Source: Anoxynatronum buryatiense
GTDB lineage: Bacteria; Bacillota; Clostridia; Peptostreptococcales; Tindalliaceae
Assembly (NCBI RefSeq): GCF_900182905.1
Contig: NZ_FXUF01000015.1
Location: 39,825 to 103,824, forward strand
Direction of reading: 5' to 3'
DNA length: 64,000 nucleotides
Numbering within the stretch: position 1 is the stretch's first letter; the number at the start of each line of letters is the position of its first letter. This document shows, piece after piece, positions 1 through 64,000 of this stretch. Under the pieces are notes generated by a model. The model saw only the letters and a list, made by a program, of their open reading frames with translations. It did not search any database and had not been told where the DNA came from. The position numbers and the translations under genes are program-made.

Positions 1-2
1 CT

Positions 3-476
3 TCAGCCTTTGCCCAGCCGGTCCCCGCTGTTCATCACGCTTTCATTCAGGGTTCCTTTTCCATAAGTCATGCCCGCCACCACTGAGGGGCCTTGGGTGG
101 ATGTCGGTGCTTCGGCCAGTTCCGGGTGTTTCACCAGATGCTGCCAGCCATCCAGCAACGGTTTCAGCACCTTTTTCGCTTCTTCCAGCGGTTCATTGGC
201 CCGCCGGTTCCCTGCATCTGTCACCAGCTTGTTCATATAGAGATAAATCTGCCGGGACTGAATGGCCACCTCTGAGTCGCCCCACAGGGTTGCCAGCAGT
301 TCTCCCAAAATAGCGCGAATCTTCGCCACAGCAGTCTCCAGTAATTCATGATCGCCGGAAGTGACAGCGCCAATTCCTTCATCCAGGCGGGTGTTGATCC
401 CCTCCAATAACAGCACCACCAGCTCTGCATCACTGGCCTGGGCCACTTGTTGTTCCAACTTTTCCTGCTCCGTCAT
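3..476 (-). CDS. FliS-like flagellar protein (short paralogue)
   Basis: This 157-residue, mostly helical protein has the FliS pattern: an N-terminal segment reading DAELVVLLLEGINTRLDEG, a middle helix with QIYLYMNKL, and a C-terminal EEAKKVLKPLLDGW. FliS chaperones bind the C-terminus of flagellin in the cytoplasm and keep it unpolymerised until export. The gene follows flagellin on the same strand after about 110 bp, with a strong Shine-Dalgarno sequence (AAGGGAGG) before the ATG. It lacks the usual N-terminal NPYxxY region and carries a Gly/Ser/Thr-rich C-terminal tail of about 40 residues. A second, longer FliS is encoded at 49589-50257. The family is fairly secure, but division of labour between the two is unknown. 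Confidence 0.7.
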   Translation of the reverse strand: MTEQEKLEQQVAQASDAELVVLLLEGINTRLDEGIGAVTSGDHELLETAVAKIRAILGELLATLWGDSEVAIQSRQIYLYMNKLVTDAGNRRANEPLEEAKKVLKPLLDGWQHLVKHPELAEAPTSTQGPSVVAGMTYGKGTLNESVMNSGDRLGKG

Positions 477-525
477 CTTAAAACCTCCCTTGCCTTCAGG
501 TCACATTTGTCAACCATTCACATAA

Positions 526-555
526 GAGCCGATCATCTTTTCTGATGACCGGCTC
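526..555 (-). terminator. Hairpin between flagellin and fliS-like gene (attenuator candidate)
   Basis: Twelve-base arms at 526-537 and 544-555 pair with one G-U around a 6-base loop. The hairpin sits just after the flagellin stop. On the minus strand the following bases (TTATGTG) are only weakly T-rich, so it may be a partial terminator or a 3' mRNA stabiliser that lowers expression of the downstream fliS-like gene relative to flagellin. Confidence 0.55.
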
Positions 556-586
556 ATCGTTTTATCACATCAACATCAGCGGTTGA

Positions 587-2197
587 TTATCCCAACAGCT
601 GCAGCACCATTTGAGGCATTTGGTTGGCCTGGGCCAGCATGCTGGTGCCTGCCTGCATCATGATGTTCATCTTAGTGTATTCACTCATTTCAAGGGCCAT
701 ATCGGTATCTTCAATGCGGGAAAGGGCGGCTGTCATGTTTTCCTGGGTGTTATCAAGGTTGGCGGAGGTGTACTCCAGCCTGTTTTGAATGGCACCCAGT
801 TCACCGCGAAGCTGGGCCACTTTGATAATGGCGTTGTTGTAAACAGTGATGGCAGAGGCAGCCGTTTCTTCATTGGAAACATTCAAAGCGTGTTCAATGC
901 CTCCTGCCGACATACCATCAGTGACATCTTTGCTGTCTCCCACATAGGAAGCACCTTTAACGCCTGTATTGCCATCTGGATTAGTTGAACTGATTCCCAG
1001 CTGAACCGCACGAATATCTCCCACAGACAAGCGGAACCCCTGTCCCTGGTTGGGTCCAATCTGCAGATTTGCCACAAACTCTTTGGGCGTTCCTTCCAGG
1101 AAGACCGTCTGTCCGGCAAATCCTACATCTGATGCTATAAAGCGCAAACGTCCGCTGCTGTCTCCAGTATTGGGATAGTCTTCAACAGCAAAATCCTTCA
1201 CAATGGAACCCACGCCTGCGAAATCCATGGCAACAATAATATCTAAAATATCATCAACGGTACGTCCTGCAATATCAATGGGACGATTGGAGCCGGTATA
1301 GGGCTCAATGCTGCTGTCATAAAACTCTATTTTGTCATCGCCGATCGTCAGCGTGGACCCATGTTCCGGCATTCCGGCAAAATAGATGGTTCCCGAAGCC
1401 AGGCCAGTATCCACTTCTGCTGTTCCTGTCACATTTACGCTGGGCGGTGTCAACCCGTAGGCACCCAAAGCAGTGGCCGAACCTTCAATTAAGATGGAAC
1501 TTCTGCCTCCGATGGAAGTTGAAACAATTTCAAAACCACCTGTGTTATCACTGAAAATAGCTTTTCCCAGATTACCCAGGGCATCATTCAGCACACCCAG
1601 CATTTTTTCTTCTGTTGCTGCCCCATTGATACTGCCCAGGCGCACGGTTCTTTCCTGCCCGTCTACTGTGATGGTCATCCATTCAGCAGACAGGTCAATT
1701 GTATTGTCAATTGACCCCGAAACGGTTGCCGCTGTACCAGTGCTCATTCGGTGTACAAATGTGTTGCTATCGGGTGCTTCATTCCCCCTCAGCAACTTTC
1801 GGGTATTGAACTCGGTGCCGTTGGCAATTCGGTTGACTTCTGAAGTCAACTGGTTCACTTCAGCCTGAATGGCCTCCCGGTCTTCATCGGTGGTGGTACC
1901 GTTGGCAGACTGCACTGCCAGTTCACGCATACGCTGCAGCATGGCATGCACTTCGTTCATGGCGCCTTCTGCTGTCTGAATCAGGGAAATGCCGTCCAGG
2001 GTGTTCTGGCTGGCTTTTCGAAGTCCCCGAATCTGGGTTTTCATTTTTTCACTGATGGCCATGCCGGCGGCATCGTCTTTGGCACGGTTGATACGGCGGC
2101 CGGAAGACAGACGCTCCATGGTGCCTGCTGCGCTGGTATTGTTACGGTTTAAAATTCGGTGAGCATTCAGTGCCGGTATGTTGTGATTGATTCTCAT
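587..2197 (-). CDS. hag: Flagellin
   Basis: This 536-residue filament protein has both conserved flagellin ends. The N-terminus begins [14 protein letters not shown] and runs on through [20 protein letters not shown] and a [14 protein letters not shown] region. The C-terminus has [20 protein letters not shown] and ends in a Leu-rich helix. These ends form the D0/D1 coiled coil. Between roughly residues 140 and 400 lies a Thr/Ser/Gly-rich variable domain that makes the protein clearly larger than small Bacillus flagellins; this is the surface normally glycosylated. It starts with ATG after a GGAGGG Shine-Dalgarno sequence. A sigma-D-like promoter lies about 240 bp upstream, leaving an unusually long leader. 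The pseudaminate operon in this window is the plausible source of its glycan. Confidence 0.95.
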
Positions 2198-2205
2198 GGG
2201 TGATT

Positions 2206-2270
2206 CCCTCCACTCAATTTAGTTTGATGTCTGAACCCTCCATGGTACCGACGCGGCGGTGATGCCCTCC
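2206..2270 (-). promoter_or_regulatory. Flagellin mRNA leader with three GGAGGG elements
   Basis: On the minus strand GGAGGG occurs at 2265-2270, 2236-2241 and 2206-2211, spaced 29 and 30 bases. The last is the flagellin Shine-Dalgarno sequence. The first and last share a longer match (GGAGGG, one variable base, ATCACC). A 9-codon reading frame (2214-2243, MEGSDIKLN) ends just before the Shine-Dalgarno but has no well-placed ribosome site of its own. In Bacillus subtilis, CsrA binds GGA motifs in the hag leader; similar control here is an inference. Confidence 0.45.
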
Positions 2271-2436
2271 GTGGCACTTTGCCGATGTTGCCTGTACTCC
2301 TTGAAAAATCGTTTGAATGAACTGCTTTGACTGCTTATCAGGTTTCCCTGCAGTTGTTCCGGCTGATGAATCTTTGGGGCGATGTGCTATTCAGCAGTGA
2401 AGCAAAATTCATTGATAATGATTGGTTTCAACACTT

Positions 2437-2464
2437 ATATCGACTTGAAATTCCACTGACTTTA
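2437..2464 (-). promoter_or_regulatory. Sigma-D (sigma-28) promoter for flagellin
   Basis: Read on the minus strand the site is TAAA (2464-2461), 16 bases, then GTCGATAT (2444-2437), close to the Bacillus sigma-D consensus TAAA-N15-GCCGATAT. Predicted transcription starts near 2430, giving a leader of about 230 nt before the flagellin ATG. Confidence 0.75.
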
Positions 2465-2480
2465 GAGGCAGAAGCATTCT

Positions 2481-2795
2481 TTATAAATGTTTCTGCTGCT
2501 TTAGGGCTGCAAGCCCTTTTTCTTGATCCACAGATTCCACGAACACCAGAATCTGGGCCACAATATCATACAACTCAGGGGGGATTTCTGTTCCCAGCTC
2601 AAACTGGAGCAATTCCTTCACCAGCCTTTCGTTTTCCACCACAGCCACCTGATGATCTTCTGCCTGTCGGAGAATATTCTCAGCCACAATGCCCTTTCCC
2701 TTTGCGGTGATGCGGGGGGCAAAGTCTTTCTGCAAATCATAGCGCAGGGCCACAGCATGTTTCAGTTTTGGCGATGATTTGGATTCCTTTTTCAT
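2481..2795 (-). CDS. FlhB C-terminal-like protein (YlqH/FlhX family)
   Basis: This 104-residue protein resembles the cytoplasmic C-terminal domain of FlhB/YscU without the membrane part: AVALRYDLQKDFAPRITAKG, then GIVAENILRQAEDHQV and LVKELLQFELGTEIPPELYDIVAQILVFV. The FlhB C-domain switches the flagellar type III export gate from rod-hook to filament substrates, and stand-alone copies can partly replace it. The NPTH autocleavage motif of true FlhB is absent. It lies 11 bp downstream of the giant FliK-like gene, the same pairing as ylqG-ylqH in Bacillus. A GGGGGCGC stretch precedes the ATG. Confidence 0.8.
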   Translation of the reverse strand: MKKESKSSPKLKHAVALRYDLQKDFAPRITAKGKGIVAENILRQAEDHQVAVVENERLVKELLQFELGTEIPPELYDIVAQILVFVESVDQEKGLAALKQQKHL

Positions 2796-2806
2796 GGAAG
2801 CGCCCC

Positions 2807-5800
2807 CTAAATCCGCAGATCAAGCCGGCCATGACGCAAGCCTCTGAATGCCTGCAGGTCTTCGGCCAAGCTCATCAAATGCTGCTCTTCTTCCACCCGG
2901 TAGCTGAGGTCTTTGATTTCGAAGTCCATGGCCGCCAGCATCTCTTCCAGTTGGGCCCGGCGGGAGTCGATCCAGTCTTTATCTTCCTGCCTGGCCACAC
3001 CAATTTTCATGACTATTTTTTTGTACTTCACCCCAACAAACACGTTGAGATTTCCCATGTGCCGGGTATCGAAGTTTAACAGCACCGTCATGTCCTGAGG
3101 ATCAATTTTTTTGTTCTTTCGCTGGTTCATGAAATACACCTGCAGGTTCTGCAACTGACCTCCCAGCATGAAGGGAAGCTGAAATACCGTATCTTCCCGG
3201 TTCAGCTGCTGTTGCAGTTCAAGGGAGTTGAGGAGACGTTCCCCCGCCTGACCCAGGTTTTCCCTGGCCTCCGGATTCATTTGCTGAAGTGCCGGCTCCA
3301 GATCGCGGAGAATGCGGGCAGCCTCCCGGTAAAGCTGCTCATCGGCTCCCTGACCGCTGCGAAGCTGACCGGTGGCCTGTTCCATCAGACGCGAAAGCTG
3401 TTGGGCTGCCTCCTGGGCATATCGGTTGCCGGAGTTGCCCTGTTCTTTCAGTAAATCCATCATCTGACCCAACAACTGGCCTGTTTGATGACGGTTTTGC
3501 AAAAAAAGATCCATTTGTTTCACTTCCTGCAGGGTGAGGGGGGTCGCATTTTTGATCAAAAGAGACAGCAGGCTTTCTTTCCGGTCTGTCTCACCCGCCA
3601 GTGCCTGAAGGCTGCTGAGGGTTGTCGCCATCTGCTCCAGCTGGTATGTGGTGGGAGCTGTTGGCAGCACTGTTTCTTCTTTTGCTGTGACTTTCAGGCT
3701 GTTCATCAGTTCTTCCAGGGACTGTTGCATCACCGGCGCACCGCCCCGATCAGCGGGAAGCGTGCCTTGCTGATGAAGGCGCTGTTCCACATCGTCTGCC
3801 AGCCGCATCAGCTGCATCATTTGCTGAAGACTATCCCGTTTCACGGGCATTTGCTGGGCCATGAGAGCGTGGGCCGCTGCCTTCATCAGTGCACCTGTCT
3901 CAGGGTCTGAAGAAGCGTGGGGGAACTGTTCGGCGACATGACGGTTCAGGAGCATCTCCATGCGCCCATCCATCTCCCGGGGCATTGTGATGTTTTCAAG
4001 TTGCCGGCGTGTATCTGTTGAATGCGCCATGTTTTCTCTATCTGTCAGGGGATTTTCATTCGTCAATCGCCCTATATGAAGTGCCATCTCCTGCCGGTAC
4101 TTCTCCATATCTATCTGCCCGCCCAGAAGCTGCAACGTCAGTTTGAGGGCTTCCGGCGTCAGGGGCAGGTCATGTTTGAGATGCAGGGCCAATGCATCGG
4201 GGGTGAGCTGCTGGAGAAGCTGCAACAGTTCTATTTTTTGGAATCCCGCTTCCAGGCTGCCAGCTCCCTCTGGTTGGAGAAGGGCCTGGGGCACCAGGTC
4301 TGCAAGGGGTTTTTCTTCCACCACGCCCGATGATGGTGTCACCAACTGCCGGGCTTCGTCAAGGGTCATCTGTTGCAGATTTTCCACTGCGCCCCGCATG
4401 GCGTATAGCTGACTCACCCGGCTTTCTTCCAGGGGAAGGTGTTGCCGGCCAAGGGCCCGAAGGGCTTCCAGGTCTTCGTGGGCACCGCCGGCTGCCGGGG
4501 CTATCCCCTGCTGTGCCAGGTACTGGGCCACCACCTGATCTACCCGGGAGGCATCTGCCATGGGAAGGGCTTCTTCTTTGCCTGCATCACCGGAAACTGT
4601 TCCTTCCAGTTGCTGGGTCTTCCACATCTCCTGGGTGGCAACCAGTTGCTGAAGGGTCATGGGAGCCTGGCGCCGCAGATGCAGGGCAGCCATATCCAGG
4701 TTCATTTCTGAGAGTCTTCCCAGCGTCTGAGCCAGCCGCAGGGCCTGTTGGTCTGTTTCAGAAAGGCCTGAGAGGGTGATTCGTTCCGCCACAGGGGCCA
4801 GTTGCTCCAGCCGCAGGCTGCCCCCCTGGCGAATCAGCTGTGCCAGCTGTTTCTCATCCAGTTGTGACAGTTTATCCAGTTGCTGTTCCAGCTGTTCCAT
4901 GGTGGCTTTCACTGCCTCGGCATTGGTCGCTGCACTGCCTGCGGTTGTGTCTGATGCCTGTGAACCGGATTCTTTACCGGTTCCCTGCAACGCTTCATGT
5001 TCCCGAATCCACTCCGCCAACTGGCGAATATCTTCTTTTTCCACCTGTATGCCTGCTTTTTCAAGGGCTGCCAGTAAATGAACGTCCAGTTTTTCTGTCA
5101 CCAGTTGAACGGCAGCTTTCAACGATTCCATTTGCTCCAGGGTGTCGCCGGTGACAGCCACTCCACCGGTGAGCAGTACCCCTGCCATGCGGATACGTTC
5201 TTCGTTAACTTCCATCCCCTCTGTTTGCAAGTGCCGGGCGATCTCATCCGTCATTCTGGCCAGTTCAGCGGGGTGAAGCGCCGCCGAAGGCACGCTCACC
5301 GGGTCGCCATACCCTTTCCCGGAACCAACAGCAGCCTGAGATGCCACCATGCCCTGACGAACGCCGCGATGAAGCTTATAGATGTTTTCCAGGCTGGGTT
5401 CGATTTTTCCCTTGAGGACTTCTGTCAGAGTTTCATCTTTCAGGTCTTTCAACCCGAAGATTTTTTCCTGCAGGTTAATGAGCCGGTCCACCTGCTGGCG
5501 GCTGATGGTGATTCCCTGTTTATCCAAAGCTTTGATGGCATCTGCCACATCTTTTCCCATCTTTTGGCCGTAGATTTTTTGGGCTTGTTTTTCTGCCTCA
5601 CTGGTGGTCATCTCTTTTTTCAACCCAAGAAATTTCAGGAATGAAAATTTTTCTTTTTCCTCCGGCATTTCACGCAGACGCTGGGCCAGTTCCTGTAAGG
5701 AGGTGCGTTCAAGATCGATCTGTTGTTCCAACAGCTTCAGGGCTTTTTCATGGGTCAACTGGCCCGTTACCTGCTCCAGTAAGCTTTTGGCGGTGGTCAG

Positions 5801-6211
5801 GGCCATGAGATTGCCGCGGTTCACTTCCAACCCGAACTTTTCCAGGTTTTCAAGTGCTTTTCGGGTATCTTCATTCACCGGCACCTGAAGGCGTTCCAGC
5901 AGTTTATCCGCCGGGTGGGCCGCTGTTTTTTCCTCAGTCATCTTTTCCTGGGGCATTTTCTCATCGGTTTTCTTTTCCTGGGTTTCCATCTGCTCGATCT
6001 GACGCCGGTCGATGGCCACTTTTTCACCCGGCTCCTGTTGAAGGGGTTCTTTCAGCAGGGCTTTCACCACCCGGGCGTCAGAAACCAGCACACTGACTTC
6101 CCGCCCGTTTTTTTCCAGAAGCACGCCGGTGAGGGCTTGCCGGTTGTCAGGGCGCCCATAGGTGGGCTGTCGCACGGGTGCATTGATTTTATCAAAAAAA
6201 GAGCTGATCAT
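2807..6211 (-). CDS. Giant FliK-like hook-length-control protein
   Basis: This 1134-residue, Gln/Leu/Glu-rich protein is largely alpha-helical. The last 150 residues resemble the FliK/Flg_hook C-terminal domain: VYFMNQRKNKKIDPQDMTVL, LNFDTRHMGNLNVFVGVKYK, then a helical tail. The rest contains diverged repeats of about 45-60 residues with a helix, a 'G(I/L).V....' step and another helix (for example ALENLEKFGLEVNRGNLMAL, ADAIKALDKQGITISRQQVD, LAALEKAGIQVEKEDIRQLA). FliK measures hook length and switches export specificity; its partner is the FlhB C-domain, and an FlhB-like gene follows 11 bp downstream. The N-terminus is preceded by GGAGAAAAG. This is about twice the usual FliK length, so a pure ruler role is uncertain. 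Confidence 0.65.
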   Translation of the reverse strand: MISSFFDKINAPVRQPTYGRPDNRQALTGVLLEKNGREVSVLVSDARVVKALLKEPLQQEPGEKVAIDRRQIEQMETQEKKTDEKMPQEKMTEEKTAAHPADKLLERLQVPVNEDTRKALENLEKFGLEVNRGNLMALTTAKSLLEQVTGQLTHEKALKLLEQQIDLERTSLQELAQRLREMPEEKEKFSFLKFLGLKKEMTTSEAEKQAQKIYGQKMGKDVADAIKALDKQGITISRQQVDRLINLQEKIFGLKDLKDETLTEVLKGKIEPSLENIYKLHRGVRQGMVASQAAVGSGKGYGDPVSVPSAALHPAELARMTDEIARHLQTEGMEVNEERIRMAGVLLTGGVAVTGDTLEQMESLKAAVQLVTEKLDVHLLAALEKAGIQVEKEDIRQLAEWIREHEALQGTGKESGSQASDTTAGSAATNAEAVKATMEQLEQQLDKLSQLDEKQLAQLIRQGGSLRLEQLAPVAERITLSGLSETDQQALRLAQTLGRLSEMNLDMAALHLRRQAPMTLQQLVATQEMWKTQQLEGTVSGDAGKEEALPMADASRVDQVVAQYLAQQGIAPAAGGAHEDLEALRALGRQHLPLEESRVSQLYAMRGAVENLQQMTLDEARQLVTPSSGVVEEKPLADLVPQALLQPEGAGSLEAGFQKIELLQLLQQLTPDALALHLKHDLPLTPEALKLTLQLLGGQIDMEKYRQEMALHIGRLTNENPLTDRENMAHSTDTRRQLENITMPREMDGRMEMLLNRHVAEQFPHASSDPETGALMKAAAHALMAQQMPVKRDSLQQMMQLMRLADDVEQRLHQQGTLPADRGGAPVMQQSLEELMNSLKVTAKEETVLPTAPTTYQLEQMATTLSSLQALAGETDRKESLLSLLIKNATPLTLQEVKQMDLFLQNRHQTGQLLGQMMDLLKEQGNSGNRYAQEAAQQLSRLMEQATGQLRSGQGADEQLYREAARILRDLEPALQQMNPEARENLGQAGERLLNSLELQQQLNREDTVFQLPFMLGGQLQNLQVYFMNQRKNKKIDPQDMTVLLNFDTRHMGNLNVFVGVKYKKIVMKIGVARQEDKDWIDSRRAQLEEMLAAMDFEIKDLSYRVEEEQHLMSLAEDLQAFRGLRHGRLDLRI

Positions 6212-6499
6212 GGGCTTTTCTCCTTTATCGGTTCATCGGCTGATTCATTGGTTGGGCCATTGATTATTGAATCGTTTCACTGGTGAAATATGGTTATTTT
6301 TTTGCATTCATCGTTGATTTCAAATCCGTTTCTATAAAGTTATCGACATGGGTTCCTCATCTCTTAACCGACAACCGTCGATTCGTCTGACGGGACATCA
6401 CCACCCTTTTTTCTTCACAAATCCCCACAGCGACAATCCTTTTGTTTCATTGCCATGAAATGAACTGCTCGTTACTGTGAAAAGAGCAGCCACGCCTCT

Positions 6500-6526
6500 T
6501 AAGATTTATGGCCATTACGCCGATTG
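6500..6526 (+). promoter_or_regulatory. Sigma-D promoter for yaaR, in the 6212-6608 intergenic region
   Basis: TAAG (6500-6503), 15 bases, then GCCGATTG (6519-6526) closely matches the sigma-D consensus and points at the yaaR-like gene, whose ATG is about 80 bases downstream. Nothing else in the roughly 400-bp divergent region could be recognised; no sigma-D site for the minus-strand FliK-like gene was found. Confidence 0.7.
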
Positions 6527-6608
6527 ATATATTGGAGAGATTCAGTAACGCGTCCCCCCCGCCACCATGTCGCCATTGTGGTGAATTGATAGAGATGGAG
6601 CGATTCCC

Positions 6609-7061
6609 ATGGTATCACGCATTGAACAAACCATACCCAAAGAAGCAATCTCGCGGCCGGAAGTCCTTGAGCAGGAGCATCTGAAACCTGCCCAGCGGGT
6701 CTTTATGGAGAAGCTGGATCATGTGAAATCTGAGCATGTGCGGGAACATTTGCAGGACCTCTACGGAAAAATCACCGCCCAAGCGGAAAAAATTGGCGAG
6801 CGCCTTTATTTGAATGACGTGCTTCACTATAAGAAGCTGGTGAAAGAGTTTTTGGATGTGGCTTCCAAAAATTCTCACCATTTTTCCAAGCAAAATTTTC
6901 TTGACCGCCGGGGACGGCACCGGGTTTATTGCATTGTGAAAAATGTGGACCGGGAGCTGGACGAACTCACCAAAGAATTTCTGGACCAGGAAACAGACCG
7001 GATTAAAGTCTTAAAACGACTGGATGACATTCGGGGGCTCCTGCTGGATATCATGATGTAA
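6609..7061 (+). CDS. yaaR: YaaR family protein (DUF327)
   Basis: This 150-residue soluble helical protein fits the YaaR/DUF327 family, with a characteristic C-terminal half: YKKLVKEFLDVASKNSHHFS, RRGRHRVYCIVKNVDRELDE and a closing IRGLLLDIMM. The biochemical role of the family is unknown. Its members are common in motile Firmicutes. Here a near-consensus sigma-D promoter lies upstream, which ties it to the motility regulon. It is monocistronic, opposite in strand to its neighbours, and closed by a strong hairpin at 7125-7170. GGAG precedes the ATG. Confidence 0.85.
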   Translation: MVSRIEQTIPKEAISRPEVLEQEHLKPAQRVFMEKLDHVKSEHVREHLQDLYGKITAQAEKIGERLYLNDVLHYKKLVKEFLDVASKNSHHFSKQNFLDRRGRHRVYCIVKNVDRELDELTKEFLDQETDRIKVLKRLDDIRGLLLDIMM

Positions 7062-7124
7062 TCATCAGAAAAACCTTTTTCACAGCCTTACCATGATGCT
7101 GTTTCACCGGTTATGAAAGTACGC

Positions 7125-7170
7125 AATAAGCGGGTGGCTGTCCAAGTTCTTGGACAGCCACCCGCTTATT
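7125..7170. terminator. Perfect 22-bp hairpin, bidirectional terminator
   Basis: Arms at 7125-7146 and 7149-7170 are perfectly complementary around a 2-base TT centre. It lies between the convergent yaaR (+) and the Nif11-type gene (-), and the AATAAG/CTTATT edges supply A- and T-rich flanks in both directions. Such long perfect stems can also be repeated elements; only one copy is seen here. Confidence 0.75.
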
Positions 7171-7222
7171 GTTAGCTTTGTTGGTTTGGAAATAACATGC
7201 ACCAAATGATTGAAACAGAAGT

Positions 7223-7495
7223 TTATTCTTTGGGAAGTATGCGAGCGCTGCCGGGCAGGGGAGTTTCTTTCAACCTGTTGTTGACTAAAAACCAGCCGCC
7301 GGCAACATGGTCCAACTCCTCTTCATTCAGTTCTCCCGTCTGGTTGAATACTTCTTCCACCAATGCCATTTCTTCGGCGGTCAATTGGATTCCCTGGTCA
7401 TCTGCCAGTTTTTTCACCGCTTCAACTGTCTGACACTTGGCCAACTGCTCTTTTTGGGCTTCAGTAAATTTTTCCAATAACTGTTCCATTGACAT
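7223..7495 (-). CDS. Nif11-like leader peptide, candidate RiPP precursor
   Basis: This 90-residue peptide has a Nif11-type leader: MSMEQLLEKFTEAQKEQLAK, then CQTVEAVKKLADDQGIQLTA, EEMALVEEVFNQ and a helical LNEEELDHVAGG ending in the double-Gly cleavage site (residues 66-67). The 23-residue part after Gly-Gly starts WFLVNN and ends RILPKE. It has no Cys and few Ser/Thr, so a lanthipeptide core is unlikely. Nif11 leaders guide modifying enzymes and C39-peptidase exporters in RiPP pathways. None of these is seen in this window; the neighbours are yaaR and prfB. A good Shine-Dalgarno (GAGGAGG, 8 bases from ATG) supports translation. Alternatives are a stand-alone regulatory peptide or a substrate of enzymes elsewhere. 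Confidence 0.75.
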   Translation of the reverse strand: MSMEQLLEKFTEAQKEQLAKCQTVEAVKKLADDQGIQLTAEEMALVEEVFNQTGELNEEELDHVAGGWFLVNNRLKETPLPGSARILPKE

Positions 7496-7635
7496 GTATC
7501 ACGCCTCCTCACTCACTCATTTAATCATCAATTCATCATTTAGTGAACAACTGCCGAATACCCCGCTGTGAATGAATATCCTGCAATGGATTCTTGGCAG
7601 ATGTCACCACGGTGTTTTCAATAATGCCCTCACCG

Positions 7636-8740
7636 TCAGGCTTTCATCTGTTCCCGCAAATACCCGTATATAAAGGGATCCAGATCCCCATCCATGACAC
7701 CGTACACATTCCCCACTTCCACATTGGTGCGGTGATCTTTCACCATGCTGTAGGGGTGGAACACATAGGAACGAATTTGACTTCCCCAGGCAATCTGGCT
7801 GTAGTCTCCCTGTAGTTCCTCGATTTTTTCTTTGTTCTCTTCTATTTTCAGCTCGATGAGCTTGCCTTTCAGCACTTTCAGAGCTGTTTCCTTATTGGAA
7901 TGCTGGGAACGCTGGTTCTGGCACTGTACCACAATTCCCGTGGGGATGTGGGTGATGCGCACCGCTGAATCTGTTTTGTTGACGTGCTGGCCTCCGGCAC
8001 CACTGGAGCGGTAGGTGTCGATACGCAGGTCTGACACCTGAATGTCCACTTCCACGGTGTCGTCCAGTTCGGGCATGACATCCACCGAAGCAAAAGAGGT
8101 GTGACGTTTGCCGGCAGTGTCAAACGGAGACAGCCGTACCAGCCGGTGAACCCCTTTTTCGGCCTTTAAGTAGCCGTAAGCATTTTCCCCCTTAACGGTA
8201 AAGGTAACGCTCTTAATGCCGGCTTCCGGATCGTTCTGGAGGTCGTAGACATCCAGTCCGTAGCCGCTGGCATCTGCCCAACGGGTGTACATGCGGTACA
8301 GCATTTCCGCCCAGTCCTGGGCGTCCAGTCCGCCGGTACCGGCATGAATGGACACAATGGCATTTAAGTGATCGTACTCACCACTGAGGAGGGTTTTCAG
8401 CTGGATGGTTTCCACCTGTTTTTTCAGGCTTTCCAGCCCTTTCACAAAATCTTTTTCAAACTCCGACTCCCCTTCTTCCAAAAAATACAGCAGGGTCATC
8501 AGATCATCGTGGGCTTTTTCCAATCCCTGGTATTCCGCCACCTTGTTCTGGAGGTTTTTGCTGGTTTTCAGCACCTCCTGGGCAACATCATGGTCATCCC
8601 AGAAACCAGGGGATGCCATTTTCAGTTCCAGTTCTTCCATTCGCTGTTGCAGACCTGGGACGTCAAAGAGAAGCCCCCATTTCAGTGATGTTTTCTTTCA
8701 GTTCCTGCACTTCTGCCCGGAGATTTTCCAGATTCAGCAT
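7636..8740 (-). CDS. prfB: Peptide chain release factor 2 with programmed +1 frameshift
   Basis: RF2 recognises UGA and UAA stop codons and triggers peptide release on the ribosome. The long second frame (8664-7636) shows the SPF stop-recognition motif (LVRLSPFD) and the GGQ catalytic motif (SGAGGQHVNK). The true start is an ATG at 8740 with AAGGAAGG upstream. It gives MLNLENLRAEVQELKENITE plus MGASL, then a UGA at 8663-8665, after which reading continues in the +1 frame as DVPGLQQR and the conserved protein, about 367 residues in total, the usual RF2 length. It follows secA within about 30 bp, an order common in Firmicutes. Annotation from the internal ATG at 8640 would truncate the protein. 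Confidence 0.95.
8663..8681 (-). other. prfB autoregulatory +1 frameshift site
   Basis: On the minus strand the site reads GGGGGC, TTCT, then CTT TGA C: a Shine-Dalgarno-like G-run, a slippery CTT codon and the in-frame UGA at 8663-8665. When RF2 is scarce the ribosome pauses at UGA and slips by +1 to make RF2. This is the classical arrangement, although the spacer codon is TCT rather than the more usual TAT. Confidence 0.9.
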
Positions 8741-8772
8741 CTTTTCACCTTCCTTATCGCTGTGCTTCAGTA

Positions 8773-11451
8773 TTACACACCGCAACACTTTTTGTATTTT
8801 TTACCGCTGCCGCAGGGGCAGGGATCATTGCGACCGACTTTTTCTTTGTTCACCACGGTACCGCTGCCGGAAACGCTGCCGTCACTGCCAGGAACAGGGT
8901 TCACCTTCACCACTGCTTTTCGCTGCACCACTGCGTCCTTTTGGAGGTGGAAGAGCACTTTCACCGTTTCTTCCTGAATGTTGCGGATCATCTCCTGGAA
9001 CATGTCAAAGCCTTCTTTTTGGTAAGCCCGCACCGGGTCTTCCTGCCCGATGGCCCGTAGCCCGATGCCCTGTTTCAACTGATCCATGGCATCGATGTGA
9101 TCCATCCACTTGGTGTCCACCACCCGGAGCATGAGGATCCGTTCGATTTCACGGAGGCGTTCAGCGCTGATTTCCTGTTCCTTCACCTCATAATGAGCCA
9201 GGCAATGCTGCAGAATTTCCTCCCGCAGCCCATGCTTTGTGAGTGATTCCACATCAGACGCATCATAGAAAGTTTCCAGGCTGAACTGGGCCTGGAGATG
9301 CCGGTTCAGGTCTTCCAGTTCCCATTCTTCGGGATATTCGCTGTTGGCGGTATATAGTTCCAGGGCGCTGTCGATGATGGTTTCCACCATGGCCAGGATT
9401 TGATCCCGCATGTCTTCCCCATCCAGCACCTTGCGGCGTTCGTTGTAAATGACTTCCCGCTGTTTGTTCATCACGTCATCATACTGGAGGACATGCTTGC
9501 GGATGCCAAAGTTGCGCCCCTCCACTTTTTTCTGTGCATTTTCAATGGATCTGGACAACATGCCATGTTCAATGGCCATGTCGTCTTCCAGTCCCAGTTT
9601 TTCCACCAGTCCCTGCATCCGCTCACCGCCGAAAAGACGCATGAGGTCGTCTTCAAGGGAGATGAAAAAGCGGGAAGAACCCGGGTCTCCCTGCCGGCCG
9701 GCACGACCGCGCAGCTGGTTGTCAATACGCCGGGATTCATGGCGTTCGGTTCCGATGATATGCAGACCGCCGGCGGCAATGACCGCCTGGTGCTCTGTAT
9801 CTGTTTCCTGTTTATACTGCTGATGAAGCCGCTCATATTCCCGGGCAACGGCCTGAATTTCAGGATCGTCTGGAATGGTGAGGGCTGTGACAGCTGCCAG
9901 CACTTCATCGTCAATACCCTTTGCCTTCAGATCCCGCTTTGCCAGAAACTCCGGATTACCTCCCAGCAGAATGTCTGTACCCCGGCCAGCCATATTGGTG
10001 GCAATGGTCACCGCACCCTTGCGGCCTGCCTGGGCCACAATTTCAGCTTCCCGCTCGTGCTGTTTGGCATTAAGAACTTCGTGCTTCACGCCTTTTTTCT
10101 GCAGCATACGGGAAATAAGTTCAGACCGTTCAATGGAAATGGTACCCACCAGCACCGGCTGTCCCGTGGCATGGTGTTCAATGATTTCTTCCACCACCGC
10201 TGCGTATTTTCCCGGTTCATTCTTGTAAATGGCATCGGCATGGTCTTCCCGCACCACCGGTTCATTGGTGGGAATCTCCACCACATCCATCCCGTAAATG
10301 GCCTTGAATTCTTCTTCTTCAGTTTTGGCGGTACCCGTCATACCGGCAATTTTCTGGTACATACGGAAGTAATTCTGGAAAGTGATGGTGGCCAAAGTAC
10401 GGGATTCCCGGCGGACATCCAGACCTTCTTTGGCTTCAATGGCCTGGTGCAGCCCGTCACTGTACCGGCGCCCAAACATGAGGCGGCCGGTGAAGTCATC
10501 CACAATGATCACTTCGCCGTCTTTCACCACATAGTCTTTGTCACGTTTCATCAAATTATTGGCCTTCAGGGCCTGGTTGATGTGGTGGGAAATTTCCATG
10601 TTTTCCGGATCTGACAAATTTTCAAGGGAAAAATGCTTTTCGGCAATTTCCACCCCTTCTTCTGTCAGGGCCACCGAATTTGCTTTTTCATCCACATTGT
10701 AGTGGATTTCGTTCTTAAGCCCCCGCACAAAGTGGTCCACCAGGGCATAGAGCTGAGTGGACTTTTCGCCTTCTCCTGAAATGATGAGGGGGGTGCGGGC
10801 TTCATCAATGAGGATGCTGTCCACCTCATCCACAATGACATAGTTGAGATCCCGCTGCACCATGTTGTCTTTCTGGATTACCATGTTATCTCTCAGGTAG
10901 TCGAACCCAAACTCGTTATTGGTACCGTAGGTGATGTCTGCCTCGTAGATGGCTTTTTTTTCTGCCGGAGACAGACCGTGCACATTGACACCCGTGGTCA
11001 TTCCCAGAAATTCATAAACCTTACCCATCCATTCACAGTCACGGCGGGCCAGATAATCATTCACCGTCACCACGTGAACCCCTTTGTCTGACAGGGCATT
11101 GAGGTATACCGGCAGGGTGGCCATCAGGGTTTTTCCTTCACCGGTTTTCATTTCAGAAATGCGCCCCTGATGAAGCACAATACCGCCATAAAGCTGTACC
11201 GGGTAATGCTTCAGCCCCAGCACCCGCCAGGCGGCTTCACGAACAGTGGCGAAGGCTTCAGGCAAAAGATCGTCCAGGGTCTCTCCCTGGGCCAGCCGCG
11301 CTTTATACTCAATGGTTTTTGCCCTTAGGGTTTCGTTGCTCATGGCTGCAAAGGTGCTGTCAAGGGCTTCAATTTTTTTAACCAGCGGATCCATGCGTTT
11401 TAACTCCCGCTCGCTGTATGATCCGAACACTTTTTCAAATAATGCTTTCAA
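8773..11451 (-). CDS. secA: Preprotein translocase ATPase SecA
   Basis: This 892-residue motor drives secretory proteins through SecYEG. Visible landmarks are Walker A (MKTGEGKTL), the DEAD-type motif ([20 protein letters not shown]), the motif VI region ([20 protein letters not shown]), helical scaffold and wing domains, and the zinc-binding tail [18 protein letters not shown]. The length is normal. Translation starts at TTG (11451) with GAGGTGAAAG upstream. It lies between the DUF5317-like gene and prfB, all on the minus strand, in the conserved hpf-secA-prfB order. Confidence 0.98.
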
Positions 11452-11486
11452 TTTCTTTCACCTCGTTTATGAATTGGTGGCGCTTA

Positions 11487-12092
11487 CTATCGCCAGATTT
11501 TTCCCTTGTGGTCAATCCGAATGACCCGGGCTTTTTGATAGTGGCCGTCTCCCATTAGAAGGCTTTGAATCCAGACGAAAAGACCCATCGATATCACCAG
11601 ATCACCAATGGAAAACACCTGGCGAATGGGATAGGCGGCAGGCGGTGTGAGGCGCTTACCCAAAAATGCCAGCCATCCGCCGGGGCCTTCTGTCAGCTGA
11701 TATTGCAACAGCCGTCCTGACTGAATCAATTCTAATCTGTTGGTGAAACCGGCTTTTTCAAGGGCTTCAACCGCAATGGGCACTGTGCCGCCATTGAGAA
11801 AGATCACGGCAAAATTCAGCAGGCTCCCCAGAATCAGCAGCCACACGGCCTTGTTATTCAAATTAAAAAACAATGCAATGAATAGAAGACCATAGCTGAC
11901 GGCATAAAACACCAGCCTGAAGTCCAGAAACAACCGGCTTCCTGCCAGCATCATGAACGACAGGGCAGCCTGAATCAGAAAAGCCAGTACCAGCAGTGCC
12001 GACATGCGAATGTGGGCGCTGCGCAAACTTTTCAGATTGCCGCCGCGGAACAGGCCGATGGCAATGCCCAGCATGAGGGCTTCGATGAACAT
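11487..12092 (-). CDS. DUF5317-like integral membrane protein
   Basis: This 201-residue protein has five or six predicted membrane segments, for example LLVLAFLIQAALSFMMLAG, FYAVSYGLLFIALFF, AVWLLILGSLLNFAVIFL and FSIGDLVISMGLFVWIQSLL. A conserved-looking loop reads NGGTVPIAVEALEKAG. These features match the DUF5317 family of unknown function. It sits between hpf and secA but is separated from hpf by that gene's terminator, so it probably starts its own transcript with secA. AAGGAAGTG precedes the ATG. Confidence 0.65.
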   Translation of the reverse strand: MFIEALMLGIAIGLFRGGNLKSLRSAHIRMSALLVLAFLIQAALSFMMLAGSRLFLDFRLVFYAVSYGLLFIALFFNLNNKAVWLLILGSLLNFAVIFLNGGTVPIAVEALEKAGFTNRLELIQSGRLLQYQLTEGPGGWLAFLGKRLTPPAAYPIRQVFSIGDLVISMGLFVWIQSLLMGDGHYQKARVIRIDHKGKIWR

Positions 12093-12206
12093 TCAATCAC
12101 TTCCTTCGATGTGATTCCAACAATGATTCACTGATATTTACCTTAAACAGATAGACGGATGAATCCCATCTTTGTCTGCGAGTACCATTATATCAGTTAT
12201 TGTCGC

Positions 12207-12245
12207 AGAAAAAAACAATCCCCGCCGGAAAAAGGGCGGGGATTG
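12207..12245 (-). terminator. Rho-independent terminator of hpf
   Basis: Perfect 11-bp GC-rich arms at 12216-12226 and 12235-12245 are followed on the minus strand by a run of seven T. It sits 40 bp past the hpf stop. Confidence 0.9.
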
Positions 12246-12284
12246 TCTGTTTATTCATCATCGGCGACGAAAAACCGCGGGTGC

Positions 12285-12821
12285 TTATTCCACATTGGGT
12301 TCAATCAGCCCGTAGTTGCCGTCACGCCGCTTATAAATCACATTGACTTCATTGGTCTCATCATTGGCAAATACAAAGAAGCTGTGACCCACCAGTTCCA
12401 TTTGAAGAATGGCTTCTTCATGATTCATGGGCTTCACCGGGAATCGTTTGGTCTTGACGATGCGGGCTTCAAAGCTGTCATCAGTCTCATCCATGGGGAT
12501 ATTTTCAAACCTGATGGTTTCATAATGATTGATCCGGTTACGCTCCAGTTTGGTCTTATGCTTTCTCAACTGGGCAGCAAGCTTATCAACCACTTTATCC
12601 ATGGTGTTATACATGTCAATGGTGGCTTCCTCTGCTCGCAGCACTGATCCGCTGATGGGAATGGTTGCCTCCATGATCTGACGTTCCTTTTGCACCGAGA
12701 GGGTGACTTTCGCCTCAGCCTCCTTACTGAAATACTTATCCAGCTTCTCCATTTTAGCCACAATGGTATCTCTCAAAGCATCTGTCACATTAATGTTCTT
12801 TCCGGTAACTGTTACTTTCAT
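12285..12821 (-). CDS. hpf: Ribosome hibernation promoting factor, long form
   Basis: This protein of about 178 residues binds the 30S decoding region. Its C-terminal domain dimerises 70S ribosomes into inactive 100S particles under stress. The N-terminal domain starts MKVTVTGKNINVTDALRD and contains KYFSKEAEAKVTLSVQ. The C-terminal dimerisation domain includes VKTKRFPVKPMNHEEAILQM, ELVGHSFFVFANDETNEVNV and IYKRRDGNYGLIEPN. The ATG at 12821 is preferred over the adjacent GTG; AAAGGGGCTGGAG lies upstream. Upstream on the same strand is the DnaA-box-rich intergenic region. Confidence 0.95.
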   Translation of the reverse strand: MKVTVTGKNINVTDALRDTIVAKMEKLDKYFSKEAEAKVTLSVQKERQIMEATIPISGSVLRAEEATIDMYNTMDKVVDKLAAQLRKHKTKLERNRINHYETIRFENIPMDETDDSFEARIVKTKRFPVKPMNHEEAILQMELVGHSFFVFANDETNEVNVIYKRRDGNYGLIEPNVE

Positions 12822-13082
12822 CACTCCAGCCCCTTTCCCTATTTATTTCTCATGCCGGCTGTCATCTCTCAAGTGTCCGGCGATGCCGGTAACTGACACA
12901 TCCGCCCCAGCTGCGAGGTCGGAATGGTGTTAATTGATGGGGAGGATGGTATGTTTCTATATACCCGATTCCTCAGGGGCAAAACAACCGGAAATTAACA
13001 GTTCAAAATAAGTTGGATGACCTACCAATTGCATGGCCGCAGCAGATTTTTTTTCGGGGCGTGTCAGTTTTATCAAAAGGAC

Positions 13083-13238
13083 TGTGGATAAAAAAAGAAA
13101 AGTATGTTCCCTCTTGACATGAAAGGCATTGATTTTACACATTCTTAACAAAGAACGCCCTTTTCTGTGGATAACTCTTGAAATTTGTGGACAAAGTTCA
13201 CCCCACCCTGTGGATAATGTGGGTAAGTCTGTTGATAA
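13083..13238 (+). promoter_or_regulatory. Cluster of DnaA boxes (six, same orientation)
   Basis: Within 156 bp there are three exact TGTGGATAA sequences (13083-13091, 13166-13174, 13209-13217) and three one-mismatch versions: TGTGGACAA (13186-13194), TGTGGGTAA (13218-13226) and TGTTGATAA (13230-13238). All point the same way. TTATCCACA is the DnaA box, and such clusters act as origins, DnaA-titration sites or DnaA-regulated promoters. No dnaA or dnaN is nearby, so a titration or regulatory role is more likely than oriC. The rest of the roughly 520-bp gap (12825-13344) holds no convincing gene. Confidence 0.7.
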
Positions 13239-13344
13239 GTTGAAAACAGCGGATTCTTTTTTCTGCAGGCTGTGTGAAATCATCCCCAAAGTCTCTATGA
13301 GAAAAATGCCATCCGCCGCGGGTCACAAATAAGTTTCCCAGGTC

Positions 13345-14094
13345 CTATAAGTCTTCTTTTTCAATGGGTTCGGAGGGCTTTGCCGGGAAACGTTTTTTGC
13401 CACCTTCCCACTGGGCGCTGATCATTCCCGAAACAGCCATCAGTTCACTGAAAAATTTTTTACCGACATACTTTGCCGGCAGTTTAACGGCAAAATAGGC
13501 TTCTGTGATCATGCCAGGACCTTCATCTTCATCTTCAGATTCCAGCTCTTCCTCTGATACCATACGAATGTCTTTAATGAGAATGCTGTTGTTTCCCATG
13601 ATCTGACCAATATCACCTATCAGGCCTGGACGTTCGTAGAACTGAATGATTAAAACGCGGTATTTCTTCTTAAAGAACTTTTTTTCCAGGACGCCAAGGC
13701 TGCGCAGTGTAAAGAGAACCACCACTGCTGTTACCAAACCACCAAGATAGAAGCCGTTGCCGATGGCCAGCCCAATGCCGCCACACACCCAAAGACTTGC
13801 AGCAGTGGTGAGCCCACTGACTTTATTCTCTGTTCTCAGAATAGTTCCCGCACCCAGAAAACCGATCCCGCTGACCACTTGCGCTGCCAAACGGGCGGGA
13901 TCGCCTCTGTCGGCGGCGGTGAGATGGGTGAAGCCATACATGGAAAGCAGCATGATCAAGGCTGAGCCGACAGTGACCAGCACATGGGTTCTGAGACCTG
14001 CCGGCCGGTTATTGGCTTCCCTTTCCATGCCAATGAAACCTCCGATGACGGCTGACAGCACCAGCCGAAGTATCAACTCGGTTGTGGATATCAA
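13345..14094 (-). CDS. MgtC/SapB family membrane protein
   Basis: This protein of about 249 residues has the MgtC signature: LRLVLSAVIGGFIGMEREAN, RPAGLRTHVLVTVGSALIML, GDPARLAAQVVSGIGFLGAG and TTAASLWVCGGIGLAIGNG. Several membrane helices are followed by a cytoplasmic ACT-like C-terminal domain with an acidic stretch (ELESEDEDEGP). MgtC proteins are linked to magnesium starvation and control of ATP synthase in pathogens; the role here is unknown. The upstream ATG at 14112 overlaps the AAAGGGGG Shine-Dalgarno sequence, so the TTG at 14094 is the probable start. Confidence 0.85.
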   Translation of the reverse strand: MISTTELILRLVLSAVIGGFIGMEREANNRPAGLRTHVLVTVGSALIMLLSMYGFTHLTAADRGDPARLAAQVVSGIGFLGAGTILRTENKVSGLTTAASLWVCGGIGLAIGNGFYLGGLVTAVVVLFTLRSLGVLEKKFFKKKYRVLIIQFYERPGLIGDIGQIMGNNSILIKDIRMVSEEELESEDEDEGPGMITEAYFAVKLPAKYVGKKFFSELMAVSGMISAQWEGGKKRFPAKPSEPIEKEDL

Positions 14095-14112
14095 GATCAG
14101 TCCCCCTTTCAT

Positions 14113-14148
14113 TAAATATGATATAACACATAAATATGATATAACACA
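14113..14148. repeat. Two perfect 18-bp tandem repeats upstream of mgtC-like gene
   Basis: TAAATATGATATAACACA occurs at 14113-14130 and again at 14131-14148 with no gap. On the minus strand each unit contains TATATCAT, which could serve as a -10 element, so the duplication may double the promoter of the MgtC-family gene or form paired regulator sites. Confidence 0.75.
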
Positions 14149-14233
14149 TTCGCCCGGAATGAGTCTCTTTGTTCAAAAAAACGTCTGCAATGGCACTCTG
14201 TTCACTTTTTTGCGCATGCTGTTTCTTTACCTT

Positions 14234-14299
14234 AAAAAAAGCCCGGCAACTGTCAGTTCGAAGAGCCATACCAGTGATGAGGGGTTGACAGCTGCCGGG
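14234..14299 (-). terminator. Terminator of the glpO operon
   Basis: Arms 14242-14255 and 14286-14299 pair over 14 positions with one mismatch. On the minus strand the stem is followed by seven T. The loop is long (30 bases). It lies 17 bp after the DUF1667 stop. Confidence 0.8.
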
Positions 14300-14316
14300 T
14301 CAATTGGGGAAGCGAT

Positions 14317-14691
14317 TTAAGCACTTCTGGTGGCGATCACATCCACACCGGTGTTCAGCAGGTTTTTAATCAATACCTGCCCCTGTTTCACCGGCGCCTC
14401 CACTTCCAGTTGGTTCAACTGTTGCATACACTGATACAGCAATGCTTTTGGAACAGGTTGAGCGGTTTTCACCGGCAGCCGGGTGACGTTTCCATGATTC
14501 AGCTTTACGGTGGTGGTGAGCATCCGGGTGGGATGGGTGATTTCTTCAATGGCGTATTGCTCTCCCCGGGGGCACTGGTTTCCCGTCACCTGGTAGTTTC
14601 CTTCTTTTGTGGTGTGTTCAATATCGAGATGACAGCCCATGGGGCATACGATGCATGTCATGGTACTGTGCTGGTTGTCCGTTTTATTCAT
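14317..14691 (-). CDS. DUF1667 protein of the glycerol-3-phosphate dehydrogenase operon
   Basis: This protein of about 124 residues has a Cys-rich N-terminus (MTCIVCPMGC, then a further Cys in NQCPRGEQYA) that could bind a metal or Fe-S centre. The remainder reads ITHPTRMLTTTVKLN and VKTAQPVPKALL, as in DUF1667. Members are regularly encoded with a GlpA/GlpO-like dehydrogenase and an FAD/NAD oxidoreductase, as here, and are thought to be a third, electron-transfer subunit; direct function is unproven. The ATG at 14691 is favoured because AGGAG lies 8 bases upstream. It is the last gene before a terminator. Confidence 0.85.
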   Translation of the reverse strand: MNKTDNQHSTMTCIVCPMGCHLDIEHTTKEGNYQVTGNQCPRGEQYAIEEITHPTRMLTTTVKLNHGNVTRLPVKTAQPVPKALLYQCMQQLNQLEVEAPVKQGQVLIKNLLNTGVDVIATRSA

Positions 14692-14740
14692 TTCCATGTC
14701 TCCTGTTCTTTTCATGGCTCTTCAAAGTGGAAAATACTGA

Positions 14741-16009
14741 TTATGGGTGGGATTTCAGTGTCAGGGTGATTTCCCGGGAGGTATCCGCTGCCTGGTGGAG
14801 CATGTCGGCAGGAATCTGTATCCATTCCATCTCTCCCGGGGTCATATGCGTCTTCTTCCGACTCATCAAGACTTCTTCGCCGCTCCACACTTGCAGTTCA
14901 CCTTTGGCGCAAGGCTGGGCAACTCTGAAATAAACCTTCAGATCCTGTTCTTCGTGGGGACAGCTTACCTGCTGAGGAACTAAATAGCGAATACCCGGGC
15001 CAGGAGTCATTTGAAGAAGTGTTTTCACCAGCGATTCCCGTTTTTTAAGGTAGGCTGCTGCATAACGGCCTGCCCTGCGGCTCTCTTCTGTCACCCAATC
15101 CACCAGATCGTGGACATGAAGCACATTGCCACAAGCATAAATACCTGGTTCTGAGGTTTCCATGGTTTGATTCACCACCGCACCTCCGGTAATACTGTCC
15201 AGTTCAATGCCTGCCTGCTGAGAAAGCTCATTTTCAGGAATCAGCCCCACAGAAAGTAACAGCGTATCGCAGGAAATGCGCTGCTGTGTCCCCTCAACAG
15301 GCCGCCTTTCTTCGTCCACCTGGGCAATGGTCACGCTCTCAAGACGCTGCTTTCCTTCAATTTGGGTAATGGTGTGGCCCAGCAGCAGGGGAATATGGAA
15401 ATCATCCAGGCACTGGACAATGTTACGGGTCAGTCCGCCGGAATAGGGCATGAGCTCCACCACCGCTTTTACCGAGGCCCCTTCCAGGGTCATGCGCCGG
15501 GCCATAATGAGGCCAATGTCGCCACTCCCCAGAACAACCACTTCACGGCCCACCATGTACCCTTCCATGTTGACAAACCGCTGGGCTGCTCCTGCAGTGA
15601 GAATACCGGCCGGCCGGGTGCCGGGTATCCTGACGGCACCCCGGGTTCTTTCCCGGCAGCCCATGGCCAGAATGACAGCCCCAGCCTGTATCTGAAGAAG
15701 ACCTTCTCGGGTATTGACAGCAGTAATCTGTTTTTCAGGTGTCAGCGACAACACCATGGTATCCAGCATGACATCGATGCTGCGCCCTTTCAGGGCATCG
15801 ATAAAGCGTTCCGCATATTCTGGCCCTGTGAGCTCTTCTTTGAAGATATGCAGCCCAAATCCATTGTGTATGCACTGCTGTAAAATCCCCCCCAGTTCCT
15901 GATCCCGTTCTAAAATGAGAATGGAGGAAATTCCCGCTTCGTTGGCTTCAATGGCCGCTGCCAGACCCGCCGGTCCGCCGCCAATCACCACCAGATCCCA
16001 GTGCTTCAT
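14741..16009 (-). CDS. FAD/NAD(P)-dependent oxidoreductase of the glpO operon
   Basis: This 422-residue pyridine nucleotide-disulphide-type oxidoreductase has an FAD-binding GGGPAGLAAAIEAN near the N-terminus, ILAMGCRERTRGAVRIPG, and a second dinucleotide fold VVVLGSGDIGLIMARRM. A C-terminal FAD motif reads GIYACGNVLHVHDLVDWV. In this conserved trio it probably passes electrons from the GlpO subunit to NAD or another acceptor. The ATG at 16009 overlaps the glpO stop by ATGA, indicating translational coupling; the longer frame upstream would run well inside glpO. Physiological acceptor unknown. Confidence 0.85.
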   Translation of the reverse strand: MKHWDLVVIGGGPAGLAAAIEANEAGISSILILERDQELGGILQQCIHNGFGLHIFKEELTGPEYAERFIDALKGRSIDVMLDTMVLSLTPEKQITAVNTREGLLQIQAGAVILAMGCRERTRGAVRIPGTRPAGILTAGAAQRFVNMEGYMVGREVVVLGSGDIGLIMARRMTLEGASVKAVVELMPYSGGLTRNIVQCLDDFHIPLLLGHTITQIEGKQRLESVTIAQVDEERRPVEGTQQRISCDTLLLSVGLIPENELSQQAGIELDSITGGAVVNQTMETSEPGIYACGNVLHVHDLVDWVTEESRRAGRYAAAYLKKRESLVKTLLQMTPGPGIRYLVPQQVSCPHEEQDLKVYFRVAQPCAKGELQVWSGEEVLMSRKKTHMTPGEMEWIQIPADMLHQAADTSREITLTLKSHP

Positions 16010-17466
16010 CGGCCTTCCTCCTTCCGGCTTTTGGTTTGACCCGAAAGGATCCATGATTCGGGACCGTCTTTCACGACGGCTGTCAGGGGGATCTTTTTCT
16101 CCCGGGCAATGATTTCCATCACCCGGGGACCGCAAAAACCTCCCTGACACCGTCCGCCGCCGGCGCGCACCCGCCGTTTGACACCGTCCAGGCTCACCGC
16201 GCCCACCGGCCGGTGAATAGCATCCACTATTTCACCCTCTGTAATGGTTTCACAGCGACAGATGATTCGCCCATAACTGGGTGCTTGCCGCACTAAATCG
16301 GCTTTCTCTTCAGTGGAGAGTTGATCAAAATGAACCACCGCGCGTCGCTTCGGCTGAAAATCTTCGCGAACCGGTACCGTTCCCCACGACTTTGTTACCA
16401 GTGTTGCCACATATTCTCCAATGGCCGGCGCTGCTGTCAGGCCAGGAGAATCGATGGCTGCCACATTGAAGAAACCGGGAGCCTGGCTGAGTTCTCCAAT
16501 GATAAAGTCATTGGCCGGGGTTTTGGCCCGCAGCCCTGAAAAGCTGGTGATGACCTGATGCCAGGGCAGCTTTACAAACCGATCCCTGGTTCTTTCTTCC
16601 AGCTCTGCCAGACCCTCCCCGGTGGTTTCCACTCCGGTTCTGTCATCCACAAAGGCGGCTGTGGGACCCACCAGCAAGTTGCCATGCACCGTGGGAAGTA
16701 CCACCACATTTTTTCCCTGAGGGGTGGGGCACTGAAAAATCACACGGTTTACATAATTGCCGGCAGCCTTGTCAAAAAGCTGGTATTCTCCCCGGCTGGG
16801 GGTGATGGTGAACGGGGGTGCCGCCACCATGGCACACACGCGATCTGCCTCAACTCCTGCTGCATTGATCACCATGCGGGCGCTCAGTGTTCCCTCTGGA
16901 GTGGTCAGCAAATATCCTTTGTTCAGTTTCTTAATATCCGTAACCGGCCTTTGCAGCAACACATGCACTCCATTTTCCACTGCATTTTCTGCTAACGCAA
17001 TGGCCAGTTCCCAGGGACCTACGATACCGGCGGTGGGAGCATGGAGGGCGCCAACTGCCCGGGGCGATAGATGGGGCTCCCAGGCGAGCAGGGTTTTGCC
17101 GTCAATTATTGTCAGCTGTGGGACACCATTGGCATTTCCCCGCTGATATAACCCCTCCAGTGTTTTCATTTCAGTCTCGTCGTAGGCCACCACCAGGGAT
17201 CCCACCCTTTGAAAGGGTACCTGCAAATCCTGACACAGCGCTTCATACATTCGGTTTCCCATCACATTGAACCGAGCCTTCAGGGAACCGGGGGCAGCGT
17301 CATAGCCTGCGTGCACAATGGCACTGTTTGCTTTGGTGGTGCCATTGGCCACATCATTCTCTTTTTCAATTAATACGGTATTCAGTTGGTAACGGCTTAG
17401 TTCTCTGGCAATGGCTGTCCCGATGATACCGGCGCCAATGATGGCAATATCATACGAATCGTTCAT
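16006..17466 (-). CDS. glpO: Glycerol-3-phosphate dehydrogenase, GlpA/GlpO-like with Fe-S domain
   Basis: This 486-residue flavoenzyme oxidises glycerol 3-phosphate to dihydroxyacetone phosphate. An N-terminal FAD fold (IAIIGAGIIGTAIARELSRY), the DAO-type core (SAIVHAGYDAAPGSLKARF) and IDSPGLTAAPAIGEYVA are clear. The C-terminal domain carries a BFD-like [2Fe-2S] arrangement, CRC then C-x4-C (GGRCQGGFCGP). It starts at ATG 17466 behind GGGAGGAGACCCC. A hairpin with a T-run lies directly upstream of the start and glpP precedes it, so induction by GlpP antitermination is likely. Soluble GlpO oxidase is an alternative, but the Fe-S domain and the two partner genes favour the three-part dehydrogenase. 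Confidence 0.85.
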   Translation of the reverse strand: MNDSYDIAIIGAGIIGTAIARELSRYQLNTVLIEKENDVANGTTKANSAIVHAGYDAAPGSLKARFNVMGNRMYEALCQDLQVPFQRVGSLVVAYDETEMKTLEGLYQRGNANGVPQLTIIDGKTLLAWEPHLSPRAVGALHAPTAGIVGPWELAIALAENAVENGVHVLLQRPVTDIKKLNKGYLLTTPEGTLSARMVINAAGVEADRVCAMVAAPPFTITPSRGEYQLFDKAAGNYVNRVIFQCPTPQGKNVVVLPTVHGNLLVGPTAAFVDDRTGVETTGEGLAELEERTRDRFVKLPWHQVITSFSGLRAKTPANDFIIGELSQAPGFFNVAAIDSPGLTAAPAIGEYVATLVTKSWGTVPVREDFQPKRRAVVHFDQLSTEEKADLVRQAPSYGRIICRCETITEGEIVDAIHRPVGAVSLDGVKRRVRAGGGRCQGGFCGPRVMEIIAREKKIPLTAVVKDGPESWILSGQTKSRKEEGR

Positions 17467-17491
17467 GGGGTCTCCTCCCTGCTGATTTATC

Positions 17492-17546
17492 AAAAAACCA
17501 TGCCCGACAGAGCCGTTGCACTGCAGCGGCTTTATCGGGCATGGTT
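17492..17546 (-). terminator. Leader terminator of glpO, probable GlpP antitermination target
   Basis: Outer arms 17496-17507 and 17535-17546 are perfectly complementary. An inner AGCCG/CGGCT stem (17511-17515 with 17527-17531) continues the structure. On the minus strand the stem ends in six T and is followed closely by the glpO Shine-Dalgarno sequence. A terminator in this leader position, next to glpP, matches the Bacillus glpD arrangement where G3P-bound GlpP prevents termination. Confidence 0.8.
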
Positions 17547-17608
17547 CTCCATTTCTCAACCATCTATATCAAATTATGACTGCTGACCACCCCTGCTGTT
17601 TTGCTGCT

Positions 17609-18175
17609 TTAAAGACTCCAGATGGCTTGATTGCTGGATGAAACACCAATGGCTCCTGCCTTCAGGCTCTCAATCACATCTTCCTTGTCGTTGATCAGTC
17701 CGCCGGCGATCACTGCCGCCTTGGTTTCTGCCCGTACCTGGCGAATCACTTTGGGCATAATGCCTGGCAATACTTCCACTGCGTCAGGACGGTTGGCATG
17801 AATGGATTTAATGCCCGTCTCAAGTGACAGGGAATCCAGTATGAACAGGCGCTGGATGGCAAAAATGTTCATTTCCCTGGCGATTTTGATCAGGTTGCTT
17901 TTGGTGGTAATAATGCCATGGGGCTGTATGCGTTCACCAATGTAGCGCATGGCCATGGCGTCTCTTGAAAAGCCCTCCATCAGGTCCAAATGGATGTAAA
18001 TCTGCATGTCGGCTGCCTTCACCCGTTCCACCATCTCTGCCAGGTTGAAGATATTGCCAGTCAGCATAAAGACCATATCTGCGGGAGAATCAATGGCTTC
18101 GTCAAGGCAGTTCACATCATTTACCGCCGCAATAATGGGATTGTTCTGGATGCGCTGAAAAAAAGTATCTTTCAA
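17609..18175 (-). CDS. glpP: Glycerol uptake operon antiterminator GlpP
   Basis: This 188-residue TIM-barrel-like protein matches GlpP throughout: RIQNNPIIAAVNDVNCLDEA, MVFMLTGNIFNLAEMV, IYIHLDLMEGFSRDAMAM, HGIITTKSNLIKIAREMN, VEVLPGIMPKVIRQV and VIAGGLINDKEDVIESLKAG. GlpP binds G3P and then glycerol-gene leader RNA, preventing early termination. It starts at TTG (18175) behind AGGAGGGG. A terminator-like hairpin just downstream separates it from glpO. Confidence 0.95.
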   Translation of the reverse strand: MKDTFFQRIQNNPIIAAVNDVNCLDEAIDSPADMVFMLTGNIFNLAEMVERVKAADMQIYIHLDLMEGFSRDAMAMRYIGERIQPHGIITTKSNLIKIAREMNIFAIQRLFILDSLSLETGIKSIHANRPDAVEVLPGIMPKVIRQVRAETKAAVIAGGLINDKEDVIESLKAGAIGVSSSNQAIWSL

Positions 18176-18222
18176 TCTTTCCCCTCCTGAGTTAAATCTT
18201 CCATTTCAAGACTTACAGGCCC

Positions 18223-18251
18223 ATTATATCCGGTATCGCTGACTAAAGCAA
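18223..18251 (-). promoter_or_regulatory. Vegetative promoter of glpP
   Basis: On the minus strand TTGCTT (18251-18246), 17 bases and TATAAT (18228-18223) form a good sigma-A promoter about 45 bp upstream of the glpP start. Confidence 0.7.
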
Positions 18252-18254
18252 AAT

Positions 18255-19658
18255 TTACTCCACTAATCGATATTTCCGCGCTTTGGCGGCAATGGTCTTA
18301 TGCGTGACTCCCAGTGCTTTGCCGGCAGCATTGAAGCTTCCAAAGGTGCGTATGGCCTGCTGAACAATATGTTTTTCGTATTCTTCCCAAGTGGCGATTT
18401 GTCCTGCAGCGGTTAAATTGATCAGCGAAGGTGCGGCAGCTACGGGCATCTGTAGTTCATAGATTTCTGAAATATGGGGAGGTACATCTGCCAGGGTTAA
18501 TTGTTCTCCTTCTGCCAATACCAGCATACGCTCCATGAGATTTTCCAGCTCCCGAATATTGCCCGGCCAATGGTAAGCTTCAAAAGCATCCTGCACTTCT
18601 TTTTCCATGCTTGTCACCGTACTTTCCAGCTGCCTGCTCATTCGTTCCAGGAAATAGGTGCTGAGGAGAAGAATGTCTTCCCTTCGCTCCCGCAGAGATG
18701 GTATCTCCACCGGTATCACCTGTAGCCGGTAAAACAGATCTTCCCGGAACAGGCCTTGGGCAACCATTGTCTCCAGATCACGGTGTGTCGCTGCAATGAT
18801 GCGGGCTTCACAGGTCAGTACTTCATTTCCCCCCACCCGTTCAAATTCTTTTTCCTGAAGGGCTCTCAACAATTTTACCTGCATCTCCAGGGGTAAATCG
18901 CCAATCTCATCCAGAAAAAGGGTCCCTTTTCCCACTTCTTCAAATTTTCCAATACGCCGTCGCAAGGCCCCGGTAAAGGCTCCCTGTTCGTGGCCAAAAA
19001 GCTCTGATTCCAATAGATTAGGGGGAATTGCTCCACAGTTGATTTTTACAAATGGTTCTCCTTTTCGTTCACTGGAGCGATGAATGGCTTTTGCCACCAG
19101 TTCTTTTCCGGTACCACTTTCTCCCCGCAGCAGCACGGTAGATGATACGCCGGCGGCCTTTTGAGCTTTTGCCAGCACTCTTTTAAACCGTTGATTATTC
19201 CCGATAATGGTGGAAAAATGCGGGTTCAGCTCGATTTCCCATGACGGGTCCTGTTTCAGGGGCACCACTTCACCTGTTGGTGAACCCAGCGTATTTCCCT
19301 CCCTTTGATAGAAAGCCAGGATTCCGCAAAAACTGTCTGCTTCCCACATGGGCACCACCGTTGCCGTCAAGCGGGTTCCCCTTGTTTTATCCAGAACCGT
19401 TCCCACCATACGTTTCTTTTTTTTGAAGGCTTCCAGCATTAACTCATCCCCCGCCACCTGAAAAACACTCTTTCCCATTATCTGCTGCACTTCCAGTTGA
19501 AAAAGGGTGATGAAGGCCTCATTGACGTAGTCCACACGCCCACTGCCATTTACCACACAAACCCCTTCAGGAAGCAGCTGAAACAGTCGCTGATAAGTGC
19601 TGTGATCACCTGTCTCCATGTGAAGTCGTTGAATGTGTGTCACTTTTCCCACGGTCAT
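18255..19658 (-). CDS. PAS domain sigma-54-dependent transcriptional activator
   Basis: This protein of about 467 residues has three parts. A PAS sensor comes first (LFQLLPEGVCVVNGSGRVDY, VNEAFITLFQL), then the sigma-54 AAA+ domain with Walker A GESGTGKELVAKAIH, the sigma-54-contacting GAFTGA loop and Walker B FLDEIGDLPLEMQ, then a Fis-type helix-turn-helix (AAGKALGVTHKTIAAKARKY). It remodels sigma-54 polymerase at enhancer-dependent promoters in response to a PAS signal. Its position between the ABC importer and glpP suggests control of glycerol-compound uptake, but no -24/-12 promoter could be found beside these genes. ATG 19658 is preferred over the GTG 9 bases upstream. Confidence 0.9.
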   Translation of the reverse strand: MTVGKVTHIQRLHMETGDHSTYQRLFQLLPEGVCVVNGSGRVDYVNEAFITLFQLEVQQIMGKSVFQVAGDELMLEAFKKKKRMVGTVLDKTRGTRLTATVVPMWEADSFCGILAFYQREGNTLGSPTGEVVPLKQDPSWEIELNPHFSTIIGNNQRFKRVLAKAQKAAGVSSTVLLRGESGTGKELVAKAIHRSSERKGEPFVKINCGAIPPNLLESELFGHEQGAFTGALRRRIGKFEEVGKGTLFLDEIGDLPLEMQVKLLRALQEKEFERVGGNEVLTCEARIIAATHRDLETMVAQGLFREDLFYRLQVIPVEIPSLRERREDILLLSTYFLERMSRQLESTVTSMEKEVQDAFEAYHWPGNIRELENLMERMLVLAEGEQLTLADVPPHISEIYELQMPVAAAPSLINLTAAGQIATWEEYEKHIVQQAIRTFGSFNAAGKALGVTHKTIAAKARKYRLVE

Positions 19659-19710
19659 CTCCGTCACCCTCTCTCGCCTAAAAATGCCATGCCGGCGAAT
19701 ATTGCTTCAC

Positions 19711-19760
19711 AAAAAAGCCATACAGCGCCGCCCTGTTTTCCCAGGTCGGTCTGTATGGCT
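19711..19760 (-). terminator. Terminator after the ABC importer operon
   Basis: Ten-base arms at 19716-19725 and 19751-19760 enclose a smaller CCTG/CAGG hairpin and end in six T on the minus strand. It lies about 150 bp after the solute-binding protein stop and just before the regulator gene. It has the same general layout as the glpO leader hairpin, so a regulated terminator is possible. Confidence 0.75.
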
Positions 19761-19909
19761 CTCCGCATCTCAGCCAGTTATTTGCTTTGCAGTCATTATA
19801 GCATTAACAGAAGACTTTGTAAATGTTTCTTTCAAAACGGTTTCTAAACTGCTTTCTTTCAGCAGTGGTTTGCCCGCTGCTCATGAAAGGTATGCACTCT
19901 TACCATCTG

Positions 19910-21100
19910 TTACTGTCGACCCACTTCCTCAATCCATGTGTTGATCATGTACGTCTTATAATCACCATTGAACCAGGTGGATCCTTTTGCTGAAATTTCT
20001 GCATCGCTGATGAGGTTTTTCTCGGCTACCACGTTTTGTCTGGCGGGTTTGGCACCGATCATATCATTCATTTGCTCCTGAGCACCTTCACTGATGAGAT
20101 AATTGATCCACACCAATGCTGCTGCCTTGTTGGGAGCATTTTTAATCACTGCGAAATCATCGGATCCACCCAGCATGGCAATGCCTTCCGGAATGTAAAT
20201 TTCAGCATGCTGGAAAAGATTTCCGGCTTCCATGTATTTGAAAGTCATATCTTCCCAGTTGGGTGCCAGCCAGATTTCGCCCTGATTGATTTTGTCAAGA
20301 ATATCGGCGTTGGAATTCCCATAGGTGATGTTGGGTTCAATTTTATTCAGCCAGTCCCACACGTCACTCCATACCGCTGTTTTTGATTCATCGTAGTCAC
20401 CGCTGTACTGGGCTGCTCCACCCGTCAGTTCATAAATCAACGCTGTCACAAAAGCCTGACCGGAACCGCCTGAGTTGGGAGGGGCATAGCCGAATCGCCC
20501 AGGATTCGCTTCAATCCAGCTTTCCAGCTCTTCAACGGTTTGGGGTGGATTGGAGATGTGCTCGGGGTTAAAGACAAAGCCGGTTTGATTACGGCGGAAA
20601 GGAACCAGCATCCCCCGAATGGCAATCCCTTCGGTGAAGTATGCGGCCACGGTATCCAGGTACTCGTAGTTAGGAACCATTTCTGCAAAAGGCCCATAGA
20701 ACATGCCTTCATCGATCATCTTGCCCAGGTTCTGGCCGCCCATGAGGATGGCATCCACGGTTCCCTGGGGACGGTTGCCTTCTGCCGCCACTTTGTCAAA
20801 AATGGCGTTCTGATCGCCCATGATCACCTCGACAGAAATGCCGTACTCCGCCTGAAACTGATCTGCCATTTCTTTAAAGAATGGTTCTTCAGAATAGGAA
20901 TAGAAAGTGACTTTTCCTTCACGTTTGGCCTGTTCCACGATGAGGTCCCACTTGGCCTCGTAGTCCATGAGCATCACTGCTGCGCTCAGTTCACCTTCTG
21001 GTACCGGTGCCGGTGCTGCCTGCTGCCCGCAGCCTGCGAAAAGACCTGCCGCCATCATCATTACGAGAATTATTGCCATTACCTTGGTTTTTCTTGTCAT
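19910..21100 (-). CDS. ABC importer solute-binding lipoprotein (glycerol-compound region)
   Basis: This protein of about 396 residues begins with a lipoprotein signal: MTRKTKVMAIILVMMMAAG followed by the lipobox LFAGC, then a short Ala/Pro linker. The mature part (WDLIVEQAKREGKVTFYSYS, then EEPFFKEMADQFQAEYGIS) resembles PotD/AfuA-like family 1 binding proteins. It is the last gene of an operon with two permeases and an ATPase, downstream of gdpD and beside glpP-glpO. The substrate is probably a glycerol-containing phosphodiester or related compound, but this is inference from position only. ATG 21100 has AAGGGGGAAC upstream and is chosen over an earlier ATG without a ribosome site. Confidence 0.85.
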   Translation of the reverse strand: MTRKTKVMAIILVMMMAAGLFAGCGQQAAPAPVPEGELSAAVMLMDYEAKWDLIVEQAKREGKVTFYSYSEEPFFKEMADQFQAEYGISVEVIMGDQNAIFDKVAAEGNRPQGTVDAILMGGQNLGKMIDEGMFYGPFAEMVPNYEYLDTVAAYFTEGIAIRGMLVPFRRNQTGFVFNPEHISNPPQTVEELESWIEANPGRFGYAPPNSGGSGQAFVTALIYELTGGAAQYSGDYDESKTAVWSDVWDWLNKIEPNITYGNSNADILDKINQGEIWLAPNWEDMTFKYMEAGNLFQHAEIYIPEGIAMLGGSDDFAVIKNAPNKAAALVWINYLISEGAQEQMNDMIGAKPARQNVVAEKNLISDAEISAKGSTWFNGDYKTYMINTWIEEVGRQ

Positions 21101-21249
21101 TTCTGTTCCCCCTTCTTGATTGATGTTCATTTGCAAAAGCCCCTTCATCCTTTACAGGTTAACTGCTGAAGCGACCCTTCATAACCATCTTTCCGTTACT
21201 GCTAGATGTGCCTGCTAATGCATCACCTCCACCTCTCAGTGATCGAGCG

Positions 21250-22173
21250 CTATATTTTTCCGAATCCTGAAGAGAGGTATTCTTTTTTCAGGAAACGCTC
21301 TGCCACCATCAAAATCACAATGCCAGGCACCACTAAGATGATGCTCACCACTGACGCATTGGTGCGCTGAAAGAAATACCCCAGGTAAGAATACAACAGA
21401 GTGGGGATTGTCCGGTACGTGGGAGTGGCCACAATAAACGTGAGGATAAATTCCTCCAGGCTGTAAATAAAGGTAAACACGCCGCCTGCAAAGATGCCCG
21501 GCAACACCAGCGGAATGTAAATTTCCTTCACCACATCAAAGTGGCTGGCACCCAGGTCATAGGCCGCATCAATGACCTCCTGGGGAATTGCCTCAAAGGT
21601 GGTGGTCACCGTGCGAATCATGTAGGGAATGCCGACGAGGGTGTGGGCAATGATCAGACCGATAAAGGTCTGTGACAAATGCAGGTTATTCAGCAGGCGT
21701 CCCAGGCTCATGGCCACCACAATCCCCGGCATGATGATGGGCAGCAGCACAATGAGTTTTGCCAGCCCTTTTCCCCGAAACTTTTTGCGACCAAGTACAT
21801 AGGAGGTGGGAAGTGCCAACACAATACAGACCGCCGTGGTAATGGGTGCCGCAATGAAGCTGGTGGTGATGGCCCGCATCACTTCACCATATTTCAGCAC
21901 ATGCTGCCAGTGGTAGAGGGAAAAGCTCTTGGGAAAAATATCCGGGTAAGACCATGGCACCGACGGATCCACAAAAGACCAGAGAACTGCCACCAAAATC
22001 GGAATGAACACCGAGGTCAATACCAGAATAAAGACCAGTACAATCAGGATTTTGCTGAACTTGAAGGGTTTTCCTTTTAAAAACCAGAACAGACCGCCTG
22101 CTTTGTCATCATCTGGCCGATGCTCGTTATCAGGGTTTTCCACTGGAAGTTGATTGTTCTTTTCGGAGTTCAT
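21250..22173 (-). CDS. ABC importer permease (PotC-like)
   Basis: This 307-residue inner-membrane permease has six or more predicted helices and the EAA loop that docks the ATPase (EVIDAAYDLGASHFDVVKEI, then YIPLVLPGIFAGG). About 40 charged residues precede the first helix (FSKILIVLVFILVLTSVFIP). It overlaps the preceding permease gene by one base (TGATG), so the two are translationally coupled and probably form a heterodimer. Confidence 0.88.
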   Translation of the reverse strand: MNSEKNNQLPVENPDNEHRPDDDKAGGLFWFLKGKPFKFSKILIVLVFILVLTSVFIPILVAVLWSFVDPSVPWSYPDIFPKSFSLYHWQHVLKYGEVMRAITTSFIAAPITTAVCIVLALPTSYVLGRKKFRGKGLAKLIVLLPIIMPGIVVAMSLGRLLNNLHLSQTFIGLIIAHTLVGIPYMIRTVTTTFEAIPQEVIDAAYDLGASHFDVVKEIYIPLVLPGIFAGGVFTFIYSLEEFILTFIVATPTYRTIPTLLYSYLGYFFQRTNASVVSIILVVPGIVILMVAERFLKKEYLSSGFGKI

Positions 22174-23036
22174 CAGACAATGTCACCTCCCTGAATTTTT
22201 TTGGCCAGTTTGGTGTAAATGGCCACCATGATCATCGCCGAAATAATGATGACGGTACCCACCACTGAACCTGTGTCCCAGTCAAACATTTCTGTAATGG
22301 AGGTATGCATCAGCACCGGCAGTGCAATGGGATACACCGGGCCTGCCAGTTTGGGTATTTCGAATCCGCCGTAAGCCCTGATGAATACCAGAATCACCGA
22401 TACCAGAATACCGGGCATGGAAAGGGGAATCAGCACATGGCGGGCCACCTGCCAGCGGTTGGCTCCCAGATTGCGGGCCGCATCCACCAGTGCCGGGTTG
22501 ATGCTTTCCATGACTGCCATGATAATCAGCATCTGAAAGGGAATGTTTTTCCAAATCTGGATGATCATGATGCCTATCCCGTATTTGTCCTGCACCAGTT
22601 TCAACGGCTCCCGGATGAGATTCAACCGCATGAGGATCAGGTTCAGCATGCCATGGGGTGCCAGAAAGTTGACAATGAGAAACGTGGCCACCAGTGCCGG
22701 TATAAACAGGGGAATCTTGATGAGGCTGTTGAGCAGGTTCTTGCCGCGAAAATGATTGCGCATAAGAAAGCAGAGGGGCAAGGCAAACAGCAAAGAACCA
22801 AAAGCTGATGAGATTCCAATCCAAATGGAATAGAGGATGGAATCCAGAAAATAGGGCTGTAACACTTTGCTATAGTTGGCAATGGTGTAACCGTCAATGC
22901 CATCCATCTGAAAACTGCGAATCACGGTGGTCATCAGGGAAGAGATGAAAAAAAAGGCAATGAACCCCACACCGGGAAGCAGCAGCAGGAAAATGTTTAA
23001 CCGTTCGCGGTTCTTTTTACTGATGGGCAGTTTCAT
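22173..23036 (-). CDS. ABC importer permease (PotB-like)
   Basis: This 287-residue membrane protein has helices starting at IFLLLLPGVGFIAFFFI and an EAA motif (ALVDAARNLGANRWQVARHV, LIPLSMPGIL). It pairs with the downstream permease to make the translocation pore. The start lies inside the 3' end of the ATPase gene (20-bp overlap), again showing coupling. Alternative substrates such as polyamines or iron cannot be excluded from sequence alone. Confidence 0.88.
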   Translation of the reverse strand: MKLPISKKNRERLNIFLLLLPGVGFIAFFFISSLMTTVIRSFQMDGIDGYTIANYSKVLQPYFLDSILYSIWIGISSAFGSLLFALPLCFLMRNHFRGKNLLNSLIKIPLFIPALVATFLIVNFLAPHGMLNLILMRLNLIREPLKLVQDKYGIGIMIIQIWKNIPFQMLIIMAVMESINPALVDAARNLGANRWQVARHVLIPLSMPGILVSVILVFIRAYGGFEIPKLAGPVYPIALPVLMHTSITEMFDWDTGSVVGTVIIISAMIMVAIYTKLAKKIQGGDIV

Positions 23037-24102
23037 GCTGATTCACATCCTTCATTTCAACAATTGTGCAGTCCTCAGGTCTGAAATGTACCTGAACACT
23101 GTCTCCCTCTTCGAAAAGTTGCTTGCCATTTGACTGAATCCGCAGGGATTTTCCAGCCACCTCCACATGGTAATCCACAAAGTTCCCCATGTAGGTTTGC
23201 GTGGTGATCACACCCTGAAAGGTATTTTCACTGCCTTTTTCCATCAGCAGATCTTCCGGTCGAACACTCAACAGCACTTGATCACCCAGTGCCAACTGGT
23301 ATTCTGTCATGGTTTTGATGTTTCCAATTTCTGTCTCCAGCAGCCAGGTATCTGCCTCCAGCTTTTCCTTCACGGTACCGTCGATGAAGTTGGCCGTACC
23401 AATGAAATCTGCCACAAAGGCAGAATTGGGCCGGTTGTAGACATCTGTGGGTTTGCCAATTTGCTGAATCACGCCCTTGTTCATGATGACCACTCTGTCT
23501 GAAATCACCAGCGCTTCTGCCTGGTCGTGGGTGACATAGATGGCTGTGATCTTCAGCTTGCGCTGAAGCTCCCGTATTTCCACCCTCATTTTCTCCCGAA
23601 GCTTGGCGTCCAGATTGCTGAGTGGTTCATCAAACAGGAGAATGTCGGGTTGCATCACCAACGCTCTGGCCACTGCCACCCGCTGTTGCTGCCCGCCGCT
23701 GAGCTCTTTTGGAAAACGGCCTTCAAGTCCGGTAAGCCCTACCAGTTCAATGGCTTCTGAAATCCGCTTCTCAGCCTCTGTCTTGTTCACTTTTTTCATT
23801 TTCAGTCCGAAAGCAATGTTCTTTTTCACCGTCATGTGGGGAAAAAGGGCATAACTCTGAAACACCATGGCGGTGGACCGCTTGTTGGGCGGTATGTCAT
23901 TCACCCGCTTTTGGTCAAAGAGAATGTCACCTTCATCCGGCTCAATGAAACCGGCAATGCTTCTCAGTGTGGTGGTTTTGCCGCACCCCGACGGGCCCAG
24001 CAGCGTAATGAACTCACCGTCTGCGATGTCCAGACTCAGATTGTCGATGGCGGTGAAATCCCCAAACCGTTTCACCAGGTTGTTGATGGTTAATCGTGCC
24101 AT
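23017..24102 (-). CDS. ABC importer ATPase (PotA/UgpC-like)
   Basis: This 361-residue ATPase shows Walker A (LLGPSGCGKTTTLRSIAGF), signature LSGGQQQRVAVARALVMQP, Walker B DILLFDEPLSNLDAKLR and the switch His (YVTHDQAEAL). A C-terminal TOBE-like domain follows from about residue 240 (VLLSVRPEDLLM). It powers the importer formed with the two permeases and the lipoprotein downstream. TTAACTGGAGGG lies before the ATG. gdpD is about 130 bp upstream on the same strand. Confidence 0.92.
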   Translation of the reverse strand: MARLTINNLVKRFGDFTAIDNLSLDIADGEFITLLGPSGCGKTTTLRSIAGFIEPDEGDILFDQKRVNDIPPNKRSTAMVFQSYALFPHMTVKKNIAFGLKMKKVNKTEAEKRISEAIELVGLTGLEGRFPKELSGGQQQRVAVARALVMQPDILLFDEPLSNLDAKLREKMRVEIRELQRKLKITAIYVTHDQAEALVISDRVVIMNKGVIQQIGKPTDVYNRPNSAFVADFIGTANFIDGTVKEKLEADTWLLETEIGNIKTMTEYQLALGDQVLLSVRPEDLLMEKGSENTFQGVITTQTYMGNFVDYHVEVAGKSLRIQSNGKQLFEEGDSVQVHFRPEDCTIVEMKDVNQHETAHQ

Positions 24103-24233
24103 ATCGTTCCCTCCAGTTAACTGATCAGTTCTGTTTTTGACTGCAAGACTGGCTGTGTTCCGACAGCGGCAACCCCCTGTGATGATTGTTATCTCTGCCG
24201 TTTATCCTCTGAAGAGGGGGCCATGCCGCTCTA

Positions 24234-24971
24234 TTACTCAGATGCGTAGCGATGAATGTAGTTGGTGAAAATACCGTCGACTCCCAGCGCCATCAGTTCT
24301 TCTTTTGTGACATGACTCATTTCCTCATAGCCGCCATCGAAGAAGGGGTAGACTTTCAGGCCATTCTCGTGACATTTGTCAACGATTTCCCGATTAATGG
24401 AAAGCAGGCTGGGATGAACTGAGGAGGCACCTATTCGACTCACATACTCCCAGGGCTCCACCAGGACACATGAATACAGGACGCCGGTCTGAAGGGTGTT
24501 GTCCAGCTGCTTCACTCTGAGAATGGAATTGTGATTGAAGGAGGAAAGAATGATTTGATCCTGCACATTCATTTCATGAATCATCTGAATCACTTTCTCT
24601 TCAATGCCCTCATACCAGATCAGACTGTTTTTCAGCTCAATGTTCACCAGAGACTTTTTTCCCACAACCAATTGCAGCGCTTCCCGAAGGGTTGGTATCG
24701 ATTGATTTCGGTAAGCCTCACCATACCACCCCCCTGCATCAAGCTGTTTCAGTTCTGCCAGGGTCTTGTCCATGATGAGTCCGGTTCCATTGGTGGTTCG
24801 ATCCAGCAGTTCATCGTGGCACACCACCAGTTCACCTTCTTTTGTTAAGTGAACATCAAGCTCAAACCCATCTGCACCGGCTTTCAGTGCTTTTTCAAAG
24901 GCAGCCATGGTATTTTCCGGAGCCACTCCCGAATATCCCCGATGCCCAAATATCACCAGCTCATTCTCCAA
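24234..24971 (-). CDS. Glycerophosphodiester phosphodiesterase
   Basis: This 245-residue cytoplasmic enzyme (no signal peptide) hydrolyses glycerophosphodiesters to glycerol 3-phosphate and an alcohol. The GDPD signature is complete: FGHRGYSGVAPENTMAAFEK, GADGFELDVHLTKEGELVVC with the following HDE, and a C-terminal GVDGIFTNYIHRY. The lack of a secretion signal means the substrate must be imported, which fits the ABC importer immediately downstream. The product G3P would feed glpO and activate GlpP. Translation starts at TTG with GGAGG nine bases upstream. Confidence 0.93.
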   Translation of the reverse strand: MENELVIFGHRGYSGVAPENTMAAFEKALKAGADGFELDVHLTKEGELVVCHDELLDRTTNGTGLIMDKTLAELKQLDAGGWYGEAYRNQSIPTLREALQLVVGKKSLVNIELKNSLIWYEGIEEKVIQMIHEMNVQDQIILSSFNHNSILRVKQLDNTLQTGVLYSCVLVEPWEYVSRIGASSVHPSLLSINREIVDKCHENGLKVYPFFDGGYEEMSHVTKEELMALGVDGIFTNYIHRYASE

Positions 24972-25221
24972 AACCCTGCACCTCCATTAATGTTTCTTCT
25001 TTCCCTGCTGACAGCACATGGTCTTTATGGATCTACTGCAAAGACTGTGCCAATGTTGGAATCGGTTGCTTAATCAGCATTTTCAGTCTTTTTCCCCTGC
25101 ATCATCTGGTTTTTTTTACCAAAACCACCACCTTCATCAACGACGGGCTGGTAAAAATTCCCAACCAGGGGGATGTCACAGGCATCCGTCAGAAGCATGC
25201 TGTCATTCCATGGAAAAAGGC

Positions 25222-25439
25222 AAAAAAAAAGGACAATAGAAGCTGACCTGGTCTTTGACCCCACACTCGCCTGCTGGAAGCCTTGCTCCGGGTTTGCCGT
25301 CACGCCGCTTCTCTCGGGTTTGATCCCGGCAGGGCTTACTCCTAAGCCGCACCATGATCAGCAGCACATTTGGCTGCGTTACGTGGGTCCTTTCGCCTGC
25401 GACTGGCATGGACTTTCAACCACAGACCTTCTATTGCCC
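25222..25439 (-). ncRNA. Stand-alone structured RNA gene, about 218 nt
   Basis: A TATAAT box at 25449-25444 is followed on the minus strand by an RNA whose 5' end (25439-25428) pairs over 12 bp with its 3' end (25242-25231) and then runs into nine T (25230-25222), so the closing stem doubles as terminator. Inside, several further hairpins can be drawn: GTCC/GGAC around GCC/GGC, GCAGC/GCTGC, GGCTTA/TAAGCC with a GGAG loop, and CGGG/CCCG. Purine-rich GAAA and GAGA joints separate them. No good reading frame fits. It is too short for RNase P RNA and too branched for 6S RNA. The raiA-type motif has a similar size and should be tested first. Function unknown. Confidence 0.75.
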
Positions 25440-25443
25440 TTTT

Positions 25444-25449
25444 ATTATA
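25444..25449 (-). promoter_or_regulatory. -10 box of the structured RNA gene
   Basis: TATAAT on the minus strand, five or six bases before the predicted RNA 5' end at about 25439. The -35 region is weak. The rest of the 24972-25561 gap holds the RNA itself and no recognised gene. Confidence 0.65.
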
Positions 25450-25561
25450 TCAAATTTTCATCCATCTGAGTAGCCGTCCCCGGATTTTTCAGAAGAGTGA
25501 TTCACCAATCACAGCAGGATGCGCCACGATCCATACTGCTGCCAGCATTTGTACAGATCAT

Positions 25562-27061
25562 TTATTCTGCTTGTTCCCACTGAAGGGAGCGCTGAACCGC
25601 CCGACGCCACTGGCTGAGTTGCTGCTTTCTTTCAACCGGTTCCATCGCGGGTTCAAAGATGTGATCTTCCTGCTGTAATAGGGACAATTCTTGCTGGTTT
25701 TGCCAGAAACCAACGGCCAGCCCTGCCAGAAAAGCAGCGCCTTGTGCAGTACTCTCCACTTTTAAGGGGCGCAACACCGGGACCTGCAGCATATCTGCCT
25801 GAAATTGCATCAGGAAATCATTCTGAGCCGCACCCCCATCCACCTTCAGGGCAGGAATGATGATGTCCGCATCATCTGCCATGGCTTCCAGTATGTCGCA
25901 GGTCTGGTAGGCGATTGATTCCAGCGCTGCTCTCACCAAATGTTCGGCTTTGGTTCCCCTGGTAAGTCCCACCATGGTGCCCCGGGCGTACATGTCCCAG
26001 TGGGGAGCTCCCAGACCGACAAAGGCAGGCACCAGGTACACACCGCCATTGTCAGGCACTTTCAGTGCCATGGCTTCTGTTTCTGCCGCATCCCGAATCA
26101 GGCGCAGTTCATCACGAAGCCACTGAATGACAGCACCTGCCACGAAAATACTGCCCTCCAGAGCATACGTAAGCTGCCCGTCAATTCCCCAGGCGATGGT
26201 GGTTAAGAGCCCATGGGATGAAGGGATGGGTGTTTCGCCTGTATTCATTAACAAGAAACAGCCGGTGCCATAGGTGTTTTTCACCATGCCCTGCCGAAAG
26301 CAGGTTTGCCCAAAAAGAGCCGCCTGCTGGTCACCTGCCACGCCGCTAATGGGAATACGGGCGCCGCCGAAAGTGTGGGGGTCTGTATAGCCATAGATCC
26401 CGCTGGAATTTTTCACCTCCGGCATCATGGCCGGCGGGATATCCAGCAAGGCCAGCAGCTCTTCATCCCATTCTCCGGTGTGGATATTGAAGAGCATGGT
26501 GCGGGAAGCATTGGAATAATCAGTGGCATGCACTTCTCCCCGGGTCAGGTTCCAAATGAGCCAGGTGTCGATGGTGCCAAAGAGAAGATCTCCTTTTGCG
26601 GCCATTTCCCGGGCTCCGGGCACATGATCCAAAATCCATTTGATCTTGGTGCCTGAAAAGTAGGCATCCACCACAAGACCGGTTTTCCTTTTGATGGTTT
26701 CTTCCAGGCCCTGTTCTTTGAGTCTGTCGCACATTTCTGCCGTGCGGCGGCATTGCCATACAATGGCGTGATGCACGGGCCGGCCTGTTTCCCGGTGCCA
26801 GACCACGGTGGTTTCCCGTTGGTTGGTGATGCCAATGGCGGCAATTTCTTCGGGGCGAATCCCGGTTTTTTCCAACACTTCCCGGGCAACACCGCTCTGG
26901 GTTCCCCATATTTCCATGGGGTCATGTTCCACCCACCCAGGCTGAGGGTATCGTTGCAGAAATTCCTTTTGGGCCACCCCGCACACGTCTCCCTGGCGGT
27001 TCAGCAGAAGGGCTCGTGAACTGGTGGTTCCCTGGTCCAGTGCCATGATGTATTGTTTCAT
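25562..27061 (-). CDS. glpK: Glycerol kinase
   Basis: This 499-residue FGGY kinase phosphorylates glycerol to G3P with ATP. Landmarks are [17 protein letters not shown] at the N-terminus, [59 protein letters not shown] and [19 protein letters not shown], all typical of GlpK. The length is normal. The gene has its own promoter and no glycerol facilitator gene next to it. Its product feeds glpO at 16.0 kb and the GlpP signal. A His in [10 protein letters not shown] lies about where Firmicute GlpK is activated by HPr phosphorylation, but the alignment is by eye. Confidence 0.96.
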
Positions 27062-27087
27062 CCATGCATCACCCCTTTCACCTTCCC

Positions 27088-27117
27088 ATTATATACCAGA
27101 TTCAGCCTTTCATCCAA
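27088..27117 (-). promoter_or_regulatory. Promoter of glpK with nearby palindromes
   Basis: On the minus strand TTGGAT (27117-27112), 18 bases and TATAAT (27093-27088) form the promoter. Upstream, CTTTCCATGGAAAG (27126-27139) is a perfect palindrome and CTTTC-N6-GAAAG (27107-27122) overlaps the -35; either could be an operator. No hairpin with a T-run follows, so control by GlpP antitermination is not evident here. Confidence 0.65.
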
Positions 27118-27181
27118 GAAAGGTCCTTTCCATGGAAAGTAAAAATGATTGAGGCTATCGGATGAAACAGCCTGGCTCCCA

Positions 27182-28063
27182 TTAGTAAAACTGCTGCAAA
27201 TAGTTTTCCACTTCTTGCCGGTTTCCCTTGAAGGGTTCCGGCTTTTCCATTTTTAGCGATACCAGTGCTGCCGCATAGCGGGCGGCTTCCAGTACTGATT
27301 TTTCCAGTCTTTCGGTGATATAGGCACTGAAGCAGCTGTCGCCTCTGCCGGTTCTCCCGGTCAGGTTGCGGGGTTTCAATGGAACCACCGCCCCTTCGTC
27401 ACGGTTCTGCACCAACACCTCTGTGTTGTGGGTAATCATCACTTCTTTGGCGCCCCATTCCAGGAGCACTTTCGCCGCTTTTGAACGATCTGTTTCCCCG
27501 GTCATGATTTCGGCCTCTGCCGCATCTGTTTTCAGATAGTCAATGTATGGCAGCCATTTGCGTTTCTCTTCCCAGTCGCGAAATACCATGCTGCCGCCCT
27601 CATTTCGACGAAGGAATGCCTGTGCGTCCACCGCCAGTTTCCCTCGTGATGCCAGCTCCGGCAACAGTGCCGGGTCAAAATCACCGGCAATGAGACCTCC
27701 TAAATGGTAGATGCGGGAGGTCACCGGCGGCAGGTCTGCCACTGTAAAAGGCGCTGCCACCCGCAAAGCTGTACAGATTCTCCTCTCCCGGTCTTCTGTC
27801 AGGTATTCGTTTCGGATGGAGGTGGTCACCGGTGATGCCGTGTGAAATAAATTTTCTTTAGGGACATTAAAAATGGTTTCCAACATCTTTTGATCTTCTT
27901 CTGACGTTTTTGTCAGCACTCCCACCCGCCAGCCACCAGCCACAGCAGCATGAGAACTGTAAACCACCGCTCCTCCAAAGCTTCGGCTTTCCTGGCCCTG
28001 ATAAATATTGCAGTCTAAAGACACATGTCCAATAATAAACGTGTCACAGTTTCGTTTTTTCAT
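27182..28063 (-). CDS. PfkB family carbohydrate kinase
   Basis: This 293-residue kinase of the ribokinase family has the C-terminal catalytic signature in the form NLTGRTGRGDSCFSAYI (anion hole and catalytic Asp) and an N-terminal GHVSLDCNIYQ with SFGGAVVYSSHAAVAGG. PfkB enzymes phosphorylate sugars or nucleosides. It is the last gene of the sugar ABC operon, so it probably phosphorylates the imported sugar or its breakdown product; the substrate cannot be named. Shine-Dalgarno GGGGGG lies before the ATG. Confidence 0.85.
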   Translation of the reverse strand: MKKRNCDTFIIGHVSLDCNIYQGQESRSFGGAVVYSSHAAVAGGWRVGVLTKTSEEDQKMLETIFNVPKENLFHTASPVTTSIRNEYLTEDRERRICTALRVAAPFTVADLPPVTSRIYHLGGLIAGDFDPALLPELASRGKLAVDAQAFLRRNEGGSMVFRDWEEKRKWLPYIDYLKTDAAEAEIMTGETDRSKAAKVLLEWGAKEVMITHNTEVLVQNRDEGAVVPLKPRNLTGRTGRGDSCFSAYITERLEKSVLEAARYAAALVSLKMEKPEPFKGNRQEVENYLQQFY

Positions 28064-28084
28064 GGTTCCCCCCGTCTCGCACCC

Positions 28085-29167
28085 TTATGCGTAGGCTTTG
28101 CCTGTGTCGATATGGAAAAGCTTCATTTTACCGGACTGAACACCCAGTGAAATGCTGTCGCCCAGAAGAATGTTGGCCTGAGGCTGAACCAGTGCCCGCA
28201 CAAAAACACCGTCACGTTCAATTCGAATTAATGTATCCCGGCCAATGGTTTCTTTGTGAATAACCTTCCCTGTAAAGGCAGTGTGCGCTGTGTCGTTGGT
28301 GACGAACCAGTCTTCCGGCCGTATACCTGCCTGACACCGCTGCCCGGTGGGCAATGCCTCTCTGAATACATCTGTCAGCGGAACCGCATGCTCCATGGTA
28401 TGCAGCCTGATGCCCGGCATGCCAGCATCTGTGCATACCGCCTCCATCAGATTAATGGGTGGATTCCCTAAAAAAGCGGCTACAAAGGCATTGGCTGGTT
28501 TTTCGTACATTTCCTGAGGGGGACAGAATTGCTGCTGATGTCCAGCGTTCATGATGAGAATTTTGTCTGATATACTCATGGCTTCTTCCTGATCGTGGGT
28601 CACAAAGATGGTGGTGACGCCTGTCTCACGCTGAATACGTCTGATTTCTTCTCTGGTTTCCAGCCGCAGCCTGGCGTCCAGATTTGACAGCGGCTCATCC
28701 AGCAACAACAGTTTGGGACTACCGGCCAGTGCTCTTGCAATGGCCACCCGTTGCTGTTGGCCTCCTGAAAGCTGTCGGGGTTTCCGCTTTAGCAGTTCTC
28801 CAATTTTCACCAGTTCCGCCATGTCCATGGCTCGCCGGGCCCGCTCTTTTTCCGGTGCTTTTTTTATCTTTAAAGGAAATTCGATGTTTTCCTGAACAGT
28901 CATGTGTGGGTACAGTGCATAATTCTGAAAAACCATTCCTATGCCCCGATTTTCTGGCCGCACCTGATTCATCAACTGGCTGCCAAAATAGATCTCCCCT
29001 GCTGTCGGCTGATGTAGTCCCGCCAGAAGAAAGAGGGTGGTACTTTTTCCACAACCGCTGGGTCCCAGCAGTGAAATAAGATTCCCCGGCTCAAAATCCA
29101 CTGATAATTGATCCAATGCTGTGACATCATTGAACTTCATGGTCACTTCTTTCATTGTGATCTTCAT
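28085..29167 (-). CDS. Sugar ABC importer ATPase (UgpC/MsmX-like)
   Basis: This 360-residue ATPase has Walker [20 protein letters not shown], signature LSGGQQQRVAIARALAGSP, Walker B LLLLDEPLSNLDARLR, switch FVTHDQEEAM and a C-terminal TOBE/OB regulatory domain (AGIRPEDWFV). It resembles the ATPases of CUT1 oligosaccharide and G3P importers. It serves the two permeases and the lipoprotein encoded upstream (30220-33481), although an MBL-fold gene is inserted between. GGAGGTGGT precedes the ATG. Confidence 0.9.
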   Translation of the reverse strand: MKITMKEVTMKFNDVTALDQLSVDFEPGNLISLLGPSGCGKSTTLFLLAGLHQPTAGEIYFGSQLMNQVRPENRGIGMVFQNYALYPHMTVQENIEFPLKIKKAPEKERARRAMDMAELVKIGELLKRKPRQLSGGQQQRVAIARALAGSPKLLLLDEPLSNLDARLRLETREEIRRIQRETGVTTIFVTHDQEEAMSISDKILIMNAGHQQQFCPPQEMYEKPANAFVAAFLGNPPINLMEAVCTDAGMPGIRLHTMEHAVPLTDVFREALPTGQRCQAGIRPEDWFVTNDTAHTAFTGKVIHKETIGRDTLIRIERDGVFVRALVQPQANILLGDSISLGVQSGKMKLFHIDTGKAYA

Positions 29168-29277
29168 TGCAACACCACCTCCGTTGATCAGGCATGTAAC
29201 TGTCGACCATCCATTGCTGACAGCACATCCCCTCGTATACCTTTATACCTTTTTTCGATGCCTCTCCCATGAACCGG

Positions 29278-30126
29278 TTACGATTTCACGCAGATCAGCG
29301 ATTCCTGCCATGCTTCGTTTTCTGTGAACACAAAGCGTACCCCCGAATGATCACACCCGCTGTTTTTTTCTGCTGTTTTAACCACCTGTGCATGGGGAGC
29401 GTATTTTTTCACATGCGTTTCAAAATCTGCCGAGGGCAGCTCCCATGTTCCTTCATCATCTGCCGACACCACGATCCATTGCAGTTGGGCACACGTCAAC
29501 AGCACTGCCGGCAAGGCCTGTGTATCCCCATGATGGGGCGCCTGTAACACATGTACCTGATGATACAAGTCTGCTTTTTCTTCCCAGTAGTCTGACGGTA
29601 TATCTGAAGTGATCAGTGCTTTACCCTGATCGCCCGAAAGAAACACTCCCAATGAACATTCATTTAGTTTTTCTCCAATGGCCGCGTCTCCCTCATGCGT
29701 CCCCGCATGCATGACTTGGTTTATTCTTTCTGCCTTCAGGGGATCAGGCTGAAACACTGTGAGAGTCCAGGTATCAATGGATATTGCTGCTTTATCAGCA
29801 ATCAGTTTTGTGGCAATATGATGGGCCTGCAGGTTGTGCCGATGCACCGGCGACAAGCAGCCATGCCAGCATTCCCTGATCTCACATTGTTGCAACAGCT
29901 TCTCAAGACCTCCGATGTGATCATCATGCTCATGGGTAATGATCAGCAGGTCGACGGTTCGAATCCCGGTTTGGGATAGGTATTCAGACACGCGCCGGCG
30001 CTCCTTCTGATCATAGATGGAAGCTTTGTCATCTCCACAATCAACCACAATCACATGACTGTTGTCTGCTTTTCGCATGACAACACTTAACCCAAAGCCC
30101 ACATTCAGGAACTCCACCAGGTACAT
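29278..30126 (-). CDS. MBL-fold metallohydrolase, ComEC C-domain-like
   Basis: This 282-residue cytoplasmic protein has the metal-binding motif THEHDDHIGG (HxHxDH), an early VIVVDCGDD, the downstream FLSGDQGKALITSD and QAPHHGDTQALP, as in the soluble metallo-beta-lactamase domain of ComEC/Rec2. Relatives hydrolyse phosphodiesters, nucleic acids or lactones. It sits in the middle of the sugar importer operon, so it may act on the imported compound, for example an ester or phosphodiester of a sugar. No signal peptide is present. The substrate is unknown. Confidence 0.8.
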   Translation of the reverse strand: MYLVEFLNVGFGLSVVMRKADNSHVIVVDCGDDKASIYDQKERRRVSEYLSQTGIRTVDLLIITHEHDDHIGGLEKLLQQCEIRECWHGCLSPVHRHNLQAHHIATKLIADKAAISIDTWTLTVFQPDPLKAERINQVMHAGTHEGDAAIGEKLNECSLGVFLSGDQGKALITSDIPSDYWEEKADLYHQVHVLQAPHHGDTQALPAVLLTCAQLQWIVVSADDEGTWELPSADFETHVKKYAPHAQVVKTAEKNSGCDHSGVRFVFTENEAWQESLICVKS

Positions 30127-30219
30127 TTACACCACCACTTTCTTTCTTTATCATCACTGTGATTGCCATCTTTATCCTTGCCGGCATGTTCACCGGCTTC
30201 ATGATCATCATCCGGCTGT

Positions 30220-31089
30220 TTACTTGGCATTGGCTGTACGAAATGCTCTGCGGATGTAAAGAAACGATACCCCGCATACCATGATCACCATAATGATGGA
30301 TCCCGCAGCGGCATATCCTGTGTGAAAGTATCTGAATCCATACCTGTAGATGTAAAATGTGATGGTTTCAGTGGCATTGCCCGGTCCGCCTCCGGTCAAC
30401 ACATACATTTTGTCAAACACGCGAAAGGTATCGATGGTTCTCAGGAGAAGCGCCAGGGTTAATGTGGGTTTGAGCAGTGGCAGGGTGATATACCTGAAGC
30501 ATTGCCATGAGGTGGCCCCACTGACACGGGCACTCTGGTACAGGCTCTCTGGAATGGCCTGAAGCGATGCCAGCACCATTAAGAAAACAAATGGTGTCCA
30601 CTGCCAGATATCTGTTATGATAATAGCCGTCAAAGCCCAGGTGGTGCTGCTTAACCATTCAATTCTACCCAAACCGATCACTTCCAGCAGGTAATTCAAC
30701 ACCCCCTGGTCATAGGCATACATCATTTTCCAGGTCAGTGCCACAGTAATGGGCGGTAAAAGCATGGGAATCAGTACGATGGTACGAAACAGTTTTCGGT
30801 ATTTCATCTCTTTATTAAAGAAGATAGCAAAGGCTGTTCCCAGCACCAACTCAAAAAGAACGGCTGAAACCACAAAAATCAGTGTGTTCTTCACTGCATT
30901 CCAAAAATTCATATCCCTTATGATCCGCTGATAGTTTTGTATGCCCACAAAGGTTGATTGATCAAGGATATAGTCTACCCTGAAGAAGCTGGTATACGCC
31001 GCATAAAAGAGAGGATAGACCGTCAGCAACAAAAACAGCACCACCGTCGGCGTTAAAAAAATCCATGTCATTCGTTCGCTCTTTCGCAT
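30220..31089 (-). CDS. Sugar ABC importer permease (MalF/UgpA type)
   Basis: This 289-residue membrane protein has a first helix (WIFLTPTVVLFLLLTVYPLF), about six helices in all and the EAA loop SLYQSARVSGATSWQCFRYI followed by TLPLLKPTL. The EAA Glu-Ala-Ala is changed to Gln-Ser-Ala here, still compatible with ATPase docking. It pairs with the permease at 32603-33481. Confidence 0.88.
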   Translation of the reverse strand: MRKSERMTWIFLTPTVVLFLLLTVYPLFYAAYTSFFRVDYILDQSTFVGIQNYQRIIRDMNFWNAVKNTLIFVVSAVLFELVLGTAFAIFFNKEMKYRKLFRTIVLIPMLLPPITVALTWKMMYAYDQGVLNYLLEVIGLGRIEWLSSTTWALTAIIITDIWQWTPFVFLMVLASLQAIPESLYQSARVSGATSWQCFRYITLPLLKPTLTLALLLRTIDTFRVFDKMYVLTGGGPGNATETITFYIYRYGFRYFHTGYAAAGSIIMVIMVCGVSFLYIRRAFRTANAK

Positions 31090-31208
31090 ATGATCAGCCC
31101 CATCAATGGTAATTTAATGCACTATGTATGCGAATCACTTGCTCAGATATCTAAGCAAGTGATTCGTCCGAACCGGTGGATTCCACCCGTTTCTTTAAAC
31201 ACGTACTG

Positions 31209-32534
31209 TTAGGGAAGCATGTTTTTAATTTCTTCATTGGCCCGGTCAAGGCCTTCCTGAATTTCCACCTGACCTGCCAAAATCTGAGAAAGATACATGC
31301 CCCAAACATCTTCAATCTGGCTCCAATATGGGGTTCTTGGTCTGGCAACCGACCGCTCCAAAGCTTCCAGCTGCGCCGGATAATGTCTATACTTTTCAAT
31401 TAATTCGGGGTCTTGATAGACGCTTCTTCGGGTGGGAACGCCTCCCCCGATCATGGCCATTTCTTTTTGCACTTCTGCACTGGTGACCCATTTCATAAAG
31501 TCAACGGCGGCCTCAATCTTTGATGAAGTTCTGGGAACTCCCAGCAACCAGTTTCCAATCATGGCTGCTGATTCGTTCACCTGCCCCGGCACAGCTGCAA
31601 AAGCCACTTTTCCCGCTACCAGTGAATCTTCTTCATTATCCACCATCGCCACCCATGAAGGCCAAGCCACCAGCATGGCTGCCTGCCCCTGTGTCAAGGC
31701 AGTTGCGATTTGGTCGCTGTCAAAGGCCTCAACTCCAACGGGGCCAAGGTCTTTCAACTTCATGTAGGTTTCCATGGCTTTCACACCTGCTTCTGAGTTC
31801 ACCTGCGGCACTCCATTTTCATCCAACACCCGTCCGCCATAGGCCCAGAAGAGGGGCATATAATTGGAGACAATGGGATTTCCACGCTGCCCGCGCAAGG
31901 CATAGCCAAAAGTATCCGGCTCTTCCCGTGTGATGACTTCTGCTATGGCCAGCACATCATCCCAGTTTTCCGGCGGTGTCAGGTCATATTTTTCAATCAG
32001 GTCTTCCCGGTAGAAAAACATCTGCACATTGCCGATCAGTGGCAGTGCGTATAATGAACCTGTTCCGTATGGTTCCCGGGAGAGATTAATGGTGGTGGGC
32101 ACAAAATCCGGGTCGACTCCTTCAGTGAAGTAATCATCCAGATTGGCAAGGAGGTTGGCCTGTCCAAATTCCGGCATCCATGGATCATCCATCATCACCA
32201 GGTCATAGGCACCTGAATTGTTTCTAACATCCAATACAATGGTTTCCTTTAAATTATCATACGGCATGTCGTTAACCTGTACATCGATACCCGTTTCCTG
32301 TGTGTACTGAGCTGCTACAGCTTTCAGTGCATCTGCCATGGCCCCGGCTCTGGCTGCAATGGCAATGGAGGCCACACCCGGCTGATCAGCATCATTGTTT
32401 TCACTTTCCTGCGCCGGTGGGGAAGCGGGAGCCGGAGCTGGAGCTGGAGCAGCGGGCTGTCCGCAAGCTGCCAACAACATGGCTCCAACCAGTACCAGTG
32501 CCCACCAGTGCTTCTTTTGCCAAATACGTTTCAC
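31209..32534 (-). CDS. Sugar-binding lipoprotein of CUT1 ABC importer
   Basis: This 441-residue family 1 binding protein has a lipoprotein signal (KKHWWALVLVGAMLLAACGQ, lipobox LLAAC) followed by a Pro/Ala-rich linker and an acidic ENNDAD stretch. The mature part has TQETGIDVQVNDMPYDNLKE and YDLVMMDDPWMPEFGQANLL, typical of maltose/multiple-sugar-binding proteins. A C-terminal KWVTSAEVQKEMAMIGGGVP closes the usual hinge domain. It captures the sugar outside the membrane for the permease pair. The exact sugar is unknown. Confidence 0.9.
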   Translation of the reverse strand: MKRIWQKKHWWALVLVGAMLLAACGQPAAPAPAPAPASPPAQESENNDADQPGVASIAIAARAGAMADALKAVAAQYTQETGIDVQVNDMPYDNLKETIVLDVRNNSGAYDLVMMDDPWMPEFGQANLLANLDDYFTEGVDPDFVPTTINLSREPYGTGSLYALPLIGNVQMFFYREDLIEKYDLTPPENWDDVLAIAEVITREEPDTFGYALRGQRGNPIVSNYMPLFWAYGGRVLDENGVPQVNSEAGVKAMETYMKLKDLGPVGVEAFDSDQIATALTQGQAAMLVAWPSWVAMVDNEEDSLVAGKVAFAAVPGQVNESAAMIGNWLLGVPRTSSKIEAAVDFMKWVTSAEVQKEMAMIGGGVPTRRSVYQDPELIEKYRHYPAQLEALERSVARPRTPYWSQIEDVWGMYLSQILAGQVEIQEGLDRANEEIKNMLP

Positions 32535-32602
32535 GTTAGTTCCTCCTTTTCATCTCACCAATCTTCGTTGACAGTGAATCTTTTCATTGGGTTGTCCAGC
32601 AT

Positions 32603-33481
32603 TTATCCTTTCACCGCTCCCAGTGTCAGTCCCTTGATCAGATAATCCTGCAGAAAGATGACAAACACCAGAATGGGAATGGTTGATAAAATACCCCCGG
32701 CACTCATTGGTCCCCAAAGCACCAGGTACTCAGTGACCAGCCCTGATAATGCCACGGGAACGGTCACCAGATCAGGCGACTGGATAAAGATCATGGCATA
32801 CATGAACTCATTCCATGACATGACAAAACTGAAAATGGCTGTGGCAGCCAAACCTGGCGCCACCAGCGGCAGCACAATCTGCCGAAAAACCTGAAAGGGT
32901 GAAGCACCATCCACCTGAGCGCTGTGTTCAATTTCAATGGGTATCTCGCTGAAAAATCCGATGAGCATCCAAATGGCAAAGGGAAGGTTGAACACAATAT
33001 AAGCCAGGATCAATGCAATGCGTGTGTTCAGCAGGCCCACATTTCCCATGATACTGTAAAGGGGAATAACAAAAGCAACTGGTGGAAAAATGCGTGTTAG
33101 AAGGATCCATGCCAGCAACACTTGTTTTCCTTTAAACTGGTATCGAGAGAGTGCGTAAGCTGCCAGACTTCCAAAGGCAACTGCCAAAACAGAAGAAACA
33201 AAGGCCACCATGGCGCTGTTACCAATAGTTCCCAAAAATCCCATTTCCTGAAACAGCCGATGATAATTTTCCAGGGTGGGCGCATGCGGGTAGAAGGTGG
33301 GAATGCTTGAAAACTGCTCCAGTCTGCCTTTTAATGAATTATTGGCCATCCAGTAAACCGGGAAGAGCGACCACACAACAATAAAAGCCATGATTCCTGC
33401 AAATAGTCCACGGTTTCCGATGATTTTCCATTTTGATTCAACCTGATGAAGTCGGTTCTCTTCGAAACGGGTTATTGACAT
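32603..33481 (-). CDS. Sugar ABC importer permease (MalG/UgpE type)
   Basis: This protein of about 292 residues has a first helix in GLFAGIMAFIVVWSLFPVYWM, a MalG-like loop YALSRYQFKGKQVLLAWILL and the EAA loop IEIEHSAQVDGASPFQVFRQ. The longer frame reaches an ATG at 33544 that lies within the GntR operator and lacks a ribosome site. ATG 33481, preceded by GGAAGGGAG, is therefore taken as the start. It is the first gene of the operon. Confidence 0.9.
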   Translation of the reverse strand: MSITRFEENRLHQVESKWKIIGNRGLFAGIMAFIVVWSLFPVYWMANNSLKGRLEQFSSIPTFYPHAPTLENYHRLFQEMGFLGTIGNSAMVAFVSSVLAVAFGSLAAYALSRYQFKGKQVLLAWILLTRIFPPVAFVIPLYSIMGNVGLLNTRIALILAYIVFNLPFAIWMLIGFFSEIPIEIEHSAQVDGASPFQVFRQIVLPLVAPGLAATAIFSFVMSWNEFMYAMIFIQSPDLVTVPVALSGLVTEYLVLWGPMSAGGILSTIPILVFVIFLQDYLIKGLTLGAVKG

Positions 33482-33531
33482 GAACTCCGGCTCCCTTCCT
33501 GCTGTATAAGGTGCGTTGCAAACCTGATTGA

Positions 33532-33558
33532 GATGTCTATACATCTAAGACAAGTATA
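33532..33558 (-). promoter_or_regulatory. Promoter and GntR/HutC-type operator of the sugar importer operon
   Basis: On the minus strand an extended -10 (TGGTATACT, TATACT at 33558-33553) is followed at once by GATGTATAGACATC (33545-33532), a palindrome containing GTATAGAC, which fits the HutC-subfamily GT-N-TA-N-AC operator pattern. The operator covers the expected transcription start, so binding should repress. The GntR gene lies 200 bp upstream on the same strand. Confidence 0.7.
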
Positions 33559-33744
33559 CCATAATTGTTCGCATTCTTGTGTTAAGAATGGGTAAATTTT
33601 CAGTCTACTTTGTTCATCAAAAAAACAGCCGGATATTTCCAGCTGTTGCTTCGTCAATGAATGCTGCGGCCCGTATGGATTTTGCTGAGACTCACTCTTT
33701 GATTCCTTGCAGTGCTTTAAACCGCTCAGTGCTTTAAACCGCCA

Positions 33745-34461
33745 TTAACCGCGCTGTCTTCTAACCCTGAATCGAAAAACGTCATTTCTCATGTAATCAA
33801 TTGAGTACAAAACTGCTCTGTTCCGTTCATCATAATGCACTTGTTTCATAATCATAACCGTTTTGCTGCCTGTGGGGTCAATTTTTCTGATCTCCGGCGA
33901 AATACTGTCGGGAACCATTAGTTCCGAGTCGGCGCGGGCGACGTAAATTTCACAGTGCTGCTCCAGAAAAGAGAAGAGGGATCCGGCAAAATCATCATTT
34001 TCGAAGGCTTCTCCCACAAGTTGATAGGGCATCACGTTGATTGAGAAAGCCACTGCTTCATCATCTGCAAAACGTACTCTTTCAAGTACCAGCACTTCAT
34101 CGCCCTCATTCAGTCCCAACGCCTGTGCCCACTCTTTCCGGCAATTCTGTTTACCAATCGATTCACGACTTTCACTTTCACGCATGCCCGCATGCCGAAT
34201 CATGGCCCCCATGCTTTGTAATTGCTCCAGGCTGCTGGGAATACTCTCCAGAGGTTTGATAATAAAGGTGCCCACGCCATGCTTCACCAGGAGTTTTCCC
34301 TCCTGTTCCAGCAGTTTAACTGCTGCTCGAAAAGTCTCCCGGCTAACGTTGAACCGGCTGGCCATTTCGTATTCAGAAGGCAGCCTTACTCCCACTTCCA
34401 GCTGTTTTTCTTCAATCATGCGGTTGAGTTCGTCGCGAATTCGCAAGTAACTTGGTTTCAT
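33745..34461 (-). CDS. GntR family regulator, HutC subfamily
   Basis: This 238-residue repressor has an N-terminal winged helix (LPSEYEMASRFNVSRETFRA then AVKLLEQEGKLLVKHGVGTF) and a C-terminal UTRA effector domain (GDEVLVLERVRFADDEAVAF; FSFLEQHCEIYVARADSELM). UTRA regulators release DNA when they bind a sugar phosphate or related ligand. It lies directly upstream of the sugar importer operon, whose promoter contains a matching palindrome. The ligand is probably the imported or phosphorylated substrate. Shine-Dalgarno GGAGGG precedes the ATG. Confidence 0.93.
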   Translation of the reverse strand: MKPSYLRIRDELNRMIEEKQLEVGVRLPSEYEMASRFNVSRETFRAAVKLLEQEGKLLVKHGVGTFIIKPLESIPSSLEQLQSMGAMIRHAGMRESESRESIGKQNCRKEWAQALGLNEGDEVLVLERVRFADDEAVAFSINVMPYQLVGEAFENDDFAGSLFSFLEQHCEIYVARADSELMVPDSISPEIRKIDPTGSKTVMIMKQVHYDERNRAVLYSIDYMRNDVFRFRVRRQRG

Positions 34462-34548
34462 TGTATCCCTCCGGGCAGGCGTTTACTCTGGTAAAACATC
34501 GTCAATGTACTCATTCTGACCATCTCTGAACCAGATTTCCTTTTTGTC

Positions 34549-34575
34549 ATTATACCAGATGATCCTGCCATTATA
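34549..34575 (-). promoter_or_regulatory. Probable promoter region of the GntR gene
   Basis: Two TATAAT boxes on the minus strand (34575-34570 and 34554-34549) are 21 bp apart, 90-110 bp before the start. The -35 elements are unclear. The remaining bases of the 34462-34822 gap hold the terminator of the fliD operon and no recognised gene. Confidence 0.4.
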
Positions 34576-34670
34576 TATAATAATGAAAGCGGATCTGTTG
34601 AATCAGGCACTCTTTTCACCCGCGCTTGCATGCAATGCTTCCCAAAACCCGTCAACAAAGCCATTAAACT

Positions 34671-34707
34671 GCAAAAAACTGCTGTCCCGGTATAAGAGAC
34701 AGCAGTT
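34671..34707 (-). terminator. Terminator of the flaG-fliD-flgN-like operon
   Basis: Perfect 10-bp arms at 34677-34686 and 34698-34707 are followed on the minus strand by a run of T (34676-34673 plus the stem edge). It lies about 115 bp past the last gene, leaving a 3' region with nothing recognised. Confidence 0.85.
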
Positions 34708-34822
34708 ACGGGTTTGTTATCATTTGTGCTTGGGTAACAGCCAACCGACAGTTTCAGATGAGTTGCCCGCTATAACATCTTCCGCAACTCTCAAATCGCT
34801 TGAACCAAGTTTCTCACTCAGC

Positions 34823-35335
34823 TCATTTTCTTCGCGAAGGCTTTTCTTTTTGATCCATAAAGAGGGGGGGCTGGGGCTGTTTGGTATTGGCATACCCATG
34901 AATGGCCTTTTTCCCCTGCTGTACCTGGGTAATCTCTTTTTTTAAAGAGGCCATTTGCTTCTTCATGGATTCACGGTTTTCGTCATCCACCTGTTGAATC
35001 GCCTTCAATAACTGCTGCACCTGGTCAACCGCACCCTGCAGCCCATGCACTTGTTCACGGGAAATTTCTCCCGCCGGAATCTCTTCCATCGACTTGATTC
35101 CCAAATGCTCTTTCAAGCTATTAAAAGCGGTGAGAAACAGGGCATCCACCTTGTCTGCCTGTTCCATCAGCTGACCCCTTTCTGTCAAAAGAAGGGTGAA
35201 GGCTTCCAGATCAAGATTTTCCGATGTGTTCAGGAGATCCTTTTGTTCCATGGTAAAACGCAGGAGATCTTTGAGGATCCCCTGCTTTTCATTTAAATAC
35301 TGCGTCAGATTGTTCACTGTTTCATTGATGTCCAT
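34823..35335 (-). CDS. FlgN/FliT-like flagellar export chaperone
   Basis: This 170-residue protein is helical throughout with coiled-coil potential: NLTQYLNEKQGILKDLLRFT, MEQKDLLNTSENLDLEAFTL and LQGAVDQVQQLLKAIQQVDD. It ends in a basic, Gln/Pro-rich tail. Size, charge pattern and position after fliD fit FlgN (hook-filament junction chaperone) or FliT (FliD chaperone); the position favours a FliD or junction-protein partner. AGGAGG precedes the ATG. Sequence identity to the named families could not be checked. Confidence 0.6.
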   Translation of the reverse strand: MDINETVNNLTQYLNEKQGILKDLLRFTMEQKDLLNTSENLDLEAFTLLLTERGQLMEQADKVDALFLTAFNSLKEHLGIKSMEEIPAGEISREQVHGLQGAVDQVQQLLKAIQQVDDENRESMKKQMASLKKEITQVQQGKKAIHGYANTKQPQPPLFMDQKEKPSRRK

Positions 35336-35357
35336 AACTGCCTCCTGAAAGAAATCC

Positions 35358-36974
35358 TTACATAGCTCCCATATGAGCTCCCAGCCAGCTGGCTTGGTTG
35401 TTCAACTCACTCAAGGCTTTCTCCATGGCTGTGAACCGTTTCCAGTATGCTTCTTCTTTTCGGAACAAAGCCTGTTCTTCCCGGGCAATACGAGTGTTGA
35501 GAGTGCTGAGTTCTCGATCCATCAAGCTGCGGGAACTGTTTTTAGTGACATAGTCGATGAGCATATTTCCCTGAACCGACCGGTACAGGCTGGCATTTTC
35601 ACCGGTGCCTCCCCGTCGCACCAAATCTTTCATCCCGATGACTATCTCGTCGTTGATTCGCTGGAACAGACCGCTGTTTTGTGAGCGTTCCTTAGAATCG
35701 GTGGCGTCAGAGGTTTTAAAGATCAAATTCATCACACCGTCTGCATCAGCAGCAATGGCTTCCCGCAGTTTATCTTCATCAATTACCAAACGTCCTCCAT
35801 CACGAAAATTGCCGGTGGTGATGCCAATTTGAGTGATTTGGTTGAAGGTGCCTGTGGTATTTTTGACCGGCTCGTAGAGCAGGCCTCGCATGTTCTGAAC
35901 CATTCGGGTCAGGGTTTCGTCGTTACGCAGCAACCCACTTTTCGATTTTTCTTCCCATTGTTCGATGTCCCGCTCTGTCATGGAAAGCTTTTGCTCATCG
36001 GTGAGGGGAGCGTAGCTCTGATGATAAGCTTCACTGGTTTTCCCACCGATTAAATCCAGCAATCCATTGTATTGGTCAACAAACCCTTTGATCTTGTCCA
36101 CAATACCATCCACATTGGTGTTGACGTTGATGTTGATGGTGGCGTATTCGTCGGTGGTTCCCTCCACCAAGGTGGTTTCTTTTAAATTGAGATTAATGCC
36201 ATAGACGCTAAAGTTATTGGTACTTCGTTTCACATCCAGGCCATTGAAGGTGATTTCTGCATCTTTTCCCGTTTTGTTGCGATCATCAGCCTCAAAAATA
36301 GCACTGCCCAGTCCGCCGACTCCAATATCAATCTTTTGATTGGCGCCAGTGGTCCGGCTGCTGATCATCAAGCTGCCCACTTCACGGTCATAAGAGGCGC
36401 TGAGTCCCAGAGATTTTCCGTCTGCGTCTGTGGCGCGGTTAATCTGATTCACCAAAGTGAAGACAGTGTCACCTGCTTTCACTGTAAAGGTTTCACCGTT
36501 AATCTCCAGGTTCTGGGTGTCTTCTCCACTCAGGTTAAAAGTATAGCCGTCCGCCTTCAGAAGATCCTCACCGCCCACCTGCACGTCTTTCAGGTTCAAT
36601 GAGTTGGTGCGAGCCACTTCCGCCAGCTGCTTCACCTGTACCTGGTGGGTTCCCTGCATGGCGTTGGCATTAGCCGTTGCCGTCACCGCTGTTGTATTAG
36701 ATGACCGGGCACTCTTCACCCAGTTGAACTGATCCACATTCGTTGCTCTGAACTGGCCGGTGTAGGTTACCTGATTCAGACCAAAATCTTTTCGGGCGTC
36801 CAGCAAAAAATTGGCCAGACTTTTGGTCATATCATGCAAGCCTTCCTGGCGCCACTGGGTACGCTGCTCCTGCTGGAGATAGCGATCCACCTTCATGCGC
36901 TCCACCCGCATCATCTGATCAATCATTCCCTGCACATCAATACCGGAACTGAGTCCGCCTAATCGCATTGTCAT
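35358..36974 (-). CDS. fliD: Flagellar filament cap protein FliD
   Basis: This protein of 538 residues caps the growing filament and folds flagellin subunits. The N-terminal FliD motif (MRLGGLSSGIDVQGMIDQMM), the middle GINLNLKETTLVEGTTDEY and the C-terminal helix with LNTRIAREEQALFRKEEAYW, FTAMEKALSELNNQASWLG are characteristic. The upstream TTG is less likely than ATG 36974, which has AAAGGAG nine bases before it. It lies between flaG and a chaperone gene on one sigma-D-driven transcript. Confidence 0.96.
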   Translation of the reverse strand: MTMRLGGLSSGIDVQGMIDQMMRVERMKVDRYLQQEQRTQWRQEGLHDMTKSLANFLLDARKDFGLNQVTYTGQFRATNVDQFNWVKSARSSNTTAVTATANANAMQGTHQVQVKQLAEVARTNSLNLKDVQVGGEDLLKADGYTFNLSGEDTQNLEINGETFTVKAGDTVFTLVNQINRATDADGKSLGLSASYDREVGSLMISSRTTGANQKIDIGVGGLGSAIFEADDRNKTGKDAEITFNGLDVKRSTNNFSVYGINLNLKETTLVEGTTDEYATININVNTNVDGIVDKIKGFVDQYNGLLDLIGGKTSEAYHQSYAPLTDEQKLSMTERDIEQWEEKSKSGLLRNDETLTRMVQNMRGLLYEPVKNTTGTFNQITQIGITTGNFRDGGRLVIDEDKLREAIAADADGVMNLIFKTSDATDSKERSQNSGLFQRINDEIVIGMKDLVRRGGTGENASLYRSVQGNMLIDYVTKNSSRSLMDRELSTLNTRIAREEQALFRKEEAYWKRFTAMEKALSELNNQASWLGAHMGAM

Positions 36975-37069
36975 TCTCAAACACTCCTTTCAGCCGGCGA
37001 CCGCCGCCTTTTCTGTCATGTGTCCCTGGTGTTATTTCCATTCATCAGTGTGTCCAACCGCCGCATCGT

Positions 37070-37474
37070 TTATGCTTTTTCATCAACAATGATACCGGCT
37101 ACCTCCAGCATATTGGCAACCACATCCAGCAACTTCTCCGGCGGAATCTCCCGAATCACCTGGTCGCTGCTGCTGTCAATCACCTTTACCATCACTTTGT
37201 TCAGCTGGTCATGTATCGAATACTCAAAACGTCGGTTGAAGCTCTTAAAACTTCTGTTGGCTTTTTCTATGGCATTTTCCAACTCTTTCAGATCAGTGGG
37301 ACGCCCCTGATCTTCCTGATGCTTTTCTTTCAAGGTAGTCGGTTGCACCGTTTCTGCCTGTCTGGGAAAATGTCCGACTTTCACATCCGTCACTTCAACT
37401 TGTTGGCTTCCCTGCCTCAGAGCTGTTCTTTCAGCAGGCTGCATGCGCTCTACTGCTGCTCCATCAATTTTCAT
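37070..37474 (-). CDS. flaG: FlaG family protein
   Basis: This 134-residue protein has a charged, variable N-terminus and a conserved C-terminal FlaG domain: RSFKSFNRRFEYSIHDQLNK, VMVKVIDSSSDQVIREIPPE and KLLDVVANMLEVAGIIVDEK. FlaG is thought to influence filament length. It is first in the flaG-fliD operon with TAGGAGGGAG before the ATG and a sigma-D promoter 36 bp upstream. Confidence 0.93.
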   Translation of the reverse strand: MKIDGAAVERMQPAERTALRQGSQQVEVTDVKVGHFPRQAETVQPTTLKEKHQEDQGRPTDLKELENAIEKANRSFKSFNRRFEYSIHDQLNKVMVKVIDSSSDQVIREIPPEKLLDVVANMLEVAGIIVDEKA

Positions 37475-37509
37475 TCAGGCTCCCTCCTATACGTCATTCT
37501 CTAATGTAG

Positions 37510-37536
37510 TTATCGGTATTATTAACCAATGCTTTA
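37510..37536 (-). promoter_or_regulatory. Sigma-D promoter of the flaG-fliD operon
   Basis: On the minus strand TAAA (37536-37533), 15 bases, then ACCGATAA (37517-37510) is a close match to TAAA-N15-GCCGATAT, pointing at flaG. Confidence 0.8.
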
Positions 37537-37659
37537 CCCTTTGGAGCCCGTTTTCCACAGGTTTTTTCTTCAGGTTAACTTCCTGCTTTTTCATTTTCCT
37601 CCGGTATGATACAATAAGTCCGGAATATGGCATGCTTCAAGCCACAGGGGGAATCATCC

Positions 37660-38505
37660 ATGAGTCACCGGGAAATCGAAAAATCTTTTTTTCTGTTGAA
37701 TGGTCATCTGCATGCTGTTGAAGAATTTGATCCTCATATGGCTATCCGCTATCCTTCCGTGTATGAAGTGATTCGGGTCATCGACGGCGTTCCTCTTTTC
37801 TGGGAGGCACATTTGGATCGCATGCAGCAGTCACTGGCACTGGCCGGTGCCTCTTTTCAACTGAATCGAGAAAACCTCCGCAGCCAAATGGACCTGCTGA
37901 TCCAAAAAAACCAGGTATTGAATCATAATTTGAAAGTGGTGGTGAATCACTGGGACAACACATTGAGTCCTGATACCTATCTATTCTTCATCACTACCCG
38001 ATACCCCAGTGACAAAGATCTGCATCAGGGAGTTCCAGTGATCCTGCACCCGGCAGAACGAAAAAACCCCAATGCCAAAATCATTTCCACCAGCTTTCGG
38101 GCACCCATTCTGAAGGCCCTGGAATCCTCAGGTGCTTATGAAGCCCTGCTGGTGAATCAGTCTGATGAAGTTACCGAAGGCAGCCGCTCCAATTTTTTTG
38201 TCATCAAACAGAATGTTTTTTACACACCGCCGGCAGCTCAGGTGCTTCAGGGAATTACCCGCCAGGTGGTGATGCGACTGGTACATCGCCTGGGATACCA
38301 GATTCAGGAAACTTCCATTTCCCGCGCCTTCTTACTAAAAGGCGATGCCCTTTTTCTTACCGGCACCTCTCCAGGCGTGCTGCCCATCAGCAATGCGAAT
38401 GGTCACTCATTTTCTGTCACTCTGGAACCCCTTCAGAATTTGCAGGGACTTTATCACCATTTTGTGCGAACCTATGTGGATATTCACCGTTCTTCCGCAG
38501 ACTGA
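37660..38505 (+). CDS. Class IV aminotransferase (IlvE/Dat/PabC type)
   Basis: This 281-residue PLP enzyme has the fold-IV signature YEALLVNQSDEVTEGSRSNF (FVIK), a candidate PLP lysine in NAKIISTSFR, and FLTGTSPGVLPIS near the end. Members include branched-chain and D-amino-acid aminotransferases and aminodeoxychorismate lyase; the N-terminal IRYPSVYEVIRVIDGVPLFW and the short length do not decide between them. No amino-acid pathway genes are adjacent. The start is ATG 37660 behind CAGGGGG, not the earlier in-frame ATG. It is divergent from flaG. Confidence 0.85.
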   Translation: MSHREIEKSFFLLNGHLHAVEEFDPHMAIRYPSVYEVIRVIDGVPLFWEAHLDRMQQSLALAGASFQLNRENLRSQMDLLIQKNQVLNHNLKVVVNHWDNTLSPDTYLFFITTRYPSDKDLHQGVPVILHPAERKNPNAKIISTSFRAPILKALESSGAYEALLVNQSDEVTEGSRSNFFVIKQNVFYTPPAAQVLQGITRQVVMRLVHRLGYQIQETSISRAFLLKGDALFLTGTSPGVLPISNANGHSFSVTLEPLQNLQGLYHHFVRTYVDIHRSSAD

Positions 38506-38610
38506 GTGTGCGGAAGACCAACAAAAAACAACCAAAAAGGGAGCCAGCAAAAGGAACCAACAAGGAGCCAACAAATAGAACAAAGCATTGAAAAACAGGG
38601 AGGAACAATC

Positions 38611-39699
38611 ATGAAAATGGGAATTGTGGGCTTGCCCACCACCGGAAAAACAACACTCTTTAACTTGTTGACAGGTCAAAATATTGAAACCAGCGGGTTT
38701 TCCACAGGAAAGGTGGAAGCCCATACCGGCATGGCCAGAATCCCCGATGAACGGATTGATTTTTTGGCCAGTCAATACCATCCTAAAAAAACCACTTATG
38801 CCACCGTTGAACTGGTGGATGTGCCCGGCCTGGTGAAAGGCGCCAGCACCGGCAAAGGTGTGGGTAACCAGTTTTTGGATGCTGTTCGAAAAGCCGACGC
38901 CCTCATCCATCTGGTGCGGGTCTTTGACAACCCCCAGGTGATGCACCCTGAAGGCAGCATCGACCCCCTGCGGGATGTGGAAACCATTGCCATGGAACTC
39001 TTGTTTTCCGATCTGGGTGTCATCGAAAACCGCATTGGCCGTATTGACGCCGGCAAGAAAATCACCAAAGAGCATCAGGCAGAAAAAGCCGTGCTGGAAA
39101 AATGCCAGGAAGCCCTTGAAAATGGCCAGCTTCTTCATGAAATGGAACTGGATGAAGAAGAACAGGAACTGCTGCGAAATTTCGGTTTTCTTTCAGAAAA
39201 GCCCATGATGCTGGTGGCCAACATTGATGAGTCTCAATTAACCAGCGGCGACTTTCCCATGAAAGCAGCCCTGGAAGAATACTGTGCTGACCACCGCTTG
39301 CCGCTGATTGTTCTCAGCGCCCAGGCAGAACAGGAGATCAGCCAGCTGGAGGCCGATGAACGGGATATGTTCATGGAAGAACTGCATATTCAGGAGCCGG
39401 GCATTCACCAGGTGGCGCGCACCGCCTATGATCTGCTGGGCCTCATTTCTTTTCTTACTGCCGGTGAAGATGAAGTGCGTGCCTGGCCCATAAGACGGGA
39501 AACCATCGCCCGCCGCGCTGCAGGCAAGATCCATACCGATATCGAAAAGGGCTTTATCCGTGCTGAAGTCACTGCCTTTGCCGATTACCGGGAGCATCCC
39601 AGCATGGTCAAACTGAAGGAGCTGGGAAAAGTGCGCCTGGAAGGGAAGGAATATGTGGTGCAGGATGGGGATATCATGAATTTCCGTTTCAATGTGTAG
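38611..39699 (+). CDS. YchF-like GTPase/ATPase variant
   Basis: This 362-residue protein is built like YchF: a P-loop near residue 4 (GIVGLPTTGKTTLFNLLTG), switch-like VELVDVPGLVKGASTGKGVG, G4-like LVANIDES, a helical insert, and a C-terminal TGS/DUF933 domain ending EYVVQDGDIMNFRFNV. YchF proteins bind ribosomes and hydrolyse ATP or GTP. The usual P-loop (GLPNVGKST) is changed to GLPTTGKTT, suggesting a paralogue rather than the core YchF. ATG 38611 follows CAGGGAGGAAC. Between it and the aminotransferase is a short low-complexity stretch with repeated GGAGCCAACAA-like units. Confidence 0.85.
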   Translation: MKMGIVGLPTTGKTTLFNLLTGQNIETSGFSTGKVEAHTGMARIPDERIDFLASQYHPKKTTYATVELVDVPGLVKGASTGKGVGNQFLDAVRKADALIHLVRVFDNPQVMHPEGSIDPLRDVETIAMELLFSDLGVIENRIGRIDAGKKITKEHQAEKAVLEKCQEALENGQLLHEMELDEEEQELLRNFGFLSEKPMMLVANIDESQLTSGDFPMKAALEEYCADHRLPLIVLSAQAEQEISQLEADERDMFMEELHIQEPGIHQVARTAYDLLGLISFLTAGEDEVRAWPIRRETIARRAAGKIHTDIEKGFIRAEVTAFADYREHPSMVKLKELGKVRLEGKEYVVQDGDIMNFRFNV

Positions 39700-39749
39700 T
39701 CGTTTACATGTTGTGTTTTAAATGGTCCTGCCACCAAATGTGCTGAATG

Positions 39750-39798
39750 GGAGGACACTTGTCCACGGTTGTCATTCCACCGTGGACAAGTGTCCTCC
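39750..39798. repeat. 20-bp perfect hairpin without T-run
   Basis: Arms 39750-39769 and 39779-39798 are perfectly complementary around a 9-base loop and contain ACTTGTCCAC/GTGGACAAGT. The hairpin follows the YchF-like gene but has neither a T-run on the plus strand nor one on the minus strand, so it is an atypical terminator. Palindromic REP or MITE-type units of this look occur in clostridia; only one copy is visible here. Confidence 0.6.
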
Positions 39799-39977
39799 AA
39801 AAAGAGGATTGCCCATTATCGAATCTTACGTTATAATGATACCGAACAGTCTGTCATTTTAACGATTCGTGGAAGCTTGCCACAAAATTGGAATTTTGTT
39901 TGATTGTTTTCAGAAAGGTTTTTTACAGTTTCTATAACCCGGATAAAAACAGACCGCATGCTGAACACCGGCATCGC

Positions 39978-40076
39978 ATAAATATTCGATTCGCCGAATA
40001 TTTATAGGTTTGTTCTTTTTTTACCCTAAATTCTGTTTAGTTTTTGTTTAGGGTGACGCATGGTTAGAATTTCTAA
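39978..40076. promoter_or_regulatory. Three palindromes upstream of the opp/dpp operon
   Basis: ATAAATATTCG and CGAATATTTAT (39978-39988, 39995-40005), ACCCTAAA and TTTAGGGT (40023-40030, 40047-40054), and TTAGAATTTCTAA (40064-40076) lie in an AT-rich stretch 100-200 bp before the binding-protein gene. They look like regulator sites, but no regulator is known. The rest of the 39700-40179 gap holds the preceding hairpin and no recognised gene. Confidence 0.5.
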
Positions 40077-40179
40077 TTGGGGGTATTTTGATCTCATGAA
40101 CCCCGTCCACCAGATTTAAGCGCGCTGAGGCAGCAACTTCAACGTGTTTGAATAAAAAAGAAGAGAAGGGAGATTTATC

Positions 40180-41763
40180 ATGAACCAAAAGAAAAAGTAC
40201 ATTTTGCTAAGCCTTATGTTGGTACTGGCCCTGATGGTCACTGCATGCGGCGGCAGCGAACCCGCTCCGGCACCTGCAGAACCCAGCGAGCCAGGCGCAG
40301 AGGCGCCTGTTGTGGATGCACCACAGACCGACGAAACCCTCATTGTTGCACAGGGGGCTGACCCAGTTTCTCTTGATCCCCACGCCACCAACGACCAACC
40401 TTCATCCCGGGTGATGGCACAAATTTATGAGCGTCTCATTGTCCAAAATGAAGAAATGGAACTCGAACCCGGCCTGGCCGAATCATGGGAAGTGATTGAT
40501 GAAAGAACTTACGAATTCAAACTGAAGCAGGGCGTTCTTTTCCACAATGGCGAAGAATTCAAAGCCAGTGACGTCGAGTTCACACTGCTGCGGGCCCTTG
40601 AATCTTCCCATATCGGGCACATCGTGGGTCAAATTGACCCCGAAACGATTGACGTCATCGATGATTACACCATTCGCATCTCCACCAAAGAGCCTTTTGG
40701 TCCTATTCTGGCTCATCTGGCCCACACCGCTTCCAGCATTCTGAATGAGAAAGCTGTTACCGATGGCGGCGAAGACTACGGTCAAAACCCCGTGGGAACC
40801 GGCCCTTTCAAATATGACAGCTGGACCACCGGTGACCGGGTGGAACTGGTGCGTTACGATGAGTATCATGGCACACCTGCCAAAGTGTCCCGTGTCATCA
40901 TGAGAAATGTACCTGAAAATGCCAACCGTTCCATCGAAGTTGAAACCGGCGGCGCACACATCGCTTACGACATTGATCCCAACGATGTGAGCCGTGTTGA
41001 AGGCAATCCTGATCTGAAAATGATCCGCAGCCCCAACTTCTCCACCACCTACGTTGGTTTCAACGCCGCCAAAGCTCCCTTTGATGATGTGCGCGTACGC
41101 CAGGCCATCAACTACGCGGTGAACATGGATGCCATTGTTAACGCTGTTTACATGGGCACTGGTGCGCCCTCCAAAGGTCCTCTGGGCCCCAACGTGTGGG
41201 CTTCCAACCAAAATCTGGAACCTTATGGCTATGATCTTGAAAAAGCCAAAGAACTGATGGCAGAAGCCGGTTATGCCGATGGCTTCTCCACCACCATCTG
41301 GACCAACGAAAACCAACAGCGTATCAACATTGCTGAAATCCTTCAGAACCAGCTTCGTGAAATCGGCATCAATGCTGATGCTCAGGTGCTGGAGTGGGGC
41401 GCTTACCTGGATGGCACCGCTGCAGGTGAACACCAAATGTTCATTCTGGGCTGGGTAACCGTCACAGGCGACCCAGACTACGGTCTGTATGCCCTGTTCC
41501 ACAGCAGCCAGCATGGCGAAGCCGGCAACCGTACTTTTTACACTAACCCCCGGGTTGATGAACTCCTGGATATCGGTAAAGTCTCAACCGATCCGGCAGA
41601 ACGCGAAGCCGCCTATCTTGAAGCGCAGGAGCTTATCCGCAACGACGCTCCCTGGATCTTTACCTGGACCGGCGAAGACCTGACAGCCACGGCCAACAAT
41701 GTGGTGGGCTTCCGCAATCACCCTGCCGGCCATCACAAGCTGTTCAACGTCTCCTTCGAATAG
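40180..41763 (+). CDS. Oligopeptide/dipeptide-type binding lipoprotein
   Basis: This 527-residue family 5 binding protein has a lipoprotein signal ending in the lipobox MVTAC and a Pro/Ala/Glu linker. The mature part shows the family 5 pattern GADPVSLDPHATNDQPSSRV, GLAESWEVIDERTYEFKLKQ, VRVRQAINYAVNMDAIVNAV and a late LILGWVTVTGDPDYGLYALF-like segment. It delivers peptides or similar ligands to the permeases encoded downstream. GAAGGGAG precedes the ATG. The cognate ligand could also be nickel or another metal-chelate. Confidence 0.92.
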   Translation: MNQKKKYILLSLMLVLALMVTACGGSEPAPAPAEPSEPGAEAPVVDAPQTDETLIVAQGADPVSLDPHATNDQPSSRVMAQIYERLIVQNEEMELEPGLAESWEVIDERTYEFKLKQGVLFHNGEEFKASDVEFTLLRALESSHIGHIVGQIDPETIDVIDDYTIRISTKEPFGPILAHLAHTASSILNEKAVTDGGEDYGQNPVGTGPFKYDSWTTGDRVELVRYDEYHGTPAKVSRVIMRNVPENANRSIEVETGGAHIAYDIDPNDVSRVEGNPDLKMIRSPNFSTTYVGFNAAKAPFDDVRVRQAINYAVNMDAIVNAVYMGTGAPSKGPLGPNVWASNQNLEPYGYDLEKAKELMAEAGYADGFSTTIWTNENQQRINIAEILQNQLREIGINADAQVLEWGAYLDGTAAGEHQMFILGWVTVTGDPDYGLYALFHSSQHGEAGNRTFYTNPRVDELLDIGKVSTDPAEREAAYLEAQELIRNDAPWIFTWTGEDLTATANNVVGFRNHPAGHHKLFNVSFE

Positions 41764-41856
41764 GAAACAAACAGCACCTGTTAACACATCTACCATTTGA
41801 ATCGGCCATTCATGCTGATCATTGACACCATGGCATTTCATACAATCAAGGCGATC

Positions 41857-41894
41857 AAACAATCATGTAGGGCATTTGCTCTACATGATTGTTT
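41857..41894 (+). terminator. Intercistronic hairpin after the opp binding protein
   Basis: Perfect 14-bp arms at 41857-41870 and 41881-41894 flank a 10-base loop. There is only a short T-stretch, so it is probably a partial terminator or RNA stabiliser that makes the binding protein more abundant than the permeases, a common feature of opp operons. Confidence 0.7.
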
Positions 41895-41975
41895 ATGGGT
41901 GGTATTATTTCATCATTCGCACTATTTATTTTTATGCCTGGCCCGCAGGGCAGGTAAAGAACTAGGAGGCTGGCG

Positions 41976-42905
41976 ATGTATAAGTATATTCTCAGAAGAC
42001 TGCTTTTACTGATTCCGGTGATCCTGGGTGTAACCTTCATTATATTCACTATGATGTACTTTACACCGGGTGACCCTGCACGAATCATTCTGGGAGAACA
42101 GGCATCTGAAACGGATGTACAGCGCCTGCGCGCTGAAATGGGCCTGGATGATCCCTTTTTTATTCAGTTTGGCCGTTACATAAAAGATGTGGCGGTGAAT
42201 CAGGATCTTGGACGGTCTTACCGAAGCAACCGGTCTGTCACCGGCGAACTGGTGGCCCGTTTTCCCACCACCCTGAAACTGGCTGGTCTGGGGGTGTTGG
42301 TGGCGGTGGCCATGGGGATTCCCATCGGTATAATATCGGCCACCAAACAATATTCATTTTTTGATAATTTCTCCATGGTACTGGCATTGGTAGGGGTCTC
42401 CATGCCAAACTTCTGGCAGGGGATGATGCTGATCCTGGCCTTCTCCGTCTACCTGGGCTGGTTCCCTTCATCAGGCTTCTCAACCTGGAAGCACATGGTA
42501 CTCCCCGCTCTCACCATCGGCACTTCCACAGCAGCGGTGATTACCCGTATGACCCGCTCCAGCATGCTTGAGGTGGTTCGCCAGGATTACATACGAACCG
42601 CCCGTGCAAAGGGACAGGTGGAGTCCAAGGTGATCAACCGCCACGCCCTTAAAAATGCGTTGATCCCCATTTTGACTGTTGTAGGCCTGCAGTTTGGATA
42701 TCTGCTGGGCGGCGCGGTGTTAACAGAAACCATTTTTTCCATTCCCGGTCTGGGAAACCTGATGGTTCAGTCCATCAGAACCAGAGATTTTCCCATGGTG
42801 CAGGGAGGCGTTCTGTTTATCGCCGTCACCTTCAGTTTTGTTAATTTGATAGTCGACATCCTGTATGCTTATGTGGATCCCCGGATCCGATCCCAGTACA
42901 AGTAA
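41976..42905 (+). CDS. Opp/Dpp ABC permease, B subunit
   Basis: This 309-residue permease starts YKYILRRLLLLIPVILGVTF and has the GxxxP FTPGDPARIILGEQASETDV region and EAA loop VVRQDYIRTARAKGQVESKV, then HALKNALIPILTVVGLQFGY. About six membrane helices are visible. TAGGAGG precedes the ATG. It forms the pore together with the next gene product. Confidence 0.95.
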   Translation: MYKYILRRLLLLIPVILGVTFIIFTMMYFTPGDPARIILGEQASETDVQRLRAEMGLDDPFFIQFGRYIKDVAVNQDLGRSYRSNRSVTGELVARFPTTLKLAGLGVLVAVAMGIPIGIISATKQYSFFDNFSMVLALVGVSMPNFWQGMMLILAFSVYLGWFPSSGFSTWKHMVLPALTIGTSTAAVITRMTRSSMLEVVRQDYIRTARAKGQVESKVINRHALKNALIPILTVVGLQFGYLLGGAVLTETIFSIPGLGNLMVQSIRTRDFPMVQGGVLFIAVTFSFVNLIVDILYAYVDPRIRSQYK

Positions 42906-42935
42906 CCTGGATGCCGAAGAGGAGGCCTTACGACG

Positions 42936-43961
42936 ATGCAAGAAAAACACGAAGAAAAGCTTGTCCTTGATCAAGAACTGCGGGATGATCCTGTTAAAGA
43001 GGATCAGCATCGGCACCCGGAGCATCAGATTCATCATGATAGCCAAACCATTGATGCCCCCATTGAATCTACTGTCAACGCAACTGTCAGTTCAGCCATG
43101 AAACCCGCCAACCAGAAAAAACGGAGCCAGTGGCTTGAAGTCTGGCGCCGGTTAAAGCAAAATAAAGCTGCCATGGTGGGCCTGTTCATTATAACCATTC
43201 TCATCCTCAGTGCTATTTTCGCCCCCTGGATCGCTCCCTATCACTATGACGACCAGGATCTGCTGCGCACCTTCCAGAGCCCCAGCCGGGAGCACCTGCT
43301 GGGAACCGACAACTTTGGCCGTGACATCCTGTCCCGCATCATTTATGGTTCCAGAATTTCTCTCATGGTCGGCTTTATTGCCGTGAGTATTTCCCTCATC
43401 GTAGGTGGATTTTTGGGGGCAGTGGCCGGCTACTATGGAGGCCGTTTGGATAACATCATTATGCGGGGAATCGACATCCTCATGGCCATTCCTTCCATAC
43501 TACTGGCCATCTCCATTGTGGCCTCTTTGGGGCCGGGCCTTCGCAACGTGATGATTGCCGTGGGGATCGCCACCATACCCACTTATGCCCGAATTGTGCG
43601 GGCATCGGTGATCACCATCAAAGACCAGGAGTTCATTGAGGCTGCCCGGGCTGTCGGTGCCAATGACATGCGTATCATATCGAAGCACATCATGCCCAAT
43701 TCCCTGGCCCCCCTGATTGTTCAGGGAACCCTGGGTGTGGCCAATGCCATTCTTTCCGCTGCCGGCCTCAGCTTCATCGGCTTGGGCTTTCAACCACCCA
43801 CACCTGAATGGGGAGCCATGCTTTCCCAGGGACGCCAGTACATTCGTGATTACTGGCACATGACCACCTTCCCTGGTCTGGCCATTATGACCACCATTTT
43901 TGGTTTGAACCTGCTGGGCGACGGATTAAGGGATGCCCTTGATCCAAGGCTCAAGAATTAA
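42936..43961 (+). CDS. Opp/Dpp ABC permease, C subunit, with His-rich N-terminus
   Basis: This 341-residue permease has helices from KAAMVGLFIITILILSAIFA onward, the HLLGTDNFGRDILSRIIYGS segment and EAA loop FIEAARAVGANDMRIISKHI. Its first 55 residues are an unusual hydrophilic extension with six His, five of them in QHRHPEHQIHHD (residues 24-35). AGGAGG ten bases before the ATG and the absence of a ribosome site at the later Met support this longer start. The extension would be cytoplasmic and could bind a metal; this is inference. Confidence 0.93.
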   Translation: MQEKHEEKLVLDQELRDDPVKEDQHRHPEHQIHHDSQTIDAPIESTVNATVSSAMKPANQKKRSQWLEVWRRLKQNKAAMVGLFIITILILSAIFAPWIAPYHYDDQDLLRTFQSPSREHLLGTDNFGRDILSRIIYGSRISLMVGFIAVSISLIVGGFLGAVAGYYGGRLDNIIMRGIDILMAIPSILLAISIVASLGPGLRNVMIAVGIATIPTYARIVRASVITIKDQEFIEAARAVGANDMRIISKHIMPNSLAPLIVQGTLGVANAILSAAGLSFIGLGFQPPTPEWGAMLSQGRQYIRDYWHMTTFPGLAIMTTIFGLNLLGDGLRDALDPRLKN

Positions 43962-43976
43962 GAGGGGCTGATTTGA

Positions 43977-44981
43977 TTGAGTGAAGCAACCAAATTGCTG
44001 GAAATAAAAGATTTAACCATCCACTATATCACCCATGAGGGTACTACCAAGGCTGTTAACAACATGAGCCTGGAGATCAATGAGGGCGAGACCCTGGGGC
44101 TGGTGGGAGAAACCGGTGCCGGTAAAACCACCACTGCTTTGGGCATTATGCAGTTGGTGCCTGACCCACCGGGCAAGGTTCTCAACGGCGAAATTCTGTA
44201 CCGGGGGGAAGATCTGCTGAAAAAGCGGCCTTCAGAAATCCGCAAGATTCGGGGAAATAAGATCTCCATGATTTTCCAGGATCCCATGACTTCCCTGAAC
44301 CCGGTGATGACCGTTGGTGATCAGATTGCCGAGGTGATCCAACTGCACCAAAAGGTGAGCGCTGCCGAAGCCACCAAGCGTTCCCTTAACATGCTCACCA
44401 CCGTTGGTATTCCACCGGAGCGCTCCACCGAGTACCCTCATCAGTTTTCGGGGGGCATGAAACAGCGGGTGATCATCGCCATCGCGTTGGCCTGTAACCC
44501 GGAGCTGCTCATTTCTGACGAGCCCACCACAGCGCTGGATGTCACCATTCAAGCCCAGGTACTTGAACTGATGAATAAACTGAAAAGGGAGTTTCGCACT
44601 TCCATGATTATGATCACCCATGACCTGGGAATCGTGGCTGAAATCTGCGACAAGGTGGCCATTATGTATGCGGGGAACGTTGTTGAAAATACCACCAAAG
44701 AGAAACTTTTCACCGACCCCAAGCATCCCTACACACTGGGACTCTTTGGCTCTATTCCCAATATTGAAGAAGACGATGCCCGGCTGAAGCCCATCAAAGG
44801 ATTAATGCCCGACCCCACTGATCTGCCACCCGGCTGTCCTTTCCACCCCCGGTGTCCCAAAGCCATGCCCGTATGCTCCCAGAGGGAGCCTGCCCGCACA
44901 GAAATTGCACCCGACCACGCGGTGAGTTGTTTTCTTTACGAAGCGATTACCCCCGAAGAGGCAGGTGAATTGAATGGCTGA
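43977..44981 (+). CDS. Opp/Dpp ABC ATPase, D subunit
   Basis: This 334-residue ATPase has Walker [19 protein letters not shown], signature [19 protein letters not shown], Walker [19 protein letters not shown] and a C-terminal oligopeptide-transporter domain with the Cys-rich [17 protein letters not shown] that can hold an Fe-S cluster. It starts at TTG with AGAGGGG upstream and overlaps the next gene by 8 bp. Confidence 0.96.
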
Positions 44982-45945
44982 AAAGCTGCTGGAAGCCAAA
45001 AATCTCAAAAAATATTTTCACACCAAAAAAGGCCTGCTGCATGCAGTGGATGATGTGAACCTCTACATTAACAAGGGTGAAACCCTTGGTCTGGTTGGTG
45101 AATCAGGCTGCGGCAAGTCTACCACAGGCCGTGTGCTGTTGCGTCTGCTGGAGGCTACCGCCGGAGAAATCTGGTTTGAAGGTGAGAACATTCTCACCTA
45201 CAACAAGGACCAAATGCGAAAAATGCGCCAGGAAATGCAGATTGTGTTTCAGGACCCCTTTGCATCACTGAACCCTAGGATGAGCATCTCTGAAATCATC
45301 TCGGAGCCTCTGGTGGTAAATAAAGTCTACCGGGCTAAAACAGATATGCAGCAACGGGTGGAAGAATTGATGGACACAGTGGGGCTGGCCCGCCGCCTTA
45401 TCAACACCTACCCCCACGAACTGGACGGCGGCCGCCGCCAGCGAATCGGCATTGCCCGGGCCCTGGCTCTGAAGCCAAAGTTCATCGTGCAGGATGAGCC
45501 TGTCTCAGCGCTGGACGTCTCTATTCAGGCACAAATTCTGAACCTGATGATGGACCTGCAGGCAGAGTTTGGATTAACGTATCTCTTCATTTCTCATGAT
45601 TTGAGCGTGGTGAAGCATGTGAGTAACCGAATCGCCGTCATGTACCTGGGGAAAATTGTAGAACTGTCGGAGTACAACAGCATCTTTAAAGACCCCCTCC
45701 ACCCCTATACCCAGGCATTGTTATCGGCCATTCCTGTTCCTTCGCTGCACTCCAGCAAGGAAAAAATTATTCTGGAAGGGGATATTCCAAGCCCCATCAA
45801 CCCGCCGGATGGCTGCCGATTTTATGGCCGTTGCCAACACCGACAGGAAATCTGCAAAGCGACCACCCCTGAACTAAGGGAGCTGGAGCCGGAGCGGTAT
45901 GTGGCCTGTCATTTCGCAAAAGAACTGAAACCTGCCAGTGTCTAG
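44974..45945 (+). CDS. Opp/Dpp ABC ATPase, F subunit
   Basis: This 323-residue ATPase has Walker [20 protein letters not shown], a signature in the form [19 protein letters not shown], Walker [19 protein letters not shown] and a C-terminal [14 protein letters not shown] region. The LDGGRRQ version in place of LSGGQ may alter ATP binding at one site. It is the last gene of the operon; a terminator lies about 110 bp downstream. Confidence 0.95.
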
Positions 45946-46053
45946 CGGCAGGGCAGGGAATAAGTAATAGGGAATAGTGAATAAGAAGCTTAAAACCATT
46001 GTAAAGGCTAAGTTGACAACTTTTTGTGTATGTTATTTCCTATATGACAAAGA

Positions 46054-46097
46054 AACAGCCTGCGGCGTGAGAGAACTCATGCTACAGGCTGTTTTTT
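46054..46097 (+). terminator. Terminator of the opp/dpp operon
   Basis: AACAGCCTG (46054-46062) pairs with CAGGCTGTT (46085-46093) with further G-U-tolerant pairing inside and an AGAA loop, followed by a T-run to 46097. Confidence 0.85.
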
Positions 46098-46190
46098 CAC
46101 CCAAAATCTCGTATGATCCACTTTTATATGTTGTATTTTACGATTTGCGGGGAATTCCGGCAGGTTATGTGTAAAAAAAGGCCGCTATTA

Positions 46191-47366
46191 TCAGATTCCC
46201 TGACAACCAGTTTGCTGGGCCAACTCCCGAATTCTGCCGGGTCCGTCCCCTGGCACACGGAGCAACTCAGTGGCCATACAGATCAGCTCACAGTCGATCT
46301 CCCGGCGCTGGGCAGGGTCATCAATTCGCTCCAAATCACTGACAGTGGTCATCCCCGCCACCCGGCGCACCATTTCAGCAGCGGCATAACCCGCTGCATC
46401 CTCCCACACCTGATGAAGGAATTTTTCCAGCCATACTTTGGGCCATTCCCGGGCATCCAAACGACGCCAGGAAAGCCTCATTTCCCGGGAAAAAGCCTCC
46501 CACATGTCTTCCACCATTTTCAAATGCCTCTCCGGTTTTCCCTGTGCTATCCAGTTAATCAGCAGGCTTCCCATGAGAAGGCCCACGTCAAAACCCATGG
46601 GGCCATAAGTGGCAAACTCCAGGTCAATAACCTTGGCGGTGCTTTGATCTGCCAGAATACTGCCCAGGTGAAGGTCCCCATGAATCAATGCCTGGGCGCT
46701 GTTACGAAAACGGTACCGAAGGGTGGCCATGCGCTCCAGAACAATGGGATCCTGCCGCAGGGTCTGCACTTCTTTTCGCTGATCCACTTCTTCCCGATTT
46801 CCCCAGCCTCCATCTTTAAAGGGGTTTAGGAGAATCAAGTCTTCTGTCAGTCTGGCCAGATAAGGATTGGCAAATTTTGCCCGTTTTTTCCGTTTTTCCA
46901 CCGTTGGCTGACCGAAATCGGAGGTTTTGCTCAATACCTGCCCCAGATAGCGCCCCATTTGCTTGCCCAGCAGGGGGAAGTGCTCGCCGGCATTCAGGGC
47001 TTTTCGCACCTCCTGACGTGGCCGCAGATCCTGGATAATCATCACATAGGCCTGGGGATCATGACGGTATAGTTCTGGCACACGCTCCGGACAGCAGACA
47101 TGGTGAAGCTGCATGGCGGCTGCTTCAATATTGAGGCGCTCCGGTGTCAGGGGCCAGCCCTTGCCAATGCGGCGCACGTAGGGCAGGGCCTGCTTCACCA
47201 CTACTGAACGGCCCGGGTCTTCTTCTGACCAGACTCGAAATACCAGGTTAATGGTCTGGTCTCCCAGAGCCTCCGCTCTGAGATGATGGTTGGGGCTGAA
47301 AATCCCCTTGCCATTGGGATCTTCATGCATGTACGTCACCACGGTTTCAAGTGTTAATGGTTCCAA
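46191..47366 (-). CDS. mtnK: S-methyl-5-thioribose kinase-like protein
   Basis: This 391-residue protein belongs to the APH-like kinase superfamily and matches MTR kinase in the order ALGDQTINLVFRVWSEEDPG, RSVVVKQALPYVRRIGKGWP, YVMIIQDLRPRQEVRKALNA, QALIHGDLHLGSILADQSTA and KVIDLEFATYGPMGFDVGLL. MtnK phosphorylates methylthioribose in methionine salvage. The HGD catalytic and D-E metal sites are present. No mtnA or other salvage gene is adjacent. It starts at TTG with GGAGGAGGAGG upstream. No S-box riboswitch is seen before it. Confidence 0.85.
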   Translation of the reverse strand: MEPLTLETVVTYMHEDPNGKGIFSPNHHLRAEALGDQTINLVFRVWSEEDPGRSVVVKQALPYVRRIGKGWPLTPERLNIEAAAMQLHHVCCPERVPELYRHDPQAYVMIIQDLRPRQEVRKALNAGEHFPLLGKQMGRYLGQVLSKTSDFGQPTVEKRKKRAKFANPYLARLTEDLILLNPFKDGGWGNREEVDQRKEVQTLRQDPIVLERMATLRYRFRNSAQALIHGDLHLGSILADQSTAKVIDLEFATYGPMGFDVGLLMGSLLINWIAQGKPERHLKMVEDMWEAFSREMRLSWRRLDAREWPKVWLEKFLHQVWEDAAGYAAAEMVRRVAGMTTVSDLERIDDPAQRREIDCELICMATELLRVPGDGPGRIRELAQQTGCQGI

Positions 47367-47528
47367 CTGCCTCCTCCTCCCGTTAAAAGCATTGTTTAGT
47401 CATTTATACCCGGAATATGCCCAGTTATGCTCCGGTTCAGTTCATTGTTATGATATTGCATCCTTATGTAAAAGGACCCCTGCAAGTCTTCCGTTGCAGA
47501 GATCCATCCGATACCAGAAAGACACATC

Positions 47529-47732
47529 TTAAATGTATACATCCAACGCAGCACCCAAATGGGGCATCACTGACTGCTCCATGTTGGAAACGGAGGCATC
47601 TGCCCGAATCATTTCTTTCAACATTTCCTGCTGCATTTCCACCGAATCCATAGCCATTTTCATGACCTTCACATTGGCCGACTGCTGCACCTGCACCTGG
47701 CTTAAACCTGTTGAAGCTGCTGCCACATTCAT
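47529..47732 (-). CDS. yjfB: YjfB-like motility-associated small protein
   Basis: This 67-residue peptide matches the YjfB family in length and pattern: MNVAAASTGLSQVQVQQSAN, then VKVMKMAMDSVEMQQEMLKE and a closing HLGAALDVYI. Bacillus yjfB belongs to the sigma-D motility regulon; the function is unknown. A GGAGGAAAC Shine-Dalgarno precedes the ATG. It starts 23 bp after the fused nucleotidyltransferase gene, so they are probably co-transcribed. A weak 6-bp hairpin lies at 47480-47499. Confidence 0.8.
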   Translation of the reverse strand: MNVAAASTGLSQVQVQQSANVKVMKMAMDSVEMQQEMLKEMIRADASVSNMEQSVMPHLGAALDVYI

Positions 47733-47755
47733 AAGGTTTCCTCCTTTCAGACAGA

Positions 47756-48502
47756 CTACTCCTGTTTTTCAATGGTATCTATCCGTCTTGTCATCGTTGT
47801 TTCAAAATCGATTAAAATATCAAGATACTTCTCTTTTATATGGTCCCTTATCGTCCAGGCTGTTTCTTCGTCGTATGTGTGTGATGTCATATTGCGATCC
47901 TGCAACATTTGCAGCCATCCGTCCCCCTCTGCAATCAGGCCTTCCTTATAGGCTTCCCTAATGGCACTTCTGGGGTTGGTTGCTTCATTGTTTCCCATAT
48001 ACTGGAGATACGCTTTCATCAGCTTCCATGCCAGCTCATAGGTAAATTCGAAACGCTTGATGGTGGCATCCAATACTAAATCATCTGCATGGGGATCTCT
48101 TGCCAGACTGTCTTTTAATTTTCCCAAGGCCTTTTGAAAATCCTTGCATTTGAAGAAAAGCTTGTTGGCAGTCAGTAGAATCCCCCCTTCTTTAGTTGTG
48201 CAGAAAAGCAACTTTCCCTGAGTATCAATTTCATTTCGCAAGGCATCATTGGTTATCTGTTGATAGTCAATTAAATCCACCGTATGAATGATTTCAGCCT
48301 TCTCCAAATCTTCCTTAACCGCATGCAACGCCTTCCCCTGATCTTTGGTTATAACTGCCAAATCAATATCTGAAGCATTCTGATAGTCGCCTCTGGCACG
48401 GGAGCCATATAAAACGACTTTTTCCAGTATGGCGGCACGCTTTTCAAAAATACGTGTCAATGCTGACATTTCTTTTTTGGTTAAACCATATAGGCTCTCC
48501 AT
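47756..48502 (-). CDS. MNT nucleotidyltransferase fused to HI0074/HEPN-like domain
   Basis: This 248-residue protein joins two domains normally found as separate genes. The N-terminal half is a minimal nucleotidyltransferase with LYGSRARGDYQNASDIDLAV (GSxxRG, DxD). The C-terminal half (from about residue 115, LFFKCKDFQKALGKLKDSLA) is an HI0074-type HEPN-like substrate-binding domain, with RNMTSHTYDEETA near the end containing R-x4-H as in HEPN RNases. Separate MNT-HEPN pairs act as toxin-antitoxins in which MNT adenylylates HEPN; whether this chain is a toxin is unknown. ATG 48502 with GGGGGAG is preferred over the upstream ATG. Confidence 0.85.
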   Translation of the reverse strand: MESLYGLTKKEMSALTRIFEKRAAILEKVVLYGSRARGDYQNASDIDLAVITKDQGKALHAVKEDLEKAEIIHTVDLIDYQQITNDALRNEIDTQGKLLFCTTKEGGILLTANKLFFKCKDFQKALGKLKDSLARDPHADDLVLDATIKRFEFTYELAWKLMKAYLQYMGNNEATNPRSAIREAYKEGLIAEGDGWLQMLQDRNMTSHTYDEETAWTIRDHIKEKYLDILIDFETTMTRRIDTIEKQE

Positions 48503-48565
48503 GGGAGCTCCCCCATTCATGGTTTGATACATTGTCTTTTATCCATTCCTTCGGAGAAGCGCGCT

Positions 48566-49489
48566 TCACAGTTGCTTTTCCAGCACCAGCTGTGTTTCAG
48601 TGACTGAAAAGCCCTGCTTTTGGTATAATCTCAAGGCATTTTCATTGGAGCCGGCCACCAGTAATGAGGCGCTTTCAACGCCAAGCTGCCCAACCTGTAC
48701 CAGCAGTTCTTCCAACAGAGCAGTTCCCAGCCCACTGCCCCGAAATGCCTTTGCCACAACGATATCATAGAGGTACGCCTTTGACAAGGGTTCTTTCACC
48801 TGTACGGTGGCCATAGCCACCGGCTCTCCGTCAACCAGCAGCACCCAGGGGGTGACAGTGGCATCCTGCCACATCATTTGGAAGCTTTCAGCTTCAGGCT
48901 CATAAGCAAAGCCATCTCTAAAAAGGCGCCTGTAGGTTTCTGCTTCACTATGTGTAAAGGGGCGCAGCCTTGGTGTTTCTGGAGGTTTCCCGGTATTCAG
49001 AAGAACTCCCAATGAACTTCCGCCTCCCTGTGAGGCGCTTTGGTCCTGGCGAACTTTTGGTAGTTCCTTTTCCATTTCCCATGCATATTGCGCGACTTCA
49101 AAGGATCGCCGCTGGAGAAAGTCCAAAGAGTCTTGAAGACTTTCCTTGACCACTGCCTGAAGGGTTCGGCGTCTGTAATGAACGGCATCCGATATCAGTC
49201 TTTTGTAAAGCAGGCTTCCCTGGCCCTGATGCCGCCACCTGGGCCTCACCACCATATTGATGGTGCTTTTCCTGTCTGCTGCTGGTTCTTCATCAAAAAG
49301 AGTTCCCAGTCCTGTCAGCTCTTCGCCGCTGAAGACGGTCAGCACCCGGTGGGGTGCCTGTTGCAGCACATAATCGAACCATTCTCTTGAAAGGGAATAG
49401 GTCAACTCATCGTGTGAGTTGACCTCTTTGACTAACTGTTGAATTGAAGGGTAGTCTGGCGACTGTAGGTGTCGCAGCTTCCATTCCAT
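48566..49489 (-). CDS. Tandem GNAT acetyltransferase-like protein
   Basis: This 307-residue protein contains two GNAT-like folds. The first (1-150) has VVRPRWRHQGQGSLLYKRLI in place of the usual acetyl-CoA loop. The second (from about 180) has VVAKAFRGSGLGTALLEELL (R/Q-x-x-G-x-G/A) and ASLLVAGSNENALRLYQKQG. GNAT enzymes transfer acetyl groups from acetyl-CoA to small molecules or proteins. The target is unknown. It lies between the FliS and MNT-HEPN genes on the same strand, with GGAGCG before the ATG. Confidence 0.85.
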   Translation of the reverse strand: MEWKLRHLQSPDYPSIQQLVKEVNSHDELTYSLSREWFDYVLQQAPHRVLTVFSGEELTGLGTLFDEEPAADRKSTINMVVRPRWRHQGQGSLLYKRLISDAVHYRRRTLQAVVKESLQDSLDFLQRRSFEVAQYAWEMEKELPKVRQDQSASQGGGSSLGVLLNTGKPPETPRLRPFTHSEAETYRRLFRDGFAYEPEAESFQMMWQDATVTPWVLLVDGEPVAMATVQVKEPLSKAYLYDIVVAKAFRGSGLGTALLEELLVQVGQLGVESASLLVAGSNENALRLYQKQGFSVTETQLVLEKQL

Positions 49490-49588
49490 TGCATCACGCT
49501 CCTGCGGCCACTCTCTTCAGCGAATTGTCATCAGGGGTTCCCTGTATCCCCCTGGGCTTTCGCTGAAACCTTTAGGGGCTGTTTCCAC

Positions 49589-50257
49589 TCACTGCTCCAT
49601 CTTTGCTTTCTTCATGGCATCCTGCCAGGTAGTCCGCATATCGGTGAGCAGTTCAATCGCTTCTTGGGTTTTTGAAGCTGATTTTTCCACGTTGGCTTCC
49701 CGCATCAGCCGGTAGATGAAATCATACATGGCGTGAAATTGCTCTGAGATGCCATAGTTTCTATCAAGCCCTCCCATAAGCTCTGCCACAATGGTCTGGG
49801 CTCGCAGACTGGCTTCATGGGCCTTTGATTTATCCGCCACTTCCAGATGGATCACTGTCTGTTTCAGAAAGCGCAATGCACCGTCATAAAGCATGAGCAC
49901 CAGTTCTTCCGGTGTGGCCGTGTTGATCTTGGATTCCAGGTAGGGGTTGGATGCCTTTACATTGTTTTTGGAAGGCTGTGATGCTTTTTTCTTTTCACCT
50001 TCCAAATCCAATGTTTTTTTCATTTGGTACAAATTGGGGTTGGGCACCTTCTCCCGGGGAGGCACAAAACCTTCCCGCACCTTAGGCGGCACCGAAACCG
50101 GAGTTGCATTCTGGGTCACCTGGTCCACTTGAACTTCTTCCTGTGCACTGCTGATTGCAGGATCCACTTCTTCTTTCTTCGGTTGAGCTGTTGGTTGTAC
50201 TACAGGCTTATTTTTTGCAAATTTTTGATAGGCTGCATAGGGATTTTTCATTGCCAC
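49589..50257 (-). CDS. fliS: FliS flagellin chaperone with long N-terminal extension
   Basis: The C-terminal half of this 222-residue protein is classical FliS: NPYLESKINTATPEELVLML, YDGALRFLKQTV, then LMGGLDRNYGISEQFHAMYD and FIYRLMREAN. It has an extra N-terminal part of about 95 residues, Lys/Pro/Gln/Glu-rich and probably disordered, that begins MAMKNPYAAYQKFAKNK, itself like a second FliS N-terminus. Translation may start at GTG (50257) or at the ATG two codons later. FliS keeps flagellin soluble and monomeric before export. The gene follows the nonulosonate operon on the same strand, linking glycan and flagellin. Confidence 0.9.
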   Translation of the reverse strand: MAMKNPYAAYQKFAKNKPVVQPTAQPKKEEVDPAISSAQEEVQVDQVTQNATPVSVPPKVREGFVPPREKVPNPNLYQMKKTLDLEGEKKKASQPSKNNVKASNPYLESKINTATPEELVLMLYDGALRFLKQTVIHLEVADKSKAHEASLRAQTIVAELMGGLDRNYGISEQFHAMYDFIYRLMREANVEKSASKTQEAIELLTDMRTTWQDAMKKAKMEQ

Positions 50258-50335
50258 TGGAACACCTCATTATCTTAATGGAACCTGGTTGACTTAAACG
50301 ACATGATCGACGTTAACAATTGCCTTTCATGAAGA

Positions 50336-50363
50336 GTATCGTCACTCCAATGCTTCTACTTTA
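50336..50363 (-). promoter_or_regulatory. Candidate sigma-D promoter of fliS
   Basis: On the minus strand TAAA (50363-50360), 16 bases, GACGATAC (50343-50336) has the sigma-D arrangement with 6 of 8 matches in the -10 element, about 80 bp before fliS. Upstream, 50400-50514 is strongly purine-rich on the minus strand and holds no gene. Confidence 0.5.
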
Positions 50364-50514
50364 GGTCATTTTCCCTGTTTTTAATGGTGCCTCCATTGAA
50401 CCTGTTGAACCTGATGCTTTATTCTTTTTGCTTCACTACTTCTTTGTTCCCTTATTCATTTGCTTCTTCATTTCTTTCTTTCATATTTCTTTGTTTTGAT
50501 GCCTTTCATTGCTT

Positions 50515-51738
50515 TCACTTGCCTTCGTAGGCCATCACCTTTTTCACCGCTGTCACCACATCACTGGCATCTTCATCTGACATGGCGGGGTAGAGAGGCA
50601 GCGTGATGCAGGATTCATAATAGGCTTCTGCCTGGGGGCAAATCCCCTTCTGATAGCCCAGTTGCTGGTAATAAGGATGCCAGTACACCGGCAGGTAATG
50701 CACGTTCACACCAATATTTTCTGCCCGAAGGGCATCAAAGAACCATCGGCGCCGGTCCATGGTGTTTTTTCCTCTCAGCCGAATGACGTATAAATGCCAG
50801 GCAGAAATCGCTTCTGGAGAAAGGTGAGGAAGCTGAAGAGCTTCCAATGGCGAAAACGCCTGCTGATAAAAGGCCGCCAGCTGCTGCCGTCGTTCCAGAA
50901 ACAAGTGGATTTTTTTCAGTTGGCTGATTCCCAGAGCACTTTGCAGGTCGGTGAGGCGGTAATTGTAGCCTAAAAGCCTTTGGGCCTGGTACCAAGGGCC
51001 ATGAGCCTCTTCCAAACCTTCACCTGTGCCACTTTGCTCTGCCGCCTTGGTGATCCCATGACTGCGGAACAGCCTTAATTTTTCAGCCAGCTGCGCATCA
51101 CTGGTAACCACCGCGCCGCCTTCTCCGGTGGTAATCAGTTTCACCGGATGAAAGCTGCAGGTGGTCATATGGGCCAGGCATCCTACGGGGGTTCCCTTCC
51201 ATGACCCGCCCAAAGAATGGGCGGCGTCTTCAATGACTATCAGGCCATGCTTTTCGGCAATGGCCATAATGGCCTCCATATTGGCTGGCTGACCAGTGAA
51301 ATCCACCGGAATAATGGCTTTGGTGCGGGGGGTGATGGCTTTTTCAATGGCTGTCGGGTCAATGTTCCAGGTGAGGGGATCAATGTCGGCAAACACCGGG
51401 GTGCCTCCCTGATACAGCACGGCATTGGCAGAGGCCGCAAAGGTGATGGGGGTGGTAATCACTTCATCTCCCGGGCCGATTCCCGCTGCATGACAGGCCG
51501 CATGGAGGGCGGCTGTGCCGTTGGAAACACTGACGGCATAAGCTGCTCCTGCTTTTTCTGCCAGCGCTTTTTCAAAAGCCTCCACCGAGGGGCCTGTGGT
51601 CAGGTAGTCACTTTGCAATGCTGCGTGCACCACTGCCTCGTCTTCGGGGGTAATCCACTGCTTGCCATATGGCAGTAACTGGCTGCGCACCGGTTGACCA
51701 CCGTGAATGGCCAGCGGGCTTTCAATTGATGATTTCAT
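50515..51738 (-). CDS. pseC: UDP-4-amino-4,6-dideoxy-N-acetyl-beta-L-altrosamine transaminase (PseC/SpsC)
   Basis: This 407-residue DegT/DnrJ/EryC1 aminotransferase has the PLP-lysine region TTCSFHPVKLITTGEGGAVV, VSVSNGTAALHAACHAAGIG, and IVIEDAAHSLGGSWKGTPVG. It adds the 4-amino group in the second or third step of pseudaminic acid synthesis. ATG 51738 has AGGAGG upstream; the longer frame has none. It is the last gene of the glycan operon. The PseB dehydratase that makes its substrate is not in the window. Confidence 0.9.
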   Translation of the reverse strand: MKSSIESPLAIHGGQPVRSQLLPYGKQWITPEDEAVVHAALQSDYLTTGPSVEAFEKALAEKAGAAYAVSVSNGTAALHAACHAAGIGPGDEVITTPITFAASANAVLYQGGTPVFADIDPLTWNIDPTAIEKAITPRTKAIIPVDFTGQPANMEAIMAIAEKHGLIVIEDAAHSLGGSWKGTPVGCLAHMTTCSFHPVKLITTGEGGAVVTSDAQLAEKLRLFRSHGITKAAEQSGTGEGLEEAHGPWYQAQRLLGYNYRLTDLQSALGISQLKKIHLFLERRQQLAAFYQQAFSPLEALQLPHLSPEAISAWHLYVIRLRGKNTMDRRRWFFDALRAENIGVNVHYLPVYWHPYYQQLGYQKGICPQAEAYYESCITLPLYPAMSDEDASDVVTAVKKVMAYEGK

Positions 51739-51874
51739 AAAGGATTCCTCCTGATACATGCTGTGTATCATACCATATTCACTGCACTGCTTCTTTTCTG
51801 ATGTAGCTGTTCTTCATGCTCCTTATTCTGCAGCTGAAGGGAGGGATCTTGTTGCCGCTACACGCTACATCGCG

Positions 51875-52822
51875 CTACACCAGGGAAGGATTTTGTCGAA
51901 TCCATTCCCTGGTACGGGAGATCCCCTCTTCCAGCGTCACCTGGGGGTGCCATCCCAGCAGACGGCTGGCTTTTTCATGATTGCACAACAGCTTAGCAAT
52001 TTCACTCTGGGGATGGATATGGGGAACATGTTGAATCCTGTCTGCCTGTGGTTCAATCATGGCTGCCAGGTCATTGATGGTGATATCCCGGCCAAGACCG
52101 GCATTGAGAATTTCTCCGTGTACCTGATCCGACATGCCGGCATTCACCACAAAATCGGCGCAGTCTTCCACAAAAAGAAGGTCCCGGGTTTGGGTACCGT
52201 CGCCGTAGATGTTTAGGGTCTCACCTGCCAGATGACGTTTGATGAAAATGGCCACCACGCCCCCTTCCCCACCGGTTTTCTGGAAGGGCCCGTAAGTGTT
52301 GAAGGGACGCACCACCACCGTGGGCAACCCGTAAGCATGCCAGTAGGACAGCACCATGTTCTCCCCGGCAATCTTACTGCCGGCGTAGGGAGAAACGGGT
52401 TTGATGGGATCTGTTTCGCTGATGCCCTCCGGGCGGGAGGCTTGATCATACACCATGCAGGTGCTCATGAAAACCAGGGGTGTTTTCCATTTTCGACAGC
52501 ATTCCAGCACATTGAAGGTGCCCACCACATCGTTGTCGAAGGTGGTTTGGGGATCGTCGATGCTGTCTTGCACGTTAATGCTGGCCCCCAGGTGATAGCA
52601 TCGGTGGAAGCTGTTTTCAAAAAGACTTTCCAGTAATGAACGGTCTTTGATGTCCCCTTCAGTCACTGACATCAACAGAGGATGACCCTGAAACTCCGCC
52701 AGGTTTTCTTTTCGTCCGTTGGAAAAATCATCCAGCACCCATACCCGGTGCTGTTCCTCCAACAGTTTTTTCACCACCCATCGTCCGATAAACCCGGCTC
52801 CGCCGGTGACAAGTATATTCAA
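51875..52822 (-). CDS. NAD-dependent sugar nucleotide epimerase/dehydratase
   Basis: This extended SDR of about 316 residues has LVTGGAGFIGRWVVKKLLEE (Rossmann), catalytic MSTCMVYD with YAGSK (Y-x3-K), and LNIYGDGTQTRDLLFVEDCA, typical of GalE/RmlB-like enzymes. It does not look like PseB, whose N-terminal glycine motif and catalytic region differ. In this operon it could make another sugar of the same glycan or act on the pseudaminate precursor. The TTG at 52822, behind AAAGGAG, is the likely start; the longer frame begins at an ATG without a ribosome site. Confidence 0.75.
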   Translation of the reverse strand: MNILVTGGAGFIGRWVVKKLLEEQHRVWVLDDFSNGRKENLAEFQGHPLLMSVTEGDIKDRSLLESLFENSFHRCYHLGASINVQDSIDDPQTTFDNDVVGTFNVLECCRKWKTPLVFMSTCMVYDQASRPEGISETDPIKPVSPYAGSKIAGENMVLSYWHAYGLPTVVVRPFNTYGPFQKTGGEGGVVAIFIKRHLAGETLNIYGDGTQTRDLLFVEDCADFVVNAGMSDQVHGEILNAGLGRDITINDLAAMIEPQADRIQHVPHIHPQSEIAKLLCNHEKASRLLGWHPQVTLEEGISRTREWIRQNPSLV

Positions 52823-52888
52823 TGTGGTCAGCTCCTTTTTTGTGTCGATGATCTTCACAGGCTCCCACCTGGAAAATGCTCCGTTTTT

Positions 52889-53605
52889 CTATGTATCCGC
52901 CAGGGTTTTCTGCCGTACCTGCGCATTAATGGCAACAATCTCAGGATGTTGGTCCAAAAACAAGATGATTTCACCGGCGCTGGCATGGCGGTTCCCCATC
53001 CCCTCCGCCACCTTTGTCACCACTTCATAGTCAGCTTCTTCATCCACGCACAGCCGGTAGGGTCGCTGATAGCGGGTACCCAGCGATGCTTTTCCTACTC
53101 TAAACTGTTCCGGATGGGTGTAAAGATAAGATGTGACGTGCTCTGTATACATTGGCTCATCTGCTTTTTCTTCGGCTTCATACAACGCCGTCGCGGCGAC
53201 CACTTCCACATCCAGCCCCCGAATGGATGAGACGCTCGCATAATCCAGTTCCTGCATCCTGTGACAAAGAATTCCATAATCCACCAGCTGAGGATCCACA
53301 AAAGGACAGTCACCGGTGATGCGAATCACCGTCTTGGCTCCGTAATGGCGACTGCAGTCACCATAGCGTCTGAGGACATGCGTCTCATCTCCCCGGAAGA
53401 CTTGGAAACCAGCTTGTTTCACCGCTTCAGCCAGGGGATCGTCCTGGGGGAGATGGGAAGTAGCCAGTACCAGCTGGTCCACGTACTTTGATGCTTGAAG
53501 CCGTTGTAAGGTTTGTAAAATCATGGGTTGACCCGCCAGCTCCATCAATACTTTTCCAGGAAGTCTGGTGGAAGCCATTCGGGCCTGGACAATACAAAGG
53601 TTCAT
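52889..53605 (-). CDS. spsF: SpsF/PseF-like cytidylyltransferase
   Basis: This 238-residue nucleotidyltransferase has CIVQARMASTRLPGKVLMEL (L-x-x-R-x-x-x-R-L-P-x-K), a later TVIRITGDCPFVDPQLVDYG and DEEADYEVVTKVAEG. SpsF-like proteins in nonulosonate operons are predicted to activate the finished acid as its CMP form. It is followed (on the minus strand) by the epimerase gene. ATG behind GAGGCGGG. A role as a different sugar-nucleotide transferase cannot be ruled out. Confidence 0.85.
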   Translation of the reverse strand: MNLCIVQARMASTRLPGKVLMELAGQPMILQTLQRLQASKYVDQLVLATSHLPQDDPLAEAVKQAGFQVFRGDETHVLRRYGDCSRHYGAKTVIRITGDCPFVDPQLVDYGILCHRMQELDYASVSSIRGLDVEVVAATALYEAEEKADEPMYTEHVTSYLYTHPEQFRVGKASLGTRYQRPYRLCVDEEADYEVVTKVAEGMGNRHASAGEIILFLDQHPEIVAINAQVRQKTLADT

Positions 53606-53623
53606 TTTCCCGCCTCATTTCCT

Positions 53624-54721
53624 TCATCGATTGTTGTTTGCCAGCAGCGCCGCCGCCACTCGCTCCGGACCGCGGCCATCCACCAGCCGCTGCATTTTGC
53701 GGCTGGATGTCTGACGCCAAAGGAGGTCTTCCGTCGCCGACAGCAACATTTTTTGATAGTACTGACTGTCAAGTCTTTTATGCCCGCCAAGAGACCTCAC
53801 CAGACCCCTTTTTTCCATGGCGTTCACAAAGGGTTCCTGATTTTCCGCCAACACCAACGCTAGTGTGGGCACTCCCCAAGCCGCCAGCTCATATACAGTT
53901 CCTCCGCCAGCTGAGATTGCCAGGTCCATCTTTTTCATCATGGCCGCCACCTGGTCGGCTGCCATGCGGGGGTATACCTGAATCCCCTGCAAGTTCTGTG
54001 TCTGTTGCTCCCAGGTATGAAAAAGCGGCCCCTGTGCCCCGGTGAGGAGATGAAGGGTCACCGGTTTGGAGGCCATAGCTTCCAGTTTTGGGTAAATCTC
54101 CCACGTCCATTGCAGCAGTTTTTCCTGCCAGCCTTTCTGGTTCCCGCCGCCTGTCATAATGAGCACGTTTAAAACAGTCTCACCCAGTTCTTTAATCGGA
54201 AGATCTCTGAAATCATTGCGCAGAAGAGCGTATTGCCCTCCTGCCAATTTCATTGGAATGGAGAGATTTTCGTAAAAACCACCGGGTTGCAGTTCTTCTT
54301 CAGCACCCACCTGATGGTTCACTAAAAAATCAGCTTCTGAAATCCGATGATGATAATCATCCAGATAACCCACCTGATGAGCGGTATGCTTCAACTGGAG
54401 AACCCAGTCCGGCGACAAGTCGTAGCGATCCAGCACCATTACCTTTTCTTCCGGATCACCTGCCTGCAAGGCCATAAGCCCCATTACTTTGGCCAAAGCA
54501 TCACGGGTGTCCTGCTGCTGCCATCCGCCCTGTTGACACGCCTTCGCCAGTGGATAGCTCAAAAGGCTGCCCGGAAAATCCATGGAAACCGGCGATTCTC
54601 CTGCCACCAGAAAGGTCTGACACCCCTTTTCTCTGAAGGCTTCTGCCAGGGCACCGCATCGGGTCACATGGCCCATTCCCAGAATCGGATTCCCTTCGGT
54701 GATCAGGTAAATCTGCTTCAT
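53624..54721 (-). CDS. pseG: PseG/SpsG-like UDP-sugar hydrolase
   Basis: This protein of about 365 residues has the PseG loop GMGHVTRCGALAEAFREKGC, with the catalytic-type His, and a C-terminal GT-B-like domain with SAGGGTVYELAAWGVPTLAL. PseG removes UDP from UDP-2,4-diacetamido-trideoxy-altrose to free the sugar for condensation by PseI. Its position between the ligase and spsF is tight. ATG 54721 starts the conserved part; an in-frame ATG eight codons earlier has no better ribosome site. Length is slightly above the single-domain norm. Confidence 0.85.
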   Translation of the reverse strand: MKQIYLITEGNPILGMGHVTRCGALAEAFREKGCQTFLVAGESPVSMDFPGSLLSYPLAKACQQGGWQQQDTRDALAKVMGLMALQAGDPEEKVMVLDRYDLSPDWVLQLKHTAHQVGYLDDYHHRISEADFLVNHQVGAEEELQPGGFYENLSIPMKLAGGQYALLRNDFRDLPIKELGETVLNVLIMTGGGNQKGWQEKLLQWTWEIYPKLEAMASKPVTLHLLTGAQGPLFHTWEQQTQNLQGIQVYPRMAADQVAAMMKKMDLAISAGGGTVYELAAWGVPTLALVLAENQEPFVNAMEKRGLVRSLGGHKRLDSQYYQKMLLSATEDLLWRQTSSRKMQRLVDGRGPERVAAALLANNNR

Positions 54722-54788
54722 GGACACCACTGCTTTCTCATGCATATTAAGGGTGACCCAGGGTCACTCATTCACGCTTTATTTGTTG

Positions 54789-56156
54789 CTATTTGATTTC
54801 ATATGACACCATGCCGTCTCTTTGACTGCGATTTCGTTTGAACCGCTGATTCTCAAAAGTGTTTTCTGTCAGTTCAATTTTAACCGGACACTTAAACTTG
54901 GCCAGACGTTGACGACAATGGGTTTTCAACTGTTTGATGAATTCCCGGTGATGATGCTCTCCGCCAACCGCCACCGTGGCGGCCACCACCTGGCCCGTAA
55001 GAGGATTGGAAACGCCGTACACCCAGGCATCCTTCACACCTTCCACTTCCAGCAAGATGCTCTCCACCTCTGCCGGATAGACCTTTTCGCCGCCCACATT
55101 GATTATTTCTGAATCGCGTCCCAGAAAGCGAACATACTCCCCTTCCACTTCCACCCGGTCCTGGGTGTTGAACCAGCCCGCTTCATCAAAGGGGGATGGA
55201 GCGTTAAGGTATCCCAGCATGGCGCTCTCAGCCTTAATCCACAGCTTTCCATCCACAATCTTAGTCTGGTAATCCTCTCCTCCAATTTTAACCCACAAAG
55301 AATCATTGGATTTGGATTTGGTGCGCATAATCCCCAGCTCCGATAATCCATAGGTCTGTTTCAGTGTCACCGGGGGCAGAATTTGATGAAGCCGTTGCAG
55401 CGTGCTTTCAGGCATGGGTTCCGTGCCGTAGGTAATCATTTTCAGACTGGTAAGGTCATGGGATTCATAGGCCCGACTGACCAGCAGCAGGTTTAGAAAA
55501 GTGGGAGAAGTGGGAAGCAACTCCACCCGATGAGCTTCAATGAGATGGCAAACAGATTCCGGCGTGCGTTCTGTGGGAGTCACCAGCGTTCCCCCGTTAA
55601 AGAGGACATGCATCAGCGTGTTAAAACCGCCAATGTGGTCAAACAGTAAAAATGTCATGGTGCGCAGGGCTTTTCTTGGCACCAGAAACTTGGCCATCAA
55701 ACGCTCCAGATCATGCACCGCTCCTTTAGGCTCTCCAGTAGAACCCGAAGTGAAGAGCACCAACCCGGGACTCTTCTGGGCGATCAATCGGTCATAGAGG
55801 GGATGCCCCGCCGACTGCGGATTCAATGGGCTCGGTTCTTCACCTTCAGAAAGGTTGAAAACCAAAGAAGCCTGGGCAATGCCCAGCAACTGTTCTCGAT
55901 TTTTTATGTGAGGTGACAGGGGGACGATCATGGCATGGTGCTCCATGAGTGCCAGCATCAACGTGATGGCCTTCGGGCCAAAATCACTTTCAATGGCCAC
56001 TGGGGTTCCCGGGACAAGGTCACACTTCAACAGCTTCGTGTCCCAGCATTCCCACATCGCCAGCAGCTGGGCATGAGTGTAGGCGTCATTGTCATGAATC
56101 AGCACCACATGCTCCGGTTGCTGTTGCCATCGTTTTTTAAGAATCGTCAGTTCCAT
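54789..56156 (-). CDS. AMP-forming acyl ligase (ANL superfamily)
   Basis: This 455-residue adenylating enzyme shows the ANL core motifs: LFTSGSTGEPKGAVHD (P-loop), YGLSE, and GWFNTQDRVEVEGEYVRFLG then RDSEIINVGGEKVYPAEVES, with a C-terminal lysine in QRFKRNRSQRDG. These enzymes activate a carboxylic acid as acyl-AMP and load it onto CoA or a carrier protein. It is the last gene of a coupled ACP-SDR-ligase cassette (TAATG overlap with the SDR gene), so it probably charges the ACP encoded two genes upstream. The acid is unknown. It is somewhat shorter than typical acyl-CoA synthetases. Confidence 0.85.
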   Translation of the reverse strand: MELTILKKRWQQQPEHVVLIHDNDAYTHAQLLAMWECWDTKLLKCDLVPGTPVAIESDFGPKAITLMLALMEHHAMIVPLSPHIKNREQLLGIAQASLVFNLSEGEEPSPLNPQSAGHPLYDRLIAQKSPGLVLFTSGSTGEPKGAVHDLERLMAKFLVPRKALRTMTFLLFDHIGGFNTLMHVLFNGGTLVTPTERTPESVCHLIEAHRVELLPTSPTFLNLLLVSRAYESHDLTSLKMITYGTEPMPESTLQRLHQILPPVTLKQTYGLSELGIMRTKSKSNDSLWVKIGGEDYQTKIVDGKLWIKAESAMLGYLNAPSPFDEAGWFNTQDRVEVEGEYVRFLGRDSEIINVGGEKVYPAEVESILLEVEGVKDAWVYGVSNPLTGQVVAATVAVGGEHHHREFIKQLKTHCRQRLAKFKCPVKIELTENTFENQRFKRNRSQRDGMVSYEIK

Positions 56157-56848
56157 TAAAACACCCCTCCCAGATACACCACCTGACCAGTGATCATCCG
56201 GCTTTCAGGTTTAACAAAAAAATCAATCACATGAATCACATCTTCAATGGTGCCGAAGGCATGAATAGCCTGTTGCTTCAGGAGCCCTTGAATCTTCTCC
56301 TCTGGTACACCGGCAATCAAATCGGTTTTCACCGGTGCCGGCCCAACGGCGTTCACTGTAATCCCATAGGGAGCCAGTTCTTTGGCGCCTATGCGGGTCA
56401 GGGTTTCCACCGCCGCCTTTGAAGCGGCATACACTGCCTCCCCTTCCAGGTTTAAAGGCACTGCCACTGTGGTGAAATTCACGATGCGACCGCCGGGGGA
56501 TCGCCGCAGTAAACGACACATTTCCCGGGTCATCACCATTGTTCCCAGAGTGTTGACCTCCAGCAGTTGCCTGGCTTTGGCAGTGGGAGTCAACAGCAGG
56601 TGATTCATAGCGGCTGCCCCGGCGTTGTTAATCAGCACATCCACTTGATTCTCCTGCTGCCGAATGGATTTCACCATTGCCTGCACCTGCTCATCATTGG
56701 AAACATCTGCCTGATAGTGACGGTAGCGGGGATGCTCAATGGTTCCTTCGCCACGACTGCAGCCAAGCACCATATGCCCTTTTTCCAAATAATGCAGCGC
56801 TATTCCTTTGCCAATGCCTTTACGGGTACCTGTGATCACCATGATCAT
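56156..56848 (-). CDS. SDR oxidoreductase (FabG-like)
   Basis: This 230-residue short-chain dehydrogenase has TGTRKGIGKGIALHYLEKGH, NNAG (INNAGAAAMNHLLL) and the YAASK catalytic pair. The position usually filled by the catalytic Ser, 13 residues before Tyr, appears to be Thr (FTTVAVP). It overlaps the ACP gene by ATGA and the ligase gene by TAATG, so all three are made together. A FabG-like reduction of a 3-keto-acyl-ACP, or of a sugar-bound acyl group, is the most natural role. No ketosynthase is adjacent. Confidence 0.85.
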   Translation of the reverse strand: MIMVITGTRKGIGKGIALHYLEKGHMVLGCSRGEGTIEHPRYRHYQADVSNDEQVQAMVKSIRQQENQVDVLINNAGAAAMNHLLLTPTAKARQLLEVNTLGTMVMTREMCRLLRRSPGGRIVNFTTVAVPLNLEGEAVYAASKAAVETLTRIGAKELAPYGITVNAVGPAPVKTDLIAGVPEEKIQGLLKQQAIHAFGTIEDVIHVIDFFVKPESRMITGQVVYLGGVF

Positions 56849-57156
56849 TGGCCGTCACCTGCCAGCAGCGTTTTGATATACATACTTAAAGCATCAATCT
56901 TGTGAAAGGGATTGTGCTTTTGAGAAAAGGCTTTTTCATCCATTAACGTGATGCTTTCCCCATACTTGTCGTGAACCAGGTCTTCTAAAATCATCACAAG
57001 ATTCACAAAGTCCAGAGAGTCCAGCACCCCTTCTTTTCCAAAAAGAGCCATGTCCTGAGATAAGGTCAGCTTCTGGTCGTCTTCAAGGGTATCATTGAGC
57101 TCTTCCAGCCCTTCCCATACCAATTGGTTGAGCGCCCCCTGTTCAATTTGTTTCAT
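56845..57156 (-). CDS. Acyl carrier protein
   Basis: This small acidic protein of about 103 residues has the phosphopantetheine attachment site in GVLDSLDFVNLVMILEDLV (DSL) and the four-helix ACP pattern. GGAGGGAG eight bases before ATG 57156 decides the start; that Shine-Dalgarno lies in the last codons of pseH. It would carry the acyl group activated by the ligase encoded downstream. It is longer than a fatty-acid ACP (about 77), with extra residues at both ends, so it is a dedicated carrier and not the housekeeping AcpP. Confidence 0.88.
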   Translation of the reverse strand: MKQIEQGALNQLVWEGLEELNDTLEDDQKLTLSQDMALFGKEGVLDSLDFVNLVMILEDLVHDKYGESITLMDEKAFSQKHNPFHKIDALSMYIKTLLAGDGQ

Positions 57157-57160
57157 CGTA

Positions 57161-57742
57161 TCAACTCCCTCCATTCTGCCACTGGATGTCCGTCACCGGT
57201 GCCATGCGCATCAGCATGCGCTTCAGTCCATCTTTTTTATCCTGCCATTCCTGGGGTGATATGGATTGGCGCAATAGCAGGTTTCCGGTCTCCAATGTTT
57301 CCTTCCCCAGAGACTGAAAACCAAACTTGCGGTGAAGGGCGATGGTTTTTTCATTGGTGGTCAATGTGCGGCAAAACACTTCGTTCACTGCCAATTCGTT
57401 GATGGCATGTTCCAGAATCACATATTCCATCAGCGCCCCCAGTCCCCGGTACTGGTCATGTTCCCGAATGACAAAAAAACCAAACTCCAGAGAATCTGTC
57501 TCCCGAAACCAGTCCAGATTCATCACCCCCAAAGGCGTTTCGCCCTCCATGAGCAGGTACACCTGCCGGGTGGGGTGGTGGGGAAGCTTTTGAAGGTAGG
57601 CTTCATGGGCTGATTCGCTGATTTCTTCGGACTGGATCATTTGGTTTCGCACAAAAGGCTGGTTCCGCCATTCCCGCAGGTGCCATTTCACCTGGTCTTC
57701 CATCATGAGCAGGTTTCGAATATGGTACTCGGATCTATTCAT
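57161..57742 (-). CDS. pseH: PseH-like N-acetyltransferase (GNAT)
   Basis: This 193-residue GNAT has VKWHLREWRNQPFVRNQMI at the N-terminus, LEFGFFVIREHDQYRGLGAL (acetyl-CoA site) and EVFCRTLTTNEKTIALHRKF, as in PseH. PseH adds the acetyl group to the 4-amino sugar in pseudaminate synthesis. It overlaps pseI by ATGA. In this operon the usual acetyl group may be complemented or replaced by another acyl group from the ACP cassette. SpsD-type proteins are an equivalent name. Confidence 0.88.
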   Translation of the reverse strand: MNRSEYHIRNLLMMEDQVKWHLREWRNQPFVRNQMIQSEEISESAHEAYLQKLPHHPTRQVYLLMEGETPLGVMNLDWFRETDSLEFGFFVIREHDQYRGLGALMEYVILEHAINELAVNEVFCRTLTTNEKTIALHRKFGFQSLGKETLETGNLLLRQSISPQEWQDKKDGLKRMLMRMAPVTDIQWQNGGS

Positions 57743-58779
57743 TCTTGCACCATTTCCCAGGTCAGGGGTGTACCTGGCTCCAACACAGCTGCAGCCTTTT
57801 TCCCCAATACCGTTTCATAGTGTTTTGGTGCCAGTCCATGGGCGGGGCGTACGACCCGCAGGTTTTCCCGGGTGAAAACATCTCCCGGTGCCATTTCGCA
57901 GGCCACAAACAGAGACCGGCGGTGACTTTTACTGACAGCCTCCCCCTCACCCGCTCCATAGCGCACTTCACCCAAAGCCGCCTCCACAGCCCGCACATCT
58001 TTCACCATCTGGGCGAATTCTCCGGGTTCCATGGAAAAAGCTGAATCCGGCGTGGGGATTTTCCGGTCAAGGCACAGGTGCTTTTCAATGACACGGGCTC
58101 CCAGGGCTACAGCTGTCATTGGGGCGATGCTTCCAAGAGAGTGGTCTGAAAGGCCAACGGCCACTCCATAGGTTTTCCGCATATGCGGAATAGTGTTTAA
58201 ATGCATGTCTTCCAGGGTGGCCGGGTAGGCGCTGGTGCATTTCAAGAGGCACATCTGCTCATTCCCCTGCGCGCGAACACAGTCCACCGCCTCCTGTATT
58301 TCCAGTTCTGTACCCATGCCTGTGGACATGATCATGGGTTTCTGAAGCCGGGCCATATACTTAATGAGGGGGATATCTGTCAGTTCGAAAGAAGCCACCT
58401 TGTACATATCCACCCCGATACTTTCCAGAAAATCCACAGCGGTTTCATCAAAAGGAGTGGAGAGGAATCCCAATCCCAGAGCCACCGCCTCTTCTTTCAG
58501 CTTCCCCTGCCAGTCCCAAGGGGTTTGTGCCTTCTCGTAAAGGGAATAGAGATTTTCCCCTTTCCATAGCCCGCTGCCAATCTGAAAAGGGGCTTTGTCG
58601 CTTTTCAGGGTCATGGTGTCTGGGGTATAGGTTTGCAGCTTGATGGCGTCGGCCCCAGCTTCTTTAGCTGCATATACAATATCTTTCGCATGTTGAAAGT
58701 CGCCGCCATGGTTGGCAGACATTTCGGCGATGATATAGGTTTTCCTTTCTTTGTCTCTTTCTTCCATCTTCCAACTCAT
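57739..58779 (-). CDS. pseI: Pseudaminic acid synthase PseI
   Basis: This 346-residue NeuB-family aldolase condenses a 6-deoxy diamino sugar with phosphoenolpyruvate. The TIM barrel contains IIAEMSANHGGDFQHAKDIV, GADAIKLQTYTPDTMTLKSD, MIMSTGMGTELEIQEAVDCV, VGLSDHSLGSIAPMTAVALG and VIEKHLCLDRKIPTPDSAFS. A C-terminal antifreeze-like SAF domain (ENLRVVRPAHGLAPKHYETV) completes it. PTPDSAFSM is typical of pseudaminate rather than sialate synthases. GAGGAAAC precedes the ATG. Confidence 0.94.
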   Translation of the reverse strand: MSWKMEERDKERKTYIIAEMSANHGGDFQHAKDIVYAAKEAGADAIKLQTYTPDTMTLKSDKAPFQIGSGLWKGENLYSLYEKAQTPWDWQGKLKEEAVALGLGFLSTPFDETAVDFLESIGVDMYKVASFELTDIPLIKYMARLQKPMIMSTGMGTELEIQEAVDCVRAQGNEQMCLLKCTSAYPATLEDMHLNTIPHMRKTYGVAVGLSDHSLGSIAPMTAVALGARVIEKHLCLDRKIPTPDSAFSMEPGEFAQMVKDVRAVEAALGEVRYGAGEGEAVSKSHRRSLFVACEMAPGDVFTRENLRVVRPAHGLAPKHYETVLGKKAAAVLEPGTPLTWEMVQE

Positions 58780-58838
58780 TTCAGTTTCCTCACATTCTAT
58801 AAGAGTAGCAGTAGCCTTTAAGACAACTTTTTTGTTTG

Positions 58839-59972
58839 CTAGTACTTCGTTAAACTCTTTCGCAGTACTCTCTCTGTCAATCTCATCTCTTGGCCGTTTA
58901 ATGATACGCTCACTAGGTTTTGCTGAGGATCAATATAATCTTTGTTCAGATCATATGCCATTTTAAATCTTTCAGTCGCCTCATTAACCATACCCAGCTT
59001 CATTTTACAGCATCCCAAGTTATTGAATGCTTCCGGCTTCTGTGCATCTATTAACAATGCCACTTTAAAATATTGGGCAGCTTCTTCATATTCTCCGTCA
59101 GAGTACGCACATACGCCTGCATGAAAGTGAAACTCAAAGTCCCATTTGTCTCTATGGATATTGCTTAGATGATTTCTTGAAAGCTCAGTCAACCCAACCT
59201 TATAGTATATTTTAGACAGCAGTAGCACTTTTTCCTGTTTGTCAAAGAAAGACTCGTTAACAATTTCTGCAATGCGTTCAACTCCCAACTCTCTCACAAT
59301 GCTATTTTCGCATAATTTTTGCTTCATGTGATTGTTGGTTAAGTTCTCACCATGCCTTCGATATTGATAAAGGCGATCTTCCTGATAGCAGCCTTTTGTG
59401 TTCATCAATAGTCGAATGGAAAAAAAATAGTCTACTGCATGTGTGTACTGCTCAGAATAATAGACGTCTTCATTAAGACATTCTCTCTTGATCATCATCG
59501 AAGCTGTTGCTGGCATAAACTGTCTGTATAGTAAATATGCAAGCATATCTTGTCTATGTTTGAAATCGACATCTGCATCTATGCTATAGCATTTATGATC
59601 ATCCGCATCAATGATGTCCACTGAGCAATAAGTAAAACCACAGTCGGCATTTTCTCTCAATGCTTGAACTTGCCTTTCCAATTTATCTTGCCTATAAAGA
59701 TCGTCTGCATCTAAAAAAGCTATCAGCTCACTATTCGACATCCTCAAACCCAGATTTCTTGCCGAAGCTTCTCCTCCATTTTTTTGATAATAGTATTTTA
59801 TACGTTTGTCTTTAATGGACGAAACTATGTCAGACGTTCGATCCTGTGAACCATCATCTATAATGATCAGCTCTAAGTGCGTGTATGTTTGATTTAATAC
59901 TGATTTAATTGCTTTTGCGACATATTTTTCGCCATTATATACTGGTATCACTACTGAAACTAATGGTTTCAC
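58839..59972 (-). CDS. GT2 glycosyltransferase with C-terminal TPR repeats
   Basis: This 377-residue protein has a GT-A domain (VSVVIPVYNGEKYVAKAIKS, LELIIIDDGSQDRTSDIV, IAFLDADDLYRQDKLERQV) followed from about residue 255 by two or more tetratricopeptide repeats (FHFHAGVCAYSDGEYEEAAQ, EAFNNLGCCKMKLGMVNEAT). TPRs could hold the enzyme to a protein acceptor such as flagellin. No membrane segment is present. Codon and base composition are more AT-rich than downstream pse genes. The sugar transferred is unknown. Confidence 0.85.
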   Translation of the reverse strand: MKPLVSVVIPVYNGEKYVAKAIKSVLNQTYTHLELIIIDDGSQDRTSDIVSSIKDKRIKYYYQKNGGEASARNLGLRMSNSELIAFLDADDLYRQDKLERQVQALRENADCGFTYCSVDIIDADDHKCYSIDADVDFKHRQDMLAYLLYRQFMPATASMMIKRECLNEDVYYSEQYTHAVDYFFSIRLLMNTKGCYQEDRLYQYRRHGENLTNNHMKQKLCENSIVRELGVERIAEIVNESFFDKQEKVLLLSKIYYKVGLTELSRNHLSNIHRDKWDFEFHFHAGVCAYSDGEYEEAAQYFKVALLIDAQKPEAFNNLGCCKMKLGMVNEATERFKMAYDLNKDYIDPQQNLVSVSLNGQEMRLTERVLRKSLTKY

Positions 59973-60015
59973 GACTCACCTCCACATCAGATTATCATGA
60001 TTATCTCACATTTTC

Positions 60016-61443
60016 TCATCGAGAAATCATGATGTGCTGGATTTCATGCCATAGTCGCAAAGAAGCTTTTTCGTCTTCTTTTTCATGTACAACCCGCTTA
60101 ACCCAGTCCCTTTGTTTTGAATAATGGTCTTCTCCTATAATCAAATTCTTCATCTCAATCATCAGCTCCGACTGACTGGTCACTTTTGCTCCTGGAGCCC
60201 AAACATCGTACGGTTCAAGTAAAAAACCTCTTTTCTGCTGATATTCTGCTATATCTACAGGTGTGAATATTAATGGTCTGTCAAGGAGAAGAAAGTCAAA
60301 ATAGACTGATGAATAATCTGTAATGAGCATATCAAATGCATTAAGAATCTCATAGAAATCCAGAGAATTCTTCGTAAAATCTTCATCTCTTAGCAGTGTT
60401 ACTTGCGAAGGGTGTTTTTGGTTGGTGAATACCGTAGTCCAGAAAGGCTCTTCTAAAGGGTGTACTTTAACAAATAGTTCTATTTGATACTTCTTTAAAA
60501 ATGCTTCCATCTTTTCTTCAGAATAATCGTGGAACCCAAAAACATTTGACCAAGGTTTCGTGGTTGTCTCTTCATCATACCCATAGAACGACTTGCGGAA
60601 AGTGGGCGCAAAGAGTACTTTTGTTGTATCGCATGATTTTACACCAACAAGCTTTTTTAGGTTGTTCATGCCTTCAGATAGAAACAGCCAATCGTTTCTT
60701 GGCATACCCACGTTCCTCAAAACTGTCTCATCAACATCAAAGCTTAACTTCATGGCCATTCCATATAATGACGAGTAACTGGCCATCAAGGACAGTTGAT
60801 TCCATTGCGTACGCGTCTTTTTTTGCTCCTGATGATTCGCCACAGTGTTCCCCACGGTTTTCAATGGAAACCCATGCCAGCATTCAACCAGCAGTTGTCC
60901 GTCAAGACATGCAACAGGTCCATGCGTCGTAACAACAACACTTGCTGTCAGCAAATGATAAAAGTAATCATTGCATCTTGTATTTTCCTTAACTAAGTAA
61001 ACTTCGAACCGATCTTTAATGAAATCCGGTTGGTTATTGTAGAGTGCTGTTGTACTGGAACCAGAGTCATTCCTGGATATTAAACAAACTTTGTTGGACT
61101 GGATAGACCAGTCTGTTACACCTTCATAGTTATACCGGGCCAGGAACTCACTTGATTTGCGACCCTCTCTAATCTCGTTTAATAACAAAACTTCAAATTT
61201 CTTAAATCCCATATTAATCAACTGCTGTGCTATCTGCCCGCTGTATTGACTGGCAATGATTATCCTTGCATTCTTTTGATTAAGTATTTGATTAGGTGAT
61301 ATGACTCGTTTTCCTTCAAACACTTGGTCCCACTTAGCCTTATCGTTGTCACAGAATACGATATTTGCATACTCTTCTTCAACCAATTTGAGCAGTTTTT
61401 TTCCATATGTTGACGCGCCAAAAATAATTATTTGATCATTCAT
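60016..61443 (-). CDS. CDP-glycerol glycerophosphotransferase-like protein with N-terminal Rossmann domain
   Basis: This 475-residue protein starts with a small nucleotide/sugar-binding domain (IIIFGASTYGKKLLKLVEEE, NARIIIASQYSGQIAQQLIN). The C-terminal 350 residues match the TagB/TagF family: LVECWHGFPLKTVGN (WHGxPLK), TDYSSVYFDFLLLDRPLIFT and VHPLEEPFW. TagF-type enzymes transfer glycerol phosphate from CDP-glycerol. The adjacent gene provides a TagD-like CDP-glycerol synthase domain, supporting this donor. The acceptor is unknown; it may be the flagellar glycan or a wall polymer. Confidence 0.85.
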   Translation of the reverse strand: MNDQIIIFGASTYGKKLLKLVEEEYANIVFCDNDKAKWDQVFEGKRVISPNQILNQKNARIIIASQYSGQIAQQLINMGFKKFEVLLLNEIREGRKSSEFLARYNYEGVTDWSIQSNKVCLISRNDSGSSTTALYNNQPDFIKDRFEVYLVKENTRCNDYFYHLLTASVVVTTHGPVACLDGQLLVECWHGFPLKTVGNTVANHQEQKKTRTQWNQLSLMASYSSLYGMAMKLSFDVDETVLRNVGMPRNDWLFLSEGMNNLKKLVGVKSCDTTKVLFAPTFRKSFYGYDEETTTKPWSNVFGFHDYSEEKMEAFLKKYQIELFVKVHPLEEPFWTTVFTNQKHPSQVTLLRDEDFTKNSLDFYEILNAFDMLITDYSSVYFDFLLLDRPLIFTPVDIAEYQQKRGFLLEPYDVWAPGAKVTSQSELMIEMKNLIIGEDHYSKQRDWVKRVVHEKEDEKASLRLWHEIQHIMISR

Positions 61444-61469
61444 TTATGGTTCACCACCATCTTTTTCTC

Positions 61470-62819
61470 TTATGCTTGCTTTCGTTCTTGTTCTGCAAGT
61501 AGTTTTTCAATTACGCTGCTGATTGCAACCGAATCACCCATACGAAGTTTATATGTTTCAGTTTTACCATTTTGAATAATCCTCACAAACTCTGCCAACT
61601 CATATCTTAATCCTTCACCATCGAATCTAAAATAGTACTTATTATTTTGACTAGGGTCTTCAAATCGAGTTTCGAAGTAATCTGTTTTCCACCATGGTGC
61701 AGGAACATATAGATATCCTTTGGTGCCCGATACAATCAAATCACCTTCGGATTTAACACCCAAACCAACTTTAGCTGTGGCGATTGCATTTTTATACTCC
61801 ATACTAATTTTTGTGAACACATCAACACCATGATTTTCGTCCATTACCGAAAAATGGTTTATGCTTATATAATCTTCTCCAAGCAGTTTGATAATCGCCA
61901 AGAGCGGGTATGATGCCAGTTCAGTTATGCTCCCTCCCCCAGTTTCTTTTTTCAGTTCTCTGACGTCTCCGCCTACCAGTTTTGTGAAGGTTGCATCTAT
62001 GTTCCTTACTTGTCCTATAACTCCACTCTTTGCAATGGAAATCATACGTAAAAACCCAGGCGCGTAGGCCGTCTTAATTGCCTCCAAAAAAACACAGCCT
62101 TGTTTCTTGGCAAGATTGTATAAGTCTTTTGTTTCTTTTGCCGTCAGTGCTATCGGCTTTTCACAAAGCACATGCTTCTTCTCTTCGAGAGCTTTACGAG
62201 CATAATCGACATGAGTCAAATGCGGGGTTGCAATATAAACTGCATCCACGCGATTTAAAAAAGCAGCATAATTTGTTTCTGCAAAATTAAGCTCATGAGT
62301 CTTTATAAAGCTATCTGCTGCCGATTCATCGCGACCGAAGACTCCTTCGACATTTATCCCACTAACATACTTCGATTCAGGAATAAAACGATTAGCAATT
62401 CTGCCGTACCCTGCTACTCCAAGACGTATAATTCCGTTCTGCCTCGCTCTTAAGTCTGTACTGGAAATACCCTTTGTTCTTTCCAGGTATACCACTTCAC
62501 AATACTCATTAAGATAATCGAATTTTCCCGTCCAATCAGATCCAATGACAAATGCATCTACTTGTCTATTTTGAATATCCTCAATCTTTTGACCTTCGTA
62601 TTCTTCAATAATGATTTCATCTGCAAAACCACTTTTGCGAACATTTTCAATGCGCTTCATCAAATTTTCCTGCACATTCAGCTTGCCTCTTGAATCATCG
62701 TAGCTCTCAGTCGTTACTCCCACAATCAAATAGTCGCCATATTCCCTGGCTCGTTTGAGCAGATTGATATGGCCTTCGTGAAACAGATCAAATGTGCCAT
62801 ATGTAATTACCTTTCTCAA
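61470..62819 (-). CDS. TagD-like cytidylyltransferase fused to Gfo/Idh/MocA oxidoreductase
   Basis: This 449-residue two-domain protein starts with a complete glycerol-3-phosphate cytidylyltransferase-type domain (residues 1-128): ITYGTFDLFHEGHINLLKRA with HxGH and YLERTKGISSTDLRAR with RTxGIS. It continues with a Gfo/Idh/MocA dehydrogenase (about 132-449): IIRLGVAGYGRIANRFIPES, CEKPIALTAKETKDLYNLAK with EKP. It starts at TTG behind AGGTGGGGG. The first half would make CDP-glycerol or a related CDP-polyol; the second could oxidise or reduce the same polyol or a sugar. The next gene encodes a TagF-like transferase. Confidence 0.9.
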   Translation of the reverse strand: MRKVITYGTFDLFHEGHINLLKRAREYGDYLIVGVTTESYDDSRGKLNVQENLMKRIENVRKSGFADEIIIEEYEGQKIEDIQNRQVDAFVIGSDWTGKFDYLNEYCEVVYLERTKGISSTDLRARQNGIIRLGVAGYGRIANRFIPESKYVSGINVEGVFGRDESAADSFIKTHELNFAETNYAAFLNRVDAVYIATPHLTHVDYARKALEEKKHVLCEKPIALTAKETKDLYNLAKKQGCVFLEAIKTAYAPGFLRMISIAKSGVIGQVRNIDATFTKLVGGDVRELKKETGGGSITELASYPLLAIIKLLGEDYISINHFSVMDENHGVDVFTKISMEYKNAIATAKVGLGVKSEGDLIVSGTKGYLYVPAPWWKTDYFETRFEDPSQNNKYYFRFDGEGLRYELAEFVRIIQNGKTETYKLRMGDSVAISSVIEKLLAEQERKQA

Positions 62820-62849
62820 TGAGCCCCCACCTTTCGGCTTCCACTTAAA

Positions 62850-63851
62850 TCATACAGACCAAATAAAATCCACCATCGGCTCATATCCATTATCTTTTAG
62901 AAAATCTTCCACTTCAACTTTTCCTTTAGTTGTCGCAATGAAGATAAAAGACGTGTTATCAACTGCGGTTTTGGGTGAATATATTTTTTTTGATAAAAAA
63001 GTGCCAGTTTTGTATGTATCAATAAAACCCTTTATTCTAACACCCTTCACTACCCTCTTAAGGCTATCAGCAGTAAGTGTACCACCTGCTCCGGTTCCCC
63101 AAATATAACAGTCTTTTTTTACATCTACTAGTTCTTTTGCCATCATATATTCTAACCTGACATGAATTTGATCGCAAAGATTGATATGATTCTCAGTTCT
63201 AGTTTTCGATTGTCGATGCACTCTGTACTTCAGTAATGTTTTATCTAGATTCTGAATTCCCATTCCTGCAAATACAGCTCTCATCCACAAATCATAATCT
63301 TCAGATGGTCTTTGACTGTAGTAGTTCAACTTCTCCAAAGCACTCTTCTTGATCATTAATGACGGATGACAAATTATGTTTTCTCTCAGTAGCATCGCCG
63401 GTAAACTTTCAGTGCTTCCAACGACTTTTCCAAATCTCCTCTGAATATCATTTTTATACTCTTCCTCATACTCGCCTATTACTTCTACTTTTGTCCCTAG
63501 CAAATCAATATCTGGGTTTGATTCCATGTACGCTACTTGTTCTTCAAGTCTTTTTTCAAGACATACATCATCCGCATCCATACGAGCAATAAGTGGTGAA
63601 GAAGCTAATCTTATACCTTCGTTGAGAGATTCAACCAACCCTTTGTTGGTCCGATACACAGCAATTATGCGATTATCCAGCTTTTCATATCTCTTTATCA
63701 TTTCTGTCGACCCGTCATCAGACCCATCATCAATAATGATAAACTCAAAATTTTTGTGTGTTTGGTTTAACACACTCTCGATTGCTTCCTCGATATATTT
63801 GCTCGCGTTATAGACAGGCATCACAACAGACACTTCTACATTTCTTGTCAT
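62850..63851 (-). CDS. GT2 glycosyltransferase with C-terminal Rossmann-like domain
   Basis: This protein of about 333 residues has a GT-A domain (VSVVMPVYNASKYIEEAIES, FEFIIIDDGSDDGSTEMIKR, SPLIARMDADDVCLEKRLEE, PSLMIKKSALEKL). The last 80 residues form a nucleotide-binding-like domain (DCYIWGTGAGGTLTADSLKR, SFIFIATTKGKVEVEDFLKD), similar in type to the N-terminal domain of the TagF-like protein encoded two genes downstream. ATG 63851 with AAAGGGAG is preferred over the TTG 6 bases earlier. It is the first gene of the operon within the window. Confidence 0.85.
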   Translation of the reverse strand: MTRNVEVSVVMPVYNASKYIEEAIESVLNQTHKNFEFIIIDDGSDDGSTEMIKRYEKLDNRIIAVYRTNKGLVESLNEGIRLASSPLIARMDADDVCLEKRLEEQVAYMESNPDIDLLGTKVEVIGEYEEEYKNDIQRRFGKVVGSTESLPAMLLRENIICHPSLMIKKSALEKLNYYSQRPSEDYDLWMRAVFAGMGIQNLDKTLLKYRVHRQSKTRTENHINLCDQIHVRLEYMMAKELVDVKKDCYIWGTGAGGTLTADSLKRVVKGVRIKGFIDTYKTGTFLSKKIYSPKTAVDNTSFIFIATTKGKVEVEDFLKDNGYEPMVDFIWSV

Positions 63852-63889
63852 TTCCAATAACTCCCTTTAGGCTACTTGAAGCCAATGCT

Positions 63890-63918
63890 TATCATTGTAT
63901 GTCAGCGGTAATTGTCAA
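63890..63918 (-). promoter_or_regulatory. Possible promoter of the glycan operon
   Basis: A perfect TTGACA (63918-63913) is followed 17 bases later on the minus strand by ATGATA (63895-63890), a poor -10; ATACAAT overlaps it. It lies about 40 bp before the first glycosyltransferase gene. The window ends 80 bp further on, so an upstream gene could also read through. Confidence 0.35.
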
Positions 63919-64000
63919 GATAGTTGTCCGAAAAACCTTCCAAATTAAAGTAGAGTTTCTGCATTGTTTGAATAACCGGTTGATATATCGGGATCAAGTA

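Follow-up and report, generated by a model that had tools for sequence, protein, structure and literature searches.

A raiA (ModT) RNA with a conserved pseudoknotted fold at an unusual address between glycerol genes of Anoxynatronum buryatiense

The closest described systems to the RNA reported here are the ModT RNA of Clostridioides difficile and the raiA RNA of C. acetobutylicum (PDB 9CXF, 9ELY). According to excerpts of PMC11706538, ModT is an abundant, stable RNA that acts in trans, and the C. difficile mutant shows a delayed growth transition, raised c-di-GMP and defective sporulation; many raiA-bearing bacteria do not sporulate. The same excerpts give comFC upstream and the raiA/hpf gene downstream as the usual neighbours of the RNA (74% and 66%) and describe synteny as a poor guide. 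The copy in A. buryatiense shares with this class the helices P1 and P3-P8, the pseudoknot pk-1, a size of ~205 nt and a promoter-like box just upstream, and with variant 2 of the cryo-EM paper it shares a multi-stem P6-P8 domain (as described in excerpts of PMC11751092). It differs in its position between glpK and gdpD, in the T tail set right behind its closing stem, and in a host family without a spoIVA match.

We analysed a stretch of 64,000 nt from A. buryatiense (GCF_900182905.1, NZ_FXUF01000015.1, positions 39,825-103,824, forward strand), hereafter the window. A search with Infernal cmscan and Rfam 15 returned a full-length match to RF03072 at 176.9 bits against a gathering cut-off of 101.3 (E 6.6e-45), covering 203 nt (25436-25234) of the minus strand. 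This was the sole Rfam RNA match in the whole window: none of the other 4226 families reached its gathering score, among them OLE, 6S, tmRNA, SRP and RNase P RNAs, which are stand-alone structured RNA genes too. The first-pass annotation, drawn from the letters of the DNA, had guessed at a raiA-type RNA, had seen no signatures of RNase P, tmRNA or SRP, and had named an Infernal search of Rfam as the check; the search confirms the raiA guess. Its fallback, a new RNA class resembling raiA only in size, is ruled out by the end-to-end covariance-model match, and the alignment with an intact pseudoknot leaves that reading, for which we found nothing in favour, a negligible probability. By these sequence tests, the RNA adds an ordinary member to an established class, at an unusual location. 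It is present in a single copy in the host genome (4.16 Mb, 47 contigs, completeness 99.81). Its parts are as follows.

25234..25436, minus strand: raiA (ModT) RNA (Rfam RF03072, model positions 1-209 of 209)
25398..25404, minus strand: pseudoknot pk-1, 5' half (AGUCGCA), from covariation in 41 sequences
25345..25351, minus strand: pseudoknot pk-1, 3' half (UGCGGCU), from covariation in 41 sequences
25428..25439, minus strand: 5' arm of the closing stem (P1a plus GGG), from sequence
25231..25242, minus strand: 3' arm of the closing stem (P1a plus TCC), from sequence
25444..25452, minus strand: TGATATAAT, predicted extended -10 promoter element, from sequence and family conservation
25222..25230, minus strand: nine T immediately past the closing stem (a terminator fused to P1 is predicted)

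Energy folding of the minus strand gave -84.8 kcal/mol, whereas shuffled sequences averaged -72.35 (z -2.74) and 1 in 200 of them folded equally well, which is modest evidence by itself and cannot show a pseudoknot; a weak signal is expected for a pseudoknotted RNA. The real proof of a structured RNA is the family match together with covariation. Among 60 genomes of relatives, host included, 44 carry raiA RNA, one of them (G058) as a partial match below the cut-off in a genome that is 63% complete; these many-genome searches used stricter filters, with which weak matches can be lost, and the genomes are not independent. We aligned 41 raiA RNAs, namely the host sequence and 40 of the 43 other matches (G015, G052 and the partial G058 were left out). 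The host sequence shows 56 Rfam pairs; the structure counted first consists of 46 of these, plus ten pairs for P3a, P3b and P4, which we placed after the description of the cryo-EM structure in excerpts of PMC11751092; the ten Rfam pairs omitted are 19-184, 28-174, 29-173, 30-172, 50-85, 51-84, 54-81, 55-80, 58-77 and 113-118.

In this adapted structure, standard pairs fill 95.2% of 2248 pair cells across the 41 sequences, both partners vary in 34 of the 56 pairs, and covariation scores 0.400. On four of five measures no shuffle out of 500 reached the observed value, and on the fifth (the count of further pair types) a single one did, while partners slid out of register paired in 29.5-42.9% of cells. 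The unaltered Rfam structure gave 90.3% of cells paired, both-side changes in 32/56 pairs and a score of 0.390, with the same shuffle outcome; several of the omitted Rfam pairs are poor (for instance 54-81 in 0/41 and 55-80 in 13/41), and P3a and P3b are paired in all 41 sequences. In the cryo-EM structure described in excerpts of PMC11751092, pk-1 joins the P3 loop to the pk-loop by seven pairs. All of them are present in the host copy, at positions 33-39 with 86-92, and the element covaries in the alignment: 99.3% of its cells are paired and five of its seven pairs have both-side changes. All nine P1a pairs are intact in the host, and both partners vary in ten of the twelve P1a and P1b pairs of the alignment. 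Weaker pairs include the outermost ones of P1 (29/39 and 30/41), 112-119 in P7 (26/38) and 140-146 in P8 (30/37). The first-pass annotation had made its reading depend on pairing being conserved in relatives, and the helices and pk-1 indeed covary in the 41 aligned sequences.

Read on the minus strand from 25452, the locus runs through TGATATAAT, AAAAGGG (7 nt), the raiA match, TCC and nine T ending at 25222. The TATAAT box noticed at first reading occupies 25449-25444 and has TGA just before it, an extended -10 pattern. TGnTATAAT stands at the same place in 7/7 genomes of the host family and in none of the other 34, and a perfect TATAAT ends 2-20 nt ahead of the RNA in 25/41 genomes (16/41 are without one), in line with the earlier proposal that the RNA has a promoter of its own, which remains a prediction. 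Base shuffles of the upstream 60 nt gave 1.8 such genomes on expectation and at most 6 in 1000 shuffles, and other flank windows 2% on average and 12% at most. A generic promoter scan of the locus found no sigma-70 pair (0.5 expected) and recognised no -35 box, so the predicted promoter is defined by the extended -10 element.

At the other end, the previously proposed 12-bp closing stem joining both ends was recovered with the arms GGGCAATAGAAG and CTTCTATTGTCC, which a repeat finder also reported as a 19-nt inverted repeat with 89% complementarity, 185 nt apart. Four A-T pairs could extend the stem to 16 (the 9 of P1a and 7 possible ones), the A tract probably lying upstream of the transcript start. 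The nine-T tail, seen likewise at first reading (25230-25222), follows the stem directly, so that the stem itself is the predicted terminator. Being restricted to loops of 3-8 nt, our terminator scan did not list this stem and reported a single different site, 25146-25125 (chance expectation 0.5). A terminator fused to P1 is not unique to the host copy, since a run of at least five T occurs within 12 nt of the match end in 6/41 RNAs, host included. In our own scan, a separate downstream hairpin with a T tail was found in 5/6 family relatives and in 25/40 relatives overall; the host has a hairpin 87 nt beyond the RNA that scores no worse (9.5 vs 9.0) than that of relative G002, so a longer transcript, an isoform like ModT(L), may also arise here. 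In one relative (G037, L140), the closing stem can be extended by 14 further pairs into the flanks, and hpf lies beside the RNA on the opposite strand.

The surroundings of the RNA in the window are the following.

25562..27061, minus strand: glpK, glycerol kinase, upstream neighbour (NF000756 and TIGR01311 over cut-off)
24234..24971, minus strand: gdpD, glycerophosphodiester phosphodiesterase family, downstream neighbour (PF03009, 165 bits)
12285..12824, minus strand: hpf, the raiA protein gene after which the motif is named (PF02482 and TIGR00741 over cut-off)
7636..12092, minus strand: block after hpf with a DUF5317 gene (PF17248), secA and prfB (the last two from translations)
13206..13258, minus strand: non-coding block with DnaA-box-like repeats (blastn 90-98% identity over 31-51 nt in six relatives)
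34826..35335, minus strand: FlgN-like flagellar gene, ends approximate (PF05130, 45 bits)
35358..36980, minus strand: fliD (PF07195, PF02465)

Metabolite riboswitches upstream of glycerol genes are likewise structured RNAs on the same strand as a metabolic gene, and a cis-acting riboswitch or leader at this locus would sense a metabolite and control transcription into gdpD and the downstream transporter operon. The start of gdpD, 262 nt past the RNA on the same strand, and the typing of RF03072 by Rfam itself as "Cis-reg; riboswitch" would suit such a role, but gdpD and glpK are near the RNA only in the host, neither lying within 6 kb of it in any of the 40 other neighbourhoods, several of which are shortened by contig ends. 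The relatives share the RNA but have widely differing neighbours; in contrast to metabolite riboswitches, there is no conserved link to a downstream gene, and no conserved position ahead of a functionally coherent gene set was found, the downstream gene differing among relatives. The nine-T tail, moreover, closes the RNA at its outermost stem, and excerpts of PMC11706538 describe complementation of the C. difficile mutant from another locus. We rejected a riboswitch for the glycerol genes because these neighbours are not conserved, and regard any cis-acting leader here as very unlikely. The first-pass view of a separate gene rather than a glycerol leader is upheld by the presence of the RNA in 44/60 genomes and by the 0/40 count.

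The address itself can be traced through the host family. In all six family relatives, the RNA lies ahead of hpf-DUF5317-secA-prfB, with hpf 289-585 nt downstream (prfB is in the block of five; the contig of G002 ends before it), and fliD with the FlgN-like gene lies upstream in four, a pabC-like gene taking this place in G001 and G006. A tblastn search with the gene adjoining the RNA in G002-G005 landed on the FlgN-like gene of the window (34826..35335). Across the 40 relatives, hpf follows within 6 kb on the same strand in 24, fliD precedes the RNA in 18, and a ComFC-like gene precedes it in 13 (low-identity BLAST matches, approximate). The host copy has neither comFC nor hpf adjoining, and the best comFC-like match is on another contig, below the family cut-off. 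Hence hpf, now 12.4 kb downstream of the RNA, is likely its ancestral downstream neighbour, and the FlgN-like gene its ancestral upstream neighbour.

Between the flagellar and hpf blocks, the window now holds glpK, gdpD, ABC transporters, a glycerol-3-phosphate antiterminator and oxidase-like genes, leaving gaps of ~9.4 kb from the RNA to the FlgN-like/fliD side and ~12.4 kb to the hpf side. These glycerol and transport genes, standing between the RNA and its likely former neighbour blocks, probably explain the odd address. The non-coding block at 13206-13258 separates the RNA from hpf in the six family relatives and stayed with hpf in the host, so the break on that side fell between the RNA and this block. 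Two insertions around a fixed RNA are the simplest reading; the RNA itself may have moved. The related glpK genes of five family members are on contigs other than those of their RNA (in G003 together with glpD-like, glpA-like and glpP-like genes), none of these five glpK regions has a gdpD match, and the sixth member (75% complete) yielded only a distant kinase match at 27% identity.

We found no support for a mobile insertion: searches within 24900-25620 and within 34400-34900, each taken separately, found no direct repeats, and the G+C content, 45%-55% across 7-41 kb of the window, has no step marking an island. A third stretch, 12700-13500, contains one direct repeat, made of the DnaA-box-like units. 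As a separate observation, among the 80 named relatives kept of 375, near records left out, the GdpD-family protein is closest to Bacilli and unnamed Bacillota, with Thermoactinomyces mirandus as the best match at 52% identity, which might reflect a lateral origin of some of the glycerol cluster.

The loss of the usual neighbours would also fit a relic, a raiA RNA that survived the arrival of the glycerol genes by chance and lost its expression; the terminator hairpin of the relatives was found neither beside the RNA nor beside hpf, and the score of 176.9 is slightly below the 178.1-190.9 of the six family relatives. That score nevertheless falls inside the range of the 43 over-cut-off matches (119.4-190.9), and the nine P1a pairs, pk-1 and the promoter-like box are all intact, so that we consider a relic highly improbable. 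That the RNA was kept though both usual neighbours moved away argues for a free-standing gene.

A cluster of DnaA-box-like sites accompanies hpf. With a consensus that we took to be TTATCCACA and at most one mismatch, the window has six sites within ~155 nt upstream of hpf (13083-13238), and 22 of 26 neighbourhoods (L115-L154), host included, have at least four sites within 600 nt upstream of hpf, the exceptions being G026, G037, G038 and G044; in G038 the boxes adjoin the RNA instead. Controls gave 1 of 296 other gene-upstream windows, which are partly coding DNA, and 0 in 100 dinucleotide shuffles. Several families share an array of three boxes whose starts are spaced at 0, 12 and 21. DnaA titration and control of hpf are candidate functions; our literature search found no paper that treats a DnaA box together with hibernation promoting factor.

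Sporulation is one of the traits altered in the C. difficile mutant; the spore gene spoIVA does not track the RNA. In the host family, raiA RNA was found in 7/7 genomes searched and spoIVA (PF09547) matched in none of the seven, one of which is only 75% complete. If missing spoIVA means no spores, the role of the RNA in this lineage cannot be sporulation, and a family without a spoIVA match has kept the RNA throughout. In the 60 relatives, host included, spoIVA is present in 16/44 RNA-bearing and 6/16 RNA-less genomes (Fisher p 1.0), or 16/39 vs 4/13 after quality filtering (p 0.74); in a class sample of 291 genomes the counts are 36/57 and 171/234 (p 0.15). We rejected a sporulation RNA, finding no association with spoIVA either way in the relatives or the class genomes, which accords with the remark in PMC11706538 on raiA-bearing bacteria that do not sporulate. 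The hpf gene is present in 43/44 RNA-bearing and 11/16 RNA-less genomes of the relatives set, a co-occurrence that we do not take as a functional link: the genes are frequent neighbours, and an incomplete assembly may miss both at once (G035, G042), but G022, 99% complete, is also without both.

The GGDEF domain is the part that makes the signal cyclic di-GMP, and GGDEF matches were the c-di-GMP genes we counted. At E 0.001, 10/88 raiA-bearing genomes have no match (8/44 in the relatives set and 2/44 among further class genomes): G009, G020, G026, G031, G041, G044, G048, G052, G128 and G256. These genomes are 97-100% complete, their raiA matches are over the cut-off, and nine of the ten are also without a spoIVA match (G026 has one). 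By family they divide into five (f4), three (f10), one (f60) and one (f64), which points to a small number of independent GGDEF losses. The eight relatives represent just two families, and five share one genus; G128 and G256 add two families, and G201, a genus-mate of G128, has 19 GGDEF matches. The RNA is present in 8/8 GGDEF-less and 36/52 GGDEF-bearing relatives (p 0.095), so absence of GGDEF is tolerated but not shown to be preferred.

With GGDEF matches missing from 10/88 raiA-bearing genomes in four families, the published c-di-GMP route is unlikely to be the shared core function of raiA RNA. In the host it is possible, since its genome has 36 GGDEF matches. Excerpts of PMC11706538, PMC11751092, PMC12286853 and PMC11477304 yielded no statement on raiA RNA in GGDEF-less genomes. 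The ten genomes provide natural tests, as the c-di-GMP explanation cannot hold there in its published form.

Taken as a whole, a raiA RNA matching its class end to end, likely transcribed alone, with a predicted stop of its own and a probable trans role at the exit from growth, is the reading we hold with high confidence. The predicted promoter would drive the RNA by itself, transcription would end with the closing stem, and the RNA would influence in trans how cells leave active growth, not the adjoining glycerol genes. We infer that the host RNA is likely transcribed, and a trans role is likely by analogy with C. acetobutylicum and C. difficile. The work of Soares (2024) in C. acetobutylicum is reportedly one of two papers that established this trans role. 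As for molecular activity, a compact RNA that binds a protein or ligand appears most likely, with downstream effects such as c-di-GMP level and sporulation differing between lineages.

Sporulation and c-di-GMP are thus probably lineage-specific read-outs of a more basic role. More tentatively, and with less than even confidence, we propose that raiA/ModT RNA does not have sporulation or c-di-GMP control as its conserved function and would act on a central process of growth arrest, one retained by small anaerobes that have lost both of these systems. If so, the usual locus of the RNA in this order, with hpf (ribosome hibernation), secA and the conserved DnaA-box cluster, would hint at ribosome or replication shut-down. 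For a broadly conserved bacterial RNA, the host copy and its relatives narrow the search for its activity.

Elsewhere in the window, 50515-63857 holds a surface-sugar gene block beside a flagellar fliS-like gene. Its translations presumably represent aminotransferase-like, epimerase-like, cytidylyltransferase-like, N-acetylneuraminate synthase-like and glycosyltransferase-like proteins, and the block looks like one for flagellin glycosylation with legionaminic-type sugars.
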